From Aquabacter cavernae (GTDB lineage Bacteria; Pseudomonadota; Alphaproteobacteria; Rhizobiales; Xanthobacteraceae): 64,000 bases of DNA. The stretch is taken from the NCBI RefSeq assembly GCF_003993795.1, contig NZ_RWKV01000010.1:1-64000 (forward strand), written 5' to 3'. How positions within the stretch are numbered: position 1 is the first letter of the stretch; each line of letters starts with the position of its first letter. The notes below the pieces were generated by a model. That model was given only the letters and a program-made list of their open reading frames with translations, made no database searches and was not told the DNA's origin. Both the position numbers and the translations under genes were made by a program. Shown in pieces: positions 1 to 64,000 of this stretch.

Positions 1-121
1 CGTCCTCGATCACCATCAGGCCATCGGGATGGAACCGGGCCGCATCCTGCTCACGGCCGACATGCTTCCACGGGTCGTCGATGAAATCGAAGAAGGAACC
101 GCGGATACCGATGGTGCTCAT
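1..121 (-). CDS. guaD: Guanine deaminase-like amidohydrolase, N-terminal fragment
   Basis: Only the first 40 or so codons lie in the window. The translation begins MSTIGIRGSFFDFIDD and continues through a PDGLMVIEDG segment. This matches the N-terminal beta-sandwich start of bacterial guanine deaminases (amidohydrolase superfamily, guanine to xanthine plus ammonia, cytosol). The zinc-binding HxH motif would lie beyond the left edge, so the assignment rests on the N-terminus alone. An AAGGGAAAG stretch upstream of the ATG is a plausible ribosome binding site. The gene is transcribed away from the LuxR-type regulator, and a composite operator/promoter element lies about 135-180 bp upstream. A related amidohydrolase is possible. 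Confidence 0.6.
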   Translation of the reverse strand, partial: MSTIGIRGSFFDFIDDPWKHVGREQDAARFHPDGLMVIED

Positions 122-255
122 GGGGAGCTTTCCCTTTTGGGATGAGGGGAGGGCGGGCCGGATGGCGGAGCAAAGCGGGACGGCATTCACCGGGCCCCTG
201 CCCGCACGAAGCGCGGATCAGGACACGTTGCCATAGACTTACGTCGCAAGCCAGG

Positions 256-305
256 AGGTAGCAGACCAAGGTGGATGCCGCCTATTCCCTCATTTGAGGG
301 ATAGG
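256..305 (-). promoter_or_regulatory. Composite operator plus -10-like promoter, copy 1 (towards guaD)
   Basis: A near-perfect palindrome with core CCCTCATTTGAGGG lies at 281-305. On the minus strand it is followed after 15 nt by TCTGCTACCT. Exactly the same arrangement (palindrome, 15 nt, TCTGCTACCT) occurs at 1499-1546 facing the other way. If CTACCT acts as the -10, the operator edge sits at the -35, which is a class II activator geometry. Binding by the LuxR-type protein encoded between the two copies is inferred from position. Confidence 0.7.
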
Positions 306-453
306 CCCCATGCCGACGCAGGCGGGGCAATGGGCGGCCCGGCCAAGCCGCAGCTTGATTGAATCCACACTTTTCAGGCTTGGACACATTTTTCCAAACC
401 CATGGCTGGGCATGTTCCGGCCATCCACGCTGCCGCACCACTTCTCCCTCTCC

Positions 454-518
454 TCCGAACTCGGCTGTTGCCAAGTTCGGATGGCTAACGTGCCGAAGTC
501 GGAAACATCCGACTTCGG
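454..518. repeat. Pair of tandem hairpins downstream of the LuxR gene
   Basis: Two adjacent inverted repeats. The first (454-481) pairs TCCGAACTCGG with CCAAGTTCGGA and has one mismatch. The second (493-518) pairs CCGAAGTCGGA with TCCGACTTCGG perfectly across an AACA loop. Outside them, TTCTCCCTCTCC near 441 and GGGAGAGGG near 521 extend the symmetry. The pair lies 3' of the minus-strand LuxR gene and resembles a REP/BIME-type element. It has no U-tract, so a terminator role is uncertain. The rest of 122-568 holds no convincing gene. Confidence 0.6.
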
Positions 519-568
519 TGTGGGAGAGGGCAAGAACGCCTCGCGCTGCAATCAACCAAGGGCGCGCT

Positions 569-1366
569 CTAGCGGTCGCCGCCATCACCCATCTGGAAGC
601 GCCGCAGCAGGGCCGTGTGGGAGTTGACGCCGAAATGGCCGTAAACGGCCCGCTGATATTGGGCGATGGTGTATTCCGAGAGCGCGAGGCTCTTGGCCAT
701 TTCCTTGCGCGTGCGCCCATCCAGCAGAAGGTTCAGGACAAGACGCAGCCGGGGCGACAGGCGCGGCACGGTCACGCCCCTGTCGGTGGGCCAGCCCTGT
801 TCATGGAGCCAGGGCAGTTCGCTGAGCAGGATATGCGCGATGCGGGCCTCCCGATCCGAGAAGTCCGGCTGGTCCTTGCGGCGATAGATGCAGATGGTGC
901 TCACGGCGCGCGTGTCGATGGGCCGGAGCGAGAAGATGAAGGGTCCGATATCCGCATTGCAGAGATAGGCATTCACGCCGGACGTGGAGAATGTCGCCTC
1001 GTCCACGATCTGCTGCCGCGCGCGCGTGACGTGGGCGGCCCTCTGCCGCATCTCGTCCAGGAGCTTCCGGGAGGTCCAGGCCATGTCGGGATGGGAGGCG
1101 GCAAGGACCAGTTGCTGGTAGCGCGCATCGTCGAAGCCGCCATGGGCCATGCCCAGATAGATGGGCTGCTCGCCCGGCTCCGCCACGCAGCCCAGGCTCC
1201 ATGTCCAGGCATCGGCCTGCACGAGATGGCAGATGCCCTCAACCAGATGCCGCTTCGCCGTGGAGAAGTCGCTCCGCGCGACGATCACGTCGCCCAGCAG
1301 CTTCACGATATCGCGGACATCCGCTTCGGCCAGAGCGGCGGAGGAGGGGACGTGGATGTCCGTCAT
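569..1366 (-). CDS. LuxR-family transcriptional regulator
   Basis: A 265-residue protein. The C-terminal 60 residues form a LuxR-type helix-turn-helix (LSPRLRLVLNLLLDGRTRKE, then a recognition helix around LSEYTIAQYQRAVYGHFGV). The N-terminal 190 residues are not recognisable as an autoinducer-binding or receiver domain: there is no phosphorylatable Asp context and no obvious acyl-homoserine lactone pocket motif, so the signal is unknown. The gene sits between a guanine deaminase-like gene and an FAD-linked oxidase. The two nearly identical palindromic promoter elements lie one beyond its 3' end and one beyond its 5' end, each pointing outward, so it is the obvious candidate activator of both neighbours. 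That regulatory link is inferred. Confidence 0.85.
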   Translation of the reverse strand: MTDIHVPSSAALAEADVRDIVKLLGDVIVARSDFSTAKRHLVEGICHLVQADAWTWSLGCVAEPGEQPIYLGMAHGGFDDARYQQLVLAASHPDMAWTSRKLLDEMRQRAAHVTRARQQIVDEATFSTSGVNAYLCNADIGPFIFSLRPIDTRAVSTICIYRRKDQPDFSDREARIAHILLSELPWLHEQGWPTDRGVTVPRLSPRLRLVLNLLLDGRTRKEMAKSLALSEYTIAQYQRAVYGHFGVNSHTALLRRFQMGDGGDR

Positions 1367-1498
1367 GGGGTGCCCACGGATTGAGATGCGGCCCGTGGCG
1401 CCTCGTACCGCGAGCCACCCGCACAGCTTCAGCGTGAGCGGCGAAACTGTGCGACAAACACGGGTCGGTCAAGCAGCGGAGCCTCTTTGAGGGCGCAT

Positions 1499-1546
1499 TA
1501 TCCCTCAAATGGGGGAATAGGCGCCGTTTGCGCTGCTCTGCTACCT
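1499..1546 (+). promoter_or_regulatory. Composite operator plus -10-like promoter, copy 2 (towards FAD oxidase)
   Basis: TATCCCTCAAATG followed by GGGGAATAGG, then 15 nt, then TCTGCTACCT. Compared base by base with the copy at 256-305 read on the opposite strand, the 23-nt operator differs at one position, and both the spacing and the 10-nt promoter block are identical. It drives towards the FAD-linked oxidase that starts about 65 bp downstream. The remainder of 1367-1610 shows no other signal. Confidence 0.7.
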
Positions 1547-1610
1547 GATCTGCACGCCCGCCGGGTGTTTCCCGGCTTCAATCGCTGCTTCGCACGGGAT
1601 TGGCCAGGAT

Positions 1611-3005
1611 ATGCACATCGAGACCTTGAAGAACGCCTGCAAGGGGCCGGTTCACGCGGCTGGGGACGCGGATTTTCTGGACGCGCTCCATGGCCCGCTC
1701 TGGAACCGGCTGGTGCCCACCCGCGCGCCCTTGGCCATCGTGAAGGCGACGGACGAGGACGACATCATCGCGGCGGTGAAATTCGCCCGCGCCAACAGGC
1801 TGAAGGTGGCGGTGCGCGGGGGCGGCCACAATTGGTGCCAGCCTTCCCTGCGCAATGGCGGCCTGCTCATCGACATCGGTGCCTTCACGAAGGTCCTCTC
1901 CATCGACGTGGACAACCGCCGGGCGGTCATCCAGCCCATTATCAGCAACCGGGATGTGCAGGCGGCCCTCAATCCCCTGGGCCTCGCCTTTCCCACCGGC
2001 CATTGCCCGCAGGTGAAGGCCAGCGGCTATTTCCTGGGCGGCGGCATGGCCTGGAACCCCACCGTCTGGGGATCCGGCGCGGAAAGCCTGGAGGCCATCG
2101 AACTGGTGACCGCGCAGGGCGAACTGATCACGGCCAGCGAAACCGAGAACCCGGACTATTTCTGGGCCGCGCGCGGCGCGGGCTCGGGCTTCTTCGGCAT
2201 CGTCACCAAATATTATCTGAAGCTCTATGCGCTGCCGAAGGCCATTCACGGCAGCACCTCTTATTATCGCCTGGAAGATGCGCCGGTCATCGGCACATGG
2301 CTCGGGCGCGCGGCTCCGGGCATGTCGCCGAGCGTGGAACTGAGCCAGTTCATCGTCCAGGCCCCGCCGCATCTGCGCGAGGCCACAGCCGACCGGAATG
2401 GCTGGCTCTGCATGGTGACGGGCGCGGCGTTCGACGACACGCCGGAGGCGGCGCGTGCTGCGCTCCAGCCGCTGGAAACCCCTCCCGTGGCGCCGCTGTC
2501 CCGCGAGGTCGCGACCCCGCTGAATTTCGAGATGCTCTTCGACGGCTCCGGCGCGCTCTGGCCCGAGGGCGTGCGCGCCCGCGTGGAGGCGACCTTCTCG
2601 AACCATGATCCCGGCGAGATGATGCAGGCGGTGCTGCCGCTTCTCTCGCAGGCACCTTCGCCCACTACGGTCTTCCTGTTCACCATTTTCTGCGGCCCGA
2701 ACGTCCCCGCCCCGCAGAAAGACATGGCCCTGTCCATGCACGCCAAGGTCTATGGCGGCCCCTGGACCATGTGGTGGGACGCCAAGGATGACGCCGCCAA
2801 TGCCGCCTGGCATCGCGACCTGATCACCACCTTGCGGCCCTTCAACCTCGGCTATTACCTGGGCGAATCCAACACGGTCGAGCGGCCCGCCAACGCCATC
2901 GAGGCCTTCACCCCGGAGAAGTGGCGCAAGCTGTGCGACCTGCGGGCCACGCACGATCCCGAGGGCGTTTTCTTCGATTATTTCGAGGGTTTGTCGGAGC
3001 CCTAG
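1611..3005 (+). CDS. FAD-linked oxidase, berberine-bridge (BBE) type
   Basis: A 464-residue flavoprotein of the PCMH/VAO superfamily. The N-terminal FAD-binding domain carries VRGGGHNW near residue 70, whose His is the usual site of covalent 8-alpha-histidyl FAD attachment. A GHCPQV segment near residue 130 offers the Cys used in bicovalent members. YFLGGGMAWN completes the FAD site, and the C-terminus ends in a BBE-like segment (HDPEGVFFDYF). There is no signal peptide, so it is cytosolic. The start is the ATG preceded closely by CCAGGA. The substrate cannot be read from sequence. The shared promoter with the guanine deaminase-like gene hints at a purine-related or other N-heterocycle substrate, but that is inference. 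Confidence 0.85.
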   Translation: MHIETLKNACKGPVHAAGDADFLDALHGPLWNRLVPTRAPLAIVKATDEDDIIAAVKFARANRLKVAVRGGGHNWCQPSLRNGGLLIDIGAFTKVLSIDVDNRRAVIQPIISNRDVQAALNPLGLAFPTGHCPQVKASGYFLGGGMAWNPTVWGSGAESLEAIELVTAQGELITASETENPDYFWAARGAGSGFFGIVTKYYLKLYALPKAIHGSTSYYRLEDAPVIGTWLGRAAPGMSPSVELSQFIVQAPPHLREATADRNGWLCMVTGAAFDDTPEAARAALQPLETPPVAPLSREVATPLNFEMLFDGSGALWPEGVRARVEATFSNHDPGEMMQAVLPLLSQAPSPTTVFLFTIFCGPNVPAPQKDMALSMHAKVYGGPWTMWWDAKDDAANAAWHRDLITTLRPFNLGYYLGESNTVERPANAIEAFTPEKWRKLCDLRATHDPEGVFFDYFEGLSEP

Positions 3006-3117
3006 GGGGGCGGGCTCACGGGCCCGTCACACGCGGCGGCGCAAGGCGCGTCGAAGCGACCGTCGTATCCCAAGGGGAACGAAGGCTCGTCCAACTCTTT
3101 GATTTCAAAGGGATGAA

Positions 3118-3193
3118 TGGTGCCCAGGGCCGGAATCGAACCAGCGACACTGCGATTTTCAGTCGCATGCTCTACCAACTGAGCTACCTGGGC
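3118..3193 (-). tRNA. tRNA-Phe (GAA)
   Basis: The minus strand folds as a standard 76-nt cloverleaf. The acceptor stem is GCCCAGG/CCTGGGC with discriminator A and an encoded CCA; the D-arm contains AGCTCAGTTGGTAGAGC; the anticodon loop CTGAAAA has anticodon GAA; the T-arm carries GGTTCGATTCC. The flanks 3006-3117 and 3194-3308 hold no gene. Confidence 0.97.
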
Positions 3194-3308
3194 GCCGGGC
3201 CGCTCCGAAAGAGCGTCCGGAGCGGCGTGTATAGAGAACTCGTTTCGGCCTGTCCAGACCCCGGAACAGCTTTCAACAGGGCAGGCGCATACCGCGTCCG
3301 TCGCCCGC

Positions 3309-4244
3309 TCAGCCGGTGCGGCGCAATCCCTGCGGGCCGTCCCGCAGGCGGGCGAGGGTGGCGGTCCAGGCGGTGCGGGCCGCCGCGTCCGGCCCCACCA
3401 AGGGCAGGCGGACGTCCGGGTGGGGCAGCAGGCCCATCCGGGAGAGGGCGAACTTCACCCCTGCCGGATCGGCCTCGCCGCCATGGTCCGCCAGGGCCCA
3501 TGCGAGTTTTTCCTGGGCGGTGCGCAGATCGCACAGGCGCCAGGCGCGCCAGGCGTCCAAAAGGGCCAGGACGAGGTCCGCCGCGATCAGGCCGTAGGGG
3601 CTGACGATGCCCTGGCCGCCCGAGGCGAGATGCGCCGCCAGCAAGCGCGGGTCCGCGCACAGCCGCAGGAAGCACGGCCCGCAGCGCGCGGCCAGCAGGG
3701 TGGAGGCGCCCGGTTCGAACCGCACCTCCCGCAGGCCCACGATGCGCGGATGGCGCGCCAGCGCCTCCAAGGTCGCGGGGGCATAGGCGATGCCCGAGCG
3801 GTCGGGGTCCTGGTCGAGGAGAACCGGCAGGCCGCAACTCTCGGCCACCCGCTCCGCATGGGCGGCAAGGCCGCTCTGGGTGGGGCGGTTATAATAGGGC
3901 GTGCGCAGCAGCAGCATGTCCGCGCCCGCCTCCGCCACGCGCAGCGCCTCCGCCAATGTGGGCTCGGTGGCATTGGTGCCCATGGCGGCGATGACGCGCA
4001 TCGAGGCGGGCAGGAGGCGACGGGCGAGATGCACGATCTGGATGCGTTCCTCGCGCCGCAGCGTCGCCGATTCGCCCATTTCGGAGGTGACCAGCACCCC
4101 GTCCGCCGGCAAGGCGGCATGGGCGGCCAGAAGACGGGAGAGAGCGGGCACATCCAGCTCTCCGTCCCGGAAGGGCGTGACGAGGCTGAGGACCGCCCAG
4201 GGCGCGCCCTTCTGCCCCCATGGGGAGGTGTCGGTGGCGGTCAT
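3309..4244 (-). CDS. DapA-family aldolase-like protein lacking the Schiff-base lysine
   Basis: A 311-residue TIM-barrel protein of the dihydrodipicolinate synthase/N-acetylneuraminate lyase family. The tyrosine motif TPYYNRPTQ and the DRSG arginine are present. However, the segment that normally reads IGIKE, with the lysine that forms the Schiff base with pyruvate, reads VGLREVRF, so Arg replaces Lys. The usual GTTGES pocket reads SEMGES, losing both threonines. Normal aldolase chemistry is therefore doubtful; a lyase or hydrolase with changed chemistry, or a non-catalytic role, is possible. The chosen ATG overlaps the stop of the preceding small gene by one base (TGATG), indicating translational coupling. 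A longer frame upstream of this ATG overlaps the small gene and was rejected. Confidence 0.8.
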   Translation of the reverse strand: MTATDTSPWGQKGAPWAVLSLVTPFRDGELDVPALSRLLAAHAALPADGVLVTSEMGESATLRREERIQIVHLARRLLPASMRVIAAMGTNATEPTLAEALRVAEAGADMLLLRTPYYNRPTQSGLAAHAERVAESCGLPVLLDQDPDRSGIAYAPATLEALARHPRIVGLREVRFEPGASTLLAARCGPCFLRLCADPRLLAAHLASGGQGIVSPYGLIAADLVLALLDAWRAWRLCDLRTAQEKLAWALADHGGEADPAGVKFALSRMGLLPHPDVRLPLVGPDAAARTAWTATLARLRDGPQGLRRTG

Positions 4245-4495
4245 CAGCGGGCCGCCGCGGCATTGTCGTTGGCGCTCGGGCGGTACCAGCTCGGGTCGAG
4301 CGTGTCGGAAATGAAGCGGATGGTCTGCGCGCTGCCGCCTTCGCTGAGCGCGAAGCGCACGGCGTCGCGCTGGGTGCGGAATACGCCTTCCGTGCTGCCG
4401 TCCTCCTCGCGCACCACCCAGAGCCCCTTGCGGGACGGGCCGACAAGGAAGCTGTGGAGCCGGGCGGTGGAGGTGGGACGCGATTGGGCGAGCAT
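4244..4495 (-). CDS. Small protein, DUF2188-like
   Basis: An 83-residue protein whose centre (GLWVVREEDGSTEGVF followed by RTQRDAVRFAL) resembles the short beta-beta-alpha DUF2188-type fold, a family of unknown function. It has no signal peptide or transmembrane segment. A GGAGA motif lies just upstream of the ATG. Its stop overlaps the start of the DapA-like gene by one base, so the two are probably co-translated and may act together. The 160 bp between its start and the upstream M20 hydrolase presumably holds the promoter; no clear sigma-54 motif is seen there. Confidence 0.7.
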   Translation of the reverse strand: MLAQSRPTSTARLHSFLVGPSRKGLWVVREEDGSTEGVFRTQRDAVRFALSEGGSAQTIRFISDTLDPSWYRPSANDNAAAAR

Positions 4496-4655
4496 GGTCG
4501 TCTCCTGGGATGATCCGCGAGAACCGGCGGGTCGGCCGGTTCAGGACCGGCCCGCCATTCATCGCGTTCCTCACGCTAGGAGACGTGCCCGCAACGGGGC
4601 CATGTGAAAGGCGCGCTCACGCATAAACGCCGCGTAACGCGCAAGGGATCTCGCC

Positions 4656-5903
4656 TCAGGACGCCGTCCCCGCCAGGGTGAGCACCGTGTGCAGCAGCAC
4701 GTTGGCGCCCGCCGCGCAGTCGGATTTTTCGGCGGATTCGGCCTCGTTGTGGCTCACCCCGTCCTTGCAGGGCACGAAGATCATGGCGGTGGGCACGATG
4801 CCCGCCATGGCGAAGGCGTCATGCCCCGCGCCGGAGACCATGGGACGGTTGGGCAAGCCCAGCCCCTCGGCCGCGCCGCGCACGGCCGCGATGACGGAGG
4901 GGGCGAAATGGGTGGGTTCCTTGCGCCAGTTGAGGTCGAGGGCGATCTCCACCTTCCGCCGCGCGGCAATCTCCGTCACCTTCGCCAGAAGTCCCTGGTG
5001 CAGGGCCTCCAGCGTGCCGGCGTCCGGGCTGCGGAATTCGGCGGTGAAGGCGATGGCGCCGGGGATCACGTTGCGCGAGGGATTGGCGATCACGCTCTCG
5101 CCCACCGTGCCCACCGCGTCGGGGCCATGGGCGGTGGCGAGCGCCTCGATGGCCAGCACCACTTCCGACAGGGTGGCGAGGGCGTCGCGGCGCAGCGGCA
5201 TGGGCGTGGAGCCCGCATGGCTCTCGAAGCCCGTGATGCGCCCGTCATACCAGATGATGCCCTGGCCATGCTCCACCACGCCGATGGTCTTGCCCTCGGC
5301 CTCCAGGATCGGCCCCTGCTCGATATGCAGCTCCACGAAGCCGGAGAAGGGCTGCGCGCCCACTTTGGCGGGCCCGCGATAACCGATGGCGTCCAGGGCT
5401 TCGGCGACGCTCACGCCATCGATGTCCGTGCGGGAGAGGATGTCGGCCACCGTGAAGTCGCCCACGAAGGCCAGCGAGCCCATGAGGGCGGGGGCGAAGC
5501 GGGAGCCTTCCTCATTGGTCCAGTTGCACACGCACAAAGGCGTCTCGGTCTCGATGCCCGCATCGTTCAGCGTGCGCACCACTTCGAGCGCGGCCAGCGT
5601 GCCCACGATGCCGTCGAACTTGCCGCCCGTGGGCTGGGTGTCCAGATGGGAGCCGAAGCCCAGCGGCGCCTTGCTCATGTCCTTGCCGGGCCGGATGGCG
5701 AACATGTTGCCCAGTTCGTCCACCTGAACGGTCAGCCCCGCATCCTCGCAGGCGGCGCGGAACCAGTCGCGCACCTTTTTGTCTTCCTGGGACAACGTGA
5801 GGCGGCGCACGCCGCCCTTTTCCGTCGCCCCGAAGCGGGCGGTTTCCATCAGCGTGTCCCAGAAGCGGTCGGCGTCGATGCGAAGGTTCGGCAAGGCGGT
5901 CAT
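4656..5903 (-). CDS. M20-family amidohydrolase (N-carbamoyl-L-amino acid hydrolase/allantoate amidohydrolase type)
   Basis: A 415-residue metallo-amidohydrolase. The metal ligands are visible as GSHLDTQPTGGKFDG (His, Asp), the NEEGSRF Glu pair, the His of ELHIEQGP, and a C-terminal GVSHNEAE His. The dimerisation domain carries GFESHAGSTPMPLRRDA, typical of the hydantoinase/carbamoylase subfamily. It should hydrolyse a ureido or N-carbamoyl group, releasing ammonia and CO2. The start ATG overlaps the oppD stop (ATGA), so it is the last gene of a coupled run: amidase adaptor, amidase, ABC ATPase, carbamoylase. An allantoate or ureidoglycolate substrate cannot be distinguished from an N-carbamoyl amino acid by sequence alone. 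Confidence 0.88.
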   Translation of the reverse strand: MTALPNLRIDADRFWDTLMETARFGATEKGGVRRLTLSQEDKKVRDWFRAACEDAGLTVQVDELGNMFAIRPGKDMSKAPLGFGSHLDTQPTGGKFDGIVGTLAALEVVRTLNDAGIETETPLCVCNWTNEEGSRFAPALMGSLAFVGDFTVADILSRTDIDGVSVAEALDAIGYRGPAKVGAQPFSGFVELHIEQGPILEAEGKTIGVVEHGQGIIWYDGRITGFESHAGSTPMPLRRDALATLSEVVLAIEALATAHGPDAVGTVGESVIANPSRNVIPGAIAFTAEFRSPDAGTLEALHQGLLAKVTEIAARRKVEIALDLNWRKEPTHFAPSVIAAVRGAAEGLGLPNRPMVSGAGHDAFAMAGIVPTAMIFVPCKDGVSHNEAESAEKSDCAAGANVLLHTVLTLAGTAS

Positions 5904-6904
5904 GCGGGCTCCGGGACACTCTGTTCGGCGAGAATGCAGCGCGAGAAGCGGCCCGGCCCCAGGTCGATCCGGGGCGGCAGGGCTTCGCGGCATCGCGGCT
6001 GCACGGACGCGCAGCGGGGGGAAAAGGAGCAGTTCACGGGCGCCACGTCCAGGGAGGGCGGCGTGCCGGGAATGGTCTCCAGCCGCGCGCCGCGCTTGGC
6101 GCCGTGCACGGTGGCGGCCAGCAGGCCGCGCGGATAGGGGTGGATGGGGCGCCGCACGATGTCGGCCAGCGACCCGGTCTCCACGATCTGGCCCGCATAC
6201 ATGACGGCGACGCGGTCGCAGATCTCGATGGCGACGCCGATATCGTGGGTCACGAAGATCACCGACATGCCCATCTCGCGCTGAAGCTCGCGCAGCAGCA
6301 GCAGGATCTGGATCTGCACGGTGGCGTCCAGCGCGGTGGTGGGCTCGTCCGCCAGCAGCACCTTGGGCTTGCAGGCGAGCGCGAGCGCGATCATGGCGCG
6401 CTGGCGCATGCCGCCGGACATTTCGTGCGGATAGGCGGCAAGCCGCCGCTTGGCGGAGGGAATGCGCACGAGGTCCAGCATCTCCAGCGCGCGGGCCATG
6501 CCCTCCGTGCGGGACTTGCCCTCGTGGCGCATGACGCTCTCGGCGATCTGGTCGCCGATCGTATAGACCGGGTCGAGCGCGAGGGCCGGCTCCTGGAAGA
6601 TCATGGAGACCACCTTGCCCCGGAAGTCGGACAAGGCGGTGTCGGAGAGGGCGAGCACATCCTGCCCGGCCACGCTCACGCGGCCGGAAATCTGCGCCTT
6701 CTTGCGGGGCAGCAAGCGCATGAGCGCGCGCATGGTCACGCTCTTGCCGGAGCCGGATTCCCCGAGAAGCCCCAGCACCTCGCCCTGGCCGAGCGAGAGG
6801 GAGACATTGTTCACCGCATGCACCGTGCGTTCGCCGGTGAAGCGGATGGTGAGGTCCTCCACGCTGACGACAGGCGCGGCGGCTGAGGGGAGACGCTCCG
6901 TCAT
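5900..6904 (-). CDS. Peptide-type ABC transporter ATP-binding protein (OppD/DppD)
   Basis: A 334-residue ATPase of the Opp/Dpp importer family, with Walker A GESGSGKS, signature [12 protein letters not shown], Walker [13 protein letters not shown] and the switch His in VTHDIGV. The C-terminal oligopeptide-type extension contains the Cys-rich [12 protein letters not shown] segment typical of OppD/DppD and often linked to an Fe-S site. It acts on the cytoplasmic face, energising import together with OppF. It lies between the amidase and carbamoylase genes with 4-bp overlaps on both sides, more than 2 kb from its OppF partner, rather than adjacent to it as usual. Confidence 0.93.
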
Positions 6905-8346
6905 GGCAGCTCCGGCATCTTGGTGTGGAAGTCGGTTTCGCGCTGGAAGGCGGCGCCCAGCGCGAGCAGGGTCGCTTCGTCGAACGGCTTGCCCATGAGC
7001 TGCAGGCCCACGGGCAGGCCGGTTTTGGTAAAGCCGGCGGGGATGCTCACGGCGGGCAGGCCCAGATAGTTCACCGGCCGCGTGAAGCGGGTGAGCCGCT
7101 GGATCATGGCTTCCGCGTTGGGGGCGCCGCCGAGATCGGTCTCGGCGAGCGTGGGCGCGGGCATGGGCGCGCCGGGGGCGAGCACGGCGTCGAGCCCCTT
7201 GATCGCCTCCAGATGGGCGGCCAGCGCCGGCCCGCGCCAGCGCAGCGCTTCCAGATAGGTGACGGCGGGAAGGACGAAGCCGTTCTCGATGCGCGCGCGC
7301 ACCTGGTCGCCATAGTCCTGCGGCCGCCGTGCCAGCCCTTCAGCATGGAAGGCGGCCGCCTCGGACAGGAGGATCACCGTGGAGGCGGCGGACAGGCGCG
7401 ACTGGTCCGGCAGGTCCACCGGCACAAGGCGGGCCCCGGCGCGGGCGAAGGTGACGATGGCCTCGTCCAGGGCCTCCGCCACGTCGGCGTCGAGATCGTC
7501 CACATAGAAGCGGGTGGGAATGCCGATGACGCGGCCTGCCAAAGGCTGGGCGGTGGCCGCCAGATAGTCCGGCACCGGCCGGTCGGCGCAGGTGGGGTCG
7601 GCCGGGTCCGCCCCCGCCATGAGGCCGGCGAGCAGCGCGCAGTCCTCCACCGTGCGGGCCATGGGCCCCACCGTGTCCAGCGACTGGGAAAGCGGCATGG
7701 CCCCGGCGCGGCTGATGAGGCCCACCGTGGTCTTCAGGCCCGATATGCCGCAGAAATGCGCGGGCAGGCGAATGGAGCCGCCCGTGTCGGAACCCAGGGC
7801 CGCATAGGTGAGGCGCGCGGCCACCGCCGTGCCGGAGCCGGAGGAGGAGCCGCCCGTCACATGGTCCGGGTTCCAGGCGTTGCGGGCGGGGCCATAGTGC
7901 GGATTGTGCCCGGTGGGGCCGAAGGCGAACTCCACCATGTGCAGGGCGCCAAGGCGCACCGTGCCCGCATCCTTCAGCCGCTGGAGGGCGGTGGCGGTGA
8001 GGGGCGCGACCCAATCCCGCCGCACCTTGGAGCCGCAGGTCACCACATGGCCGGCGTCGTAATACATGTCCTTGTGGGCGAGGGGCACGCCGTGCAGCGG
8101 CCCCTTCACGTCGCCCCGCGCCAGGGCGGCATCGGCCGCGTCGGCGGCCTTGAGCGCCGCCTCGGCCTCGATGGAGATGAAGGCGTTGAGGCGCGGCTGG
8201 GCGATCTCGATGCGCGCGAGGCAGGCCAGCGTCGCCTCGCGGGAGGAGAGGCGGCCCGAACGGATGGCGGCGGCGGCCTGCGTGAGGGTGAGGAGCGCGG
8301 GGTCGTCGATCCGCGCGGAGGCGGGCGTTGCGGCATGGGCGTTCAT
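6901..8346 (-). CDS. Amidase-signature hydrolase, AtzE-like
   Basis: A 481-residue amidase with the Ser-Ser-Lys triad visible: Lys in LAHKDMYYDAG, Ser in GGSSSGSGTAVA, and nucleophile Ser in GSDTGGSIRLPA. The family includes GatA, AtzF (allophanate hydrolase) and AtzE (1-carboxybiuret hydrolase). An AtzG-like small protein encoded immediately upstream, overlapping by 4 bp, favours the AtzE-type two-subunit arrangement. It probably releases ammonia from an imported amide or ureido compound in the cytosol. Neighbouring peptide-type transporter genes and a carbamoylase support a nitrogen-salvage role. The exact substrate is not determined. Confidence 0.88.
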   Translation of the reverse strand: MNAHAATPASARIDDPALLTLTQAAAAIRSGRLSSREATLACLARIEIAQPRLNAFISIEAEAALKAADAADAALARGDVKGPLHGVPLAHKDMYYDAGHVVTCGSKVRRDWVAPLTATALQRLKDAGTVRLGALHMVEFAFGPTGHNPHYGPARNAWNPDHVTGGSSSGSGTAVAARLTYAALGSDTGGSIRLPAHFCGISGLKTTVGLISRAGAMPLSQSLDTVGPMARTVEDCALLAGLMAGADPADPTCADRPVPDYLAATAQPLAGRVIGIPTRFYVDDLDADVAEALDEAIVTFARAGARLVPVDLPDQSRLSAASTVILLSEAAAFHAEGLARRPQDYGDQVRARIENGFVLPAVTYLEALRWRGPALAAHLEAIKGLDAVLAPGAPMPAPTLAETDLGGAPNAEAMIQRLTRFTRPVNYLGLPAVSIPAGFTKTGLPVGLQLMGKPFDEATLLALGAAFQRETDFHTKMPELP

Positions 8347-8543
8347 TCGCCGTCTCCCTGCCGCTGCACACGCAGGAAGGTGGCGGGCTCCAGATCCAGC
8401 GGCAGCGTGCCGGAAACCGGCGCGAACGCATCCAGCGCGGGCGCCACGGCGGTGGCGATGCGCAAGGCGGTCTCCGGCGTGAGGTCGAGACCGGCGGTGC
8501 GGGCCGTGACGATGACGGCCTCGGCGGTGAGGGATGAGGTCAT
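8343..8543 (-). CDS. AtzG-like small subunit (DUF4089 type)
   Basis: A 66-residue protein (starts MTSSLTAEAVIVTARTAGLD, later ending in a FLRVQR segment) resembling the small helical DUF4089/AtzG proteins, which bind and stabilise the AtzE amidase. The chosen ATG gives a protein of family-typical length. The open frame continues upstream, but through a repeat-rich intergenic region, so a longer product is unlikely. The stop overlaps the amidase start (ATGA), fitting a stoichiometric two-subunit enzyme. Confidence 0.75.
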   Translation of the reverse strand: MTSSLTAEAVIVTARTAGLDLTPETALRIATAVAPALDAFAPVSGTLPLDLEPATFLRVQRQGDGE

Positions 8544-8912
8544 GGCGTGAGGTTCCGATTCCCGCACCGACGAGGAAAGTGTTGCGATGTGAGGCTCATC
8601 CAGGCCCGGTTGAGCGCGCGCCTCGCCCCCCGTTGGGGTGTTGCGATGTTTGGAGACGGCATGGCCATCGGTGCGGCCTGCCCCCTCTCCCCTCGCGGGA
8701 GAGGGGTGGGGTGAGGGGGCTTTTCCAATTGCGCCGGTGCGTGAATGCCTGCCCCAAGCGGTGCCCAACCCCTCACCCGCCTCGCTGTCGCTCGGCACCC
8801 TCTCCCGCAAGGGGAGAGGGGCGCGAACGGCTGGGGCAGAAAGAACTGGATATCGCAACACCTCCGGGGCGGGAGTGTCGCGCTGTCCGGGCGGCACATG
8901 GTCCCTGGTGCC
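8544..8912. repeat. Repeat-rich intergenic DNA with GTGTTGCGATRT motifs and GC-rich inverted repeats
   Basis: No credible gene. GTGTTGCGATGT occurs at 8579-8590 and 8638-8649 and, inverted as ATATCGCAACAC, at 8850-8861. Between them are GC-rich inverted segments (CCTCTCCCCTCGCGGGAGAGG near 8685-8706, and CACCCTCTCCCGCAAGGGGAGAGG near 8796-8820). These look like REP-type palindromes between oppF and atzG rather than a promoter. Confidence 0.65.
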
Positions 8913-9067
8913 CCCTGTCCCCTCTCCCGCTTGCGGGGGAGGGCGAGGGAGGGGGCCATCAAGCAGGGGGACGATGGCGCATCCAGGACCGAACGCCCTT
9001 TCCCCCTCCCAACCCTCCCCCGCAAGCGGGGGAGGGCTTTTTGAACTGCGGGTGTTCTCATGCGGCC
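8913..9067. repeat. Direct repeat, unit A
   Basis: About 155 bp nearly identical to unit B 234 bp downstream. It begins CCCTGTCCCCTCTCCCGC, contains two GC-rich hairpin arms (CCCGCTTGCGGGGGAGGG and its inverse CCCTCCCCCGCAAGCGGG), and ends TCTCATGCGGCC. Just after it, at 9069-9091, lies GGGATGACCTGATGGCAGGC, a fragment of the 3' coding end of oppF. The duplication therefore carried part of that gene and later lost about 30 bp. Confidence 0.85.
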
Positions 9068-9146
9068 TGGGATGACCTGATGGCAGGCGGCCGGTGTGAC
9101 CGGACAGGCAGCTTCGCCCGGTGCTGCTTCCATATGGCGGGCGTTG

Positions 9147-9301
9147 CCCTGTCCCCTCTCCCGCTTGCGGGGGAGGGCTAGGGAGGGGGCCATCAAGCAG
9201 GGCGACGATGGCGCATCCAGACCCGAACGCCCTTTCCCCCTCCCAACCCTCCCCCGCAAGCGGGAGAGGGCTTTATTGACTGAGGCCGTTCTCATGCGGC
9301 C
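9147..9301. repeat. Direct repeat, unit B (overlaps oppF 3' end)
   Basis: The second copy, offset 234 bp from unit A with only scattered substitutions. Its last 10 bases are the final codons and stop of the oppF gene, so this is probably the original copy. The large inverted repeat inside could act as a strong mRNA 3' structure or terminator for oppF. Confidence 0.85.
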
Positions 9302-10335
9302 TCCAGAACGGGCGCGCGGCTGTGGCCGGAGCCGGGGATGACCTGATGGCAGGCGGCGAGATGGCCGCTTTCGTCCACGGGCGACAGCGCGGGCACCACC
9401 TTGCTGCACACCTCCTCTGCGAACGGGCAGCGGGTGTGGAAGCGGCAGCCGGAGGGCGGGTCGATGGGATTGGGCGGGTCGCCGGAAATGGGCGGGGTCA
9501 TGGTGCGCTCGTCCGGGTCCATGGCGGGCATGGCGGCCAGGAGCGCGCGCGTATAGGGGTGGGCGGGGCCGTCATAGACCGCATCAACCGGCCCCAGCTC
9601 CACCACCTGGCCCAGATACATCACGAGCACCCGGTCTGAGATGTAGCGGACCACGTTGAGGTCGTGGCTGATGAACAGATAGGTGAGGCCGAGGTCGCGC
9701 TTCAGGTCGGTGAGCAGGTTCAGCACCTGCGCCTCCACCGACTTGTCCAGCGCGGACACAGCCTCGTCCAGGATGACGAGGCGCGGCTTCAAGGCGAGGG
9801 CGCGGGCGATGTTCACGCGCTGGCGCTGGCCGCCGGAGACCTCGTGGGGATAGCGGTTGGCGAACACTTCCGGCCGCAGGCCCACCTTGGTGAGCAGGTC
9901 GCGGGCCAGTTCCCGGGCGGCCTTGTCGGAGATGCCGTGCACCTTCGGGCCGAAGGCGATGCTGTCCTCGATGGTGAGGCGGGGATTGAGCGAGGCGTAG
10001 CTGTCCTGGAACACCATCTGCATGCCGCGCCGCAGCTCGCGCAGGGAGAAGGTGGCCCCCACCAATTGGCCGTCGAAGAGGATCTCGCCGGAATTGCGCT
10101 CCATGAGATGCATGAGCAGGCGCGCGGTGGTGGACTTGCCGCACCCGCTCTCGCCAACGATGCCCACGGTCTCGCCCTTGCCCACCTGGAAGGAGACGTC
10201 GTCCACGGCACGGACGATCTTCTTCTCGGCGAACAGGCCGCCGCCGATGGGGAAGTGCTTGGTCAGCCCCTTCACGTCGAGCAAAGGCTGTGCGGCGCCG
10301 CCGATATCGGCGATGGGTTCCAGGGGCGTCGTCAA
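9292..10335 (-). CDS. Peptide-type ABC transporter ATP-binding protein (OppF/DppF)
   Basis: A 347-residue ATPase with Walker A GESGCGKS, Q-loop MVFQDSYASLNPR, signature VSGGQRQRVNIARAL, Walker B LVILDEAVSALD (Ala in place of the common Pro) and switch SHDLNVV. The C-terminal oligopeptide extension (GCRFHTRCPFAEEVC) marks it as OppF/DppF. No ATG is available at the expected place. A TTG overlapping the stop of the upstream permease gene (TTGA) gives MTTPLEPIADIGG and is the likely start. It should work with the two permeases and the distant OppD. Its last codons lie in a duplicated repeat. Confidence 0.92.
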   Translation of the reverse strand: MTTPLEPIADIGGAAQPLLDVKGLTKHFPIGGGLFAEKKIVRAVDDVSFQVGKGETVGIVGESGCGKSTTARLLMHLMERNSGEILFDGQLVGATFSLRELRRGMQMVFQDSYASLNPRLTIEDSIAFGPKVHGISDKAARELARDLLTKVGLRPEVFANRYPHEVSGGQRQRVNIARALALKPRLVILDEAVSALDKSVEAQVLNLLTDLKRDLGLTYLFISHDLNVVRYISDRVLVMYLGQVVELGPVDAVYDGPAHPYTRALLAAMPAMDPDERTMTPPISGDPPNPIDPPSGCRFHTRCPFAEEVCSKVVPALSPVDESGHLAACHQVIPGSGHSRAPVLEAA

Positions 10336-11219
10336 TTGCGGATATCCATGGCGCTGCGCAGCCCGTCGCTGAGCATGTTGAAGCAGATGGAGACGGCGAA
10401 GATCATCACGCCCGGCAGGGCCGCGACGCCGGGATTGACGTAGATGGCGGTGCGCAGCGTGTTGAGCATGAGGCCCCATTCGGGCTCCGGCGGCTTGGTG
10501 CCGAGGCCGAGGAAGGACAGGCCCGCCGCCAGGATCATGGAGACCGAGATGAGGCCGGTCGCATAGACGAAGATGGGGCCGAGCACGTTGCCCAGCATGT
10601 GCACGCGCATGATGGTGAGCGGCCCCGCTCCCGAGGCGCGGGCGGCGTCCACGAAGTCGAGATTGCGCACGCTGGTGGTGACACTCTCTGCCACGCGGGT
10701 GATCTGCGGGATGAAGACCACGGTCAGCGAGACGATGGAATTCACGATGCCCGCGCCCAGCACGCCGGAAATGGCGATGGCCAGCAGCACGGAAGGGAAG
10801 GCGTAGAACACATCCACCGTGCGCATGATGGCGGTGTTCACCTTGCCCCCCGCATAGCCCGCCACGAGGCCGAGCGAGGTGCCGATGCAGAAGGCGAGGA
10901 TGACCGGCAAAATGCCGATGAGCAGCGACAGGCGCCCGCCATAGACGAGCCGCGAGAGCATGTCGCGACCCAGCTCGTCCGTGCCCAGGGGATAGCCCGG
11001 CGTGCCGATGGGGCGCAGGCGGCGGATCATGGAGCCCTGGTAGGGATCCGCCAGATGCAGGAAGGGCGCGAAGATGGCGGCGAGGACGATGAGGAGCAGG
11101 ATGAACCCGCACACCACCGCCACCTTGTCGCGCAGGAGGCGGCGGCCCACCGTGGCCCAATAGCCGCGGGCCTTGTGGACGGGGGCGGCCTGGAGGGCGG
11201 CGTCGCTGGCTGCGGTCAT
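10332..11219 (-). CDS. Peptide-type ABC transporter permease (OppC/DppC)
   Basis: A 295-residue inner-membrane permease. An N-terminal cytosolic tail is followed by a first TM helix (VVCGFILLLIVLAAIF), the periplasmic LGTDELGRDMLSR motif of the OppC/DppC group, and about five further helices. The EAA loop, DAARASGAGPLTIM, contacts the ATPase. The ATG was chosen for length and lies 4 bp after the oppB stop; a longer frame upstream overlaps oppB. It pairs with OppB to form the translocation pore. Confidence 0.93.
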   Translation of the reverse strand: MTAASDAALQAAPVHKARGYWATVGRRLLRDKVAVVCGFILLLIVLAAIFAPFLHLADPYQGSMIRRLRPIGTPGYPLGTDELGRDMLSRLVYGGRLSLLIGILPVILAFCIGTSLGLVAGYAGGKVNTAIMRTVDVFYAFPSVLLAIAISGVLGAGIVNSIVSLTVVFIPQITRVAESVTTSVRNLDFVDAARASGAGPLTIMRVHMLGNVLGPIFVYATGLISVSMILAAGLSFLGLGTKPPEPEWGLMLNTLRTAIYVNPGVAALPGVMIFAVSICFNMLSDGLRSAMDIRN

Positions 11220-11223
11220 GGCC

Positions 11224-12168
11224 TCAGCTCCGCTTGATGCGCGGATCGATGGCCGCCTGGGCCACGTCCACGATGAGGTTGAGGAACACGAAGAACAGCG
11301 CCAGAACAAGAATAGTACCCTGGAGCAAAGGCAGGTCTCGCTGAAAGATCGCGGAGTTCAGGAGGAACCCGGTACCGGGCCAGGAGAAAACCGTCTCGAT
11401 GAGGATGGATCCGCCCAGCAAATAGCCCAGCTGCAGGCCCATGACGGCGATGGCGGTGGGGGCGGCGTTCTTGACGATGTGCCGGAACACCTGCCGCTCC
11501 TTCAAACCCTTGGAACGCAAGGCTTCCACGAAGTCCTGGGAGAGGATGTCGCCGGTGAGCGCCCGCACCGTGCGGGTGACGATGCCCATGGGGATCACCG
11601 ACATGGTGACGGCGGGCAGGATGAGGAAGCGGATATGCTCCCAGTCCCACGCCCATCCCCCCGGACCCGCCCCGACTGCCGGTAACCAATTGAGGGTAAC
11701 GGAGAAAATGATCACCAGCACCATGCCGAGCCAGTAGTGCGGCACGGACACGCCGGTGACCGCGATGCCGGTGGCGACCTTGTCCACCCAGGTGTTGCGG
11801 AAGTATCCGGCGATCAGGCCGAAGAAGACCCCGAGCACGAAGCCGATGATGGAGGCGGTAACGGCCAGGATGAAGGTGTTTCCCACCGCCCGCATCACCT
11901 CGGTGAAGACCGGGCGGCCGGTGGCGATGGACGTGCCGAGGTTTCCGTGCAGCGCGTTCCAGAACCAGATCGCGAACTGCACCGGCAATGGCCGGTCGAA
12001 ACCATAGGCAGCCCGCAATTGCGCGGCCAGTTCCTGGGAAGCATCGGGCGGGAGCACCGCCACCAGGGGATCACCGGGCGTCATGTGCACCAGCAGGAAG
12101 CACACGAGCGCCACCGAGATCACGATGGGGATCACATAGATGATGCGGCGGAGCACATAGAGCAGCAC
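11224..12168 (-). CDS. Peptide-type ABC transporter permease (OppB/DppB)
   Basis: A 314-residue permease with six predicted TM segments. It starts MLLYVLRRIIYVIPIVISVA, followed by the family motif MTPGDP and a large periplasmic loop. The EAA loop sequence EALRSKGLKERQVFRHIVKNA contacts the ATPase, and the C-terminus ends in AAIDPRIKRS, typical of DppB. It is the first membrane gene after the solute-binding protein and forms a heterodimer with OppC. Confidence 0.94.
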   Translation of the reverse strand: MLLYVLRRIIYVIPIVISVALVCFLLVHMTPGDPLVAVLPPDASQELAAQLRAAYGFDRPLPVQFAIWFWNALHGNLGTSIATGRPVFTEVMRAVGNTFILAVTASIIGFVLGVFFGLIAGYFRNTWVDKVATGIAVTGVSVPHYWLGMVLVIIFSVTLNWLPAVGAGPGGWAWDWEHIRFLILPAVTMSVIPMGIVTRTVRALTGDILSQDFVEALRSKGLKERQVFRHIVKNAAPTAIAVMGLQLGYLLGGSILIETVFSWPGTGFLLNSAIFQRDLPLLQGTILVLALFFVFLNLIVDVAQAAIDPRIKRS

Positions 12169-12225
12169 GGCGCGGAACCTCGGCGCGGAAGAGGCACGGG
12201 GCGCGCACGCCCCGTGCCGTCAGGG

Positions 12226-13899
12226 TCAGGGCGTGATGGTGATGGGGGAGAAGTCGATGAACCAGCTCTTGGGCTGGATCACGCCCTTCACCTTCGGCGA
12301 CATGGCGCGCGGCCCCACGTCGTGGGCCACATAGAGGAAGGCGGCATCGTTCACCGAGGCCGCATGAAGCGCGGCCAGGGCCTTGTCACGCTCGGCGGGA
12401 TCGAAGGTGGAACGGGCGGTCTTCACCAGGGTGTCGAACTCGGGATTGTTGTTGAACCCCCAGTTGTTGGAGACCGGCGGCGCCATGCCCGACTGGAGGA
12501 AGCGCACCAGGGCGAAGAACGGGTCCATCGCCGCATAGGTCACGTTGATGGAATTGGAGCCGTTGGCGGTGGGATCCTTCGCGCCGCGTCGCCAATTGGT
12601 GAACAGCGTGTTCCACTCCACCACGTCCAGCGCCACGTCGAAATAGCATTCGGCGAGGGCCTGCTGGAGATACTCGTTCATGGGCAGGGGCATCATCTGC
12701 CCGGAGCCGGAAGCCGAGGTCTGGTTCTTCACCTTCAGCTTCTTGTCGGGGCCGTAGCCGGCCTCCTTCATCAGCTTCTGGGCTTCCTTCACGTCGTGCT
12801 TGATCTTGAACGTCACGTCGCCGCGCCAGGGATGGCCGGGCTCGAACGTACCGGTGGCGGGCACCATGAGGCCGCCCAGCAGGCCGTCCTTCATGCCTTC
12901 CCGGTCGATGCACAGGTTCGCGGCCTTGCGCACCCGGATGTCGTTCCAGGGCGAGCCCTCGACGCGCGAGAACTGCCAGGGCCACACATGCGGCTGCTCG
13001 TTCTTGTAGATCTGGAAGCCGCGCGACTGGAGCTGGGGCAGGGCGTCCGGCGCGGGCGCCTCGATCCAGTCCACCTGGCCGGCGAGGAGCGCAGCGGTGC
13101 GGGCATTGGCCTCCGGCATGGGCAGGAGGACCATCCTGTCGGTCTTGGGAACGCGCGCCTTGTCCCAATAGGCGTCGTTCTTCGCCAGTTCCAGGCGCTC
13201 GCGCGGCACGAACTTGGTCATCTTCCACGGGCCGGTGCCGGAGGCGTCGGCGGCGAAGGCGGTCCAGGCCGCGGCGGCCTTGGCCTTGGCGTCGGCGCCT
13301 TCGGCCTTGTCATAGAGCGCCTGCCACTTGGCGGGGCTCACCACGAACAGGTTGGTGAGGTTGTAGGGCAGGAAGCTGTCCGGCTCCTTGGTGGTGAATT
13401 CCACCGTCAGGTCGTCGATCTTCTTGGCCGAGACCAAAGTGGGCATGCGCGAGGCGGTGACGCCCACCTGGCTGGCGTCGAACTGGGGGGCCTCCTTGTT
13501 GAGGACCTTGTTCACGTTCCACACCACGGCGTCGGCGGTGAAGGGCGAGCCGTCATGGAAGGTCACGCCGGGGCGCAGCTTGAAGACCCATTTGGTCTTG
13601 TCGGCGTCATCCACCTTCCATTCGGTGGCGAGGCCAGGAGTGAGGGTGCTGGCCTTCTCGGCGGAGGACAGGTCCCAGTTCACCAGCCCGTCATACATGG
13701 TGAGGCCGGTGAAGCGGTTGCCCTCGAAGCCCTGGTCGGGCTGGCCCAGCGTGCGCGGGATGTCGGCGGCGGTCATGCCGATGCGCAGGGTGGTTTGCGC
13801 GGCGGCGATGGACGGAGCCGCGATAGCGGCGGCGGTGGCCAGGAGCAGCGCCGCGCCGATCTGGCGTCCACTGCGGCGGGAAAGAGCAAGAATGGGCAT
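12226..13899 (-). CDS. Periplasmic solute-binding protein, family 5 (peptide/nickel type)
   Basis: A 557-residue family 5 binding protein. A basic N-terminus and hydrophobic core (AALLLATAAAIAAPSIAAAQ) form a Sec signal peptide cleaved after AAA. The mature protein shows LAIGxx-like MYDGLVNWD and FKLRPGVTFHDGSPFTADAVVW, diagnostic of the family. The ATG with upstream GAGGGG was chosen over an earlier in-frame start, which would displace the signal peptide and overlap the promoter. It is first in the operon followed by oppB, oppC and oppF, and a sigma-54 promoter lies just upstream, so the ligand is probably a nitrogen source (small peptide, hydantoin or ureide; not resolvable). Confidence 0.93.
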   Translation of the reverse strand: MPILALSRRSGRQIGAALLLATAAAIAAPSIAAAQTTLRIGMTAADIPRTLGQPDQGFEGNRFTGLTMYDGLVNWDLSSAEKASTLTPGLATEWKVDDADKTKWVFKLRPGVTFHDGSPFTADAVVWNVNKVLNKEAPQFDASQVGVTASRMPTLVSAKKIDDLTVEFTTKEPDSFLPYNLTNLFVVSPAKWQALYDKAEGADAKAKAAAAWTAFAADASGTGPWKMTKFVPRERLELAKNDAYWDKARVPKTDRMVLLPMPEANARTAALLAGQVDWIEAPAPDALPQLQSRGFQIYKNEQPHVWPWQFSRVEGSPWNDIRVRKAANLCIDREGMKDGLLGGLMVPATGTFEPGHPWRGDVTFKIKHDVKEAQKLMKEAGYGPDKKLKVKNQTSASGSGQMMPLPMNEYLQQALAECYFDVALDVVEWNTLFTNWRRGAKDPTANGSNSINVTYAAMDPFFALVRFLQSGMAPPVSNNWGFNNNPEFDTLVKTARSTFDPAERDKALAALHAASVNDAAFLYVAHDVGPRAMSPKVKGVIQPKSWFIDFSPITITP

Positions 13900-13936
13900 C
13901 ACTTGGGTCCCCTCGGTGAGCACGGGGGGTGAACTA

Positions 13937-13951
13937 GCAACCGGCGTGCCA
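13937..13951 (-). promoter_or_regulatory. Sigma-54 (-24/-12) promoter of the peptide-type transporter operon
   Basis: The minus strand reads TGGCAC, 5 nt, TTGCT, a full match to the RpoN consensus TGGCAC-N5-TTGCW. It lies 38 bp upstream of the binding-protein start codon. It implies control by nitrogen status or another enhancer-binding protein. Confidence 0.85.
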
Positions 13952-14052
13952 TGTGCGCCGGTTGAGCGGGCGCGGGGCTCGCCGGGCATGACCTAAGGGG
14001 AATGGAGCGATGAAATGTTGCCGTTTCGTCGGTGAAATGTCGGGCATGCTCA

Positions 14053-14066
14053 ATTTGTATGCAAAT
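14053..14066. promoter_or_regulatory. Palindrome upstream of sigma-54 promoter
   Basis: ATTTGTATGCAAAT (arms ATTTG/CAAAT) is centred about 110 bp upstream of the -24 GG of the transporter promoter, a usual distance for an upstream activating site. It also lies 95-108 bp before the racemase-like gene. It resembles AATTGTGCACAATT near 15.72 kb, with shared pattern TTGT-N3-CAA. It could be an enhancer site or the operator of the nearby GntR/FCD regulator. The rest of 13900-14160 shows nothing else clear. Confidence 0.5.
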
Positions 14067-14160
14067 GATTTGGGCCGCCGCTCCTGCAAGCGCTTTCCTT
14101 GCCGGGGCCGGGCATGCTTCCCTTGCCGTCCGCGCCCCGCCGCAGGAGGTTCGACGCGCC

Positions 14161-14856
14161 GTGAAGATCTTGCTGCTGAATGGAAACACTACAGAGAGCG
14201 TCACCGCGCGCATGCTGTCCGCCGTCGCGAAGCGGTGCCCGCAGGATGTGCAACTTGTCGGCGCGACCGCCCCGTTCGGCGCGCCCTACGTCTCCAGCCG
14301 CGCGGCCGCAGCGGTGGCGGCGCACGGCGCGCTGGAAGCCGTGCGGGCGGCGGTGGCGGTGGAGGCGGCGGCCGGGCGGGCGCCCTTTGATGCCTGCTAT
14401 TACGCCTGTTTCGGCGAGCCGGGCATCGAGGCGATCCGGGCGGAGACCGGGCTTCCCGTGGCGGGAATGGCGGAAGGCGCGGTGCTCACCGCGCTGCAAC
14501 TGGGCGAGCGTTTCGCCATCCTCACCATGGGGGCCGCGTGGCCGGGCATGATCCGCGAGCTTTTGCGCAGGCTGGCCCTGCAGGAGCGGTGCGCGGGCAT
14601 CGGCGTGGTGGAGGGGGACGGGCTCGCTTTGTCCGGCGATCATGAAGCCGGGCGGCCGGTGGTGGCGGCGGCGGCGCGGGATCTTCTGGCGCGCACGCCC
14701 GCCGATGTGCTCATCGTCGCGGGCGCAGCCCTGGCGGGCTATGCGGGGGAGATCAGGGGCGAGGTGCCGGTCCCGGCTCTGGATTCCCTGGCGGCGGGTT
14801 TCGAGCAGACATTGGCGCTGGCGCGGCTTTCCGCAGGTTCGCGCGCTTCGGCCTGA
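14161..14856 (+). CDS. Asp/Glu/hydantoin racemase-family protein 1, one catalytic Cys missing
   Basis: A 231-residue protein of the Asp/Glu/hydantoin racemase superfamily. It opens VKILLLNGNTTESVT, equivalent to the family NPNT substrate loop. The first catalytic cysteine is present in YYACFGEPG, but the second, normally in a GCAGM context, is replaced in LIVAGAALAGYA (Ala). Two-base racemisation therefore looks impossible as drawn. One-cysteine members exist, such as arylmalonate decarboxylase, which keeps the other Cys. GTG was chosen as start because CAGGAGG lies 10 nt upstream; an earlier ATG in frame has no such signal. It is divergent from the transporter operon and convergent with the GntR gene. 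Confidence 0.82.
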   Translation: MKILLLNGNTTESVTARMLSAVAKRCPQDVQLVGATAPFGAPYVSSRAAAAVAAHGALEAVRAAVAVEAAAGRAPFDACYYACFGEPGIEAIRAETGLPVAGMAEGAVLTALQLGERFAILTMGAAWPGMIRELLRRLALQERCAGIGVVEGDGLALSGDHEAGRPVVAAAARDLLARTPADVLIVAGAALAGYAGEIRGEVPVPALDSLAAGFEQTLALARLSAGSRASA

Positions 14857-14880
14857 GGGCGTACTCTGCCCATCTGGAGA

Positions 14881-15624
14881 TCAAGCCTGCGCTTCCGCTT
14901 TCATTTGGGCTTTCCGCCGTGTCCGGGCGGGAGGCGAGGGCGGCTCCATGAATTCGGCGATGACGTCTTCCAATGGCGGCCCGGCATCCACGCAGGCGAG
15001 GGGGCGCAGGCGCGTCTCGATGAGCGCCAGATGGGCGGACATGGCCTTGCCCGCCCGCGCCCGCTCGCCGGAGGCCAGCGCCCGGAAGATGGTGCGATGC
15101 TCGGCGCAGCCGCATTGGGCGCCCGCATTGTTCTCGTAGAAAGCCACCAGCATGGTGGTGCGCCCCACCAGTTCACGGGCCTGCTGCACGATGACGGGAT
15201 TCCCCGTCATGGCCGCCAGCAGGAAATGGAACTCGGCGGAGAGGCGCAGCCAGGTGCGGCGGTCGCCGGTCTTCAGGGCCTCGCTCTCGCGGTCCACATG
15301 GGCGCGCAGTGTCTCCACCTGGTCGGGGGAGAGGGTGTCCGCCAGATGGGCCGCGATGCCGCCCTCCAGGATGCGGCGGGCCTCGAACACCACATGAACC
15401 TCGGACGGGTCCGGAGCGAGCGTGAAGGCGCCCCGGTTCTTCACCACCTCGATCAGCCGCTCATGTCCCAGGCGGTGCAGCACCTTGCGGATACGCTCCC
15501 GGCTGACGCCGAAAATATCGGCGAGCCGGTGCTCGCCCAGCTTCGTTCCGCCCGGCAGGCGCCCGGCCAGAAGCATGCGGGAGAGGGTGGCGTGGATCTG
15601 GTCTTCATCCATGGGCAGGCTCAT
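14881..15624 (-). CDS. GntR-family regulator, FadR/FCD type
   Basis: A 247-residue regulator. The N-terminal winged helix carries GTKLGEHRLADIFGVSRERI and KVLHRLGHERLIEVVKNRGAF. The C-terminal all-helical FCD domain (residues about 80-220) shows the metal/ligand pattern in EARRILEGG, FHFLLAAMTGN, and EHRTIFRAL followed by MSAHL. FCD domains usually bind carboxylic acids. It sits between the two transporter operons and is divergent from the Pot-type operon. Palindromes of the form TTGT-N3-CAA in both flanking promoter regions are candidate operators, which would make it a common regulator. That is inferred from position. Confidence 0.9.
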   Translation of the reverse strand: MSLPMDEDQIHATLSRMLLAGRLPGGTKLGEHRLADIFGVSRERIRKVLHRLGHERLIEVVKNRGAFTLAPDPSEVHVVFEARRILEGGIAAHLADTLSPDQVETLRAHVDRESEALKTGDRRTWLRLSAEFHFLLAAMTGNPVIVQQARELVGRTTMLVAFYENNAGAQCGCAEHRTIFRALASGERARAGKAMSAHLALIETRLRPLACVDAGPPLEDVIAEFMEPPSPPARTRRKAQMKAEAQA

Positions 15625-15700
15625 GCGCGGTCACGCCCGCGTCGTGGTGCAACCATCCCCCATGCGGGGCGGGTCCGTCAAAGGGGGTGACGATCGTGCA

Positions 15701-15729
15701 TAAAATTGGATCAATTGTGCACAATTTTA
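15701..15729. promoter_or_regulatory. Nested palindromes between gntR and the Pot-type operon
   Basis: The inner AATTGTGCACAATT (15713-15726) is a perfect 14-bp palindrome. Around it TAAAATTG (15701-15708) and CAATTTTA (15722-15729) form a second inverted pair. The inner centre is about 115 bp upstream of the sigma-54 -24 GG. It may be a GntR/FCD operator or an enhancer-binding site. A further perfect palindrome, ATGAAATTTCAT, lies at 15797-15808, 25 bp before the -24 element. Confidence 0.6.
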
Positions 15730-15832
15730 GCGGACTGGTTTCAAGCTGGAATTTCGACGCGAGGGTGTGGCTGTTTCAGTAGTCATATGATTTTTAATGA
15801 AATTTCATGAATTTTCGATGTTGGAGCGGCCT

Positions 15833-15847
15833 TGGCACGCTCGTTGC
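15833..15847 (+). promoter_or_regulatory. Sigma-54 (-24/-12) promoter of the Pot-type transporter operon
   Basis: TGGCAC, 5 nt, TTGC, matching the RpoN consensus at every conserved position except the final W. It lies 50 bp upstream of the binding-protein start. Together with the identical element before the peptide-type operon it suggests a shared nitrogen-responsive regulon. Confidence 0.85.
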
Positions 15848-15897
15848 GAGACGGGGCACACGGCTCGCGCCGGAACCCATCGGAAAGAGGTTCGGTC

Positions 15898-16947
15898 ATG
15901 TCCTTCTCGAACTCGGGCGTCCCCTCGCGGCGCACCATCCTCAAGGCCGGCATCGCGCTCACCGGCCTTGTCGCGGCGCCTTCGGTCCTGCGCGCCCAGA
16001 CCAAGGAACTGGTGGTGGGCGGCGCCGCCAGTCACAAGCCCTGGGTGGAGAGCATCGTCGCTCCGGCCTTCGAGAAGAAATACAAGTGCAAGATCATCTT
16101 CGAGGGCACCAAGTCGCTGGTGAACCTGGAGAAGATGCAGAAGAACAAGGGCTCGCAATATCTCTCGGTGGTCCAGATGGACGACCCGGTGATGATCCTC
16201 GCCGTGCGCGAGGGCCTGCTGGAGCCGCTCACCACCGCAGCCGTGCCGAACCTCGCCGACCTCGTTCCCGGCGCCGTGCACATGGACGGCGCATGGGCCA
16301 ACTATCTCCAGCCCTGGCTCGGCATCGCCTATGCCAATTCCATGAAGGCCCCGCCGACCTCCTGGGCGGATCTGTTCGACCCCAAATATAAGGGCCGGAT
16401 CATCATCCCCTCGCCGCAGAATACCGAGGGGCTGCCGCTGATCTTCGCCGCCGCCGCTTTGGCCAAGGGGGCGCCCCTCGCGGCCGGGCAGAAGGACGTG
16501 GATGCGGGCTTCGCCAAGCTCGCGACGCTCAAGCCCAACCTGCTCACCATCTACACCCAGATGCCCCAGGCCTATAATCTGCTGGAGCAGGGCGAGGCGC
16601 TGATGATCGGCCCGGCCATGTCCTCCTATGCCAGCGAGCGCAAGGCGGCAGGCGCGCCCATCAGCCTCGCGGCACCGAAGGAAGGCGTGTTCGCCATGCC
16701 CTCCGGCATCGCGGTGGTGAAGGGCGCCCCGCAGGCGGAACTGGCCTTCGCCTATGTGAACGAGCTGTTGAGCGCCCCGCTTCAGGCCGAACTGGTGGGC
16801 CCCACCAATTCGCTGGGCGCCAACAAGGCGACGCCCAAGCCCGCCGGCCTGCCCGCGGACCTCAAGGTGGTGCAGATCGACTGGGCGGACGTGGCGGCCG
16901 AGCGGACCAAATGGGTGTCCCGCTGGGACCGCGACATGGCGCTGTGA
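15898..16947 (+). CDS. Extracellular solute-binding protein, polyamine/spermidine (PotD) type
   Basis: A 349-residue family 1/PotD-like binding protein. The N-terminus MSFSNSGVPSRRTILKAG followed by a hydrophobic stretch is a twin-arginine-type signal, cleaved after a LRA motif. The mature chain has the PotD/AfuA-like fold segments YANSMKAPPTSWADLFDPKY and AMPSGIAVVKGAPQ. It begins the operon ending at the second racemase-like gene. AGAGG lies 9 nt before the chosen ATG. The ligand is unlikely to be read from sequence; the linked PuuE-like and racemase-like genes point to a ureide, hydantoin or amide rather than a true polyamine. Confidence 0.9.
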   Translation: MSFSNSGVPSRRTILKAGIALTGLVAAPSVLRAQTKELVVGGAASHKPWVESIVAPAFEKKYKCKIIFEGTKSLVNLEKMQKNKGSQYLSVVQMDDPVMILAVREGLLEPLTTAAVPNLADLVPGAVHMDGAWANYLQPWLGIAYANSMKAPPTSWADLFDPKYKGRIIIPSPQNTEGLPLIFAAAALAKGAPLAAGQKDVDAGFAKLATLKPNLLTIYTQMPQAYNLLEQGEALMIGPAMSSYASERKAAGAPISLAAPKEGVFAMPSGIAVVKGAPQAELAFAYVNELLSAPLQAELVGPTNSLGANKATPKPAGLPADLKVVQIDWADVAAERTKWVSRWDRDMAL

Positions 16948-16950
16948 GCC

Positions 16951-18066
16951 ATGGGCGAGGCACCCACCGGCGCGGCCGGCTTCCTGAACGTCTCGGCGGC
17001 GGAGAAGACCTTCGGCGCCGCGCGGGTCCTCGACGGAGTGGATCTCAGCGTGGCGCGGGGCGAGTTCATCTCGCTCCTCGGTCCCTCCGGCTGCGGGAAG
17101 ACCACGCTTCTGCGCATCGTCGCGGGGCTCATGCGGCCCGACCGGGGCCGGGTGGTGCTGGACGGGCAGGACATCACCACCCGCCCGCCCCACAAGAGGG
17201 ACGTGGGCGTGGTGTTCCAGAACTACGCCCTGTTCCCCCATCTCGACGTGCGCGCCAATGTGGCCTTCGGCCTGAAGGCGCGCGGCGCCCCCGCCGACAC
17301 CATCGCCTCCGCCGTGTCGCGCCAGCTGGAGCTGGTGCGCATGAGCGCCTTGGCGGATCGCTCCATCAAGGCGCTCTCCGGCGGGCAGCAGCAGCGCGTG
17401 GCGGTGGCGCGGGCGCTTGCCGTGGAGCCGAAGCTCCTGTTGCTGGACGAGCCCTTCTCGGCGCTGGATCGCAAGCTGCGCGAGGCCATGCAGGTGGATT
17501 TGAAGCGCATCCTGCGCGACGTGGGCACCACCGCCATTTTCGTCACCCACGACCAGGATGAGGCGCTCGCCATGTCCGATCGCATCGCGGTCATGTCCGG
17601 CGGGCGCATCGAGCAATTGGGCACGCCGGCGGAGATCTATGACCGGCCCGCCACCGCCTTCGCGCTGGGTTTCGTCGGCCTCTCCACCCGCCTGCCGGGC
17701 CGGGTGACGCAGGCGGACGGGGATGAGGTGGTGGTCTCCACCGCTTTCGGCCCGGTGCGCGGGCTCGGCCGCTTCCTGCCGGGCAGTCCCGTTCTCGTGG
17801 GTGTGCGGCCCGAGCGCATGGCGCTGGACGGGCGCGGAGAGAATGTGGTGCGCGCGACCCTCGTCGATGCGGTGTTCAAGGGCGCGCGCGTTCAGCTCCA
17901 TTTCCACGCCCCCGAGGGCGCGGAGGTGCAGGTGGAGGCGCCGAGCCTTCCGGCCGGCGTCGCGCCGGGAGGGGAAATGACCCTCTCCTTCGCCGCGGCG
18001 GACACCCGCGTCTATCCCCTGCCGGGCGACATGGAGGCCGCCTTGGCGGCGCAGGTGGCGGCATGA
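16951..18066 (+). CDS. ABC transporter ATP-binding protein, PotA type
   Basis: A 371-residue ATPase with Walker A GPSGCGKTT, Q-loop VFQNYALFPH, signature LSGGQQQRVAVARAL, Walker B LLLLDEPFSALD and switch THDQDEA. A C-terminal TOBE regulatory domain (residues about 240-360; VLVGVRPERMAL) is typical of PotA/FbpC proteins. It starts 3 bp after the binding-protein stop and overlaps the next permease gene (ATGA). It energises uptake by the two downstream permeases. Confidence 0.95.
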   Translation: MGEAPTGAAGFLNVSAAEKTFGAARVLDGVDLSVARGEFISLLGPSGCGKTTLLRIVAGLMRPDRGRVVLDGQDITTRPPHKRDVGVVFQNYALFPHLDVRANVAFGLKARGAPADTIASAVSRQLELVRMSALADRSIKALSGGQQQRVAVARALAVEPKLLLLDEPFSALDRKLREAMQVDLKRILRDVGTTAIFVTHDQDEALAMSDRIAVMSGGRIEQLGTPAEIYDRPATAFALGFVGLSTRLPGRVTQADGDEVVVSTAFGPVRGLGRFLPGSPVLVGVRPERMALDGRGENVVRATLVDAVFKGARVQLHFHAPEGAEVQVEAPSLPAGVAPGGEMTLSFAAADTRVYPLPGDMEAALAAQVAA

Positions 18067-18899
18067 CGCGCTTCGCTCGCCTCGATCCCGTGGCGCTTCT
18101 GGCGCTGCCCGCCATTCTCTATCTGGCGGTCGTCTATGGCGTGCCGCTCGCGGGCCTGCTGGCCCGCAGCTTTGTGGTGGACGGGGCCTTTTCGCTGTCC
18201 GCCTTCGTGGCTTTCTTCTCGGACGGCTTCAGCTGGACGGTGATCGGCAACACCATCCGCATCGCCGCCGGTGTCACTCTGGTGTGCCTGCTCATCGGCT
18301 ATCCCACGGCGCTCGCTTTGGCGCGAGCCAAGGGGGCGGCGCAGGCGCTGATCCTGGTGGCCATCATCCTGCCGCTCTCGGTGGGCGTGGTGGTGAAGGC
18401 CTTCGCCTGGCAGATCGTGCTGCGGCGGGACGGCGTCATCTCCCAGGCCCTCATCTTCCTCGGCATCTGGGACGAGCCCCAGCGCCTGCTCTTCACGGAG
18501 GCGGGCCTCGTTCTGGGCGCGGCCAACGTGTTCGTGCCCTTCATGATCCTGCCCATCTATTCGGTGCTGAAGCTCATCGATCCGCGCCTGACGGAGGCCG
18601 CCGCCACGCTGGGTGCCTCTCCGCTCCAGCGCTTCTTCACGGTGGCGCTGCCCCTCACTTTGCCGGGCCTCGTCACGGGCGTCGCGTTCGTCTTCTCCAT
18701 GGCCACGTCCATGTATGTGGTGCCCAGCCTGCTCATCGGCGACCGCTTCCAGACGCTGGCGACCCTCACCGGCCGCTCCTTCCTGTTCATGCGCAATGAG
18801 CAACTGGGCTCCACCACGGCGGTGGTGCTGCTGGTCCTTTCGGTGGCGGTGGTGGTGGCAAGCGCCGCGCTCTCGCGCCGGTTCGGAGGCGAGACATGA
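18063..18899 (+). CDS. ABC transporter permease, PotB type
   Basis: A 278-residue inner-membrane permease with about six TM helices. The EAA loop, EAAATLGASPLQRFFTVALP, docks onto the ATPase. A first hydrophobic segment (LLALPAILYLAVVYGVPLAG) and the FMILPIYSVL region match PotB/family 2 permeases. Four-base overlaps with genes on both sides indicate tight translational coupling. Confidence 0.94.
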   Translation: MTRFARLDPVALLALPAILYLAVVYGVPLAGLLARSFVVDGAFSLSAFVAFFSDGFSWTVIGNTIRIAAGVTLVCLLIGYPTALALARAKGAAQALILVAIILPLSVGVVVKAFAWQIVLRRDGVISQALIFLGIWDEPQRLLFTEAGLVLGAANVFVPFMILPIYSVLKLIDPRLTEAAATLGASPLQRFFTVALPLTLPGLVTGVAFVFSMATSMYVVPSLLIGDRFQTLATLTGRSFLFMRNEQLGSTTAVVLLVLSVAVVVASAALSRRFGGET

Positions 18900-19696
18900 C
18901 GCTGATCGAGCGCTTCGCCTCCGTTCTCGTCTGGACGCTCGCCGCCTTCACCGTGGTGTTCCTGCTCACGCCCTTGGCGGTGACGGTGGCGGTGTCGTTC
19001 GGCTCCAGCGCGGTCTTCACGCTCCCGGCGCCGTCCTTCTCGCTGCGCTGGTACGAGGCCATGGGCCGCTCGCGGGATTTGTGGCCGGCGGTGGCCACCT
19101 CGCTTCAGCTGGCGGTGGTCTCCACTCTCATCGCGCTGGTGCTGGGCACGCTGGCGGCCATCGGCCTGCTGCGCGGGCGCTTTCCGGGGCGGGGCGCGGC
19201 GGTGACTTTCCTGGTGTCGCCGCTCATGCTGCCCGGCCTCGTTCTGGGCATCGCCATGCTGGAGGCGTTCCGGGGGGCGGGGCTGCGCTCGGTGTGGGCG
19301 AGCCTCATCCTCGCCCATGTGGTGATCACGCTGCCTTATGTGGTGCGCACCGTCTATGCGTCCCTCAGCCTGTTCGACTTCACGCTGATCGATGCCGCGC
19401 GCATCCTCGGCCTGTCCTATCCCAAAGCGGTGGTGAAGGTGATGGTGCCGTCTTTGGCGCCTGCCTTCGTCACCTCCGGCATGTTCGCCTTCCTGGCGTC
19501 CATGGACAATTACCCCATCTCCATCTTCTTCACGAACGCCTGGACCAAGACCTTGCCCATCCAGATGCTGCAATATGTGGAGGAGAGCCCCGATCCCATG
19601 ATCGCCGCCGTCTCCTCCCTGCTCATCCTCCTCGCCATGCTGGTGCTGCTCGTGGGCGACCGGCTGGTGGGCCTGCGCCGGATGGCGGACCTGTGA
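18896..19696 (+). CDS. ABC transporter permease, PotC type
   Basis: A 266-residue permease with six predicted TM segments. It starts MTLIERFASVLVWTLAAFTV and carries the EAA-type loop DAARILGLSYPKAVVKVMVP. FLASMDNYPISIFF near residue 200 is a typical PotC feature. It forms the pore with the PotB-type partner. The stop overlaps the next start by one base (TGATG). Confidence 0.94.
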   Translation: MTLIERFASVLVWTLAAFTVVFLLTPLAVTVAVSFGSSAVFTLPAPSFSLRWYEAMGRSRDLWPAVATSLQLAVVSTLIALVLGTLAAIGLLRGRFPGRGAAVTFLVSPLMLPGLVLGIAMLEAFRGAGLRSVWASLILAHVVITLPYVVRTVYASLSLFDFTLIDAARILGLSYPKAVVKVMVPSLAPAFVTSGMFAFLASMDNYPISIFFTNAWTKTLPIQMLQYVEESPDPMIAAVSSLLILLAMLVLLVGDRLVGLRRMADL

Positions 19697-20640
19697 TGCC
19701 CGCCTCCCTTTCGAGCGATCGGGATTTCCTGGGCTATGGCGGCAAGCCCCCCAATGTGCGCTGGCCGGGCGGGGCGCGGCTGGCCGTGTCCCTGGTGGTG
19801 AATGTGGAGGAGGGGGCGGAACTGTCCCTCGGCCAGGGCGATGAGCGCAACGAGGCTGTCTATGAGGTGCGCGAGGAGGTAGTGGGCGCCCGTGACCTGT
19901 GCATGGAATCCCACTTCGAATACGGCCCCCGCGCAGGCTGGCCACGGGTGCGGGCGCTTCTCGTAAAGTACGGGGTCGAGGCGACGCTGAACGCCAATGG
20001 CCGCGCTTTGGCGCACACGCCCTGGATCGCCCGCGAGGCGGTGGCGGACGGGCACGAAGTGGCCGCCCATGGCTGGCGCTGGGAGACCCATGCCCATATG
20101 GCCGAGGCCGAGGAGCGCACGGCCATCGCCCGCGCGGTGGAGGCCATCACCACGGCGGCGGGCCGCGCGCCACGCGGCTGGCATACGCGCTCGGCCACCT
20201 CGCCCAACACCCGCCGCCTGCTGCTGGAGCAAGGCGGGTTCCTCTATGATTCCAACGCCTATAATGACGATCTGCCCTATCTGGTGCGCGAGGCCGGGCA
20301 CGATTGTCTCGTCCTGCCTTATGCCTTCGACACCAACGACATGCGCTTCCAGCCGGGCGGTGGGTTCGTGTTCGCGGAGGATTTCTCGCGCTATTGCATC
20401 GAGGCGTTCGACCGCCTCTATGAGGAGGGCGCGCAGGCGCCGCGCATGCTGTCCGTGGGGCTGCATCTACGCCTCATCGGGCGGCCCGGCCGCATCGGCG
20501 GGCTGGAGCGTTTCCTGCGCCACGCCACCTCCCGGCCGGGCGTCTGGTTCGCCCGCCGCGACGCCATCGCGCTCCACTGGCTGGAGGCGGTGGGACGGGG
20601 CGACCTGATCCGCCGCGCGCTCGGCCCGGATGCGGCATGA
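19696..20640 (+). CDS. Polysaccharide deacetylase-family hydrolase, PuuE allantoinase-like
   Basis: A 314-residue NodB-fold protein. SLVVNVEEGAE corresponds to the first motif; HEVAAHGWRWE carries the His and the HGWRWE signature of PuuE-type allantoinases and related cyclic-amide hydrolases; WHTRSATSPNTRRLL, YDSNAYNDDLPY and FDTNDMRF follow. The usual second NodB motif His-x3-His is altered, as in PuuE. It probably opens a cyclic ureide or amide ring in the cytosol. The ATG overlaps the permease stop, and the gene is followed with overlap by the second racemase-like gene, so transport, ring opening and stereochemistry are linked. Other cyclic substrates cannot be excluded. Confidence 0.85.
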   Translation: MPASLSSDRDFLGYGGKPPNVRWPGGARLAVSLVVNVEEGAELSLGQGDERNEAVYEVREEVVGARDLCMESHFEYGPRAGWPRVRALLVKYGVEATLNANGRALAHTPWIAREAVADGHEVAAHGWRWETHAHMAEAEERTAIARAVEAITTAAGRAPRGWHTRSATSPNTRRLLLEQGGFLYDSNAYNDDLPYLVREAGHDCLVLPYAFDTNDMRFQPGGGFVFAEDFSRYCIEAFDRLYEEGAQAPRMLSVGLHLRLIGRPGRIGGLERFLRHATSRPGVWFARRDAIALHWLEAVGRGDLIRRALGPDAA

Positions 20641-21308
20641 GGCGGCTGGTCCTCCTCAATCCCAACACCAATGCGGCGACCACCGAAAGCATGTGCGCCA
20701 TCGCCCGGCAGGCGGTGCCCGGCGTCGGGGTGGACGGGCTGACCGCCCCGCGCGGGGTCTCGATGATCACGACGCCCGGCGCCCTGGTCGAGGCGGGGGA
20801 CGTGGTGGCCGGGATGGCGCTGGAGATGTCGTCCTCGCCGCCGGACGGCCTCATCATCGGCGCCTTCGGTGATCCGGGACTGGAGCGGGCGGCGCGGGTG
20901 CTGGCCTGTCCCGTCACGGGGCTTGGCGAAGCCGCCATGCGGGAGGCGGGGGCAGGGGGGCGCAGCTTTGCCGTGGTGACGGTAACGCCGGACCTCGTCG
21001 CCTCCATCACCCACATGGCGCACCGGCTGGGCCTTGCCGCACAGTTTCGGGGCGTGGTGCTGACGGACGGCGATCTTGGCCCCTTGATGGGGAATGCAGA
21101 TGCCCTGCTGGCCGCATTGCAGGCGGCGTGCGAACGGGCGCTGGCGCCGGGCGGCTTGGCGGCGCTGGTGATCGGCGGCGGGCCGCTCGGGGCGGCGGCG
21201 GATGCGCTGGCGGCGCGCTTCCGTGTGCCGCTCATCAATCCGGTGGCCGCTGCGGCGCGCCTCGCCGTTGCGCGCATGGCAAGCCTTGGCGCGACCTGTC
21301 ATTCCTAG
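20637..21308 (+). CDS. Asp/Glu/hydantoin racemase-family protein 2, both catalytic Cys missing
   Basis: A 223-residue homologue of the hydantoin racemase family, beginning [20 protein letters not shown] with the diagnostic NPNT loop. The first catalytic Cys position reads [10 protein letters not shown] (Ala instead of Cys before FGDPG), and the second reads [11 protein letters not shown] (Gly instead of Cys). Cysteine-based racemisation is therefore not supported. The fold and the phosphate- or carboxylate-binding loops are kept, so it may be a binding, isomerase or decarboxylase-like enzyme. It is the last gene of the sigma-54 operon, overlapping the PuuE-like gene by 4 bp. The protein ends in ATCHS. 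Confidence 0.85.
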
Positions 21309-21469
21309 GCGCGCGCCAGCCCGATATCCATCGCAGGAGCCATGCAGGGACGAGGTGGCCCCCCGGTTGCGTCTCGTGTATAAGCGCCCGTTCCGGCGCA
21401 AGGAATGACGCCGCCAGGATATCCCTTTGGCCGCCCCTTGCGGTCCCGGAAGGACCGATGGAGAGAGTT

Positions 21470-22909
21470 ATGCCGACCCGTCCCGTATCCGATCGCATCC
21501 CGAGCGCCGAGACCGTTTCTCGCCGCGCCGAAGGCTGGCGTCCGGATTCGTGGCGATTTTATCCCTCCGTCCAGATGCCGTCCTATCCGGACGCCGCCGA
21601 ACTGACGGAAGTGGAGCGCAAGCTCGGCACCTATCCTCCGCTCGTGTTTGCAGGTGAGGCGCGCCGCCTGAAGGCGGACCTCGCCAAGGTCGCGCGCGGC
21701 GAAGCCTTCCTGCTCCAGGGCGGCGACTGCGCCGAGAGCTTCGACGAGCACAGCGCCGACAATATTCGCGATTTCTTCCGCGTCTTCCTGCAGATGGCGG
21801 TGGTCCTCACCTTCTCCGGCGGTTCGCCGGTGGTGAAGGTGGGCCGCATTGCGGGCCAGTTCGCCAAGCCCCGCTCGGCGGACTTCGAGACCGTGGACGG
21901 CGTGGAGCTGCCCAGCTATCGCGGCGACATCGTCAACGACATCGCCTTCACGCCGGAAGCCCGCGTGCCCGATCCGCGCCGCCAGATCGAGGCGTACCGC
22001 CAGTCGGCGGCGACGCTCAACCTGCTGCGCGCGTTCGCGAACGGCGGCTATGCCAACCTGTCCAACGCGCACCAGTGGATGCTGGGCTTCGTGAAGGACA
22101 GTCCGCAGTCGCATCGCTACCAGGAACTGGCGAACCGCATCACCGAGGCGCTCGACTTCATGCGCGCCTGCGGCATCGATCCCCAGTCCCATCCCGAGAT
22201 GCGGATCACGGATTTCTTCACCAGCCACGAGGCGCTGCTGCTCGGCTACGAGCAGGCGCTGACGCGGGTGGATTCCACGTCCGGCGATTGGTACGCCACC
22301 TCCGGCCACCTGCTGTGGATCGGCGACCGCACCCGCCAGCCGGACCACGGGCATGTGGAATATTTCCGCGGCATCCGTAATCCCATCGGCATCAAGTGCG
22401 GCCCCTCGCTCTCGGGCGACGGCCTCATCCGCCTGCTGGACACGCTCCAGCCGGACAATGAGGCCGGCCGCATCACCCTCATCTGCCGCTTCGGTGCCGA
22501 CAAGGTGGGCGACCACCTGCCGGGCCTCATCCGGGCGGTGGAGCGGGAAGGCCGCACCGTCGTGTGGTCGTGCGATCCCATGCACGGCAATACCGTCAAG
22601 GCGGGCTCCGGCTACAAGACGCGCCCGTTCGAGCGCATCCAGTTGGAGATCCAGTCCTTCTTCGACATCCATGCGGCCGAGGGCACCTATGCCGGCGGCG
22701 TGCATCTGGAGATGACCGGCAAGAACGTCACCGAATGCACCGGCGGCGCGCGGGCCATCACGGACGAAGACCTGCGGGACCGCTACCACACCTATTGCGA
22801 CCCGCGCCTCAATGCGGACCAGGCCATCGAGATCGCTTTCCTGGTGGCCGAACTGCTGAAGCGCGAGCGTCTCGCCCGTGGCCGCACCGTGGTTGCCGCC
22901 GCCGAGTGA
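21470..22909 (+). CDS. 3-deoxy-7-phosphoheptulonate synthase, class II (plant type)
   Basis: A 479-residue class II DAHP synthase (about 450-470 is usual), catalysing phosphoenolpyruvate plus erythrose 4-phosphate to DAHP, the first step of the shikimate pathway. Visible motifs are [14 protein letters not shown] with the metal Cys, [35 protein letters not shown] with the metal His, [12 protein letters not shown] with the Glu, and YCDPRLN with the Asp. The ATG after GGAGAG gives MPTRPVSDR; an ATG four codons earlier is also possible. The gene stands alone. The 161 bp upstream holds no clear attenuator. Confidence 0.97.
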
Positions 22910-22948
22910 GGTCTCCCCTTCCCGAAAGGGAGTGGGTTCAAGGATTGA

Positions 22949-22980
22949 AATACCCCGGCTTCCCGCCGGGGTATTTTTTT
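22949..22980 (+). terminator. Rho-independent terminator after DAHP synthase
   Basis: Stem TACCCCGGC with GCCGGGGTA around a 5-nt loop, followed by seven or more T residues. It is placed 40 bp after the DAHP synthase stop. Confidence 0.95.
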
Positions 22981-23099
22981 GGCCAACGGCCTCCGGGGCA
23001 GTGGACAGCAGGGACAAGCCGCCCATGACGCGCGGCGGGCCGGGCATGGCGGGCCGCTCTGGCCTATAATCGCGGCGCCCATTCCCGAGTCGCGCCTTC

Positions 23100-24998
23100 A
23101 TGACCATTCGCCGCCTGCCTCCCGTGCTCATCGACCGCATCGCCGCCGGCGAAGTGGTGGAGCGGCCGGCTGCCGTGGTGAAGGAACTGGTGGAGAACGC
23201 CATCGACGCGGGCGCGCGCGCCGTGGAGGTGGTCATCGACGGCGGCGGGCGGCGGCTCATCCGGGTGTCGGACGATGGCGGCGGCATGGGGCCGGACGAT
23301 CTCGCTCTGGCCGTGGAGCGCCACGCCACTTCCAAGCTGCCGGACGAGGATCTGCTGGCCATTTCCACTCTGGGCTTCCGGGGGGAGGCGCTGCCTTCCA
23401 TCGGCTCGGTGGCGCGGCTCGCCATCACCAGCCGCCCCGAGGGTGCGGACCATGCCTTCGAGATTCGCGTGGAGGGCGGAACGGTGTTCGAGCCCCGCCC
23501 GGCGGCGCTGAAGGGCGGCACGCGGGTGGAGGTACGCGACCTGTTCTTCGCCACCCCCGCGCGGCTGAAATTTCTGAAATCCGACCGGGCCGAGGGCACC
23601 GCCGCCTTGGATGTGGTGCGCCGCCTCGCTCTGGCGCGGCCCGACATCGCCTTCACTTTGGTGCATGAGGAGCGCGGCCCGCTCACCTATCCCGCGCAGG
23701 AGCCAACCCCGGAAGGCCGCGCCCGGCGCATCGCGGACGTGCTGGGCGCCGAGGCGGGGCGCAATCTGGTGCCCGTGGACGGCGAGCGGGGCGGCGTGCG
23801 CCTCACGGGGCTGGCGGGCCTGCCCACCTTCTCCAAGGCCAATTCGCTCTCCCAATATCTGTTCGTGAACGGCCGCCCGGTGCGCGACAAGCTGCTCATG
23901 GGCGCCATCCGGGCCGCCTATTCGGACCTTCTGCCCTCCGATCGCCATCCGCTGCTGGCCCTGTTCCTCACGCTGGACCCGCGCGAGGTGGATGTGAACG
24001 TGCATCCGGCCAAGACCGAGGTACGCTTCCGCGACGGGGGCAATGTGCGAGCCCTCATCGTGCGGACCCTCACCGACACGCTGGCCGAGCGCGTGCCCCG
24101 CACCGCCGCTTCCATCGCCGACCGGCTGGTGGCGCTGGCGCGCCCTGAGGGCGCTGTCCTCGCCCCGCCCGCCGCCGCGCCCTTCATGGCGCCGTCCTCC
24201 GGCGGCGGATACCGCGCGGCGGAGGCGCGGCCTGCCGGCTTCTATGACTGGAGGGCCTCGCCCGCGCGTCCGCTGGGCCTCGATGCCCTGGCCGTGGACG
24301 AGGCGGCGGACGGGGACTTTCTCCCCGCCACGGGCCTCGCCCAGTCCCGCTTCGATCTGGGCGCCCCCGCCGCCGATTCGCGGGCGGGGGAGGCGGCACC
24401 GAGCGCGGTGGACCTCGACCGGCCGCTTGGCGCCGCGCGGGCGCAATTGCACGAGACCTATATCGTCGCGCAGACCCGCGATGGCCTTGTCCTGGTGGAC
24501 CAGCACGCGGCCCATGAGCGGCTGGTCTATGAGAAGCTCAAGGCGGCGTTGGAACGGGACGGAATCGCCCGCCAGGGCCTTCTGGTGCCCGCCGTGGTGG
24601 ATCTCGACCCCGCCGAGGCGGACCGGCTGGCGGAGCGCGCGGGCGATTTCGCACAGCTCGGCCTCGTGCTGGAGCCGTTCGGCCACGGCGCGGTGCTGGT
24701 GCGCGAGGTGCCCGCTTTGCTGAAGGACGCGGACGTGACCAAGCTGGTGCGCGACGTGGCCGAGCATGCGGCGGAATGGGACGATGCCCTGCCGCTGGAG
24801 CGTCGCCTGCTGCATGTGGCCGCCACCATGGCCTGCCACGGCTCCGTGCGCGCCGGGCGGCGTCTGCGGGTGGAGGAGATGAACGCCCTGCTGCGCGAGA
24901 TGGAGGCGACCCCCAATGCGGGGGAGTGCAATCACGGCCGCCCCACCTTCATTTCTCTCTCTCTGGGTGATGTGGAGAAACTGTTCGCGCGGCGGTAG
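23100..24998 (+). CDS. mutL: DNA mismatch repair protein MutL
   Basis: A 632-residue MutL. The GHKL ATPase half shows IAAGEVVERPAAVVKEL, ENAIDAGA with the catalytic Glu/Asn, DDGGGM, TSKL and GFRGEAL. The C-terminal half has DQHAAHER, a version of the metal-dependent endonuclease motif DQHAx2Ex4E, plus ACHGSVRAG and the CNHGRPT site. The endonuclease-type MutL fits an organism without MutH. It couples MutS mismatch recognition to strand nicking. The gene stands alone between a terminator and the nrdJ leader. Confidence 0.98.
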   Translation: MTIRRLPPVLIDRIAAGEVVERPAAVVKELVENAIDAGARAVEVVIDGGGRRLIRVSDDGGGMGPDDLALAVERHATSKLPDEDLLAISTLGFRGEALPSIGSVARLAITSRPEGADHAFEIRVEGGTVFEPRPAALKGGTRVEVRDLFFATPARLKFLKSDRAEGTAALDVVRRLALARPDIAFTLVHEERGPLTYPAQEPTPEGRARRIADVLGAEAGRNLVPVDGERGGVRLTGLAGLPTFSKANSLSQYLFVNGRPVRDKLLMGAIRAAYSDLLPSDRHPLLALFLTLDPREVDVNVHPAKTEVRFRDGGNVRALIVRTLTDTLAERVPRTAASIADRLVALARPEGAVLAPPAAAPFMAPSSGGGYRAAEARPAGFYDWRASPARPLGLDALAVDEAADGDFLPATGLAQSRFDLGAPAADSRAGEAAPSAVDLDRPLGAARAQLHETYIVAQTRDGLVLVDQHAAHERLVYEKLKAALERDGIARQGLLVPAVVDLDPAEADRLAERAGDFAQLGLVLEPFGHGAVLVREVPALLKDADVTKLVRDVAEHAAEWDDALPLERRLLHVAATMACHGSVRAGRRLRVEEMNALLREMEATPNAGECNHGRPTFISLSLGDVEKLFARR

Positions 24999-25126
24999 TG
25001 CCGCCTGTGTGCATCTGTGGATGACGTGCATAAGTCGGTTTGCCGCCTCAGCGTCGCGCAAGTCCGCCATGGGCGGGAAATCCGTTCAGCCGCAACGCGG
25101 TTAAGGGATTGTTCACCTCCGTGGCG

Positions 25127-25142
25127 CCACTATATGTAGTGG
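25127..25142. promoter_or_regulatory. NrdR box upstream of nrdJ
   Basis: CCACTATATGTAGTGG closely matches the NrdR consensus ACACWATATATWGTGT. A weak second box (CCCCAAATCTGTGCAA, 25159-25174) lies 32 bp centre to centre downstream, the usual three-turn spacing. A TTGACG at 25183-25188 with CTAGCG 17 nt later is the likely promoter. NrdR-ATP/dATP repression of nrdJ is inferred. The rest of 24999-25388 is leader with no other feature. Confidence 0.75.
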
Positions 25143-25388
25143 GCTGACGGCTTGAGAGCCCCAAATCTGTGCAAATCTGCGTTTGACGGGACTGCCAGAC
25201 TCACACTAGCGTTCGGGTCATAGGCGGTGGGCACGGCTTGGTCCTGAGGACCGGGCATGCCTTCGTCCTTTCCAAACACAGCAGCCCAGGTCCCGGGGCG
25301 GCGCGAGCCGCTGTACCCGTCGCGTTGCGTCGCGGCTGCCGCCATTTTGAGCCATCATTGCCCTTGGGGGGCTGAGGAGTTTCGGAAC

Positions 25389-28300
25389 ATGCGCGTCGAA
25401 CGCCGCTACACCACGGCCGGCCAGTCGCCCTATGCCGCCATCGCCTTCCGCGAGACGGTGAGCGAAATCCGCAACCCCGACGGCTCGGTGGTCTTCCGCC
25501 AGGAGGGTATCGAGGTCCCCGCGCACTTCTCGCAGGTGGCCAGCGATATCCTCGCCCAGAAGTATTTCCGCCGCGCGGGCGTTCCCGCGCGCCTGAAGAA
25601 GGTGGAGGAGAATTCCGTCCCCTCCTTCCTGTGGCGCTCCGTGCCTGACGAGGCGGCCCTTGCCGACCTCTCCAAGGAGCAGCGCTCCGGCGGCGAGATG
25701 TCCGCCAAGCAGGTGTTTGATCGTCTGGCCGGCACCTGGACCTATTGGGGCTGGAAGGGCGGCTATTTCGACACGGAAGAGGACGCGCAGGCCTTCTTCG
25801 ACGAGCACCGCTACATGCTCGCCATGCAGATGGTGGCGCCCAATTCCCCCCAGTGGTTCAACACCGGCCTGCACTGGGCCTACGGCATCGACGGGCCCGG
25901 CCAGGGCCATTTCTATGTGGACTACAAGACCGGCGAGCTGACATCCTCCACGTCCGCCTATGAGCATCCCCAGCCCCACGCCTGCTTCATCCAGTCGGTG
26001 GCCGACGACCTCGTGAACGAGGGCGGCATCATGGATCTGTGGGTGCGCGAGGCGCGCCTGTTCAAGTACGGCTCCGGCACCGGCTCCAATTTCTCGTCCC
26101 TGCGCGGCGAGGGCGAGAAGCTCTCCGGCGGCGGGCGCTCCTCCGGCCTCATGAGCTTCCTGAAGATCGGCGACCGCGCGGCGGGCGCCATCAAGTCCGG
26201 CGGCACCACCCGCCGCGCCGCCAAGATGGTGGTGGTGGATGCCGACCATCCGGATATCGAGGCCTATGTGGACTGGAAGGTGACCGAGGAGCAGAAGGTC
26301 GCTTCCCTCGTCACCGGCTCCAAGATCAATGCCCGCCACCTCAAGGCGGTGCTCAAGGCCTGCGTGAATTGCGAGGGCGACGGCGATTCCTGCTTCGACC
26401 CGGAGAAGAACCCGGCGCTCAAGCGCGAGATCAAGGCCGCCCGCAAGGCGGGTGTGGTGGATGCCGCCATCCGCCGCGTCATCCAGTATGGCCGCCAGGG
26501 CTATAGCGACATCGACGTCGCCATCTACGACACCGACTGGGACGGCGAGGCCTACATCACGGTCGCGGGCCAGAACTCCAACAATTCCGTGCGCGTCACC
26601 GACGACTTCCTGCGCGCGGTGGAGGCGGATGCCGACTGGAACTTGATGCGCCGCATCGACGGCAAGGTGCACAAGACCATCAAGGCCCGTGACCTGTGGG
26701 AGAAGATCGGCTCGGCCGCCTGGCACTGCGCCGATCCCGGCATCCAGTTCCACACGGCGGTCAATGACTGGCACACCTGCCCGGCGGGTGGCGAGATCCG
26801 GGCGTCCAACCCGTGCTCGGAATACATGTTCCTGGACGACACGGCCTGCAACCTCGCCTCGCTCAACCTGCTGCAGTTCCGCGACGCCGAGAAGCGCTTC
26901 GACGTGGAGAGCTTCGAGCATGCGGTGCGGCTGTGGACCGTGGTGCTGGAAATCTCCGTGCTCATGGCGCAGTTCCCCTCGCGCCAGATTGCCGAGCTGT
27001 CCTTCCAGTACCGCACGCTCGGTCTCGGCTACGCCAATATCGGCGGCCTGCTCATGTCGTCGGGCATTCCCTATGACTCGGAGGAAGGCCGCGCCATCTG
27101 CGGCGCCATCTCCTCGATCATGACCGGCATCTGCTACGCCACCTCCGCCGAGATGGCGAAGGAGCTGGGCACTTTCCCTGAATATTCCAAGAACACGGAC
27201 TCCATGCTGCGGGTCATCCGCAACCATCGCCGCGCGGCCTATGGCGAGGCGGCGGGCTATGAGGACCTGTCCGTGGCGCCCGTGCCGCTGGACCTCGCCT
27301 CCCTGAAGGACGCGCGCCTCGCGGCCCATGCCAAGAGCGCCTGGGACAAGGCGCTGGAGGGCGGCATCGCCCACGGCTACCGCAACGCCCAGGTCTCGGT
27401 GATCGCCCCCACGGGCACCATCGGCCTCGTGATGGATTGCGACACCACCGGCATCGAGCCCGACTTCGCGCTGGTGAAGTTCAAGAAGCTGGCCGGCGGC
27501 GGCTATTTCAAGATCATCAACCGCGCCGTTCCCGAGGCGCTGCGCGCGCTCGGCTATGGCGAGGCGCAGATCGCCGAGATCGAGGCCTATGCGGTGGGTC
27601 ACGGCTCGCTCGCCCAGGCGCCCGGCATCAACCACACCACGCTGCGCGCCAAGGGCTTTGACGACGCGGCCATCCAGAAGGCGGAAGCGGCGGTGAAGAC
27701 CGCCTTCGACATCAAGTTCGCCTTTAATCGCTGGACCTTCGGCGAGGAGTTCCTGGTGAGGACGCTCCACGTCTCCGTCGCCCAGCTCGCCGACCCGAAG
27801 TTCGACCTGCTCGCGCATCTCGGCTTCTCCAAGGCTGAGATCGACGCCGCGAACGTCCATGTCTGCGGCGCCATGACCCTGGAGGGCGCGCCCTTCCTGA
27901 AGGCCGAGCATCTGCCGGTGTTCGACTGCGCCTCGCCCTGCGGGCGCATCGGCAAGCGCTTCCTCTCGGTGGAGAGCCACATCCGCATGATGGCGGCGGC
28001 GCAGCCCTTCATTTCGGGCGCCATCTCCAAGACCATCAACATGCCCAACGACGCCACCGTCGAGGATTGCAAGTCCGCCTACCTGCTTTCCTGGCGCCTG
28101 GCGCTGAAAGCCAACGCGCTCTATCGCGACGGCTCCAAGCTCTCCCAGCCCCTCAACGCCCAGCTGGTGGCGGACGAGGAGGACGAGGACGATGCGATCG
28201 AGGCCCTGGTGGCCCAGCCCAACGCCGCCCGTGCCGCCGCCGTCACCGAGAAGATCGTGGAACGGGTGGTGGAGCGCATCGTCGAGCACCGCGTCCGCGA

Positions 28301-29102
28301 GCGCGAGAAGATGCCCGACCGCCGCAAGGGCTACACCCAGAAGGCGGTGGTGGGCGGCCACAAGGTCTATCTGCGCACCGGCGAATATGATGACGGCCGC
28401 ATCGGCGAGATCTTCATCGACATGCACAAGGAGGGCGCCGCCCTCCGGTCGCTGCTGAACAATTTCGCCATCGCCATCTCGCTCGGCCTGCAGTACGGCG
28501 TGCCGCTCGAGGAATATGTGGACGCCTTCACCTTCACCCGCTTCGAGCCCGCGGGCCCGGTGCAGGGCAACGACACCATCAAGTACGCCACCTCCATCCT
28601 GGACTATGTGTTCCGCGAACTGGCCGTGTCCTATCTGGCGCGCAACGATCTCGGCCATGTGGACCCGAGCGACACCGGCTTCGACGCCCTCGGCAAGGGC
28701 GTTGACGAGGGCAAGGCGCCTTCCGCTGCCTCGCGCATCGTCTCCAAGGGCCTGGTGCGCGGCAAGACCGTGAATCTCGTCGCGCCCACCGCCGAGCCGC
28801 GTGCTGCGGCCGACAATGTCACCCTGCTTCGCCGCACCGATGGGGCCACGGCCCTGAAGGCGCAGCCCGAGGAGGAGGAAGCGGCGCTGGGCGAGGTGGA
28901 GGAGCTGGAGGCGGCGGCTGAGACGCTGCTGGACAAGGCCCTTCCCTGGGGTGCCGCGGCCCGCAAGGCCGAGCGCCGCGCCGAAGCCCGCGCCCGCGGC
29001 TATGAGGGCGAAGCCTGCCCCGAATGCATGAACTTCACGCTGGTGCGCAACGGCACCTGCATGAAGTGCGACACCTGCGGCTCCACCACGGGCTGCAGCT
29101 GA
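25389..29102 (+). CDS. nrdJ: Vitamin B12-dependent (class II) ribonucleotide reductase
   Basis: A 1237-residue class II reductase, the large alphaproteobacterial type. It reduces ribonucleotides using adenosylcobalamin and needs no radical-generating subunit. Visible motifs include [15 protein letters not shown], the active-site pair region [40 protein letters not shown], and the C-terminal Cys-rich zinc ribbon CPECMNF with [14 protein letters not shown]. The ATG is preceded by GAGGAG. No cobalamin riboswitch precedes it, which is expected because it needs the vitamin. An NrdR box lies about 250 bp upstream. It should be the main reductase when B12 represses the class I operon found 10 kb away, and perhaps the only one if the class I alpha gene is truly broken. 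Confidence 0.97.
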
Positions 29103-29126
29103 GTTTTCGATAGGTGCTTGCAGAGA

Positions 29127-29154
29127 GGGCCGTCGCGTTTCGCGGCGGCCCTTT
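29127..29154 (+). terminator. Terminator after nrdJ
   Basis: An 11-bp stem GGGCCGTCGCG/CGCGGCGGCCC with a TTT loop, followed by a short T run, 24 bp after the nrdJ stop. Confidence 0.8.
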
Positions 29155-29360
29155 CGTCATGATGGGCTGTCCGAAGCGGCGTCCGTGCGACTGTGTTTTA
29201 CCATAAGGCCAGAGGATGTTGCCGGGCTCTCGCAGTGGCCGATCCTTGACGCTGGAACGTAGCCACGGATAGACGCCGCGCGGGCGTGGGCCCTCTCCAT
29301 TCATGGCTTTGGCGCCGTTTTCTTGCTGGTCGAACCGAAACAAGTTCGGAACATGCGCCC

Positions 29361-30452
29361 ATGGCGAAATCGTCGTTTGATTTCTTGAAGTCACACTGGG
29401 CCATGATCGCGATGGGTGGCGCGATCCTCACGCTGGCCGCACATGCGCTTCATATCTTCAGCGCAGAGTCCGGGATCTTCGTGACGCTGGCGGCGGTCTT
29501 CCTGATCGGGTCCGTTTTTGCCGCCGTCGATCATGCGGAAGTCGTCTCGCACCGCATTGGAGAGCCGTTCGGCTCCATCATCCTGGCTGCCGCGGTCACC
29601 GTGATAGAGGTGTCGCTGATCGTCTCGGTCATGCTTTCGGGGTCACCCGAGGGCAGCGAAATTGCGCGCGACACGGTGTTCGCGACCGTGATGATCGTGC
29701 TGAACGGGGTGATCGGCGTGTGCCTCTTCGTGGGTGGCCTGCTGCATCGTGAGCAGGAGTTCCAATATACGGGCGCAGCAGCGGAACTGGCCGTGCTCGG
29801 CACATTGACGACGCTCACGCTCATCCTGCCGAACTATACGTCCTCGGTGCCCGGTCCTTTTTATTCGCCTCTGCAACTCGGCTTCGTCGCCGTCGTTTCA
29901 TTGATGCTCTACGGGCTTTTCCTGTTTGTGCAGACGGTCCGCCACCGCAATTATTTCCTGGATGTGAACGCCGCGCCCGCCGAGGATCGGCCATCGCAGC
30001 GGGCCGCCATCATCAGCGCCGTCATGCTGTTCGTGGCGCTGCTCATCGTCATCTTCGTTGCCGAGGAACTGACGCCCACCATCAGCACGGCGGTCACGTC
30101 GGCAGGGCTCAATCCGCAGCTTATCGGCGTGCTCGTCGCGGCGGTCGTGCTGTTGCCGGAGGGCACGACGGCCTTTCGCGCCGCCAGGGCCGATAAGATC
30201 CAGAAGAGCCTGAACCTCGCCCTCGGCTCCGCCCTCGCCAGTATCGGGCTCACCATTCCGACGATCGCGATCGTGTCGCTGCTGCTCGACCGGTCGATCA
30301 CCATGGGCCTGGAGGCCGACCATATCGTTCAGATCGTCCTGACCCTGATCATGGCGACCATCACGCTCGCGACGGGCCGGACGACCATTCTGCAGGGTGG
30401 CGTGCACCTCGTCATATTCGCGGCCTTCCTGTTCATCGCCGCTTCGCCATAG
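29361..30452 (+). CDS. chaA: Ca2+/H+ antiporter-family protein (ChaA-like)
   Basis: A 363-residue integral membrane protein of the CaCA superfamily with about eleven TM segments. Two inverted-repeat alpha motifs are visible: GEPFGSIILAAAVTVIEVSL near residue 70 and VLLPEGTTAFRAARADKIQ near residue 270, each with the conserved acidic residue. An acidic-polar break between halves separates the repeats. It should exchange Ca2+ or Na+/K+ for protons across the inner membrane. The start MAKSSFDF lacks a strong ribosome site, but an upstream in-frame extension is poor coding sequence. Its base composition is somewhat less GC-biased than its neighbours. The 258 bp before it contain the nrdJ terminator and nothing else identified. 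Confidence 0.88.
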   Translation: MAKSSFDFLKSHWAMIAMGGAILTLAAHALHIFSAESGIFVTLAAVFLIGSVFAAVDHAEVVSHRIGEPFGSIILAAAVTVIEVSLIVSVMLSGSPEGSEIARDTVFATVMIVLNGVIGVCLFVGGLLHREQEFQYTGAAAELAVLGTLTTLTLILPNYTSSVPGPFYSPLQLGFVAVVSLMLYGLFLFVQTVRHRNYFLDVNAAPAEDRPSQRAAIISAVMLFVALLIVIFVAEELTPTISTAVTSAGLNPQLIGVLVAAVVLLPEGTTAFRAARADKIQKSLNLALGSALASIGLTIPTIAIVSLLLDRSITMGLEADHIVQIVLTLIMATITLATGRTTILQGGVHLVIFAAFLFIAASP

Positions 30453-30514
30453 AGGCCGAGGGCGTTTCGCCCCCGGTCGCACGGGACTGCCGGCGTGATG
30501 AAGCCGGGACTCAC

Positions 30515-30551
30515 AAAAAGGCCCGCCCCGTTTTCGCGGCGGGCCTTTTTT
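30515..30551. terminator. Bidirectional terminator between chaA and cadA
   Basis: AAAAAGGCCCGCC pairs with GGCGGGCCTTTTTT, giving A and T tracts on both sides, so it can terminate both convergent genes. A smaller hairpin GGGCG/CGCCC lies nearer the chaA stop. Confidence 0.93.
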
Positions 30552-30590
30552 ATGGGTGTCGCTTCGGCCCGCAGGTCTCGCGGCGTTCCC

Positions 30591-32861
30591 TCACGAGGGG
30601 CGATAGCCGAGCAGCCGCAGGGCGTTGATTGTCACCAGGACGGTCGCGCCCGTGTCGGCCAGGATGGCGGGCCACAGGCCGGTGATGCCGATCACCGTGG
30701 TGACGAGGAACACCGCCTTCAGCCCCAGGGCGATGGTGATGTTCTGCCGGATATTGCCCATGGTGCGCTTGGAAAGGTCCACCATGGCCGCAACGTCCGT
30801 CACCCGCCCGTGCAGCACGGCGGCGTCGGCGGTCTCCAGGGCCACATCGGTGCCGCCGCCCATGGCGATGCCCACGTCCGCCGCCGCCAGCGCAGGGGCA
30901 TCGTTGATGCCGTCGCCGACCTTGGCGACGACAAGGCCCTGGGACCGCAATTCGCCGACGATGCGCTGCTTGTCCTCCGGCAGCAGTTCCGCCCGCACCT
31001 CAATGCCGAGTTGGCGCCCGATGGCCTCAGCCGTGCGGCGGTTGTCGCCGGTGAGCATCACCGTGCGGATGCCCGCATCGGCCAGTGCGCGCAGGCCCTT
31101 CAGGGCATCGGGGCGCGGCTCGTCGCGCATGGCGATGGCGCCCGCGACCTGCCCGTCAACGATCAGCACCGACACCGTCTTGCCTTCGTCGTTCAGGGCG
31201 GTGATCCGCGCCGTCGCTTCCGGCGAAAGCGCGACACGCTCGTCCGCAGCCCGGGGGGAGCCCAAGAACACCAGGAGCCCTTCGACGGCCGCCGTCACGC
31301 CCTTGCCGCCCAGTGCCTTGGCCTCGTCCGCCGGGGGCACCCCGATATCGCCCGCATCCGCCGCGTCCAGGATCGCCTTGGCGAGAGGATGGCTGGAGCC
31401 GGTTTCGAGGGCGGCGGCGAACCGGAGCACCTCGCGCTCGGGACGGCCGAAGCCGATCACATCGGTAACCTTCGGCTGGCCCTCGGTGAGGGTGCCGGTC
31501 TTGTCGAAGCAGGCGGCGGTGATCTTGCCGATCCCCTCAAGCACCGCGCCGCCCTTCATCAACAGACCCCGGCGGGCACCCGTGGAGAGCCCGGCCGCGA
31601 TGGCGGCGGGCGTGGAGATGACCAGGGCGCACGGGCAGCCGATCAGGAGGATGGCGAGGCCCTTATAGATCCATTCGTCCCACCCCCCGCCGAACAGGAG
31701 CGGGGGGATGAGCGCCACAAGGGCGGCCACCACCACGACGCCGGGCGTGTAATAGCGGGAGAAGCGGTCGATAAAGCGCTCTGTGGGCGCCTTGGATTCC
31801 TGCGCCTCCTCCACCAGCTTCACCACGCGGGCGATGGTGTTGTCCTGGGCGGCCGCGGTCACGCGGACCCGAAGGGCGGCATCGCCGTTCACGGTGCCCG
31901 CGAAGACAGTGGCATCCACCCCCTTGCGCACGGGCGTGCTTTCGCCGGTCACGGGCGCTTCGTCGATGGGGCTTTCGCCGGAGATGATGATGCCGTCCGC
32001 CGGGATGCGGTCGCCGGGACGCACGAGGATGACGTCGCCCACGGCGAGGTTGTCCGCCTGAACCTCCCGCGTGCCGCCGTCCCGCTCCAGAAGCGCGGTC
32101 TTGGGAACGAGGGCGGTGAGCGACTGGATGCTCGCGCGGGCACGGCCTGCGGCGACGCCTTCCAGCAATTCGCCCACCAGGAACAGGAAGACCACCGCCG
32201 CCGCCTCCTCGGACGCGCCGATGATGACGGCGCCGATGGCTGCGATGGTCATCAGCATCTCGATGGTGAAGGGCAGGCCGTTGAAGGCGGCCATGACGGC
32301 GCGGCGGGCGATGGGGATCAGGCCCACCAGCATGGCGACGATGTAAGCCGGGCCTTCGATGGAGGGCATCAGCTTTCCGACCGCAAAGGCGGCCACCAGC
32401 GCCGCCCCGCTGAGCAAGGTCAGGCGGGCCTTGCCGGATTTCCACCAGGGCCCGTTCGTCGGGCCATGGTCATGTCCATGAAGCCCTGAAGCGCCCCCTT
32501 CATGGGTGTGCTCGCCCCCCGCAGGCCCATGATCATGGGGAGTGGAATGGGCGCCATGGTCGTGTCCATGGTGATGATCACCGCAGCAGGTGTCCTGCGC
32601 CGGTGTATCGTGGCCCTGAGGGGCGGCGTGAGAGCGGCCTTCGATGGGAACCACATCGTAGCCCATGGTCGCCACCCGCTTGCGCAGGGCCGCGAGATCG
32701 CTTTCGGGCGTGTGGCGAACCGACATGGTCCCCGCCGTCACGGAGATCGTCACGTCTTCGATGCCCGGAATCCGGCTCGCCGCCGCGTCGATCTTCGCCG
32801 CGCAGGAGGCGCAGTCCATCCCGCTGACCCGAAAGCGGGTCTGGATCAGAGGAGCGTTCAT
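30591..32861 (-). CDS. Heavy-metal-translocating P1B-type ATPase (Zn/Cd/Pb exporter)
   Basis: A 756-residue P-type ATPase. An N-terminal heavy-metal-associated domain carries GMDCASC. A long His-rich linker (residues about 85-135; HHHGHDHGAHSTPHDHG) probably binds zinc. There are eight TM helices, with the translocation motif GCPCAL, phosphorylation site DKTGT, a TGES actuator loop, SHPLAKAI in the nucleotide domain and GDGINDAPAL. CPC with a His-rich N-terminus favours the Zn2+/Cd2+/Pb2+ exporters (CadA/ZntA). It is divergent from a CadR/ZntR-like MerR gene across a promoter with the 19-bp spacer expected for MerR activation. Confidence 0.95.
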   Translation of the reverse strand: MNAPLIQTRFRVSGMDCASCAAKIDAAASRIPGIEDVTISVTAGTMSVRHTPESDLAALRKRVATMGYDVVPIEGRSHAAPQGHDTPAQDTCCGDHHHGHDHGAHSTPHDHGPAGGEHTHEGGASGLHGHDHGPTNGPWWKSGKARLTLLSGAALVAAFAVGKLMPSIEGPAYIVAMLVGLIPIARRAVMAAFNGLPFTIEMLMTIAAIGAVIIGASEEAAAVVFLFLVGELLEGVAAGRARASIQSLTALVPKTALLERDGGTREVQADNLAVGDVILVRPGDRIPADGIIISGESPIDEAPVTGESTPVRKGVDATVFAGTVNGDAALRVRVTAAAQDNTIARVVKLVEEAQESKAPTERFIDRFSRYYTPGVVVVAALVALIPPLLFGGGWDEWIYKGLAILLIGCPCALVISTPAAIAAGLSTGARRGLLMKGGAVLEGIGKITAACFDKTGTLTEGQPKVTDVIGFGRPEREVLRFAAALETGSSHPLAKAILDAADAGDIGVPPADEAKALGGKGVTAAVEGLLVFLGSPRAADERVALSPEATARITALNDEGKTVSVLIVDGQVAGAIAMRDEPRPDALKGLRALADAGIRTVMLTGDNRRTAEAIGRQLGIEVRAELLPEDKQRIVGELRSQGLVVAKVGDGINDAPALAAADVGIAMGGGTDVALETADAAVLHGRVTDVAAMVDLSKRTMGNIRQNITIALGLKAVFLVTTVIGITGLWPAILADTGATVLVTINALRLLGYRPS

Positions 32862-32889
32862 CGGAGTGCCCTTTCACATCGTACAGGGC

Positions 32890-32918
32890 GAACCTACATT
32901 CTCTAGTGACTAGAGGAG
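32890..32918 (-). promoter_or_regulatory. MerR-type operator/promoter of the metal ATPase
   Basis: On the minus strand TTGCTC, 19 nt and TAGGTT frame the perfect inverted repeat CTCTAGT-C-ACTAGAG. A long 19-bp spacer containing the dyad is diagnostic of promoters untwisted by MerR-family activators when metal binds. Confidence 0.85.
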
Positions 32919-32926
32919 CAAGCGGA

Positions 32927-33370
32927 ATGTCGCGGGATGTTTCAATCGGTGCGGCGGCGAAGGCGAGCGGCGTAAAAGTGCCCACGATCCGCTTCTACGA
33001 GCAGATCGGCTTGATGCCGGAGCTTCCGCGAACCGACGGCAATCGCCGGCTTTACGGGCCCGAGGAGCTGCGGCGCCTGACCTTCATCCGGCATGCGCGG
33101 GAGCTTGGCTTCGAGATCGATTCCATCCGCACGCTGCTCGTGCTCCAGGATGACCCCGGCCAATCCTGCGGGACGGCCGATGAGATCGCGCGCGCCCGGC
33201 TCGCCGAGGTGGAATTGCGCATCGCGAGCCTTACCGCCCTGAAGGAGGAGCTGGTGCGGATGATCTCAGAGTGCTCGCACGGTCAGGTGGGTCAATGCCG
33301 CGTGATCGAAATCTTGGCCGATCACGGCGAATGCCAGCACCATGGCGGGGCCGCGCACGCGGCAATTTGA
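32927..33370 (+). CDS. MerR-family metal-responsive regulator (CadR/ZntR-like)
   Basis: A 147-residue regulator. The N-terminal winged helix reads SIGAAAKASGVKVPTIRFYE with QIGLMPEL. A dimerisation helix carries the metal-site Cys of QSCGTADEI. The C-terminal loop ISECSHGQVGQCRVIEIL ends in a Cys/His tail (GECQHHGGAAH), the pattern of Cd/Zn/Pb-sensing members. The ATG after GAGGAG was chosen, because an ATG seven codons earlier lies inside the operator. It should activate the divergent P-type ATPase gene when metal binds. Confidence 0.92.
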   Translation: MSRDVSIGAAAKASGVKVPTIRFYEQIGLMPELPRTDGNRRLYGPEELRRLTFIRHARELGFEIDSIRTLLVLQDDPGQSCGTADEIARARLAEVELRIASLTALKEELVRMISECSHGQVGQCRVIEILADHGECQHHGGAAHAAI

Positions 33371-33419
33371 TACCAACGGCCCCGGTCTTTGACCGGCGCC
33401 GAGTGGGTTTCGCTCAAGC
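33370..33419 (-). repeat. Dispersed palindromic repeat, copy 1
   Basis: Read on the minus strand it starts GCTTGAGCGAAACCC, contains the hairpin CCGGTCAAAGACCGG and ends GGCCGTTGGTATCA. It is shared with copies at 39.2 and 56.0 kb. It lies between the convergent MerR and thioesterase genes. Confidence 0.85.
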
Positions 33420-33428
33420 GTCGCGCGG

Positions 33429-33475
33429 GCTTGACCAAGGGTCCGTGAGCAACGCTCACGGACCCTTGGTATGAG
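33429..33475. terminator. Long perfect hairpin, variant of the dispersed repeat
   Basis: A 17-bp perfect stem (ACCAAGGGTCCGTGAGC) with a 3-nt AAC loop. The flanks GCTTGA and GGTATGAG match the ends of the dispersed repeat copies, while the centre is different. It probably acts as a transcription stop for one or both convergent genes, although no U-tract is present. Confidence 0.7.
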
Positions 33476-33490
33476 ATCAGTGTCGCCGCG

Positions 33491-34273
33491 TTATGCGGCG
33501 GTCGCGGCGATGGATGTGGGCCGATGCCCGGCATCCACAGCCACCATGACGAACCGGCCCCGCCCGCAGGCCCGGCGTTCGCCGGAATGCAGGTTCTCGG
33601 CCCACAACTCCACATCCACCGTCATGGATGTCCGTCCCGTCTCCACCACGCGGGGCGCCAGTTCCACCACCTCGCCGGTCTGGATCTGGTGCGCGAAGTC
33701 CACGCGGTGGGAGGAAGCCATCACCACCGCCTTGCGGCAATGGCGGGTGGCGACCACGAAGGCGGCCTTGCCCATGGCGGCGAGCGCGTTACCGCCATAG
33801 AGGCTACCGTAATGGCTGGTCTTCTCCGGGAAGACCATTTCCACCATCCGCAGCTCCTCTTCCGCCCCGCGTTCCGGCGGGGAAGCGAGCGGCGGCAGGC
33901 GCCCGCCGAGGCGGGCCAGCCCTTCGCCCACGGCCACCATGTTGAACATGCCCACCCCGCAGCGCCGCCGTTCGCCGGAGACGGGAGCTTCGGCAACAAG
34001 CTCCACCTCCACGCCCAGGGACCGGTTGCCGACACGCAGGATGCGGCCGGTCAGCTCGATGATGTCGCCGAGATGGGCGGGCGCCTCGAAATCGATGCGC
34101 TCGCAGGAGGCCGTGACGAAATCGGCGGGGGCATGCCGCGCGGCGGCGATGAAGGCGACCTTGTCCATCTGGGCGAGGCCGATGCCGCCGAACAGGGTCC
34201 CGTGGTGGTTGGTATCGCCCGGAAAGACGATGTCGATGAGGCGGGTGAGGCGGGGCTGGGAGAGGGTGGTCAT
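33491..34273 (-). CDS. Acyl-CoA thioesterase with two hotdog domains
   Basis: A 260-residue protein made of two fused hotdog domains (residues about 5-125 and 145-255), each like YciA. The first has FPGDTNHHGTLFGG with the usual catalytic Asp context. The second has FPEKTSHYGSLYGG, where the Asp is missing, so one half may be structural. It would hydrolyse acyl-CoA to free acid and CoA. The ATG overlaps the metE stop by 4 bp (ATGA), placing it in the riboswitch-controlled metE transcript, an unexpected partnership. A longer upstream in-frame start would lie inside metE and was rejected. Confidence 0.85.
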   Translation of the reverse strand: MTTLSQPRLTRLIDIVFPGDTNHHGTLFGGIGLAQMDKVAFIAAARHAPADFVTASCERIDFEAPAHLGDIIELTGRILRVGNRSLGVEVELVAEAPVSGERRRCGVGMFNMVAVGEGLARLGGRLPPLASPPERGAEEELRMVEMVFPEKTSHYGSLYGGNALAAMGKAAFVVATRHCRKAVVMASSHRVDFAHQIQTGEVVELAPRVVETGRTSMTVDVELWAENLHSGERRACGRGRFVMVAVDAGHRPTSIAATAA

Positions 34274-36624
34274 TCCGCCGCCTCCTGAACCGAGGAGCGG
34301 AGTGCGCGGGCCGCGGCCACCATGTTCGCCAGGGCCGGGCGGACTTTTTCCCATTTGCGGGTCTTCAGTCCGCAATCCGGATTCACCCAGAGCTGGCCAT
34401 CCGCCAGCCGCTGGCGGGCAAGCGCCATCAGTTCGGTCATCTCGCCGATCTCGGGCACGCGGGGCGAGTGGATGTCGTAGACGCCGGGGCCGATCTCGTT
34501 GGGATATTTGTAGGTCCGGAAGGCGTCCAGCAGTTCCATCTTCGAGCGGGAGGTCTCGATGGAGATGACGTCGGCATCCATGGCCGCGATGGCGTCGATG
34601 ATGTCGTTGAATTCAGAGTAGCACATATGGGTGTGGATCTGCGTCTCGTCGGCGACCCCGGAGGCGCAGATGCGGAAGCATTCCACGGCCCAGTCGAGAT
34701 AGGTCTTCCAGTCCGATTTGCGCAGCGGCAGGCCCTCGCGCAGCGCCGCCTCGTCGATCTGGATTATGGCCGCCCCGGCGGCTTCCAGGTCCTCCACCTC
34801 GTCGCGGATGGCGAAGGCGATCTGGCGGCAGGCGTCGCTTCTGGGAATGTCATTCCGCACGAAGGACCAGTTGAGGATGGTGACCGGCCCGGTCAGCATG
34901 CCCTTCATGGGCTTGCTCGTGAGCGACTGGGCATAAGCCCACCACGAGACGGTCATGGCGCTCGGGCGGGAGACATCGCCGAACAGGATGGGCGGGCGCA
35001 CATAGCGCGAGCCATAGCTCTGCACCCAGGCATGCTTGGTGAAGGCGAAGCCGGAGAGTTGCTCGCCGAAATACTGCACCATGTCGTTGCGCTCGAACTC
35101 GCCATGGACGAGCACGTCGAGGCCGATCTCCTCCTGCCAGCGCACGGTGCGCTCCGTCTCCTCCCGCAAAAAACGCTCATAGGCGGCATCGTCCAGCGTG
35201 CCCTTGGCATAAGCGGAGCGGGCCTTGCGGACGTCCGAGGTCTGCGGGAAGGAGCCGATGGTCGTGGTGGGGAAGGCGGGCAGGCCGAAGCGCCGTCGCT
35301 GAACCTGCGCGCGCAGCGGGAAGGCGCTGTCACGCTGCTTCAGGGTGGAGGCGATGGATGCGGTACGGGCCGCGACGGCCGGGTTGTGAACCTTCGGAGA
35401 CGCCTTGCGCGCAGCGGCGGCTTGCGAGGATGCGGCCAGCTTGTCCGCCACGCGCTCCCTTTCACCGGACAGGGCCGCGCTCAAGGTCGCCAGTTCGTCC
35501 ATCTTCTGGAGCGAGAAGGCGAGCCAGGACTTCACATCCGGGTCGAGGTCGGTCTCCAGCTCCAGGTCGATGGGCACATGCAGGAGCGAGCAGGACGGGG
35601 CAAGCTGGAGATGGTCGGTGCCGCGACGGGTGACGACCGGCCCGAGCCGGTCCAGCAGGGCGGAAAGATCGGCCCGCCAGACATTGCGTCCGTCAATGAC
35701 GCCCAGCGACAGGACGAGGCCGCGCGGCGCCTTGGCCAGGACGGCGTCGAGCTGGTCCGGCGCGCGCACGAGGTCGAGATGAAGGCCCGCCACGGGGAGG
35801 GCGAGCGCGGTGTCGAGATTGTCGCCGAGGCCGCCGAAATAGGTGGCCAGCATGATCTTCAGATGCGGCAGGGCATAGGCGATCATGCCGTAGGCATCCC
35901 GCAGGGCGAGCTGGGTGGCGGTGTCCAGATCGAGCACGAGGCAAGGCTCGTCCATCTGCACCCAGTCCGCGCCATTGGCGGACAGGCGCCGCAGGATGTC
36001 GATATAGACCGGCATCAGGCGGTGAAGCAGGGAGAGGGGATCGAGGCTCGGATCCTTGCTCTTGCCGAGCTTGAGGAAGGTGACCGGGCCGAGCAGCACG
36101 GGACGGGTGTGATGGCCCAGCGCCTTCGCCTCAAGGAACTCGTCCACGGCCTTGAGCGAGGCCAGGGTGAAGGCTTGGTCCGCCGTGAATTCCGGCACCA
36201 TGTAGTGGTAGTTCGTATCGAACCACTTCGTCATTTCCTGCGCGGGAACACCATGACCGTGGCCGGCATGGCCATGGGCGCAGGCATGGTCCGGGTCGGC
36301 GCCCTGCGCGCCGCGAGCCATGGCGAAATAGGTGGCGAGCGGCACTTTTCCGCCCCGCCAGCCATAGGCCGCCGGGATGGCGCCGACCATCACGCTGGTG
36401 TCCAGAACCTGATCGTAAAGCGAGAAGTCGTTGGAGGGGATGACGCGGATGCCCAGCGCCTTCTGCCGCTCCCAGTTCGCGGCGCGCAGACCGGCGGCGG
36501 TCTTGAGCAGCGCGGCTTCGTCGGATTGGCCCGACCAGAAGCTTTCGAGGGCGGTCTTGAGTTCGCGGCGCGGGCCGATGCGCGGCGTGCCGAGCGTTGC
36601 GATGGGGATGGAGGACCAGGTCAC
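34270..36624 (-). CDS. metE: Cobalamin-independent methionine synthase
   Basis: A 784-residue MetE, transferring methyl from 5-methyltetrahydropteroyl-triglutamate to homocysteine without B12. Two barrels are visible. The C-terminal catalytic one carries the zinc ligands in HTHMCYSEF (His, Cys) and NPDCGLKTR (Cys), plus QIDEAALREGLPLRKSDW; the N-terminal one has EMTKWFDTNYHYMVPE and DEPCLVLDLD. An unusual His/Cys-rich insert, HACAHGHAGHGHG, precedes EMTKWF. GTG after AGGGA was chosen, giving MTWSSIPIATLG; the frame continues upstream into the riboswitch leader. A cobalamin riboswitch in the leader should switch it off when B12 is available. Confidence 0.96.
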   Translation of the reverse strand: MTWSSIPIATLGTPRIGPRRELKTALESFWSGQSDEAALLKTAAGLRAANWERQKALGIRVIPSNDFSLYDQVLDTSVMVGAIPAAYGWRGGKVPLATYFAMARGAQGADPDHACAHGHAGHGHGVPAQEMTKWFDTNYHYMVPEFTADQAFTLASLKAVDEFLEAKALGHHTRPVLLGPVTFLKLGKSKDPSLDPLSLLHRLMPVYIDILRRLSANGADWVQMDEPCLVLDLDTATQLALRDAYGMIAYALPHLKIMLATYFGGLGDNLDTALALPVAGLHLDLVRAPDQLDAVLAKAPRGLVLSLGVIDGRNVWRADLSALLDRLGPVVTRRGTDHLQLAPSCSLLHVPIDLELETDLDPDVKSWLAFSLQKMDELATLSAALSGERERVADKLAASSQAAAARKASPKVHNPAVAARTASIASTLKQRDSAFPLRAQVQRRRFGLPAFPTTTIGSFPQTSDVRKARSAYAKGTLDDAAYERFLREETERTVRWQEEIGLDVLVHGEFERNDMVQYFGEQLSGFAFTKHAWVQSYGSRYVRPPILFGDVSRPSAMTVSWWAYAQSLTSKPMKGMLTGPVTILNWSFVRNDIPRSDACRQIAFAIRDEVEDLEAAGAAIIQIDEAALREGLPLRKSDWKTYLDWAVECFRICASGVADETQIHTHMCYSEFNDIIDAIAAMDADVISIETSRSKMELLDAFRTYKYPNEIGPGVYDIHSPRVPEIGEMTELMALARQRLADGQLWVNPDCGLKTRKWEKVRPALANMVAAARALRSSVQEAAE

Positions 36625-36759
36625 GGCAGAATTCCCTTCATGAGGGCAGGCCGTGACGGAAGGCGTTCGGGTCTTCGGACAGGCGTGCACGCGCGGAGGA
36701 GGACCTGGCGAAGCCAAAGCGCACCACCGGGACACCCCGCCCGAGGACGTTCATGGTGC

Positions 36760-36925
36760 CGGGGCAGGTCTCCTGGCTCGCGGGTCGTCGCCTCTTGTCC
36801 GGCCTTCCCGGGATCACTCCCAGTGACACTGATGGACGTGGGCTCGCCGCTTACAGTTGCGGGGGCAGCTCCGGCCTTGGCGCATTCCTCACGGAAATTG
36901 CCGCACCGGCTTCCCTCTTAGCCCT
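36760..36925 (-). ncRNA. Cobalamin riboswitch of metE
   Basis: The minus strand contains the conserved core: GGGAAGCCGGTGCGG, GCCGGAGCTGCCCCCGCAAC followed by TGTAAGCGG, CACTGGGA, GGAAGGCCGGA, and the 3' B12 box AGCCAGGAGACCTGCC (36763-36778). It lies 135 bp before metE. Downstream, GTCCTCGGGCGGGGTG with TCCCGG can fold back and is the likely expression platform. It is nearly identical to the riboswitch of nrdA. Confidence 0.96.
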
Positions 36926-36994
36926 GGCGCCTGTGACGGCCCAGGGAACCTCGACGGCATCAATCTGACCGAGGATTGGTTTATCGTCAAGAGA

Positions 36995-37014
36995 ATATAA
37001 GGACATCCTTATAT
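36995..37014. promoter_or_regulatory. Palindromic operator in the metE promoter
   Basis: ATATAAGGA-N2-TCCTTATAT is a perfect inverted repeat. It is immediately upstream of a likely -35 (TTGACG on the minus strand, 36985-36990) with CAGATT 17 nt further. The shape fits a 12-2-12-like ArsR-type site, as in SahR/SamR-type methionine regulators, or an activator site. The identity of the regulator is unknown. Confidence 0.6.
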
Positions 37015-37016
37015 CA

Positions 37017-37814
37017 TCATGTGGTTTGATGGATTGCCTCGTCCCGTAGGGCCGAGCGGATGGCATCGAGCCCATCGGTGAGGGCCGCCGGGCCCGGCTG
37101 GAGGATGATGGGCGACTTGATCTCGACGATGCGGCCGGTGCGCACCGCCGGGATCGCATTCCAGCCCGGCCGTTGCCGGATGCGGTCCGGGACCACCTTC
37201 TTCCCGCACCAGGAGGCGAGGATGATGTCGGGCGCTGCCGCGATGACGGCTTCAGGAGGGACGATTCGATCCTTGGCTGCCTTGCAGGTTCGCAGGCCCG
37301 GGAAGACATCCTCGCCGCCGGCGATCTCGATCAACTCGGAGACCCAGCCGATCCCGGAGATGAGGGGCGCGTCCCATTCCTCGAAATAGACCTTCGGCCG
37401 TATCGGAGGACAGATGGCGGCGATCCCGGCGAGACGCGCCTCGTAGCCCGTAGCCAGGGCTTCGGCCTTCTCGGCAGCGCCCACCAGGGCGCCCAGCGTG
37501 CGGATCATGGCCAGGATGCCCGCAACGTCCCGCTGGTTGAAGGCGTGGACCGTGATGCCTTCGCGGATGAGCTGGGCGACGATGTCCGCCTGGAGGTCGG
37601 AGAAGGTGAGCACAAGGTCGGGGTCGAGGGCGAGGATCTTGGGGATGTCCGCCGAGGTGAACGCGGAGACGCGCGGCTTCTCCTTGCGGACGCGCGGCGG
37701 GCGCACCGCATAGCCGGAAACGCCCACGATGCGATGGTCCTCGCCCAGCAGATAGAGCGTTTCCACCGTCTCCTCTGTGAGACAGACGATCCGTGTGGGC
37801 GGGAATTGCCGCAT
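37017..37814 (-). CDS. BtuF-like periplasmic-binding-fold protein without signal peptide
   Basis: A 265-residue protein of the helical-backbone binding family (cobalamin/siderophore, COG0614). IVCLTEETVETLYLLGEDHRIVG opens the first lobe, DLVLTFSDLQADIVAQLI lies in the middle, and ISGIGWVSELIEIAGGEDVFPGL and DIILASWCGKK lie in the second lobe. No signal peptide or lipobox is seen, so it appears cytosolic. The ATG preceded by GAGGAGAG was chosen; a GTG/ATG 15 codons earlier is possible but does not add a signal peptide. It is divergent from the COG0523 gene and sits directly upstream of the riboswitch-controlled metE, suggesting a cobalamin or metal link. No permease or ATPase gene is nearby. 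Confidence 0.78.
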   Translation of the reverse strand: MRQFPPTRIVCLTEETVETLYLLGEDHRIVGVSGYAVRPPRVRKEKPRVSAFTSADIPKILALDPDLVLTFSDLQADIVAQLIREGITVHAFNQRDVAGILAMIRTLGALVGAAEKAEALATGYEARLAGIAAICPPIRPKVYFEEWDAPLISGIGWVSELIEIAGGEDVFPGLRTCKAAKDRIVPPEAVIAAAPDIILASWCGKKVVPDRIRQRPGWNAIPAVRTGRIVEIKSPIILQPGPAALTDGLDAIRSALRDEAIHQTT

Positions 37815-37879
37815 CCTTCGCTCTCCTCGCCGGGCCGCACGTCCGAAGCGGCCGGTTGCCAACTCGGCGTTCGGACGTT

Positions 37880-37900
37880 AAATGATACATTATATCATTT
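37880..37900. promoter_or_regulatory. Zur-like operator between BtuF-like and COG0523 genes
   Basis: AAATGATA-N5-TATCATTT is an almost perfect 21-bp palindrome, very similar to bacterial Zur boxes (AT-rich, ATGATA/TATCAT arms). It lies about 43 bp upstream of the GTPase start and 66 bp from the other start, able to control both. Zinc control is inferred. Confidence 0.7.
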
Positions 37901-37942
37901 ATAACGATGCGCCCTGACGCATCGCTTCCATGGAGGCGCACC

Positions 37943-39151
37943 ATGCGCGATGCCCGACTTCCCGTCACCGTCCTGTCCGGCTTCCTCGGCGCGGGGAAGA
38001 CGACGTTGCTCAACCATGTCCTCGCCAATCGCGAGGGCCTGCGGGTGGCGGTGATCGTCAACGACATGTCGGAGGTGAATATCGACGCGGAACTGGTCCG
38101 CGCGGGGGGCGCCAACCTCTCCCACACCGAGGAGAAGCTGGTGGAAATGACCAATGGCTGCATCTGCTGCACCCTGCGGGACGATCTCCTGTCCGAGGTG
38201 CGCCGGCTCGCGGGGGAGGGACGGTTCGATTATCTGCTCATCGAATCCACCGGCATCGCCGAGCCGCTGCCCGTGGCCGCCACGTTCGATTTCCGGGACG
38301 AGGAGGGCTTCTCCCTCTCCGACATCGCCCGGCTCGACACCATGGTGACGGTGGTGGATGCCGCGAGCCTGCTGAAGGATTTCGGCAGCCAGGATTTTCT
38401 GCGCGACCGGGGTGAGACCGCGGGGGAGGAGGATGCCCGCACGCTGGTGGACCTGCTCACCGACCAGATCGAGTTCGCCGACGTCATCGTGCTCAACAAG
38501 GTCTCCGAGCTCGCTCCGGAGCGCCTCAGGGAGGTGCGCGGCGTGGTGAAGGCCCTGAACCCCGATGCCCGCCTCATCGAGACCGACCGTGCCAAGGTGG
38601 CGCTCACGGAGGTGCTGGGCACCGGCCGTTTCGATTTCGAGACGGCGAGCCAGCATCCGATCTGGTTCAAGGAGCTGAACGGTTTCCGTGACCATGTGCC
38701 GGAGACCGAGGAATATGGCGTCGGCAGCTTCGTCTACCGCGCCCGGCGCCCCTTTCATCCCGAGAAGTTCAACGCCTTCCTCGCCCGCACCTGGCCCGGC
38801 CTCGTGCGGGCCAAGGGCTTGTTCTGGCTGGCCACGCGGCCGAACGGCGTCGGCGAGATGAGCCTCGCCGGCGCCATCTGCCAGACCGGTTCCATCGGCC
38901 GATGGTGGGCGAGCGTGCCGCCCGAGCATTGGCCGACGCAGCCGGACTGGCGGTCCTGGCTGCGCTCGCACTGGATGCCGGGCTATGGGGACCGGCGCCA
39001 GGAACTGGTCTTCATCGGCATGGGCCTGGACGAAGCCGCAATGCGCGCGGAACTGGACGCCTGCCTTGTGGGCCCCACCGATCCGAAGCGGTTCGACGCA
39101 TCCGCGCTGAAGCATCTGCCGGACCCGTTCCCGGTCTGGGAAGCCGCCTGA
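37943..39151 (+). CDS. COG0523 (CobW/ZigA-type) GTPase, putative metallochaperone
   Basis: A 402-residue G3E-family GTPase. Walker A is [14 protein letters not shown], the switch region carries the metal-binding GCICCTL, Walker B follows as [14 protein letters not shown], and VLNKVSEL is the base-specificity motif. The C-terminal CobW_C domain spans residues about 260-390. GTP-driven delivery of zinc or cobalt to a target enzyme is the family role. ATG after TGGAGG was chosen rather than an upstream in-frame ATG that overlaps the regulatory region. The Zur-like box suggests a zinc-starvation chaperone (ZigA/YeiR type) rather than the cobalamin-synthesis CobW, since no cob genes adjoin. Confidence 0.9.
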
Positions 39152-39155
39152 GGGG

Positions 39156-39209
39156 GCTTGAGCGAAACCCAATCGGCTCCCGGTCCAGGACCGGGGCCGT
39201 TGGTCTCAG
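39156..39209 (+). repeat. Dispersed palindromic repeat, copy 2
   Basis: Starts GCTTGAGCGAAACCC, has the internal hairpin CCGGTCCAGGACCGG and ends GGCCGTTGGTCTCAG. It lies between the convergent COG0523 GTPase and nrdB genes, overlapping the nrdB stop. Confidence 0.85.
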
Positions 39210-40330
39210 TCCCAGGCCAGCGCACCGCCATTCTGGTACTCGATGACGCGGGTCTCGAAGAAGTTCTTCTCCTTCTTCAGGTCCATGGCCTCGCTCATCC
39301 AGGGGAAGGGATTCTCGGCCTCGGCGAACACCGGGGCGAGGCCCAATTGCGCGCAGCGGCGGTTGGCGATGAAGTGCATGTATTGCTCGCACAGGGCCGC
39401 GTTCAGGCCCAGGAAGCCCCTGGGCATGGTGTCCCGGCCATAGGAGGCTTCCAATTCGGCCGCATCCTTCAGCATGCCGCGCACCTCGTCCTGGAGCGCT
39501 CTGGTCCAGAGGTGCGGGTTCTCGATCTTGATCTGGTTGATGACGTCGATGCCGAAGTTCAGGTGAATGCTCTCATCGCGCAGGATGTATTGGTACTGCT
39601 CGGCGATGCCGACCATCTTGTTGCGGCGGCCCAGCGACAGGATCTGCGCGAAGCCGGTATAGAACCACATGCCCTCGAAGATGACGTAGAAGGCCACGAG
39701 GTCGCGCAGGAAGGACTGGTCCGCCTCCAGCGTGCCGGTCCTGAACTCGGGGTCGTCGAGGCTCTGGGTGTGCTTCAGCGCCCAGGCCGCCTTGTCGGTG
39801 ATAGCCGGCACTTCCCGATACATGTTGAACAGCTCGCCCTCGTCCAGGGCAAGGCTCTCCACGATGTATTGGAAGGTGTGGGTGTGCACCGCCTCCTCGA
39901 AGGCCTGCCGCAGCAGATACTGGCGGCATTCCGGGTTGGTGAGGTGGCGGTAGATGGCCAGCACGATGTTGTTGGCGACCAGGCTCTCGGAGGCGGCGAA
40001 GAAGCCGAGATTGCGCTTCACCATGCGCCGTTCATCCTCCGTGAGGCCGTCGCGTGACTTCCACAGCGCGATGTCCGCCTGCATGGAGACCTCGGTGGGC
40101 ATCCAGTGATTGTTGCAGCCGGACAGATACTTCTCCCATGCCCATTTGTATTTGAGGGGCAGGAGCTGGTTCACGTCCGCGCGGCAATTGATCATCCGCT
40201 TCTCGTCCACCGAGACCCGGCCGCCCGCGCGGTCGATGGTGCCGAGGCCGGTGGCGTCTCCGGCGGCCCCGGCGCCCATGGCGCCGGGAATGAAGGTGGG
40301 CTGTGCCTTGGTTTCAGACCAGTCGAGCAT
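39206..40330 (-). CDS. nrdB: Class I ribonucleotide reductase beta subunit, Ic-like (Phe at radical Tyr site)
   Basis: A 374-residue R2 protein. Carboxylate/His ligands are present: Glu in [10 protein letters not shown] (Glu rather than Asp as first ligand), EEAVHTHTF (Glu, His), [11 protein letters not shown] and [10 protein letters not shown] (Glu, His). The residue where class Ia enzymes carry the radical Tyr (E-x2-H-x3-Y) is Phe here. That substitution, with Glu as first ligand, is the pattern of subclass Ic enzymes, which use a Mn/Fe cofactor instead of a tyrosyl radical. The ATG was chosen because the open frame upstream runs into nrdA. It follows nrdA by about 24 bp and shares its riboswitch/NrdR-controlled transcript. 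Confidence 0.95.
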
Positions 40331-40353
40331 GGTGGTGTGTCCTTGTCCTCTGC

Positions 40354-43222
40354 TCACTGGCAGGCTTCGCAGGTGGGATCGTTGATGGAGCAGGCATTGC
40401 CCCAGGCTTCGGCGGGCGCGACCGCGATGGGCGCGGCGGCGGACGGGACCGTGGCGGAGACGGCGTTGAGCTTGCCGTCCGTGCCCTTCAGGGTGGATTT
40501 CTCCACATGGGTGGCCGAGCGGGAGCGCAGGTAATAGGTGGTCTTCAGACCCCGCTTCCAGGCGAGCCGATAGAGCGCGTCCAGCGCCTTGCCCGAGGGA
40601 TTGGCGATGTAGAGGTTCAGCGACTGGGCCTGGTCGATCCACTTCTGGCGCCGCGCCGCCGCCTCGATGAGCCAGGATGTGTCGATCTCGAAGGCGGTGG
40701 CATAAAGCGCCTTCAGGTCGTCCGGGATGCGGTCGATCTGCCCCAGGCTCCCGTCGAAATATTTGAGGTCCGACACCATCACCTCGTCCCACAGGCCGAG
40801 GGCTTTCAGGTCATGGACAAGGGCGGCGTTCACCACCGTGAAGTCGCCCGACATGTTCGATTTCACATAGAGGTTCTGGTAGCCGGGCTCGATGGACTGG
40901 CTGACCCCGCAGATGTTGGAGATGGTGGCGGTGGGGGCGATGGCCATGGTGTTGGAATTGCGCATGCCCGTGGTCTTCACCCGCGCGCGCAGGCCTTCCC
41001 AGTCCAGTGTCGTCGAGCGGTCGAGATCGAGCCCGCCGCGCGCCGCCGCCAGCAGGTCCACGCTGTCGATGGGGAGCACGCCCTTGGACCAGAGCGAGCC
41101 CTCGAAGCTGGGATAGCGGCCCCGCTCGGCGGCAAGGTCCACCGAGGCGGAGATGGCGTGGAAGGACAGCGCCTCCATGCTCTCGTCGGCGAAGCGCACG
41201 GCGGCCTGCGAGGCATAGGGCAGGCGCAGGGCCTGAAGCGCATCCTGGAAGCCCATGAGGCCGAGGCCCACGGGGCGGTGCCGCAGGTTGGAACGGCGCG
41301 CCTCCGGGATGGTGTAGAAATTGATGTCGATGACATTGTCCAGCATGCGCATGGCGGTCTTCACCGTCCGCGCCAGCCGCGCATGGTCGAGGCCATCCGC
41401 GTTCACATGGGCCAGCAGGTTCACGGAGCCCAGATTGCACACCGCCACCTCGTCGTCGGAGGTGTTGAGCGTGATCTCGGTGCACAGGTTCGAGGAATGC
41501 ACCACGCCCGCATGCTGCTGGGGCGAGCGGATGTTGCAGGGATCCTTGAAGGTGATCCAGGGATGTCCGGTCTCGAACAGCATGGTGAGCATGCGCCGCC
41601 ACAAATCCACGGCGCGCACCTGCTTGAACACCGTCATCTGGCCGCGTGCGGCCTTCGCCTCATAGCCCTCATAGGCGGCCTTGAAGGCGGGGCCGAAGAG
41701 GTCATGCAGGTCGCTCGCCTCGTCGGGTGAGAACAGCGTCCAGGGGCCGTCCGCCTCCACGCGCTCCATGAACAGGTCCGGCACCCAGTTGGCGGTGTTC
41801 ATGTCGTGGGTGCGGCGGCGCTCGTCGCCGGTATTCTTCCGCAGATCGAGGAAGTCCTCGATGTCCACATGCCAGGTTTCCAGATACGCGCAGACCGCGC
41901 CCTTGCGCTTGCCGCCCTGGTTCACGGCGATGGCCGTGTCGTTCGCCACCTTCAGGAACGGGACCACGCCCTGGCTCTCGCCGTTGGTGCCCTTGATATG
42001 CGCGCCGAGCCCGCGCACCCGCGTCCAGTCATTGCCGAGGCCGCCGGAATATTTGGCGAGCAGGGCATTGTCCTTCACCGCCTTGAAGATGCCGTCGAGA
42101 TCATCCGCCACCGTGGTGAGGAAGCAGGAGGAGAGTTGTGGGCGCAGGGTGCCGGAATTGAACAGAGTGGGCGTGGAGGCCATGAAATCGAAGGAGGAGA
42201 GCAGGCCGTAGAATTCGATGGCCTTCGCCTCCCGGTCGATTTCGCGCACCGCGAGCCCCATGGCGACGCGCATGAAGAAGGCCTGCGGCAGCTCGAACCG
42301 CGTGCCGCGCACATGCAGGAAGTAGCGGTCATAGAGGGTCTGGAGGCCGAGGAAGTCGAACTGCAGATCGCGCTCCGGCTTCAGGGCGGCGGCGAGGCGG
42401 GGCAGATCGAAGCGGGCGAGTTCGGGGTCGAGCAGTTCGGCGGCGATGCCGGTCTTCACGAATCCGAGGAAATAGTCGCCATAGCGCTCCGCCATTTCCC
42501 CCTGCGTCGCCTGCTCGGCACGGCCGGAGACAAAGGTGAGGGCTTCCCGGCGCAGCTTGTCCAGCAGCAGGCGGGCGCTGACCTTGGTGTAGTTGGGCTC
42601 GGTCTCGATGAGCGTGCGGGCGGCGAGGATGGGCGCGAGGCCAAGCTCGTCCGTGGAGATGCCGTCATAGAGATTGCGGCGGGTTTCGCCGAGGATGGCC
42701 GCCTGGGAGACCCCCTCCAGCCCCTCGCAGGCCTCCCGCACCACCGCGTCGAGGCGCGCCGTGTCCAGGGCAATGAGGCTGCCGTCTGCCGCCTTCATGC
42801 GCAGCGAAGGGGCGGCGGGAGCGGCCACGGCCTTCGCCCGCTCGCGGGTCCGCTCCTCGCGATACAGCACATAGGCGCGCCACCTTGTGGTGCTCGCTGC
42901 GCATCAGGGCCAGTTCCGCCTGGTCCTGGATATCCTCGATATGGAAGGTCCGTCCGCCCCGCCGCGTCAGGCCGGAGACGATCTGGGCGGTGAGTTCGGC
43001 CACCGCCTCATGAATGCGCCGCGAGGCGGCGGCGGTGCCGCCCTCCACCGCGAGGAAGGCCTTGGTGAGGGCGACGGAGATCTTGGAGGCATCGAAGGGG
43101 GAGACCGCGCCGTTGCGGCGGATCACCTGGAAGCCCGGCTCGGAGGCCGTCGCCGGTTCGGACAGGGACCGCTCCGGGATGATGGTCGGCGCGGGCTTGG
43201 TGGTTTCGATCTGGAGAGACAT
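40354..43222 (-). pseudogene. nrdA: Class I ribonucleotide reductase alpha subunit, frameshifted
   Basis: The start codon at 43222 opens an ATP-cone domain (residues about 30-115; FQVIRRNGAVSPFDASKIS, later IEDIQDQAELALMRSEHHKV). After about 116 codons the frame runs into nonsense. The remaining roughly 838 codons, beginning YVLYREERTRERAK, continue in another frame to a normal end with the redox pair CEAC. The break lies in a GC repeat at 42874-42881, where AAG GTG GCG CGC GCC TAT GTG is expected and two bases are missing. Catalytic segments (SSNLCTEITLNTSDDEVAVCNLGSVNL; NSNTMAIAPTATISNICG) are intact. It may be a real inactivating mutation, tolerated because NrdJ exists, or a sequencing slip in the repeat. 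No slippery site supports programmed frameshifting. Confidence 0.88.
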
Positions 43223-43231
43223 CGGCTTGGA

Positions 43232-43246
43232 CCCCAAAATTTGGGG
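43232..43246 (-). promoter_or_regulatory. Hairpin covering the nrdA ribosome-binding region
   Basis: CCCCAAA-A-TTTGGGG is a perfect inverted repeat ending 10 bp before the nrdA start codon. The only purine-rich candidate ribosome site (TTTTGGGG on the minus strand) is inside it, so translation initiation could be masked. It may be part of riboswitch output. Confidence 0.45.
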
Positions 43247-43349
43247 CAAAGGCCGAGCGGATGCGCGAGGAAGAATCACACACGGCATGGAGAGCCTGCG
43301 CGACCGCCAAGCGTTCCACCGGGACACCCCGCCCGAGGACGATTCTGCT

Positions 43350-43515
43350 GTCGCGGCAGGTCTCCTGGCTCGCGGGTCGTCGCCTGACATCCGGCCTTCC
43401 CGGGATCGCTCCCAGTGACACTGATGGATATTGGCTCGCCGCTTACAGTTGCGGGGGCAGCTCCGGCCTTGGCACTCCCTTTCAGGAGGCGCCGCACCGG
43501 CTTCCCTCTTAGCTC
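43350..43515 (-). ncRNA. Cobalamin riboswitch of nrdAB
   Basis: The minus strand carries the same conserved blocks as the metE leader: GGGAAGCCGGTGCGG, GCCGGAGCTGCCCCCGCAAC, TGTAAGCGG, CACTGGGA, GGAAGGCCGGA, and the B12 box AGCCAGGAGACCTGCC near 43350-43370. The two differ mainly in the P4/P6-like variable loops, which implies duplication of one ancestral riboswitch. The shared 25-bp tail GTCCTCGGGCGGGG plus TGTCCCGGTGG lies after the box in both. It should lower nrdAB expression when B12 is present. Confidence 0.95.
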
Positions 43516-43541
43516 TCGCTCTTTCGAGTCGAGAGACCGTG

Positions 43542-43589
43542 ACCACCATATTTGGGATCAGATGGCGGGTCGGTGTCAATATATGGTGT
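43542..43589 (-). promoter_or_regulatory. nrdAB promoter with paired NrdR boxes
   Basis: Two NrdR-like 16-mers occur: TGTCAATATATGGTGT (43574-43589) and ACCACCATATTTGGGA (43542-43557). They are 32 bp apart centre to centre, the standard three-helical-turn spacing. On the minus strand TTGACA (43579-43574) lies in the first box, and the AT-rich -10 candidate lies in the second, so a bound NrdR would block RNA polymerase. The stretch 43600-43803 beyond holds only a hairpin (GGGCCGCG/CGCGGCCC, 43766-43787) just after livF. Confidence 0.82.
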
Positions 43590-43803
43590 GATATAAGCTG
43601 TGGCCTGATGCTGGCTGAACGTCTCGCATCCGGCTCTCCTCTTCGCCACAAGCGTTGCCGCGCCTGGGTCGAGGCCCCCCGTGGACGCCGGCGCGTGCCG
43701 TGGGCGGAGGACGGACTTGTCCTCTCTGCGACGCAGTGGGCGAGAGCGGCATCCGCAGGCATGCGGGGCCGCGTCGAAGCGCGGCCCAAAAGACCGATGA
43801 ACC

Positions 43804-44541
43804 CTAGCTGTGCTCCAGGCCCATCATGGCGGCGCGTAGGTCTTCGGGGTCGATCTGCTCCACCGCGCGGTCGATGGCGCGGATGATGTGGCCGTGCGAG
43901 AGCACGTAGGCGCGGGACGCAAGGTCCACGGCCTGGAAGAAGCTCTGCTCCGCCATGAGGATGGTCAGCTTCTGCGTGGTCTGAAGCTCGCGCACCGCCT
44001 CGAAGACCTGGCCCACCACGATGGGCGCGAGGCCCACGGACGGCTCGTCGATGAGCATGATGCGCGGCGAGGTCATGAGCGCCCGCGCGATGGCGAGAAG
44101 CTGCTGCTGCCCGCCGCTCATGGTGGACGCCTGCTGCGCGCGCCGCTCCTTCAGCAGGGGAAAGGTCGTGTAGCAGAAGTCGAGATTTCGCGAGATCTGG
44201 TCCTTCGCCCGCGGGCAGCTGCCCGCGAGGATGAGGTTTTCCTCGACCGTCAGGTTGGGCACCAGCCGGCGTCCCTCGGGCACCAGGGCGACGCCCGCAT
44301 TGACGATCTCATGGGGCTGGAGGCGCGCAAGGTCGATGGTCTGCCCGTCCCAGTCCAGCAGGATGCGCCCGCCTTGAGGGCGCACGAAGCCGAGAATGGT
44401 GTTGAGGAGCGTGCTCTTGCCGTTGCCGTTGGTGCCCAGCAGGGCGACGAACTCGCTCTCGCGCACCTCCATGCAGACATCGTGCAGCACGGCCACGCTG
44501 CCGTACCCGGCATTGAGGTTTTCAATGACGAGTCTGTTCAC
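43804..44541 (-). CDS. livF: Branched-chain-amino-acid-type ABC transporter ATP-binding protein (LivF)
   Basis: A 245-residue ATPase with Walker A GTNGNGKST (usual N replaced by a TN variant), signature MSGGQQQLLAIARAL, Walker B IMLIDEPSVGLAP and switch MAEQSFFQA. A GTG start overlapping livG by about 20 bp gives MNRLVIENLNAG, the family-typical beginning; no ATG is available nearby. It is the last gene of the transporter run livK-H-M-G-F, energising uptake with LivG. The cargo is probably an aromatic carboxylate, judged from the linked catabolic genes. Confidence 0.93.
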   Translation of the reverse strand: MNRLVIENLNAGYGSVAVLHDVCMEVRESEFVALLGTNGNGKSTLLNTILGFVRPQGGRILLDWDGQTIDLARLQPHEIVNAGVALVPEGRRLVPNLTVEENLILAGSCPRAKDQISRNLDFCYTTFPLLKERRAQQASTMSGGQQQLLAIARALMTSPRIMLIDEPSVGLAPIVVGQVFEAVRELQTTQKLTILMAEQSFFQAVDLASRAYVLSHGHIIRAIDRAVEQIDPEDLRAAMMGLEHS

Positions 44542-45247
44542 CGAAATACACCTTCTGCACGATGGGGTCGTTGGCCACGGCATCGGGCGTGCCGTCGGCG
44601 ATCAGCTTGCCCGTCTCCAGGCAGATGATGCGATGGGAGAAGCGCATCACCGCATGCATGATGTGCTCAATCATGATGACCGCGACGCCGCTCTCGTTGA
44701 GCCGCTCCAGGATCTCCAGGACATCGTCGATCTCGCGCTCGGAGAGGCCCGCCATGGCTTCGTCCGCGATGAGCACCTTCGGCCGCCCGGCCAAGGCACG
44801 CGCCAGTTCCAGCTTGCGCAGTTCGAGCTGGGTGAGCCCGCCCGCCTCATACGCCGCCCGGCTTGCGAGCCCCACGGAGGCGAGCACCTCCATGGCCCGC
44901 CCGTGGGGATCGGGCACGTCATGCAGGTGGTCCATGGGCACCAGCAGGTTTTCCAGCACGGTCATGCCTGTGAAGGGCTTGGGGATCTGGAAGCTGCGGG
45001 CAAGGCCCATGCGTGCGCGCCGGTGGGGCGCGAGCTTGGTCACCTTCTGGCCCATGAACCACACGTCTCCCGCGCTCGGGATGAGCGTGCCGGACAGGCA
45101 GTTGATGAGGGTGGTCTTGCCGGAGCCGTTGGGGCCGATCACCCCGAGCCGCTCCCCGGCCTTCAGGGACACGGTGACGGGCCCCAGCGCCCGCAGGGTG
45201 CCGAACGTCTTCTCGACGCCGGCCACATGGAGAATGGGGTCGCTCAT
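44522..45247 (-). CDS. livG: Branched-chain-amino-acid-type ABC transporter ATP-binding protein (LivG)
   Basis: A 241-residue ATPase with Walker A GPNGSGKTT, Q-loop FQIPKPFTGMTV, Walker B VLIADEAMAGLS and switch IEHIMHAV. The usual LSYGQ signature is replaced by GLTQLELRKLELARAL, a divergent form seen in a Liv/urea subgroup. The ATG overlaps the livM stop (ATGA). It pairs with LivF as a heterodimer on the cytoplasmic side. Confidence 0.93.
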   Translation of the reverse strand: MSDPILHVAGVEKTFGTLRALGPVTVSLKAGERLGVIGPNGSGKTTLINCLSGTLIPSAGDVWFMGQKVTKLAPHRRARMGLARSFQIPKPFTGMTVLENLLVPMDHLHDVPDPHGRAMEVLASVGLASRAAYEAGGLTQLELRKLELARALAGRPKVLIADEAMAGLSEREIDDVLEILERLNESGVAVIMIEHIMHAVMRFSHRIICLETGKLIADGTPDAVANDPIVQKVYFGEQTRH

Positions 45248-46257
45248 GCGCGGTTTCCCTTCTTGAAGCGGTCCAGCAGGCCGAGGATGCCGTCCGGCGC
45301 CACGGCCACGACGGCGATCAGCACCACGCCCACGAGCAGGATGTTCAGTTCCGAGGAAATGGTGATGGTGGCGCCCTGCTGCACCGTTCCCAGCAGGATC
45401 GCGCCGATGACCGGGCCGGGCCAGGACTTCTTGCCGCCGATGAGCGGCATGGCGATGGCATTCAGCGCCAGGGCGAGGCCGAACACGGTCTCCGGCTCGA
45501 TGAAGGAGGCGTAGAAGACCAGCGGCGCGCCGGTCATGGAGAGGATGGCGCCGCTGATGGCGCAGGCGGCGAGCTTCAGGCGGAAGGTGGGCACGCCCGC
45601 GCATTCGGCGGCCTCTTCCGAGGCCCGCAGGGCGCGGAAACCGCGGCCCACCCAGGACACCTCGATCCACCGCGCGACCGCCACGGCGAAGATGGCGGTT
45701 CCCAGCATGACCAGGAACAGGAACTGGACCTGGCCGCCGGCCCAGGCGGGAGCCTCGGGCGGCATCAAGGCGAGGCCGCTGGCGCCGCCCAGATAGTCGG
45801 TGTTCAGCACCAGCGTATGGGCCATCACCACCAGCGCAATGGTGGCGATGGCGAAATAGACGCCCTGCACCCGCAACGTCATATAGCCCATGAGCAGGCC
45901 AAGCACCCCGCCCACCGCCGCCGCCACAGGCAGGCAGAGCAGGACGGGGGCATCGAACGCCTTCAGCAGCAGCGCGCCCGTATAGGCGCCCACCCCATAG
46001 AAGGCGGCCGCGCCGAAATTGATGTAGCCCGCATAGCCGCCGAGCACGTTCCAGCCTGTCGCCAGCGCCACATATTGGATGATGATGTAGGAGGCGAAGA
46101 AGAAGAACGGGTTCTCCACCGCCCGGGTCAGAAACACCCCGACGGCGAAGATGGCCAGCGCGCCCAGGATGAAGGCGAGGCTGCGGACATTGGTGAGGCG
46201 GCTACCCGCGGGGCGCGCGGGCCGCACGGCCGGGAGGGTGGAGGTCTTCGAGGTCAT
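45244..46257 (-). CDS. livM: Branched-chain-amino-acid-type ABC transporter permease (LivM)
   Basis: A 337-residue permease with about ten hydrophobic segments. NVLGGYAGYINFGAAAFYGVGAY is the LivM signature near residue 70, and GFRALRASEEAAECAGVPTFRLKLAAC is the ATPase-docking loop. It overlaps livH and livG by 4 bp each, so the membrane complex is co-translated. Confidence 0.94.
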   Translation of the reverse strand: MTSKTSTLPAVRPARPAGSRLTNVRSLAFILGALAIFAVGVFLTRAVENPFFFFASYIIIQYVALATGWNVLGGYAGYINFGAAAFYGVGAYTGALLLKAFDAPVLLCLPVAAAVGGVLGLLMGYMTLRVQGVYFAIATIALVVMAHTLVLNTDYLGGASGLALMPPEAPAWAGGQVQFLFLVMLGTAIFAVAVARWIEVSWVGRGFRALRASEEAAECAGVPTFRLKLAACAISGAILSMTGAPLVFYASFIEPETVFGLALALNAIAMPLIGGKKSWPGPVIGAILLGTVQQGATITISSELNILLVGVVLIAVVAVAPDGILGLLDRFKKGNRA

Positions 46258-47129
46258 CGACGGGCTCCGAACAGTCCCTGCGGCCGCAGCGCCAGCGTGG
46301 CGAGGAGGATGGAGAAGGCCACCGCCGGGGCCCAGGACGGGCTGGCGAAGGCGGAGACCAGCGCCTCGGACACGCCGATGAGGATGCCGGCGGCGATGGT
46401 GCCGGGAATGGAGCCCATGCCCGCCAGAACCACCACGGCGAAGGCCCGGCCGATCTGGAGGCGCCCGCCGAAGGGATCCACCGGGCCGATGATGATGAGT
46501 GCCGCGCCCGCCACCACCGCCGTGGCGGCGGCGATGCCGAAGGCGTGCCGCTTGATCCAGCGCGGATCAATGCCGCTCACGCTCAGCGCCCGTTCGTCAT
46601 GAGCCACCGCGCGCACGGCGATGCCCGTGTGGGTGTGGCGCAGATAGAGCCAGAGCGCGGCCACCATGACGGGGGCGAGGAGCGCGGGAACCAGCAGGCG
46701 ATAGGGCAGGGACAGGAGGCCGATGGTGAGGCTCTGGCCCACATAGCCCACGGAAACCGACTGCTGATTGGTGCCGAAGCGCATCAGCAGCAGGGTTTCC
46801 AGCACCAGCGAGACGCCGAAGAACAAGGTCAGCGCGTTCATGGTGTCGGCCGAGCCCCTGCGCTCGAAGACGCGCGCATAGAATTCGTAGAAGCCGAGGC
46901 CCGCCACGTAGAAGGGCGCGAGGGCGAGAAGCGCCACCAGCAGCGGGTCGAGGCCATAGGAATTGCCCATGGCCACCACATAGGCGCCCGCGATGACGAA
47001 CGCCGGGTGGGCGATGTTCGGGATGTGGAGCAGCCCGAACGTCACGGCGAGGCCCAGCGCCAGCGCGGCATAGATGCTGCCGAGCATGACGCCGGTGCCG
47101 ATGGCGTTGATGAACTGGTCAGCGAACAT
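46254..47129 (-). CDS. livH: Branched-chain-amino-acid-type ABC transporter permease (LivH)
   Basis: A 291-residue permease with about eight TM helices. The start MFADQFINAIGTGVMLGSIY leads into ALGLAVTFGLLHIPNIAHPAF, typical of LivH, and the docking loop is AVAHDERALSVSGIDPRWIKRHAF. It forms the pore with LivM. The gene follows the binding-protein gene after 63 bp. Confidence 0.94.
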   Translation of the reverse strand: MFADQFINAIGTGVMLGSIYAALALGLAVTFGLLHIPNIAHPAFVIAGAYVVAMGNSYGLDPLLVALLALAPFYVAGLGFYEFYARVFERRGSADTMNALTLFFGVSLVLETLLLMRFGTNQQSVSVGYVGQSLTIGLLSLPYRLLVPALLAPVMVAALWLYLRHTHTGIAVRAVAHDERALSVSGIDPRWIKRHAFGIAAATAVVAGAALIIIGPVDPFGGRLQIGRAFAVVVLAGMGSIPGTIAAGILIGVSEALVSAFASPSWAPAVAFSILLATLALRPQGLFGARR

Positions 47130-47192
47130 GGGCGGCGCCCCCCCGGTTCCCGAGAGCCTGCGGCCGCTGAGCGGACCTCTTGGATGTCTGGG

Positions 47193-48461
47193 TCAAGCCG
47201 CGCGCGCCTTCATGAAGGGTTGGATGAGATCCCCCGACTTCAGCGCGGAGGGATCGAGGATCACCTGGCGGCCGGGCTGGCGGAACTGTTCGATGTCGTT
47301 GCCCTTGATGCCCTGGAACTGGGTCATCAGCACCCGCCGCTCGGTCCAGTCGCCCATCTCGTTGAACTGGGCGTTGCCCACCAGGGTGGGCGTGGGATTG
47401 GCGTGCAGATAGGCGGCCATGGCGGCGCTGTCCGTGGAGCCCGCGCCCTTCACCGCCTGGGCGATGAGCTGGCCGGCCACGTAGTAGAAGGGCGGAATGT
47501 AGAAGCCCAGCGGGTCCAGCTTCTCCGGCACCGCGATGGCCGTGTACCGCTCCAGGAAGCTCGTGACCTGCGGCGTCACCATGGTGGGCTCAGGCACGAA
47601 CAGGTTGAAGTTCACGATGCCGTTCAGCGCCGGGCCCAGCGCCTGGAGGTTGGCCGCATATTGCGGACCCACCATGCCGCCGCCGAACAGCTTCACGCTG
47701 TCGCCGACACCCACTTCCGACAGGCCGCGCACCAGCGCGCTGCTGTCCGGCGGATAGGAGCAGACGAACACCGCGTCGGGCGTCGCGGCGCGCAAATTGC
47801 GCAGGATGGCCGAGAAGTCGGACGTGTTCGGCGGATAGCTCTGCTCGAACACGACTTCCTGGCCCAGCTCCTTGGCGGCGGCCTTGCCGCCGGCGGCCGA
47901 GACCTTCGCGAACTCCACGTCCGCGTTCAGGATGGCGATGCGCTTGCAGCCATTGGCCTTGCCGATCTCGAAGAAGCCGCGCGCCCAGTTCACCTTGGCG
48001 TCCGGTCCCCAGGGGGCGCTATGGAAGTAGCGGTCGCTCTTCACGCCATCATTTCCCGCCAGCGCGAACATGCCCACCATGAAGCGGCCGCGCTGCTTGA
48101 TGAAGGGCATGACCGGCGCGGAGAGCACGGCGCCGTAGGGGGAGATGAGGACATCCACTTTGTCGATGTCCACGAGCTTCGAATAGATGCTGGGAATCTG
48201 CGCGACGGTGCTCTGGTCGTCATAGGTGACCAGCTCGACCTGACGGCCCAGCAGGCCGCCTGCCGCATTCACGTCGTCGCGCCAGATTTGCAGGCCCACG
48301 AGGCCCGCTTTGGTGGCCGAGAGCGGCCCCGTGAGGGAGAAGCTGGCGCCGACGCGCAGCGGGCGGCTCTGAGCCTGCCCCTGCGTCCAGACGGCGGGCG
48401 CTGCCACGGCCAGACCGGCGGTGGAGGCCAGCTGGACGAATTTCCTGCGAGAAATGGTCAT
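47193..48461 (-). CDS. Liv-type solute-binding protein 1 (Tat signal)
   Basis: A 422-residue family 6 (Leu/Ile/Val-type) binding protein. The N-terminus MTISRRKFVQLASTAG, followed by a hydrophobic core and an AQA cleavage site, is a twin-arginine signal. The mature part shows RVGASFSLTGPLSATKAGLV and a QVELVTYDDQSTVAQIPSIY core. It heads the livHMGF operon and presumably delivers the substrate of the linked LigAB pathway. The 91 bp before it, downstream of ligA, contain no clear promoter. Confidence 0.93.
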   Translation of the reverse strand: MTISRRKFVQLASTAGLAVAAPAVWTQGQAQSRPLRVGASFSLTGPLSATKAGLVGLQIWRDDVNAAGGLLGRQVELVTYDDQSTVAQIPSIYSKLVDIDKVDVLISPYGAVLSAPVMPFIKQRGRFMVGMFALAGNDGVKSDRYFHSAPWGPDAKVNWARGFFEIGKANGCKRIAILNADVEFAKVSAAGGKAAAKELGQEVVFEQSYPPNTSDFSAILRNLRAATPDAVFVCSYPPDSSALVRGLSEVGVGDSVKLFGGGMVGPQYAANLQALGPALNGIVNFNLFVPEPTMVTPQVTSFLERYTAIAVPEKLDPLGFYIPPFYYVAGQLIAQAVKGAGSTDSAAMAAYLHANPTPTLVGNAQFNEMGDWTERRVLMTQFQGIKGNDIEQFRQPGRQVILDPSALKSGDLIQPFMKARAA

Positions 48462-48552
48462 GGTTTCCTCCCGATCGAATGTTGTTTTTTGGCTTTGCGC
48501 GTGCCGACCGCCTCATGCCGCATGAAGACCGGCGCCGTGCGGCGCCGGCGCT

Positions 48553-48918
48553 TCAGAGCGCGATGGTCGGATACTCCCGCCCCCTCCAGTGCTGGAGCTT
48601 GGCGGCGAACTCCCGCTGGAACGACAGCGGGCCGTGCTTGTGCATGTAGTCTTCATCATAGATGGCGATGAAGATGGTCAGCGACAGGAAGAAATGGGCG
48701 CCCATCTCGAACAGCGCGACATAGTCGTGATTGATCAGTGCCTCGCGCTCGGCATCCGTGAAGCCGGTCACGGTGGTGACCTCGGACTCGTTCAGGCGCG
48801 GGCCGATGGACTGTTCCCATGTCGTGACGAAGGCGCGGGGCTCTTCCTTGTAGCGCCGCAGGAACTCGGGATCGCGATCCACGGTGTACAGGAATTTATT
48901 GACGTAATACTTGCTCAT
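48553..48918 (-). CDS. ligA: Extradiol dioxygenase small (LigA-type) subunit
   Basis: A 121-residue all-helical LigA-family protein (MSKYYVNKFLYTVDRDPEFL; FTDAEREALINHDYVALFEMGAH). In protocatechuate 4,5-dioxygenase this subunit caps the active site of LigB. The ATG overlaps the LigB stop by 4 bp, consistent with an alpha2beta2 complex. The substrate is not determined by sequence; gallate, protocatechuate and methylated analogues are all possible. Confidence 0.9.
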   Translation of the reverse strand: MSKYYVNKFLYTVDRDPEFLRRYKEEPRAFVTTWEQSIGPRLNESEVTTVTGFTDAEREALINHDYVALFEMGAHFFLSLTIFIAIYDEDYMHKHGPLSFQREFAAKLQHWRGREYPTIAL

Positions 48919-49775
48919 GGCGTTTCCTCTCCCGGATACCAGGTGAAATACGCTTCCATGGTGTGGTAGAGATCGAGGCAATCCACGTAGGCGGCCTTCT
49001 CCGGGCCGGCGATCCCCATCATCAGGATGAGATCCATGAAGCCATGGGTGGCGTTGCCGCTCTGGGTCATGCTCTCGTGGGTCACATTCTCCAGAATGGC
49101 TTCGATGTCGCCGTTGGAGAGCCACTCGATGGCCTTGCGGTCGAAGTCCGGATCGGGGCCGTGCTCGCCGAACTGGCGCGGGCCGCCCAGTTCGAGCGAC
49201 AGGTGGCCCGATCCCACGGCGGCGATGCGCTTGTCCGAGGGATAGGCATCGATCACCTCGCGGATCGCCCGTCCCAGGTCCCAGAACCGCTTGGGCTTGG
49301 GCAGAGGCGGCGCGAAGATGTTCGTGTAGATGGGCACCACCGGCAGGTCGGCTTGCGGCCGCGTGGTGATGATGGGGCAGATGATGGAATGGTCGATCTT
49401 CAGCTCATGGCTGAAGGCGAAGTCGAAGCCGCGGTCCATCAGCCCTTCATGCATGAAGCGCGACAGGTCCTCGTGGCCTTCCAGCACATATTTGGGAATG
49501 CCGAATTCCCGCTCCTCATTGTAGAAGGTCGCGTCGTAACGCGGGGCCTTGCCGATGAGGAAGGTGGGGTAATTGTCCAGGAAGAATTGATGAAAATGAT
49601 CCGCCCCCACCATCACGAGGATGTCGGGTTGCGCGCGGGTCAAGGTTGCGCGATAGGCCTCGACCTTTCGCTTCCACTCGGCCGCCTGGGGGATCTGCTC
49701 CTCCACGGGGGCCGTGGTGGCCTTGAGATAAAACGGATGATGTGTGGTGGCTAAAACCGCCGCCAAAGTCGCCAT
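48915..49775 (-). CDS. ligB: Class III extradiol ring-cleavage dioxygenase, LigB-type catalytic subunit
   Basis: A 286-residue LigB-family protein. The first iron His pair region is LATTHHPFY, a second His lies in GADHFHQFF, and FSHELKIDHSIICPI and GSGHLSLELGG carry further active-site residues. Non-haem Fe(II) opens a catechol or gallate ring next to the hydroxyls. It is transcribed with ligA and upstream of the livK-F genes. Two CoA-related genes lie beyond it. Substrate identity is inferred only as a small aromatic acid. Confidence 0.9.
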   Translation of the reverse strand: MATLAAVLATTHHPFYLKATTAPVEEQIPQAAEWKRKVEAYRATLTRAQPDILVMVGADHFHQFFLDNYPTFLIGKAPRYDATFYNEEREFGIPKYVLEGHEDLSRFMHEGLMDRGFDFAFSHELKIDHSIICPIITTRPQADLPVVPIYTNIFAPPLPKPKRFWDLGRAIREVIDAYPSDKRIAAVGSGHLSLELGGPRQFGEHGPDPDFDRKAIEWLSNGDIEAILENVTHESMTQSGNATHGFMDLILMMGIAGPEKAAYVDCLDLYHTMEAYFTWYPGEETP

Positions 49776-49840
49776 GATGTCCTCCCCAAAATGCCCGTGC
49801 CGCTCAGGCGGTCTTTTCGAGCGCGTCCTCTCTCGATGAA

Positions 49841-51049
49841 TCAGAGGCTGATAGCCCGATCATGTTGCTTCTCCATGATCGGGTCAGCCTGACGGCGTTC
49901 CGGCCAGGCATCGCGATCGCGCACCAGCGCCTTCCGGATCGTGTCGCCGTCCTCATTGACGGTGGGCGCCGCCTTCACGGCGTCGGCCCGCTGCCGGTCG
50001 AAGCTGAAGGCCGGGCGCACGGAGAGGGACGCCCCTTCGGAGCGCTCCTTCACCGGCACGATCATGCCGAGATGGGAGACCTGCGGGTCATCGACCACTT
50101 CGGGGATGGAATTGATGGGCGCGAACGGCACGTCGAACTTGGAGAAGCGCTCCACCCAGTCCTTCCGGTCGCGGGTGCCGAACAGCTCGTTCAGCGCGTC
50201 CGACAGGTCCAGATAATTGTCGATGCGCTTCTGGCGGATCGCGAAGCGCGGGTCGGCGGCGAGATGGTGGGCGCCCGTGGCCTCCACCAGCGCGTCCCAG
50301 AACTTGTCCAGCGACGAGAGATGGAAGGCGAACAGCTTCCCATCCCGGCAGCGCACGATATAGGCCTGGGCGAGGCGCGGGCGATCGACGCCGGTGGGCA
50401 ATTCGCCGAGGGCGAAATACCCCATGAAGGGCTCCACCGCGAAGTGCATCATGGCTTCCAACATGGAGATTTCCACGAGGCGGCCCTTGCCGGTCCGGCC
50501 CCGTTCCACCAGCGCCCCGGCAATGCCCAGGGAGGCATAGATGCCGGTGATGGCGTCGGCCAGCGCCGGGCCGATGAAGCGCGGCTGCTCGGGGTCGATG
50601 GCGACGCCGAGGAAGCCGCTCACCGCCTGCGCCACGGAATCATAGACCGGCCGCTTGGCATCGGGGCCATCGGGGCCGAAGCCGCTGATGGAGCAATAGA
50701 TGAGGCGGGGATTGATCTTGTGCAGCGTCTCCACGTCCGCGCCGATGCGGGCCGCCGCGCCGGGCCGGAAGTTCTGGATATAGACATCCGCCTGACGGAT
50801 CAGGTCATAGAACACCTCCTGGTCGTCGGAGGCTTTCATGTCCAGGCAGATGGAGCGCTTGTTGCGGTTATAGGCCTGGAAATGTGCGCTGTAGAAGCCG
50901 GTCTTGAAGCTGCGATAGGGATCGCCGTTGCCGGCGCTTTCCACCTTGATCACGTCCGCGCCGAGATCGGCCAGCATCATGCCCGCGCAGGGGCCCGTGA
51001 TGAACGTGCCCTGTTCGACGATGCGCACGCCATTGAGAACGCCGTACAT
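49841..51049 (-). CDS. CaiB/BaiF family III CoA-transferase
   Basis: A 402-residue family III CoA-transferase. It begins MYGVLNGVRIVEQGTFITGP, with ADLGADVIKVE, the catalytic Asp in RPVYDSVAQAVSGFLG, and the GIYASLGIAGALVERGRTGKG segment. It transfers CoA between carboxylic acids through a mixed anhydride on the Asp. The ATG was chosen because sequence upstream overlaps the citryl-CoA-lyase-like gene. Ten bases separate it from that gene, and the pair probably activates and then cleaves a C5-C7 acid. Confidence 0.92.
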   Translation of the reverse strand: MYGVLNGVRIVEQGTFITGPCAGMMLADLGADVIKVESAGNGDPYRSFKTGFYSAHFQAYNRNKRSICLDMKASDDQEVFYDLIRQADVYIQNFRPGAAARIGADVETLHKINPRLIYCSISGFGPDGPDAKRPVYDSVAQAVSGFLGVAIDPEQPRFIGPALADAITGIYASLGIAGALVERGRTGKGRLVEISMLEAMMHFAVEPFMGYFALGELPTGVDRPRLAQAYIVRCRDGKLFAFHLSSLDKFWDALVEATGAHHLAADPRFAIRQKRIDNYLDLSDALNELFGTRDRKDWVERFSKFDVPFAPINSIPEVVDDPQVSHLGMIVPVKERSEGASLSVRPAFSFDRQRADAVKAAPTVNEDGDTIRKALVRDRDAWPERRQADPIMEKQHDRAISL

Positions 51050-51059
51050 GCCTTGATCC

Positions 51060-51872
51060 TCAGTTCTCGTTGGCCACGAAGCCCTCGGGGGCGGGGCCGT
51101 CATAGGTGATGGCGGACGCGGCGGCGTGGGACATGAGGAAGCCGATGGGGTGCGTCTGCTCTTCCAGCAGATGGCCCACGAGGCCCGCCGTGCGCGCCAG
51201 GAGCGGCACGCCGCGCAGCGCGAGCAGGGGATAGCCGGCATCCAGCAGCACGCAGGGAATGGCGCTGGAGATGTTCATCACCAGTGACTTCCCGACGATG
51301 CCGGGAATGACCGTCTCCACCATGCGGGCCACTTCGCAATGCCGCCCGTAGAGACCGAGTTCGCGGGCGAGGTCCAGAAGCCGGAGCGCGCGGGGATCGG
51401 CGCCCTTGTGCAGCGGGTGGCCATAGCCCGGAATGGCGCGCTTGGCGGCGCGATAGCGGCCCACCACGTCGGCGGCGGCCTGTTCCATGGACAGTCCGGC
51501 CTTGTCCTGCTCCGCGATGATTTCCGCGAACAGCTGCCCCGCCGTGGCGGAGGCGCCCAGGATCACCGAGCCGCAGCCCAGCAGCCCCGCCGCCACGGCG
51601 CCCTGAAGCGCCTCGGGGGCCGAAGCGAGGGTCATGCGCGCCGTCTGCACGCTGGGCACGAGCCCATGCTCGGCGATGGCCACCAGCGTCGCATCCAGCA
51701 TGCGGCGCTGGGCGTCGGAGGGCAGGGTGCCGGCGATCAGCAGCCAGATGTGGTCGGTGAAGGAGATGCGTCCGATCAGTTCGCCGACGAGGTCATGCCC
51801 GCGAACGATGATGGTGTCGGGATTGGACCCCGAAATGCGCGTGGTGGGGGACGTGTCGGCACCGATCTTCAA
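51060..51872 (-). CDS. Citrate synthase/citryl-CoA lyase-like protein
   Basis: A 270-residue protein of the citrate synthase fold, shorter than true citrate synthase. SFTDHIWLLIAGTLPSDAQR and GYGHPLHKGADPRAL (the His of citrate synthases) are conserved, as is LARTAGLVGHLLEEQ. The position of the catalytic Asp (N-V-D in citrate synthase) reads NISSA, so the classical mechanism may be altered. TTG preceded by GGGGAGAG was preferred as the start; an ATG eight codons upstream is possible. It probably makes or breaks a C-C bond in a 3-hydroxyacyl-CoA. It is paired with the family III CoA-transferase. Confidence 0.78.
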   Translation of the reverse strand: MKIGADTSPTTRISGSNPDTIIVRGHDLVGELIGRISFTDHIWLLIAGTLPSDAQRRMLDATLVAIAEHGLVPSVQTARMTLASAPEALQGAVAAGLLGCGSVILGASATAGQLFAEIIAEQDKAGLSMEQAAADVVGRYRAAKRAIPGYGHPLHKGADPRALRLLDLARELGLYGRHCEVARMVETVIPGIVGKSLVMNISSAIPCVLLDAGYPLLALRGVPLLARTAGLVGHLLEEQTHPIGFLMSHAAASAITYDGPAPEGFVANEN

Positions 51873-51955
51873 GGCTTCTCTCCCCGGCCGCCGCATGGCG
51901 CCGCATTCATTGTCCGGCTTCCGGGGCCCGTTTTTGGGGCGTTGGAAACACGAAT

Positions 51956-51972
51956 ATTTCGTCTAGCGAAAT
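51956..51972. promoter_or_regulatory. IclR-type operator candidate 1
   Basis: ATTTCG-N5-CGAAAT, a perfect inverted repeat, lies about 84 bp upstream of the citryl-CoA-lyase-like gene. A second site with the same half-site and spacer length is at 52142-52156. Apart from these two sites, the 373 bp between 51873 and 52245 show nothing recognised. Confidence 0.6.
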
Positions 51973-52141
51973 TTTGTTCGATTATGCTCGTCACTCGAGC
52001 GTCCGTTGTCAAGCGGGCTCGCATGCTGTCTTACGTTGCGGTGCAGCAATAGTGGGGCGGTCCGAAGCGGATTTCGAATGCGGCGTCATTGATTGCGCGC
52101 CTCCAGCATCATCTTGCCAGAATGCTATTTTCTGAAATAAT

Positions 52142-52156
52142 TTTCGCTGTACGAAT
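52142..52156. promoter_or_regulatory. IclR-type operator candidate 2
   Basis: TTTCG-N5-CGAAT, the same half-site and 5-nt spacer as the site near 51.96 kb. It lies about 90 bp before the iclR start. The two sites fit one divergent regulator controlling itself and the catabolic genes; binding is inferred. Confidence 0.5.
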
Positions 52157-52245
52157 ATTCGGGTGGTTCGAGGCCGTCAGGCCGCCGGGCGCGCGGACGG
52201 CGAGGCGCATGGACAGCGTGCCGCCATCGGATGCATTGAGGGGCT

Positions 52246-53112
52246 ATGACACAAGAGACACCGGCCGACACGGACGAGCAGCCCGGCGCCGCGCAGGCGC
52301 CGCGTCAGGATGCACCGGCCGGCGAGCGGCCGCAGACCGAGTTCGTGGAGGCGCTTGCCCGTGGCCTCGCGGTGCTTCAGGCGTTCGACGAGACCCATCC
52401 GGAAATGGCCCTCACAGAGGTCGCGCGCCGCACCGGCTTGCGGCCCGCCACGGCCCGGCGCAGCCTCCATACGCTCGAAGCGCTCGGCTATGTCCGCCAG
52501 TACAACAAGCGCTATGTGCTGGCGGCGCGTGTGCTCACATTGGGCGCGGCCTATCTGCGCGCCGCCCATGTGGATGAAGCCCTGATGCCGGAACTGCGCC
52601 GCCTCGTGTCGCAGTTCGGAGACGCCTCCTCGGTCGCGGTGCTGGATGGGACCAACATCCTCTACGTGGCCCATTGCTCGGAACAGCGCGCCGCGCGGCC
52701 CACGGCTGCCATCGGGGCGACCTATCCCGGCTATGTCACCTCCATGGGGCGCGTGCTGCTGTCCCGCCTGCCGCCGGAAGCCATCGAGATCTATCTGGCC
52801 CAGCTGCGCCCGGTGAAGCTCACCGACCATACCGAGACCGATATCGGCAAGCTGCGGCAGATTCTCGCCGAGGTCCGCCAGCAGGGCTATGCGGTGGTGG
52901 TGGACCAGCTGGACTATGGGGTGACCTCCCTGGCGGTGCCCATCAAGGACCAGTCGGGGCGCGTGGTGGCGGCGGTCAACAGCTCCGGCTATTCCGGCAA
53001 GCTGAATGCTGAGCGCCTCGTCCAGGAACGGCTCGTCGAACTCCAGCGCACCGCCGGCCGCATCAGCCAGGTCTTCGCCCGCTATCCCGCGCTCCTGCAC
53101 TCCATCCGCTGA
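52246..53112 (+). CDS. IclR-family transcriptional regulator (PcaR/PobR-like)
   Basis: A 288-residue regulator. A winged helix occupies residues about 35-95 (FVEALARGLAVLQAFDE, TEVARRTGLRPATARRSLHT). The effector-binding domain follows, with VAHCSEQRA, YPGYVTSMGRVLLS and a QQGYAVVVDQLDYGVTSLAVPIKD segment that resembles PcaR, PcaU and PobR, which respond to protocatechuate-type acids. It is divergent from the CoA-transferase/lyase genes and probably controls the ring-cleavage locus. Confidence 0.92.
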   Translation: MTQETPADTDEQPGAAQAPRQDAPAGERPQTEFVEALARGLAVLQAFDETHPEMALTEVARRTGLRPATARRSLHTLEALGYVRQYNKRYVLAARVLTLGAAYLRAAHVDEALMPELRRLVSQFGDASSVAVLDGTNILYVAHCSEQRAARPTAAIGATYPGYVTSMGRVLLSRLPPEAIEIYLAQLRPVKLTDHTETDIGKLRQILAEVRQQGYAVVVDQLDYGVTSLAVPIKDQSGRVVAAVNSSGYSGKLNAERLVQERLVELQRTAGRISQVFARYPALLHSIR

Positions 53113-53451
53113 CGGGGGCGGGCGGCACGGGACGCCTGCACACCCGCGTCACGGTTTCGCAGCTTGAGGCTGTCGAGCGCCCTTCTTCCCGGCCCTCGTC
53201 GCAGGCCAAATCCGCGCACGTCCAAACCTGAACCTTGGCCGCTCCAGCGGGCCCCGGCCGCGACTGCGGATTGATAGCTATTGTGTATCGCTGCTGCTGC
53301 GAAAAATATTGGATGCGCCCTGGCTTTGCTGCCACCACGGATTGAGCGCGTCTGCGGGCACATCAAGATGCCGTCGCAAAATGCAGGTCGCGCTGGTGAA
53401 GGTGCACCCGGTCAACCGGGGCACAAAAAACCAAGACGAGGGAACGCCAAA

Positions 53452-54660
53452 ATGAAGTTCAGGGCCTTAACGGTGGCCGGAGCCTTGCTCCTGGCCCAGC
53501 AATCACCTGTGCTCGCTGCAGATATCGACGTGAAGATCGGCGTTCTCGCCGACATGTCGGGTCTCTATTCCGACATTGGCGGCCAGGGCGCGCTCGTCGC
53601 TGCCCAGCTTGCCGTCGAGGAGTTCAACCCTGCCGCGAAGGGCATGAAGGTGGAGGTGCTCTCCGCCGACAGCCAGAACAAGCCCGACATCGCCGTCTCC
53701 ATCGCCCGCAAATGGTTCGACACGGACGGCGTGGACATGGTGGTGGACCTGCCCACCAGCGCCATCTCGCTGGCCATGGCGCCGCTGGTGTCGGAGAAGA
53801 ACAAGGTGGCGCTGTTCACCGCCTCCGGCAGCTCGGACCTCACCGGAAAGTCCTGCACCGCCAACGGTGTCCACTGGACCTACGATACCTGGGCGCTCTC
53901 CCACGGCACCGCCTCGGCGGTGACCAAGGCCGGCGGCAAGACCTGGTTCTTCATCACCGCCGATTATGCCTTCGGCCATGCCATGGAGCGCGATGCCAGT
54001 GCGGTCGTGGTGGAGAATGGCGGCAAGGTGCTGGGCGTCGTGCGCCATCCGCTGGACAGCAAGGACCTCTCCTCCTTCATCCTCCAGGCGCAGTCCTCCA
54101 AGGCGCAGGTGGTCGGCCTCGCCAATGCGGGCGGCGACCTCATCAATTCCATCAAGCAGGCGGCCGAGTTCGGCGTGGTGCAGGGCGGCCAGAAGCTCGC
54201 CGGCATGCTGCTCTTCATCTCCGACGTGCATTCGCTGGGCCTCAAGAACGCCCAGGGCCTGATGCTCACCACCGCCTTCTATTGGGACCTCAACGACAAG
54301 ACGCGCGCCTTCGCCGAGAAGTTCGCCAAGCGCAATGGCGGGCGCTATCCCACCATGACCCAGGCGGGCACCTATTCCTCCACCATCGCCTATCTCGACG
54401 CGGTGAAGCGCGTGGGCAGCCCCGATGACGGGCGCGCCGTGGTGAAGGCCATGCGCGATATCGGCACCTTCGACGATCCGTTGTTCGGCAAGACCTTCGT
54501 GCGCGCCGACGGCCGCGCGGTGCATGACATGCTGCTGGTGGAAGTGAAGAAGCCCGAGGATTCCAAGAAGCCGTACGATTACTACAAGATCGTCTCGGTC
54601 ATCCCCGCCGAGCAGGCATTCCGCCCCCTGGCGGACGGCAACTGCCCGCTGGTGAAGTGA
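53452..54660 (+). CDS. Liv-type solute-binding protein 2
   Basis: A 402-residue family 6 binding protein. A Sec signal (MKFRALTVAGALLLAQ, cleavage after VLA) is followed by DIDVKIGVLADMSGLYSDIG. The ABC-transporter ligand domain continues with GKTWFFITADYAFGHAME and SVIPAEQAFRPLADGNCPLVK at the end. GAGGGA precedes the ATG. It has no permease or ATPase of its own here and may share the LivHMGF complex 6 kb away. The upstream stretch 53113-53451 holds no other clear feature. Followed after 98 bp by an iron alcohol dehydrogenase. Confidence 0.92.
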   Translation: MKFRALTVAGALLLAQQSPVLAADIDVKIGVLADMSGLYSDIGGQGALVAAQLAVEEFNPAAKGMKVEVLSADSQNKPDIAVSIARKWFDTDGVDMVVDLPTSAISLAMAPLVSEKNKVALFTASGSSDLTGKSCTANGVHWTYDTWALSHGTASAVTKAGGKTWFFITADYAFGHAMERDASAVVVENGGKVLGVVRHPLDSKDLSSFILQAQSSKAQVVGLANAGGDLINSIKQAAEFGVVQGGQKLAGMLLFISDVHSLGLKNAQGLMLTTAFYWDLNDKTRAFAEKFAKRNGGRYPTMTQAGTYSSTIAYLDAVKRVGSPDDGRAVVKAMRDIGTFDDPLFGKTFVRADGRAVHDMLLVEVKKPEDSKKPYDYYKIVSVIPAEQAFRPLADGNCPLVK

Positions 54661-54758
54661 GCATCGGCCGGGCAATGGCCCGGCCGTCATTCCCCACAGC
54701 ACAGCCCGCCGACACGGCCGCGCCCCGCAAGCGGGGGCGGCGATGGGAGAGGCCAAGA

Positions 54759-55967
54759 ATGACGATCATCTCCGAAGACATGATGGACGCGCGCATCGCC
54801 GCGGCCCCCGCCAATCTGCGGGACACCAAGCCGTTCGTGACGGCGGGCCTGCGCGCACCCAACTGCTTCCTCGTGGGCCTCGGCGCCAGCCGCCGGACCG
54901 GCGCGGTGGCGGGCGGGCTCACCAGCGGACGCCGGGCTCTCCTCATCAGCGATCATGTGATCGCCGGGACGGGCGCGGTGGGCCTGCTGGAGCGGTCGCT
55001 GTCGTCGGCGGGCTTTGCGGTTTCGATCTTCCTGGAGGTGGAGCCGGAGCCCCATCTGGCCACCATTGAGGCGGTGGAGGCCCTGGCGGCGGAGGCCGGT
55101 GCGGATGTCGTGGTGGGCATTGGCGGCGGCTCGGTGATGGACGTGGCGAAGCTCGCCGCCCTCGCCATCGGCTCCGGCGCGACGGCGGGCGACCATCTGC
55201 GCCGCCCCCAGGAGACGCCGCGCGCCGGCGCCCTGCCGCTCATCCTGCTGCCCACTACCTCCGGCACCGGCAGCGAAGTGAGCATGTATGTGGTGGCGAC
55301 CGTGGACGGGCACAAGCGCTTCCTGATGGGCCAGGAGCTGATCCCGCACGCGGCCATTCTCGACCCGCTGCTCACGCTCTCCATGCCCCGCAGCGTCACA
55401 GCGGCCACCGGCCTCGACGCGCTGACCCACGCCACCGAGGCGCTCATGGGCCGGGCCTCCAACGCGCTGAACGAGACGGTGTCGCTGGGCGCCATCGCCA
55501 CCATCCTGCGCGCGCTGCCCGCCGCCTGCGATGACGGGCAGGATCTGGAGGCGCGCTACGCCATGGCGGTGGCCTCAAGCCTTGCCATGATGAGCTTCAA
55601 CCTCTCCGGCGGGTTGTGGGCGCACAGCGTGTCCTATGTGCTGACGGGTCATTTCAAGACACCCCACGGCATCGGCTGCGGCCTCGCCTTGCCCGGCCTC
55701 GTGGAGTTCAACGGCGCGGCGTCCGCATCCCTCATGGAGCGCCTCGTGCCGGTGCTCGGCGATGCGCCGGGCGAGCGGATCCGCGCCCTCATGGCGCGCG
55801 TCGGCGTCTCGCCGCGCCTTGCGGACCACGGCGTGCAGGAGGATCGCCTCGGCGCGCTGGCTCGCGAGATGGTGGAACAGTATCCGCGCCCGGGAAATCC
55901 CGTGCCCATGGGCCTGCCCGAGGCGGAGCGCTATTGGCTCGGCATGTATCGGGGCGAGGCGGCCTGA
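54759..55967 (+). CDS. Iron-containing alcohol dehydrogenase (maleylacetate-reductase-like)
   Basis: A 402-residue group III dehydrogenase. NAD-binding VVGIGGGSVMDVAKLAA and PTTSGTGSEVS are followed by iron ligands in GLDALTHATEA and the HFKTPHGIGCGLALP region. The ATG after GGGAGAGG was chosen. The family reduces or oxidises short alcohols, hydroxy acids and maleylacetate. Location after an aromatic-acid-type binding protein makes a role in the lower ring-cleavage pathway plausible, but substrate cannot be fixed. Confidence 0.88.
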   Translation: MTIISEDMMDARIAAAPANLRDTKPFVTAGLRAPNCFLVGLGASRRTGAVAGGLTSGRRALLISDHVIAGTGAVGLLERSLSSAGFAVSIFLEVEPEPHLATIEAVEALAAEAGADVVVGIGGGSVMDVAKLAALAIGSGATAGDHLRRPQETPRAGALPLILLPTTSGTGSEVSMYVVATVDGHKRFLMGQELIPHAAILDPLLTLSMPRSVTAATGLDALTHATEALMGRASNALNETVSLGAIATILRALPAACDDGQDLEARYAMAVASSLAMMSFNLSGGLWAHSVSYVLTGHFKTPHGIGCGLALPGLVEFNGAASASLMERLVPVLGDAPGERIRALMARVGVSPRLADHGVQEDRLGALAREMVEQYPRPGNPVPMGLPEAERYWLGMYRGEAA

Positions 55968-55986
55968 GGCCAAAAGCCCGCGCGGC

Positions 55987-56038
55987 GCTTGAGCGAGCCC
56001 GTTCGGAACCGGTCAAAGACCGGGGCCGATGGTATGAG
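55987..56038 (+). repeat. Dispersed palindromic repeat, copy 3
   Basis: Starts GCTTGAGCGAGCCCG, has the hairpin CCGGTCAAAGACCGG and ends GGCCGATGGTATGAG. It lies between the convergent iron dehydrogenase and HerA-like ATPase genes. Confidence 0.85.
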
Positions 56039-56047
56039 CCGATGCCT

Positions 56048-57580
56048 TCAGTCCGCCGGGCTCGGCTCGGCGGGCGTGCCGGCGGCATTGGGGTCGCCGG
56101 GCTCGGTCTCCCAGGCGAGGCCCGGAATGGCCACGATGCGGCGGCCCCGCCCGTCCAGGCGGCACACGATCACCTGCCGCTCTTCCATGTAAGCCAGCAG
56201 CCGCCGCGCGCGGCCCGGCGAGCGGCTGCCATAGGCGCGCGCCACGTCCGCGTCGGACGGGCAGGGGCGGCGGTCGAAGGCGGCGCGGGCGAGAGACAGG
56301 AACACGCCCTGCATGTCCTCGGGCAGCGCCCCGGCCATGCCCAGCACCTCGTTCCAGGGCGAATCCTCGGCCTCCGCTTCCGCCAGGTCGATGCCCGCAT
56401 GGGCCACCGCCAGGCGACGGCGGAAGGCGGAGAGGCTGAGCGGCTGGCCCCCGACGCGCCGGATGCGGCAGCGCACGAGAAAGTCCTGATAGAGCACCGA
56501 GATGGTGCGGAATCCCGCCTCGCTCTCCGCGAGAATGTCGCGGAGCGCCGCGTCGATGGCGGCCTGGCGCATTTCGGGCGAGAGGGTGGGGGCGGGCTCG
56601 GCGGCGGGGGGCGGCGCGGGCGGCGTGGAACGGGCGAGTTGCGCCATCACGTCTGACGTAGACGGCACGGCGGGCGCCACGGGGCGGCGCGGCACGAAGG
56701 GGCGGGCCTCTTCCGCGCCGGGCGTGAAAATGAGGTCGTGGGCGTCCTCGGCGGCGGCGGGCTCGGGCAGGGGCACGAGGCGCGGGCTGGTGGAGCGGGC
56801 GCCCGTTTCCACCGTGCCGATGCGCACGGGCAGGGGGCGGCGCGACAAAGCCGGGCCCAGCGCGATGAAATTGCCGCTCTGCAGGTCCCGGAACATCTCC
56901 GCCTGCCGCCGCTCCATGCCCAGGAGGTCGGCGGCGCGGGCCATGTCGATGTCGAGGAAGGTGCGGCCCATGAGGAAGTTGGAGGCTTCCGCCGCCACGT
57001 TCTTGGCGAGCTTGGCGAGGCGCTGCGTGGCGATGACGCCCGCAAGGCCACGCTTGCGCCCCCGGCACATGAGGTTGGTCATGGCGCCCAGCGACACGCG
57101 CCGGGCCTCGTCCGACACTTCGCCTGCGGCGGCGGGGGCGAAGAGCTGCGCCTCGTCCACCACCACCAGCATGGGGTACCAGAGGTCCCGCTCCGCATCG
57201 AACAGGCCGCCCAGGAAGGCGGCGGCGGCGCGCATCTGCTGCTCGCTGTCCAGGCCTTCCAGATTCAGGACCACCGAGACCCGGTGCTGGCGCACGCGGG
57301 CGGCGATGGATTGCAGGTCGTTTTCGCCCCGCTGCGCGTCCACCACCACATGGCCGTAGCGTTCCGCCAGGGAGACGAAGTCGCCTTCCGGGTCGATCAC
57401 CGCCTGCTGCACCCATGGCGCGCTCTGTTCCAGCAGGCGGCGCAGCAGGTGCGACTTGCCGGAGCCGGAATTGCCCTGCACCAACAGGCGCGTCGCCAGC
57501 AATTCCTCAAGGTCGAGCGCGGCCATGTCCCCGCCGGTGCGGGTGCCGAGATCGATGGACACCTTGGCCTGCGCGCTCAT
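56048..57580 (-). CDS. HerA/DUF87-type ATPase
   Basis: A 510-residue protein of the HerA-FtsK superfamily. Walker A is VQGNSGSGKSHLLRRL, Walker B is PMLVVVDEAQLFAP, and an arginine-containing GRKRGLAGVIATQRLAKL sensor region follows. The middle (residues about 250-350) is Pro/Ala-rich and probably disordered, and the C-terminal third is a distinct winged-helix-like region (SRSPGRARRLLAYMEERQVIV). HerA proteins pump DNA and pair with NurA nuclease, but no nurA lies nearby. A role in DNA processing is inferred. It is divergent from the ABC-F gene; the 226 bp between them show no further feature. Confidence 0.82.
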   Translation of the reverse strand: MSAQAKVSIDLGTRTGGDMAALDLEELLATRLLVQGNSGSGKSHLLRRLLEQSAPWVQQAVIDPEGDFVSLAERYGHVVVDAQRGENDLQSIAARVRQHRVSVVLNLEGLDSEQQMRAAAAFLGGLFDAERDLWYPMLVVVDEAQLFAPAAAGEVSDEARRVSLGAMTNLMCRGRKRGLAGVIATQRLAKLAKNVAAEASNFLMGRTFLDIDMARAADLLGMERRQAEMFRDLQSGNFIALGPALSRRPLPVRIGTVETGARSTSPRLVPLPEPAAAEDAHDLIFTPGAEEARPFVPRRPVAPAVPSTSDVMAQLARSTPPAPPPAAEPAPTLSPEMRQAAIDAALRDILAESEAGFRTISVLYQDFLVRCRIRRVGGQPLSLSAFRRRLAVAHAGIDLAEAEAEDSPWNEVLGMAGALPEDMQGVFLSLARAAFDRRPCPSDADVARAYGSRSPGRARRLLAYMEERQVIVCRLDGRGRRIVAIPGLAWETEPGDPNAAGTPAEPSPAD

Positions 57581-57806
57581 CGGGGCGCGCGTCCAAAGGC
57601 AGGGAGCGAGGAGATCATGGGGCGACTCATATCGATTCGCGCGGGGGGTTCAACTACGCAAACCCGGCCCCTAAGGCACTGGGATACCAAAGGGCTTGAA
57701 GTGGCTCGCGTAAATTCTCCGGCCAGACCTGCGTCTTGTGCGCTTCCCCCCGCACCCGAAATGCCCTAATCGCGAGGCCGTCTTCGTCTCAGGGCTCCCC
57801 GCGCGC

Positions 57807-59429
57807 ATGATCCGTCTCGATTCCATCGGCAAGCAGAACGGCAAGCAGATCGTCTTCATCGAGGCGTCCGCCACGCTCCTCAAGGGCGAAAAGATCGGCC
57901 TTGTCGGCCCCAACGGGGCGGGCAAGACCACGCTGTTCCGGCTCATCAACGGCCAGGAAGCGCCGGACGAGGGGCAGGTGAGCGTCGATCGCGGCACCTC
58001 CATCGGCTATTTCAGCCAGGATGTGGGCGAGATGGCGGGCCAGCCGGTTCTCAACGAGGTGATGGACGGCGCAGGTCCCGTCAGTTCCATCGCCAAGGAG
58101 ATGCGGGAGCTTGAGGCGGCCATGGTCGATCCCGACCGCGCCGACGAGATGGATGCCGTCATCGAGCGCTATGGCGAGGTGCAGGCCCGCTTCGAGGAAC
58201 TGGACGGCTATTCCCTGGAAGGCCGCGCCAGCGAGGTGCTGGCCGGCCTCGGCTTCAGCCAGGAGATGATCGACGGCGATGTGGGGCGCCTCTCCGGCGG
58301 CTGGAAGATGCGCGTGGCGCTGGCCCGCATCCTGCTCCAGCGCCCGGACGTGATGCTGCTGGACGAGCCGAGCAACCATCTCGACATCGAAAGCATCATC
58401 TGGTTGGAGGACTTCCTGAAGGGCTTCGACGGCGCCCTGATGATGACCTCCCATGACCGCGCTTTCATGAACCGCGTGGTGGGCAAGGTGGTGGAGATCG
58501 ACGGCGGCACGCTCACCACCTATTCGGGCAATTACGAATTCTATGCCGAGCAGCGGGCGCTGGCGGAGAAGCAGCAGCAGGCGCAGTTCGAGCGCCAGCA
58601 GGCCATGCTGGCCAAGGAAGTGGCCTTCATCGAGCGCTTCAAGGCGCGCGCCTCCCATGCCGCCCAGGTGCAGAGCCGGGTGAAGAAGCTGGACAAGATC
58701 GACCGGGTGGAGCCGCCGCGCCGCCGCCAGAGTGTGGCGTTCGAGTTCCAGCCCGCGCCCCGCTCGGGCGAGGATGTGGCGAGCCTGAAGAACGTCTCCA
58801 AAAGCTATGGCGCGAAGACCGTCTATGACGGGCTGGACTTCCATGTGCGCCGCCGCGAGCGCTGGGCCATCATGGGCGTGAACGGGGCGGGCAAGTCCAC
58901 GCTGCTGAAGCTGGTGACCGGCGCCACCACGCCGGATTCCGGCACGGTGACGGTCGGGGGCAGCGTGAAGATGGGCTATTTCGCCCAGCATGCCATGGAC
59001 GTGCTGGAAGGCGAGCGCACCGTGTTCGAGACCCTGGAGGATGCCTTTCCCCAGGCGGGACAGGGTTCCCTGCGCTCGCTCGCGGGCTGCTTCGGCTTCT
59101 CCGGCGACGATGTGGAGAAGCGCTGCCGCGTGCTCTCCGGCGGCGAGAAGGCGCGCCTCGTCATGGCCAAGATGCTCTATGACCCGCCGAACTTCCTGGT
59201 GCTGGACGAGCCCACCAACCATCTGGACATCGCCACCAAGGAAATGCTCGTGGCCGCGCTGGAGAGCTATGAGGGCACCATGCTGTTCGTCTCGCATGAC
59301 CGGCACTTCCTCGCCGCCCTCTCCAACCGCGTGCTGGAACTGACGCCCGAGGGCGTGCACCAATATGGCGGCGGCTATACGGAATATGTGGCCCGTACCG
59401 GCCAGGAAGCGCCGGGTCTGCGCCATTAG
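57807..59429 (+). CDS. ABC-F family ATPase (translation-associated)
   Basis: A 540-residue protein with two ABC domains and no membrane part. Domain 1 has GPNGAGKTT, signature RLSGGWKMRVALARIL and DEPSNHLD; domain 2 has GVNGAGKST, VLSGGEKARLVMAKML and DEPTNHLD. The inter-domain P-site tRNA interaction motif region is charged (residues about 245-310; EQRALAEKQQQAQFERQQAM). Such proteins bind ribosomes and resolve stalled or drug-blocked complexes. The exact subfamily (Uup, YbiT or EttA-like) is not resolved. Confidence 0.92.
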   Translation: MIRLDSIGKQNGKQIVFIEASATLLKGEKIGLVGPNGAGKTTLFRLINGQEAPDEGQVSVDRGTSIGYFSQDVGEMAGQPVLNEVMDGAGPVSSIAKEMRELEAAMVDPDRADEMDAVIERYGEVQARFEELDGYSLEGRASEVLAGLGFSQEMIDGDVGRLSGGWKMRVALARILLQRPDVMLLDEPSNHLDIESIIWLEDFLKGFDGALMMTSHDRAFMNRVVGKVVEIDGGTLTTYSGNYEFYAEQRALAEKQQQAQFERQQAMLAKEVAFIERFKARASHAAQVQSRVKKLDKIDRVEPPRRRQSVAFEFQPAPRSGEDVASLKNVSKSYGAKTVYDGLDFHVRRRERWAIMGVNGAGKSTLLKLVTGATTPDSGTVTVGGSVKMGYFAQHAMDVLEGERTVFETLEDAFPQAGQGSLRSLAGCFGFSGDDVEKRCRVLSGGEKARLVMAKMLYDPPNFLVLDEPTNHLDIATKEMLVAALESYEGTMLFVSHDRHFLAALSNRVLELTPEGVHQYGGGYTEYVARTGQEAPGLRH

Positions 59430-59577
59430 GCGGGGCCGTCCGCGGCGCACGGCGGCGCGCCTGGATCAAGCGTGAGACGGATCGATGGCAAGCGTTTCGT
59501 GATTCGCGCAGACGTATAGAGGCAGATCTTCGCTCGTCGATGCGGTCAGGGGCCTGATCCGTACAGGTTGAAATATG

Positions 59578-59601
59578 CCGAGCGATGAAACTTCCGCTCG
59601 G
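59578..59601. terminator. Inverted repeat downstream of the ABC-F gene
   Basis: CCGAGCG and CGCTCGG pair across a 10-nt loop in the 365-bp gap before the autotransporter gene. No T tract follows, so termination is uncertain. The remainder of 59430-59794 shows no gene. Confidence 0.4.
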
Positions 59602-59794
59602 CTGTTCCTTGCGGGCGCCTCGTCATTTCAGCAGGAGGCCAGAAGGTCCTATCTCTTTGAACGGGCGGATATTCTGTCCGGCCCTTGTTCGTGCCTTGCG
59701 TGAAAATGCGCCGCAGGCAAAGTTCGCCATTCCCTTTCACAGAACTCTGATACCCATTGGGCAGGTCCAGCTTGCCTGCCCGAGGGGTCTTTCC

Positions 59795-62700
59795 GTGCGT
59801 TCTCCCTTTCCCGCCGCCGCTCGCCGCGCTCCCTGGATCCAGGAATTCCAGGTTAAGCATTCGGGTGGGCGGCGCCGGGCCCTGCTGGCCACGGTCGCGT
59901 CCGGCCTCATGCTCCTCTCCCTCGCCGGCGCCGCACGGGCGGATGGCGGCGCGGGGGGCAGCCCTGAGGGCGGCGCGGGCGGCATCGACAGGCTGACGGG
60001 CGCGGGCGGGGCGGGAGCGAACGGCACGTCCGGCCAGGGCGCGGGCGGTGGCGGCGGCGCCGGTGTCACGGGCGGTGCGGGCGGCGCGGGTGCGGGCGGC
60101 GGCAGTGCCATCGGCGGCACGGGCGGCGCGACCCCCGGCGCCACGGGCGGAAACGGCAGCTTCGGCACGGGCTATGGCGCGGGCGCGGGCGGCGGCGGCG
60201 CCCATGGTTATGTGGGCGCGGCGGCGCCTAGCGGGAATGTCCGGGGCGGCAATGGCGGCTATGGCGGCAGCGACGGCGGCAGCAATGGCGGCGGCGGCGG
60301 CGCGGGCGGCCACGGCGCCGTGCTCACGGGCAGTTCCTATACGCTGACCACCTCCTTCACCGGCGGCACGGGCGGAAACGGCGGCTACGGCAATTGGGGC
60401 AGCACCGGCTATGGCGGTGATGCGGGCAGCGCGGGCGCCGGCCTCGTTTTCTCGACCACCGATGGCGTCTCGGCCACGGTGAGCGGCACCATCACCGGCG
60501 GCACAGGCGGTGAGGCGGGCGCCGGTTCGGCCAGCGGCGAGGGCGGGACGCCCGGCACCGACAGCGTGGGCGGCGTCGGCGTGACCGGCCAGAACCTAAC
60601 CCTGGTTCTCACCTCCACCGCGCGGGTCTCCGGCGGCCTCACTTGGAACGGCACGAGCCGCTCCGCCGCCATCGCCTTCACGGGCGGTTCCAACGTGCTG
60701 GACCTGCAGCCCGGCGCCACCATCACCGGCTTGGTCACCGGGGCGGATGCGGACGATACGCTGCGCTTCAGCGGCCCTTCGGGCATCGGCCAGAGCTTCG
60801 ACCTTTCTCAGCTTGATGCGGGCGGTCAGTTCGCCGGGTTCGGCACGCTGGAGCAAGGGGGAGATGCGGGCCTCGTCATCACGGGCTCGACCTCCTCGGC
60901 CTTCACCCTGATGGTTGCGCAGGGACAGGCGGAACTGTCCTACGGGGTCTCCCTGTCCGGTCCCGTCATTATCGCGAGCGGCGGCTTCCTGGTGCTTGAG
61001 GGCAATGAACTGACGGGGCAGGTGCGGCTCAGCGGCACCTTGAGTTCCGCGATGAGCACCAGCCAGATCGGCAGCCTGCTGCTGACCGACGCGGGCACCA
61101 TCGATACGCAGTTGAACACGGCGATTGTGGTGTCCAGCCCCGTGACGGGCTCGGGCTCGCTCACCAAGACCGGCACGGGCACCCTCACCTTGTCTGAAGG
61201 CAGCACCGCCACCGGCCTCATTACGGTGGCGAGCGGCACCTTGGCCCTGGGCGCCGACACCACGGTGTCCGGCCCCCTCCAGGTGAATGGCGGCGGCATC
61301 CTCTCTTTGGCGGGCGGGAACACGCTGTCCGGATCCCTGGCGCTGGCGGGCATGGTGAGCGTCAACGGAACGGCGCCGAGCACCCTGTCCGGGGGCCTCG
61401 CGCTCACGGGCGCAGGCACTGTCCTGGCGGCCGAGGGCACCGCGTTGAACGTGACGGGTGTCGTGTCGGGCTCCGGCTCGCTCATCAAGGAAGGGCTCGG
61501 CACCCTGACCTTGTCAGGCGGCAGCACCGCGTCGGGTCTTATCGAGGTGGCCTACGGCACCCTCGCCCTGGGGACGGGCGCAAGCGTTGCCGGACCCATG
61601 CAGGTGGATGCCGGCGGCACGCTCGTCCTTGCGGGCGGCAATGCCGTTGCAGGCGGGCTGACCCTTGCCGGAACCGTCACGGCGAACGGCGCGAACACGT
61701 TGGGTGGGCTGGCCCTCTCAGGCGCGGGCAGCGTGACCGCGCAGCCGGGCGCTGTGGTGGACGTGACGGGCGCCGTGTCCGGCTCCGGCTCGCTCACCTT
61801 GGCGGGCGGGGGCACGCTGGCGCTCACGGGCGGCAGCACCGCCTCCGGCCTCATTTCTGTGACCGCGGGCACCCTCGCGGTCGGCTCCGGCGCGAGCGTG
61901 TCGGGGCCGGTCCAGGTGGATGCGGGTGCCGTGCTGGCGCTCGCCACGGGCAGCACGCTCGGCGGCGCGCTTGGCTTGTCGGGCACCCTGGCGGCGCTGG
62001 GCGATGCCTCGGTGACCGGGACCGTGTCGGTGAGCGGCACCGGCGTGATCGACACGGTGCCGGGCGCGACCCTCACCGTCATCGGGCCGGTCTCCGGCCC
62101 CGGCGAATTGGAGAAGGCGGGCGAAGGGACGCTGCTGCTCGCCAACGGCGCGTCGGGCTTGAGCGCGGTGACGATTTCGGGCGGTGTGCTGGGGCTCGGC
62201 GCGGGCGCCGTGCTGGACGCGCCGGTCTCGGTTGCTCCGGGCACGGTGCTGGGCCTGTCGGGCGGCAGCACCGTTACGGGTCCGGTGACGCTGGGCGGCA
62301 CCATCCTGTCCGAGCAGATCGGGCCGGGCGCCAACACGCTGGCCGGGGGCCTCATCCTCGCGGGGACCGGCATCATCGATACGCGCGGCGTCTCTGAACT
62401 CATCATCGAGAACGGGATTTCCGGCACGGGCGGGATCGTGAAGGTGGGGCAGGGCACGCTGACGCTTACCGACCCCTCCACCTATCAGGGCGCCACCGAC
62501 ATCCTGGCGGGCACGCTGGCTTTGGTGGGCGCGGGCAGCGTCGCTTCGTCCAGCGGCGTGAATTTGGTCGGCCCCACGTCCGTGCTCGATATTTCCGGCA
62601 CCACCAGCGGCACCTCCGTCACGGCCCTCCAGGGGATGGGCACAGTGGCGCTGGGCGGGCAAACGCTGACCATCACCGATGCCTCGGGCCTCTTCTCCGG

Positions 62701-64000
62701 CGCCATCACGGGCACGGGCGGCCTGACGCTGGCGGGGGGCACCCAGGTGCTCGGCGGCACCATGACCTATTCCGGCCCCACCACGGTGGCGGGCGGCACG
62801 CTGGTGCTCGACGGCACGCTCACCACCTCGACGGTGCAGGTCCAGGCGGGCGGTACGCTCACCGGCAGCGGCACCATGGCCGGACTGGACGTGGGCGCGG
62901 GCGGCACGGTGTCGCCCGGCCCCGGCACGGCCACCCTGGTGGTGACCGGGAATGCCACGCTCAATCCCGGCTCCACCTATGTGGCTGATATCACGCCCGG
63001 CGGAGCGCAGGACCTCATCGTCGTGGGCGGGGCCGCCGACATTTCGGGCGCCCAACTCCAGATCGTGGCGGCGCCGGGCATCTATCTGCCGGGCGGGGCC
63101 TATCCGTTGCTGGTGGCGGCTGGAGGCGTTACGGGCCAGTTCGGCACCGTCACCACCAATCTCACCTCCGCCTTCCTCGACACCACCGTGGCATACGGCC
63201 CGGACGGCCTCGCGCTGGACATCTCGCGCAACACCCGCGCCTTTGTGGAGGTGGCGGTGACGCGGAACCAGCAGGAGGTGGCCGCCGCCGTGGAGGCGCT
63301 GGGCCTCAGCAACGCGATCCACGACGCCGTGCTTCAGCTGGCCGCCGCGCGCGCCCAGGCGGCGTTCAACCTGCTCTCGGGCGAGATTTACGGCTCCGCC
63401 GCCACGGTGATGCAGCAGCAGTCGGTCTATGTGCGCAACGCGGTCTCCGCGCGCCTGCGCCAGGCGGATCCCGGCCCGGCGAGCCAGCCGCTGGCCTATG
63501 CCGCCGGTGCGCCCGCCACCGCCACGTTTGGCGGCGGGCTCACGCCGGTGCTCTGGATGCAGGGCTATGGCGGCTGGGGCGACAGCTTCGGCAATGGCAA
63601 TGCGGCCACCATCTCCAACAGCCTGGGCGGCTTCCTCGTGGGTGCGGATGTGGGGCTGGGCGGAGAGACGCGGGCGGGCCTGTTCGCGGGCTTCAGCCAG
63701 TCTCAGTTCGATGTGGCGGCCCGTTCCTCCTCAGGCTCCATGGATAATTACGATATCGGCGCCTATGCGGGCACGCGGCTCGGCGCCTTCGCGCTGCGGG
63801 GCGGCGCGTCCTATTCCTGGCACGACGTCTCCACCGTGCGCAGCATCTCGTTCGACTATTTCGGCGGCACCGCCAGCGCCGATTATACGGCTGGGACCGC
63901 GCAGGTGTTCGGCGAGGTGGCCATGGATCTGGCGGCGGGCGCCGTCGCCTTCTCGCCGTTCGCGGGGCTTGCCTATGTGAATGTGGGCGCGGCCAGCTTC
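59795..64000 (+). CDS. Glycine-rich autotransporter (type V secretion), partial
   Basis: At least 1402 codons, open to the right edge. A GTG start with GAGGGG 7 nt upstream gives an extended signal peptide (RRALLATVASGLMLLSLAG, cleavage after ARA). Residues about 50-180 are a PE-PGRS-like Gly/Ala-rich tract. Next come five 104-108-codon passenger repeats (unit starts near 61142, 61463, 61775, 62090 and 62414) of the PATR beta-strand type (GSGSLTKTGTGTLTLS). The C-terminal part enters an autotransporter beta-barrel (WMQGYGGWGDSFGNGN; GFLVGADVGLGGETRAGLFA), cut off before its end. It should export the passenger to the cell surface. No transmembrane segment occurs in the passenger. Confidence 0.9.
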   Translation, partial: MRSPFPAAARRAPWIQEFQVKHSGGRRRALLATVASGLMLLSLAGAARADGGAGGSPEGGAGGIDRLTGAGGAGANGTSGQGAGGGGGAGVTGGAGGAGAGGGSAIGGTGGATPGATGGNGSFGTGYGAGAGGGGAHGYVGAAAPSGNVRGGNGGYGGSDGGSNGGGGGAGGHGAVLTGSSYTLTTSFTGGTGGNGGYGNWGSTGYGGDAGSAGAGLVFSTTDGVSATVSGTITGGTGGEAGAGSASGEGGTPGTDSVGGVGVTGQNLTLVLTSTARVSGGLTWNGTSRSAAIAFTGGSNVLDLQPGATITGLVTGADADDTLRFSGPSGIGQSFDLSQLDAGGQFAGFGTLEQGGDAGLVITGSTSSAFTLMVAQGQAELSYGVSLSGPVIIASGGFLVLEGNELTGQVRLSGTLSSAMSTSQIGSLLLTDAGTIDTQLNTAIVVSSPVTGSGSLTKTGTGTLTLSEGSTATGLITVASGTLALGADTTVSGPLQVNGGGILSLAGGNTLSGSLALAGMVSVNGTAPSTLSGGLALTGAGTVLAAEGTALNVTGVVSGSGSLIKEGLGTLTLSGGSTASGLIEVAYGTLALGTGASVAGPMQVDAGGTLVLAGGNAVAGGLTLAGTVTANGANTLGGLALSGAGSVTAQPGAVVDVTGAVSGSGSLTLAGGGTLALTGGSTASGLISVTAGTLAVGSGASVSGPVQVDAGAVLALATGSTLGGALGLSGTLAALGDASVTGTVSVSGTGVIDTVPGATLTVIGPVSGPGELEKAGEGTLLLANGASGLSAVTISGGVLGLGAGAVLDAPVSVAPGTVLGLSGGSTVTGPVTLGGTILSEQIGPGANTLAGGLILAGTGIIDTRGVSELIIENGISGTGGIVKVGQGTLTLTDPSTYQGATDILAGTLALVGAGSVASSSGVNLVGPTSVLDISGTTSGTSVTALQGMGTVALGGQTLTITDASGLFSGAITGTGGLTLAGGTQVLGGTMTYSGPTTVAGGTLVLDGTLTTSTVQVQAGGTLTGSGTMAGLDVGAGGTVSPGPGTATLVVTGNATLNPGSTYVADITPGGAQDLIVVGGAADISGAQLQIVAAPGIYLPGGAYPLLVAAGGVTGQFGTVTTNLTSAFLDTTVAYGPDGLALDISRNTRAFVEVAVTRNQQEVAAAVEALGLSNAIHDAVLQLAAARAQAAFNLLSGEIYGSAATVMQQQSVYVRNAVSARLRQADPGPASQPLAYAAGAPATATFGGGLTPVLWMQGYGGWGDSFGNGNAATISNSLGGFLVGADVGLGGETRAGLFAGFSQSQFDVAARSSSGSMDNYDIGAYAGTRLGAFALRGGASYSWHDVSTVRSISFDYFGGTASADYTAGTAQVFGEVAMDLAAGAVAFSPFAGLAYVNVGAASF
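61142..62700 (+). repeat. In-frame tandem repeats in the autotransporter passenger
   Basis: Five consecutive units of 312-324 bp begin with the same VTGSGSL or GxGxL coding pattern, near 61142, 61463, 61775, 62090 and 62414. Unit lengths are multiples of three, so expansions keep frame. Confidence 0.8.

Follow-up and report, generated by a model that had tools for sequence, protein, structure and literature searches.

Two adjoining transporter operons of Aquabacter cavernae with conserved sigma-54 promoters, likely nitrogen control and a candidate local GntR operator

The DNA analysed, called the window here, is the whole stretch formed by the first 64,000 nucleotides of contig NZ_RWKV01000010.1 of Aquabacter cavernae. 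In this 64-kb window a pot operon and an opp operon, each encoding a transporter together with enzymes, adjoin each other. Their genes and neighbours are the following.

4656..5903, minus strand: carbamoylase / allantoate amidohydrolase (NF006769, 634.5 bits, cut-off 452; TIGR01879, 439.6 bits, cut-off 204)
5900..6904, minus strand: oppD (family search)
6901..8346, minus strand: AtzE-type amidase (PF01425; AtzE models below cut-off)
9292..12168, minus strand: oppB, oppC and oppF (oppF by family search, oppB and oppC by orthology and position)
12226..13899, minus strand: oppA-type solute-binding protein (PF00496)
14161..14856, plus strand: Asp/Glu/hydantoin racemase 1 (family search and comparison with solved structures)
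14881..15624, minus strand: GntR/FCD regulator gene, divergent from pot (PF00392, 45.9 bits, and PF07729, 86.1 bits, both above cut-off)
15898..16947, plus strand: potD-type solute-binding protein (family search)
16951..19696, plus strand: Pot-type ATPase and two permeases (family search)
19693..20640, plus strand: PuuE-like protein (TIGR03212, 309.9 bits, below the equivalog cut-off of 424.6)
20637..21308, plus strand: Asp/Glu/hydantoin racemase 2 (family search and comparison with solved structures)

Comparison of orthologs gives the order of the opp operon as oppA-oppB-oppC-oppF-amidase-oppD, to which a carbamoylase gene and a divergent racemase gene are often added. The order of the pot operon is potD-potA-potB-potC-puuE, with gntR divergent and a racemase gene in most loci. 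An earlier sequence-only reading had named these genes correctly in outline (transporters, amidase, carbamoylase, PuuE-like protein, two racemases and GntR/FCD regulator). The regulator combines a GntR DNA-binding domain with an FCD domain, the domain composition of the FadR subfamily. The small open reading frame at 8343-8540 has no family match, Pfam included, that would make it AtzG, and this identity was dropped for lack of Pfam support.

The features upstream of oppA and potD are listed below.

13937..13951, minus strand: sigma-54 -24/-12 element of opp, TGGCACGCCGGTTGC, 37 bp before the oppA start
14047..14063, minus strand: predicted NtrC-type enhancer site TGCATACAAATTGAGCA (rank 1 of 63,984 positions, 18.6 bits, shuffle p 0.005)
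14053..14066, no strand assigned: opp palindrome ATTTG-N4-CAAAT, ATTTGTATGCAAAT
14060..14076, no strand assigned: possible second, weaker NtrC-type site of opp (rank 4 in the window with the P-II matrix)
15697..15713, plus strand: weak NtrC-like site or weak second GntR half-operator (rank 3, 11.7 bits, shuffle p 0.03)
15713..15726, no strand assigned: pot palindrome, the predicted GntR/FCD operator AATTGTGCACAATT with core TGTGCACA
15833..15847, plus strand: sigma-54 -24/-12 element of pot, TGGCACGCTCGTTGC, 50 bp before the potD start

These features were compared across orthologous loci. Orthologs of the GntR gene were sought in 149 genomes of the family, those of potD in 397 genomes of the order drawn from a larger group (17 with a match at 1e-70, the genome of the window included), and those of oppA in 149 genomes drawn from a larger group (61 with a match at 1e-60). 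The oppA loci analysed number 31, a part of all oppA matches. The pot records L045 and L124 seem to be one record, so that the 27 rows of the sigma-54 shuffle test stand for 26 distinct pot loci. The five opp loci without a sigma-54 core were dropped from the later opp analyses, which use 26 of the 31, the sigma-54 spacing count excepted. Shuffling was by the Euler method in the sigma-54 core test and by first-order resampling in the NtrC, ATTTG-N4-CAAAT and P-II tests. Related genomes are not independent samples, and the counts across orthologs ignore kinship. One scan of genome contigs gave three loci, one of which is a 29% match in an archaeon.

The pattern TGGCAC-N5-TTGC, noted previously before both operons, is present exactly at both places and nowhere else in the window. 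Motif counting in the window or the genome is uninformative as evidence: the 4.5-Mb genome has 13 exact matches against 10 for the reversed pattern, and the window has 3 matches with at most one mismatch against 5.6 expected. Four of the 13 exact matches lie within 11 kb of one contig, beside genes that read as nifH- and nifA-like; the Nif, transporter and activator names, NtrC excepted, are readings of the sequences, made without a family search. The sigma-54 motifs and the palindromes are raised above chance by their conservation in other genomes and not by counts.

Of the 26 pot loci 24, and of the 31 opp loci 26, have the core GGC[ACG][CT]-N5-TTGC at most 150 bp before the gene start. Spacings from N2 to N8 other than N5 give no locus, save one opp locus at N8, and dinucleotide (Euler) shuffles give the core in 0.25 of 27 pot and 0.32 of 31 opp loci. 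On the opposite strand a loose form of the core turns up at 3 pot loci (of 27) and 1 opp locus (of 31); the reversed pattern is found at 1 pot locus and at no opp locus. At the pot locus of G450 the core is replaced by TGGTACGGGCATTGC; at that of G359 a sigma-54 element was not found, although this genome has rpoN; and upstream of opp the core was not found in G100, G037, G071, G003 and G010. The eight pot loci without gntR all retain the element, which in five of them starts with CGG instead of TGG. In the genome of the window rpoN is present as a single copy. The proposal that both elements are sigma-54 promoters is borne out by this conservation, which shows that both operons are, by prediction, transcribed by sigma-54 RNA polymerase.

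At pot, 113.5 bp separate the centre of the upstream palindrome from the first T of the -24 element, which agrees with the distance of about 115 bp given originally. Its core TGTGCACA is present in the 300 bp before potD at all 18 loci where gntR is adjacent and at none of the 8 loci without one, where "without" means that no gntR lies in the surrounding DNA; the best matches elsewhere in those genomes are 37% (G493), 34% (G462) and weaker in the others. In G359 gntR and the palindrome are present and the sigma-54 element is absent. As the palindrome is present with gntR and absent without it, the sigma-54 element being kept, it tracks the regulator rather than the promoter.

In the close group of pot loci (7 loci with a sigma-54 element) the distance from the centre of the palindrome down to the -24 T is 99.5-116.5 bp. 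The distant group comprises 10 loci, with a GntR identity of about 40%; here a copy abuts the -24 element, centred at -6.5 in 8 of the 10 and at -16.5 in the other 2, positions that differ by one helical turn. Eight of the 10 distant loci also have a tandem operator pair further upstream, with a spacing of 21-23 bp, and G051 and G479 have a single exact upstream copy. The operator rule published for the FadR subfamily, in the available part of PMC4494728, is TKGT/ACMA with GT-N2-3-AC, and GT-N2-AC in groups such as HpxS. The pot palindrome, TTGT-GC-ACAA, follows this rule. The identification of the pot palindrome as the putative operator of the resident GntR/FCD protein is strongly supported.

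The palindrome upstream of opp is likewise where it had been placed (about 110 bp), with 108.5 bp from its centre down to the first T of the -24 element. With at most one mismatch, its form ATTTG-N4-CAAAT occurs at 10 of the 26 opp loci, where 0.37 would be expected, and at none of the 26 pot loci. When the spacing is altered, the 26 opp loci give 0 for N5 and N6, and 3 for N2 and 2 for N3, slightly above expectation. In the window, G051 and G098 the palindrome and the NtrC-type site overlap; in G006, G041, G113 and G129 the two are separate. Measured by the FadR-subfamily rule in the part of PMC4494728 available, the opp palindrome, TTGT-AT-GCAA, has GC for AC in one half, and one half of the rule is broken in the orthologous palindromes TTGAATACAA, TTGAAGACAA and TTGACGACAA too.

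No close homolog of the GntR protein of the window was found in G041, G113 and G129 (best matches E 2e-14 to 5e-17), nor one of a GntR paralog encoded at C15:157401-158063 (best matches 1e-15 to 5e-16). Because the opp palindrome is kept in these three genomes, neither the resident GntR nor the paralog is needed for it, and the paralog was rejected as its binder. The paralog's own sites, TTGTATACGA, resemble the opp palindrome, and a relative of the paralog lies near opp in G095 and G122. G006, where the opp palindrome is kept, has a homolog of the paralog (93%). The opp palindrome may be bound by a different regulator that is not linked to opp or, in the genus, may be partly incidental to the NtrC site.

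Of the 26 opp loci, 13 have the pattern TGC-N11-GCA upstream, where 2.2 would be expected, and the spacing controls N9, N10 and N12 are near expectation (1, 3 and 3 of 26 loci). Upstream of pot it is present in 10 of 26 loci against 2.5 expected. The E. coli-type TGCAC-N7-GTGCA was rejected as the NtrC pattern, as it is mildly enriched only (at least 8 of 10 letters: pot 12/26 against 5.1 expected, opp 10/26 against 4.1) and TGC-N11-GCA performs better. The NifA-type pattern TGT-N10-ACA shows no enrichment at the two operons, with 0 and 1 of 26 loci. The frame of TGC-N11-GCA is identical to that of the Pseudomonas NtrC consensus GCACCA-N3-TGGTGC, in the available part of PMC12977541, and is thus as expected for NtrC. 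Similar TGC-N11-GCA sites lie upstream of two other sigma-54 elements in the genome, before transporter-like genes. Within one mismatch, the site is in 8 of 8 promoters of operons beside the GntR paralog, a raw count with no shuffle baseline.

The P-II genes glnB and glnK are classical NtrC targets. In this and 15 other genomes, the P-II promoters have a mean best score of 12.0 bits against 2.3 in shuffles, and 18 of 32 reach at least 12 bits; the scoring covered 32 of 42 P-II matches and used a matrix free of these promoters. The P-II matrix, by which the positions of the window are ranked, consists of 19 sites taken from these promoters, near-duplicates and weak ones having been left out. 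As these sites were picked with the earlier matrix, the two matrices, and hence the P-II scoring and the window ranking, are not fully independent.

The opp site at 14047-14063 is the best in the window with the earlier matrix too, by which the pot site at 15697-15713 scores 8.6 bits (p 0.05). The position ranked second in the window by the P-II matrix is inside gntR. At p <=0.05 with the P-II matrix, a site is found in 17 of 26 opp loci, leaving 9 of 26 with no NtrC-type site. For pot the figures are 4 of 8 in the close group, 6 of 10 in the distant group and 7 of 8 among the loci that lack gntR. In those 6 distant loci the NtrC-like match, 17 bp long, overlaps the distal operator, which itself supplies half of the match. 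In the window, the site at 15697-15713 abuts the pot operator; taken as a half-operator, it has a spacing of 21 bp to the main one.

NtrC is encoded in the genome (TIGR01818, 721.4 bits, equivalog cut-off 558.6). In some alphaproteobacterial NtrC proteins the GAFTGA loop is missing, according to the available part of PMC10274813. The NtrC of this genome carries a GSFTGA loop, as would be predicted for an NtrC that contacts sigma-54. The opp site looks like an NtrC site because the same element marks the glnB and glnK promoters. NtrC is the most likely activator, judging by this common motif, and the case for it is strong for opp and weak for pot. The nitrogen control suggested by the sequence-only reading is likely, as NtrC-type sites mark the glnB/glnK promoters as well.

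By combining these observations it is possible to propose how the two operons might be controlled. The best model, which is considered probable on the sequence evidence, is nitrogen control of both operons by NtrC and sigma-54 with a local GntR repressor at pot. Both operons would be transcribed by sigma-54 RNA polymerase, and NtrC would bind the TGC-N11-GCA sites centred about 104 bp (opp) and about 128 bp (pot) upstream of the -24 T. The opp operon would be under NtrC control. At pot, the divergent GntR/FCD protein, bound to TTGTGCACAA, would add a second, substrate-specific layer. This protein probably regulates its own gene and would repress pot until a pathway metabolite releases it. In the window its operator is at enhancer distance and could block NtrC; in the distant orthologs the further operator copy abutting the -24 element would block the polymerase.

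The most speculative part of the model is that GntR at pot might block NtrC at the enhancer, or might loop to the operator abutting -24 where there is one. This reading, in which the GntR/FCD protein would gate the sigma-54 promoter at the enhancer itself, possibly with a loop between operators, is tentative. It is suggested by the pot operator abutting the NtrC-like site and by the NtrC-like matches (p <=0.05) that, in 6 of the 10 loci of the distant group, reach into the distal operator and share half of their letters with it.

The sequence-only reading had taken the two palindromes for one element that defines a regulon, with a single binder for both places, either an enhancer-binding protein or the resident GntR. 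The palindromes do look alike and are almost equally distant from -24. The pattern TTGT-N3-CAA has 3 matches at 2 places in the 64 kb against 1.7 expected, and its longer, 14-base form AWTTGTNNNCAAWT occurs exactly at just these two palindromes in 4.5 Mb, the pattern itself having been written from both sites. This explanation is nevertheless highly improbable. The core at pot follows gntR, and ATTTG-N4-CAAAT is confined to opp in the comparison of 26 and 26 loci; the opp form lacks the AC of one half, which the FadR-subfamily rule has in the available part of PMC4494728; and three genomes retain the opp palindrome with no close homolog of GntR or its paralog found. Of the earlier interpretation, the sigma-54 promoters and the likely nitrogen control stand, and the identical palindromes defining one regulon do not. 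Which of the two kinds of protein binds had been left open: the pot palindrome fits GntR, whereas that of opp shares sequence with the NtrC-type site here and, in genomes where no close GntR homolog was found, is conserved as an element of its own.

It is possible, if distinctly less probable than the NtrC model, that another enhancer-binding protein activates pot and that 15697-15713 is merely a weak second GntR operator. The NtrC-like site of pot is weak, its 21-bp spacing from the main operator is like that of the tandem operators in the distant group, and there are five further strong sigma-54 activator domains encoded in the genome. Against this, 7 of the 8 pot loci without gntR have good NtrC-type sites, and relatives of none of the six activators were found near the pot and opp loci tested, save at L117, an opp locus without a sigma-54 core. 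It is unlikely that the GntR/FCD protein, instead of repressing, activates the sigma-54 promoter or assists it architecturally. Operators 99.5-116.5 bp upstream of -24 in the close group cannot cover the promoter, which would suit such a role; the copy abutting -24 in the distant group, however, is in the position of a repressor, and GntR/FCD proteins are not known to have an AAA+ domain for opening sigma-54 complexes.

The preferred scheme of NtrC activation with a local GntR repressor has known counterparts. In the Pseudomonas hut system, HutC protects a region overlapping the sigma-54 site at PhutU (available part of PMC12977541), and NtrC, CbrB and HutC crowd one region (available part of PMC8871633). 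As far as these sources go, hut resembles the scheme proposed for pot in having a GntR-family local repressor and NtrC at the sigma-54 promoter of a nitrogen-scavenging operon, and HutC over the sigma-54 site resembles the predicted operator abutting -24 in the distant pot orthologs (PMC12977541). The regulators differ: hut has the HutC subfamily with a TGTA-N2-TACA operator, whereas pot has an FCD protein with TTGT-N2-ACAA. In the window, unlike in hut, the operator does not cover the sigma-54 element; it is at enhancer distance, and no involvement of CbrB has been seen.

In Klebsiella, the hpxSAB genes encode HpxS (GntR), an allantoin racemase and a PuuE-like allantoinase. The pot operon is similar in that a racemase and a PuuE-like enzyme go together with a regulator of the GntR/FadR type, and the HpxS sites have the form GT-N2-AC in the available part of PMC4494728; the likeness is one of gene content and site form. 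The pot operon differs in containing a Pot-type ABC transporter and in a PuuE-like protein that is below the equivalog cut-off. The available part of PMC6219798 describes AtzE-type amidases encoded next to ABC transporters and hydrolases, in clusters that have been connected with nitrogenous compounds, and the opp operon brings the same three kinds of genes together; it differs from these clusters in that its amidase is below the AtzE cut-offs and that the open reading frame at 8343-8540 has no AtzG family match. According to the available part of PMC5343134, the NtrC regulon of Rhizobiales has a glnBK/amtB core and taxon-specific C-N hydrolases and ABC transporters, the kinds of genes found in opp and pot; the two operons are not mentioned there. 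No paper on them was found in a literature search mostly outside subscription journals. Each ingredient is known already.

The enzymes point to the kind of substrate. The carbamoylase passes the cut-offs of both the allantoate amidohydrolase subfamily (634.5 against 452 bits) and the hydantoinase/carbamoylase family. The nearest solved structures are allantoin and hydantoin racemases for both racemases, and PuuE allantoinase and its relatives for the PuuE-like protein, which does not reach the PuuE equivalog score; the pot enzymes are no more than relatives of allantoin/hydantoin racemases and PuuE. As far as protein families can indicate, the operons likely serve to scavenge a cyclic or ureido compound, similar to allantoin or hydantoin, when nitrogen is limiting.

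The comparison across genomes reveals that look-alike palindromes at equal positions can be unrelated elements, which nothing else would have disclosed, and it provides an NtrC motif that is usable in this bacterial family. For the two uncharacterised conserved operons it offers a scheme of control that can be tested, together with a condition under which growth would likely depend on them. If the enhancer-blocking gate is real, expression of pot would demand nitrogen starvation and the substrate together.

A GntR paralog in the Aquabacter cavernae genome is arranged divergently from a transporter-like gene:

L057 9408-10511 (own genome C15:157401-158510): GntR paralog and the divergent transporter-like gene

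The transporter-like gene has its own sigma-54 element, and the locus contains two palindromes of TTGTATACGA type together with one NtrC-like site. The GntR-paralog locus is a third operon with this kind of architecture, which is kept in relatives.

In five loci (L110, L112, L114, L115 and L119), a second oppA paralog, about 50% identical, is oriented divergently from oppA. In at least L112 this paralog has a sigma-54 element of its own, and two sigma-54 promoters therefore stand back to back. Within the window opp operon, oppF and the amidase gene are separated by GC-rich inverted repeats (8677-9357), and the same interval carries a 156-nt direct repeat, the copies of which are 93% identical and 234 bp apart.

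Elsewhere in the genome (L060, C16:312083-313671), a binding-protein-like gene is preceded by a sigma-54 element and has a gene for a sigma-54 activator beside it; CGTAA-type motifs recur in between. This may be a dedicated activator together with its sites.

The pot locus of genome G359 (L128) retains gntR and the palindrome upstream of potD, while the sigma-54 element is gone despite the presence of rpoN in that genome. A change of promoter type before potD is possible there.
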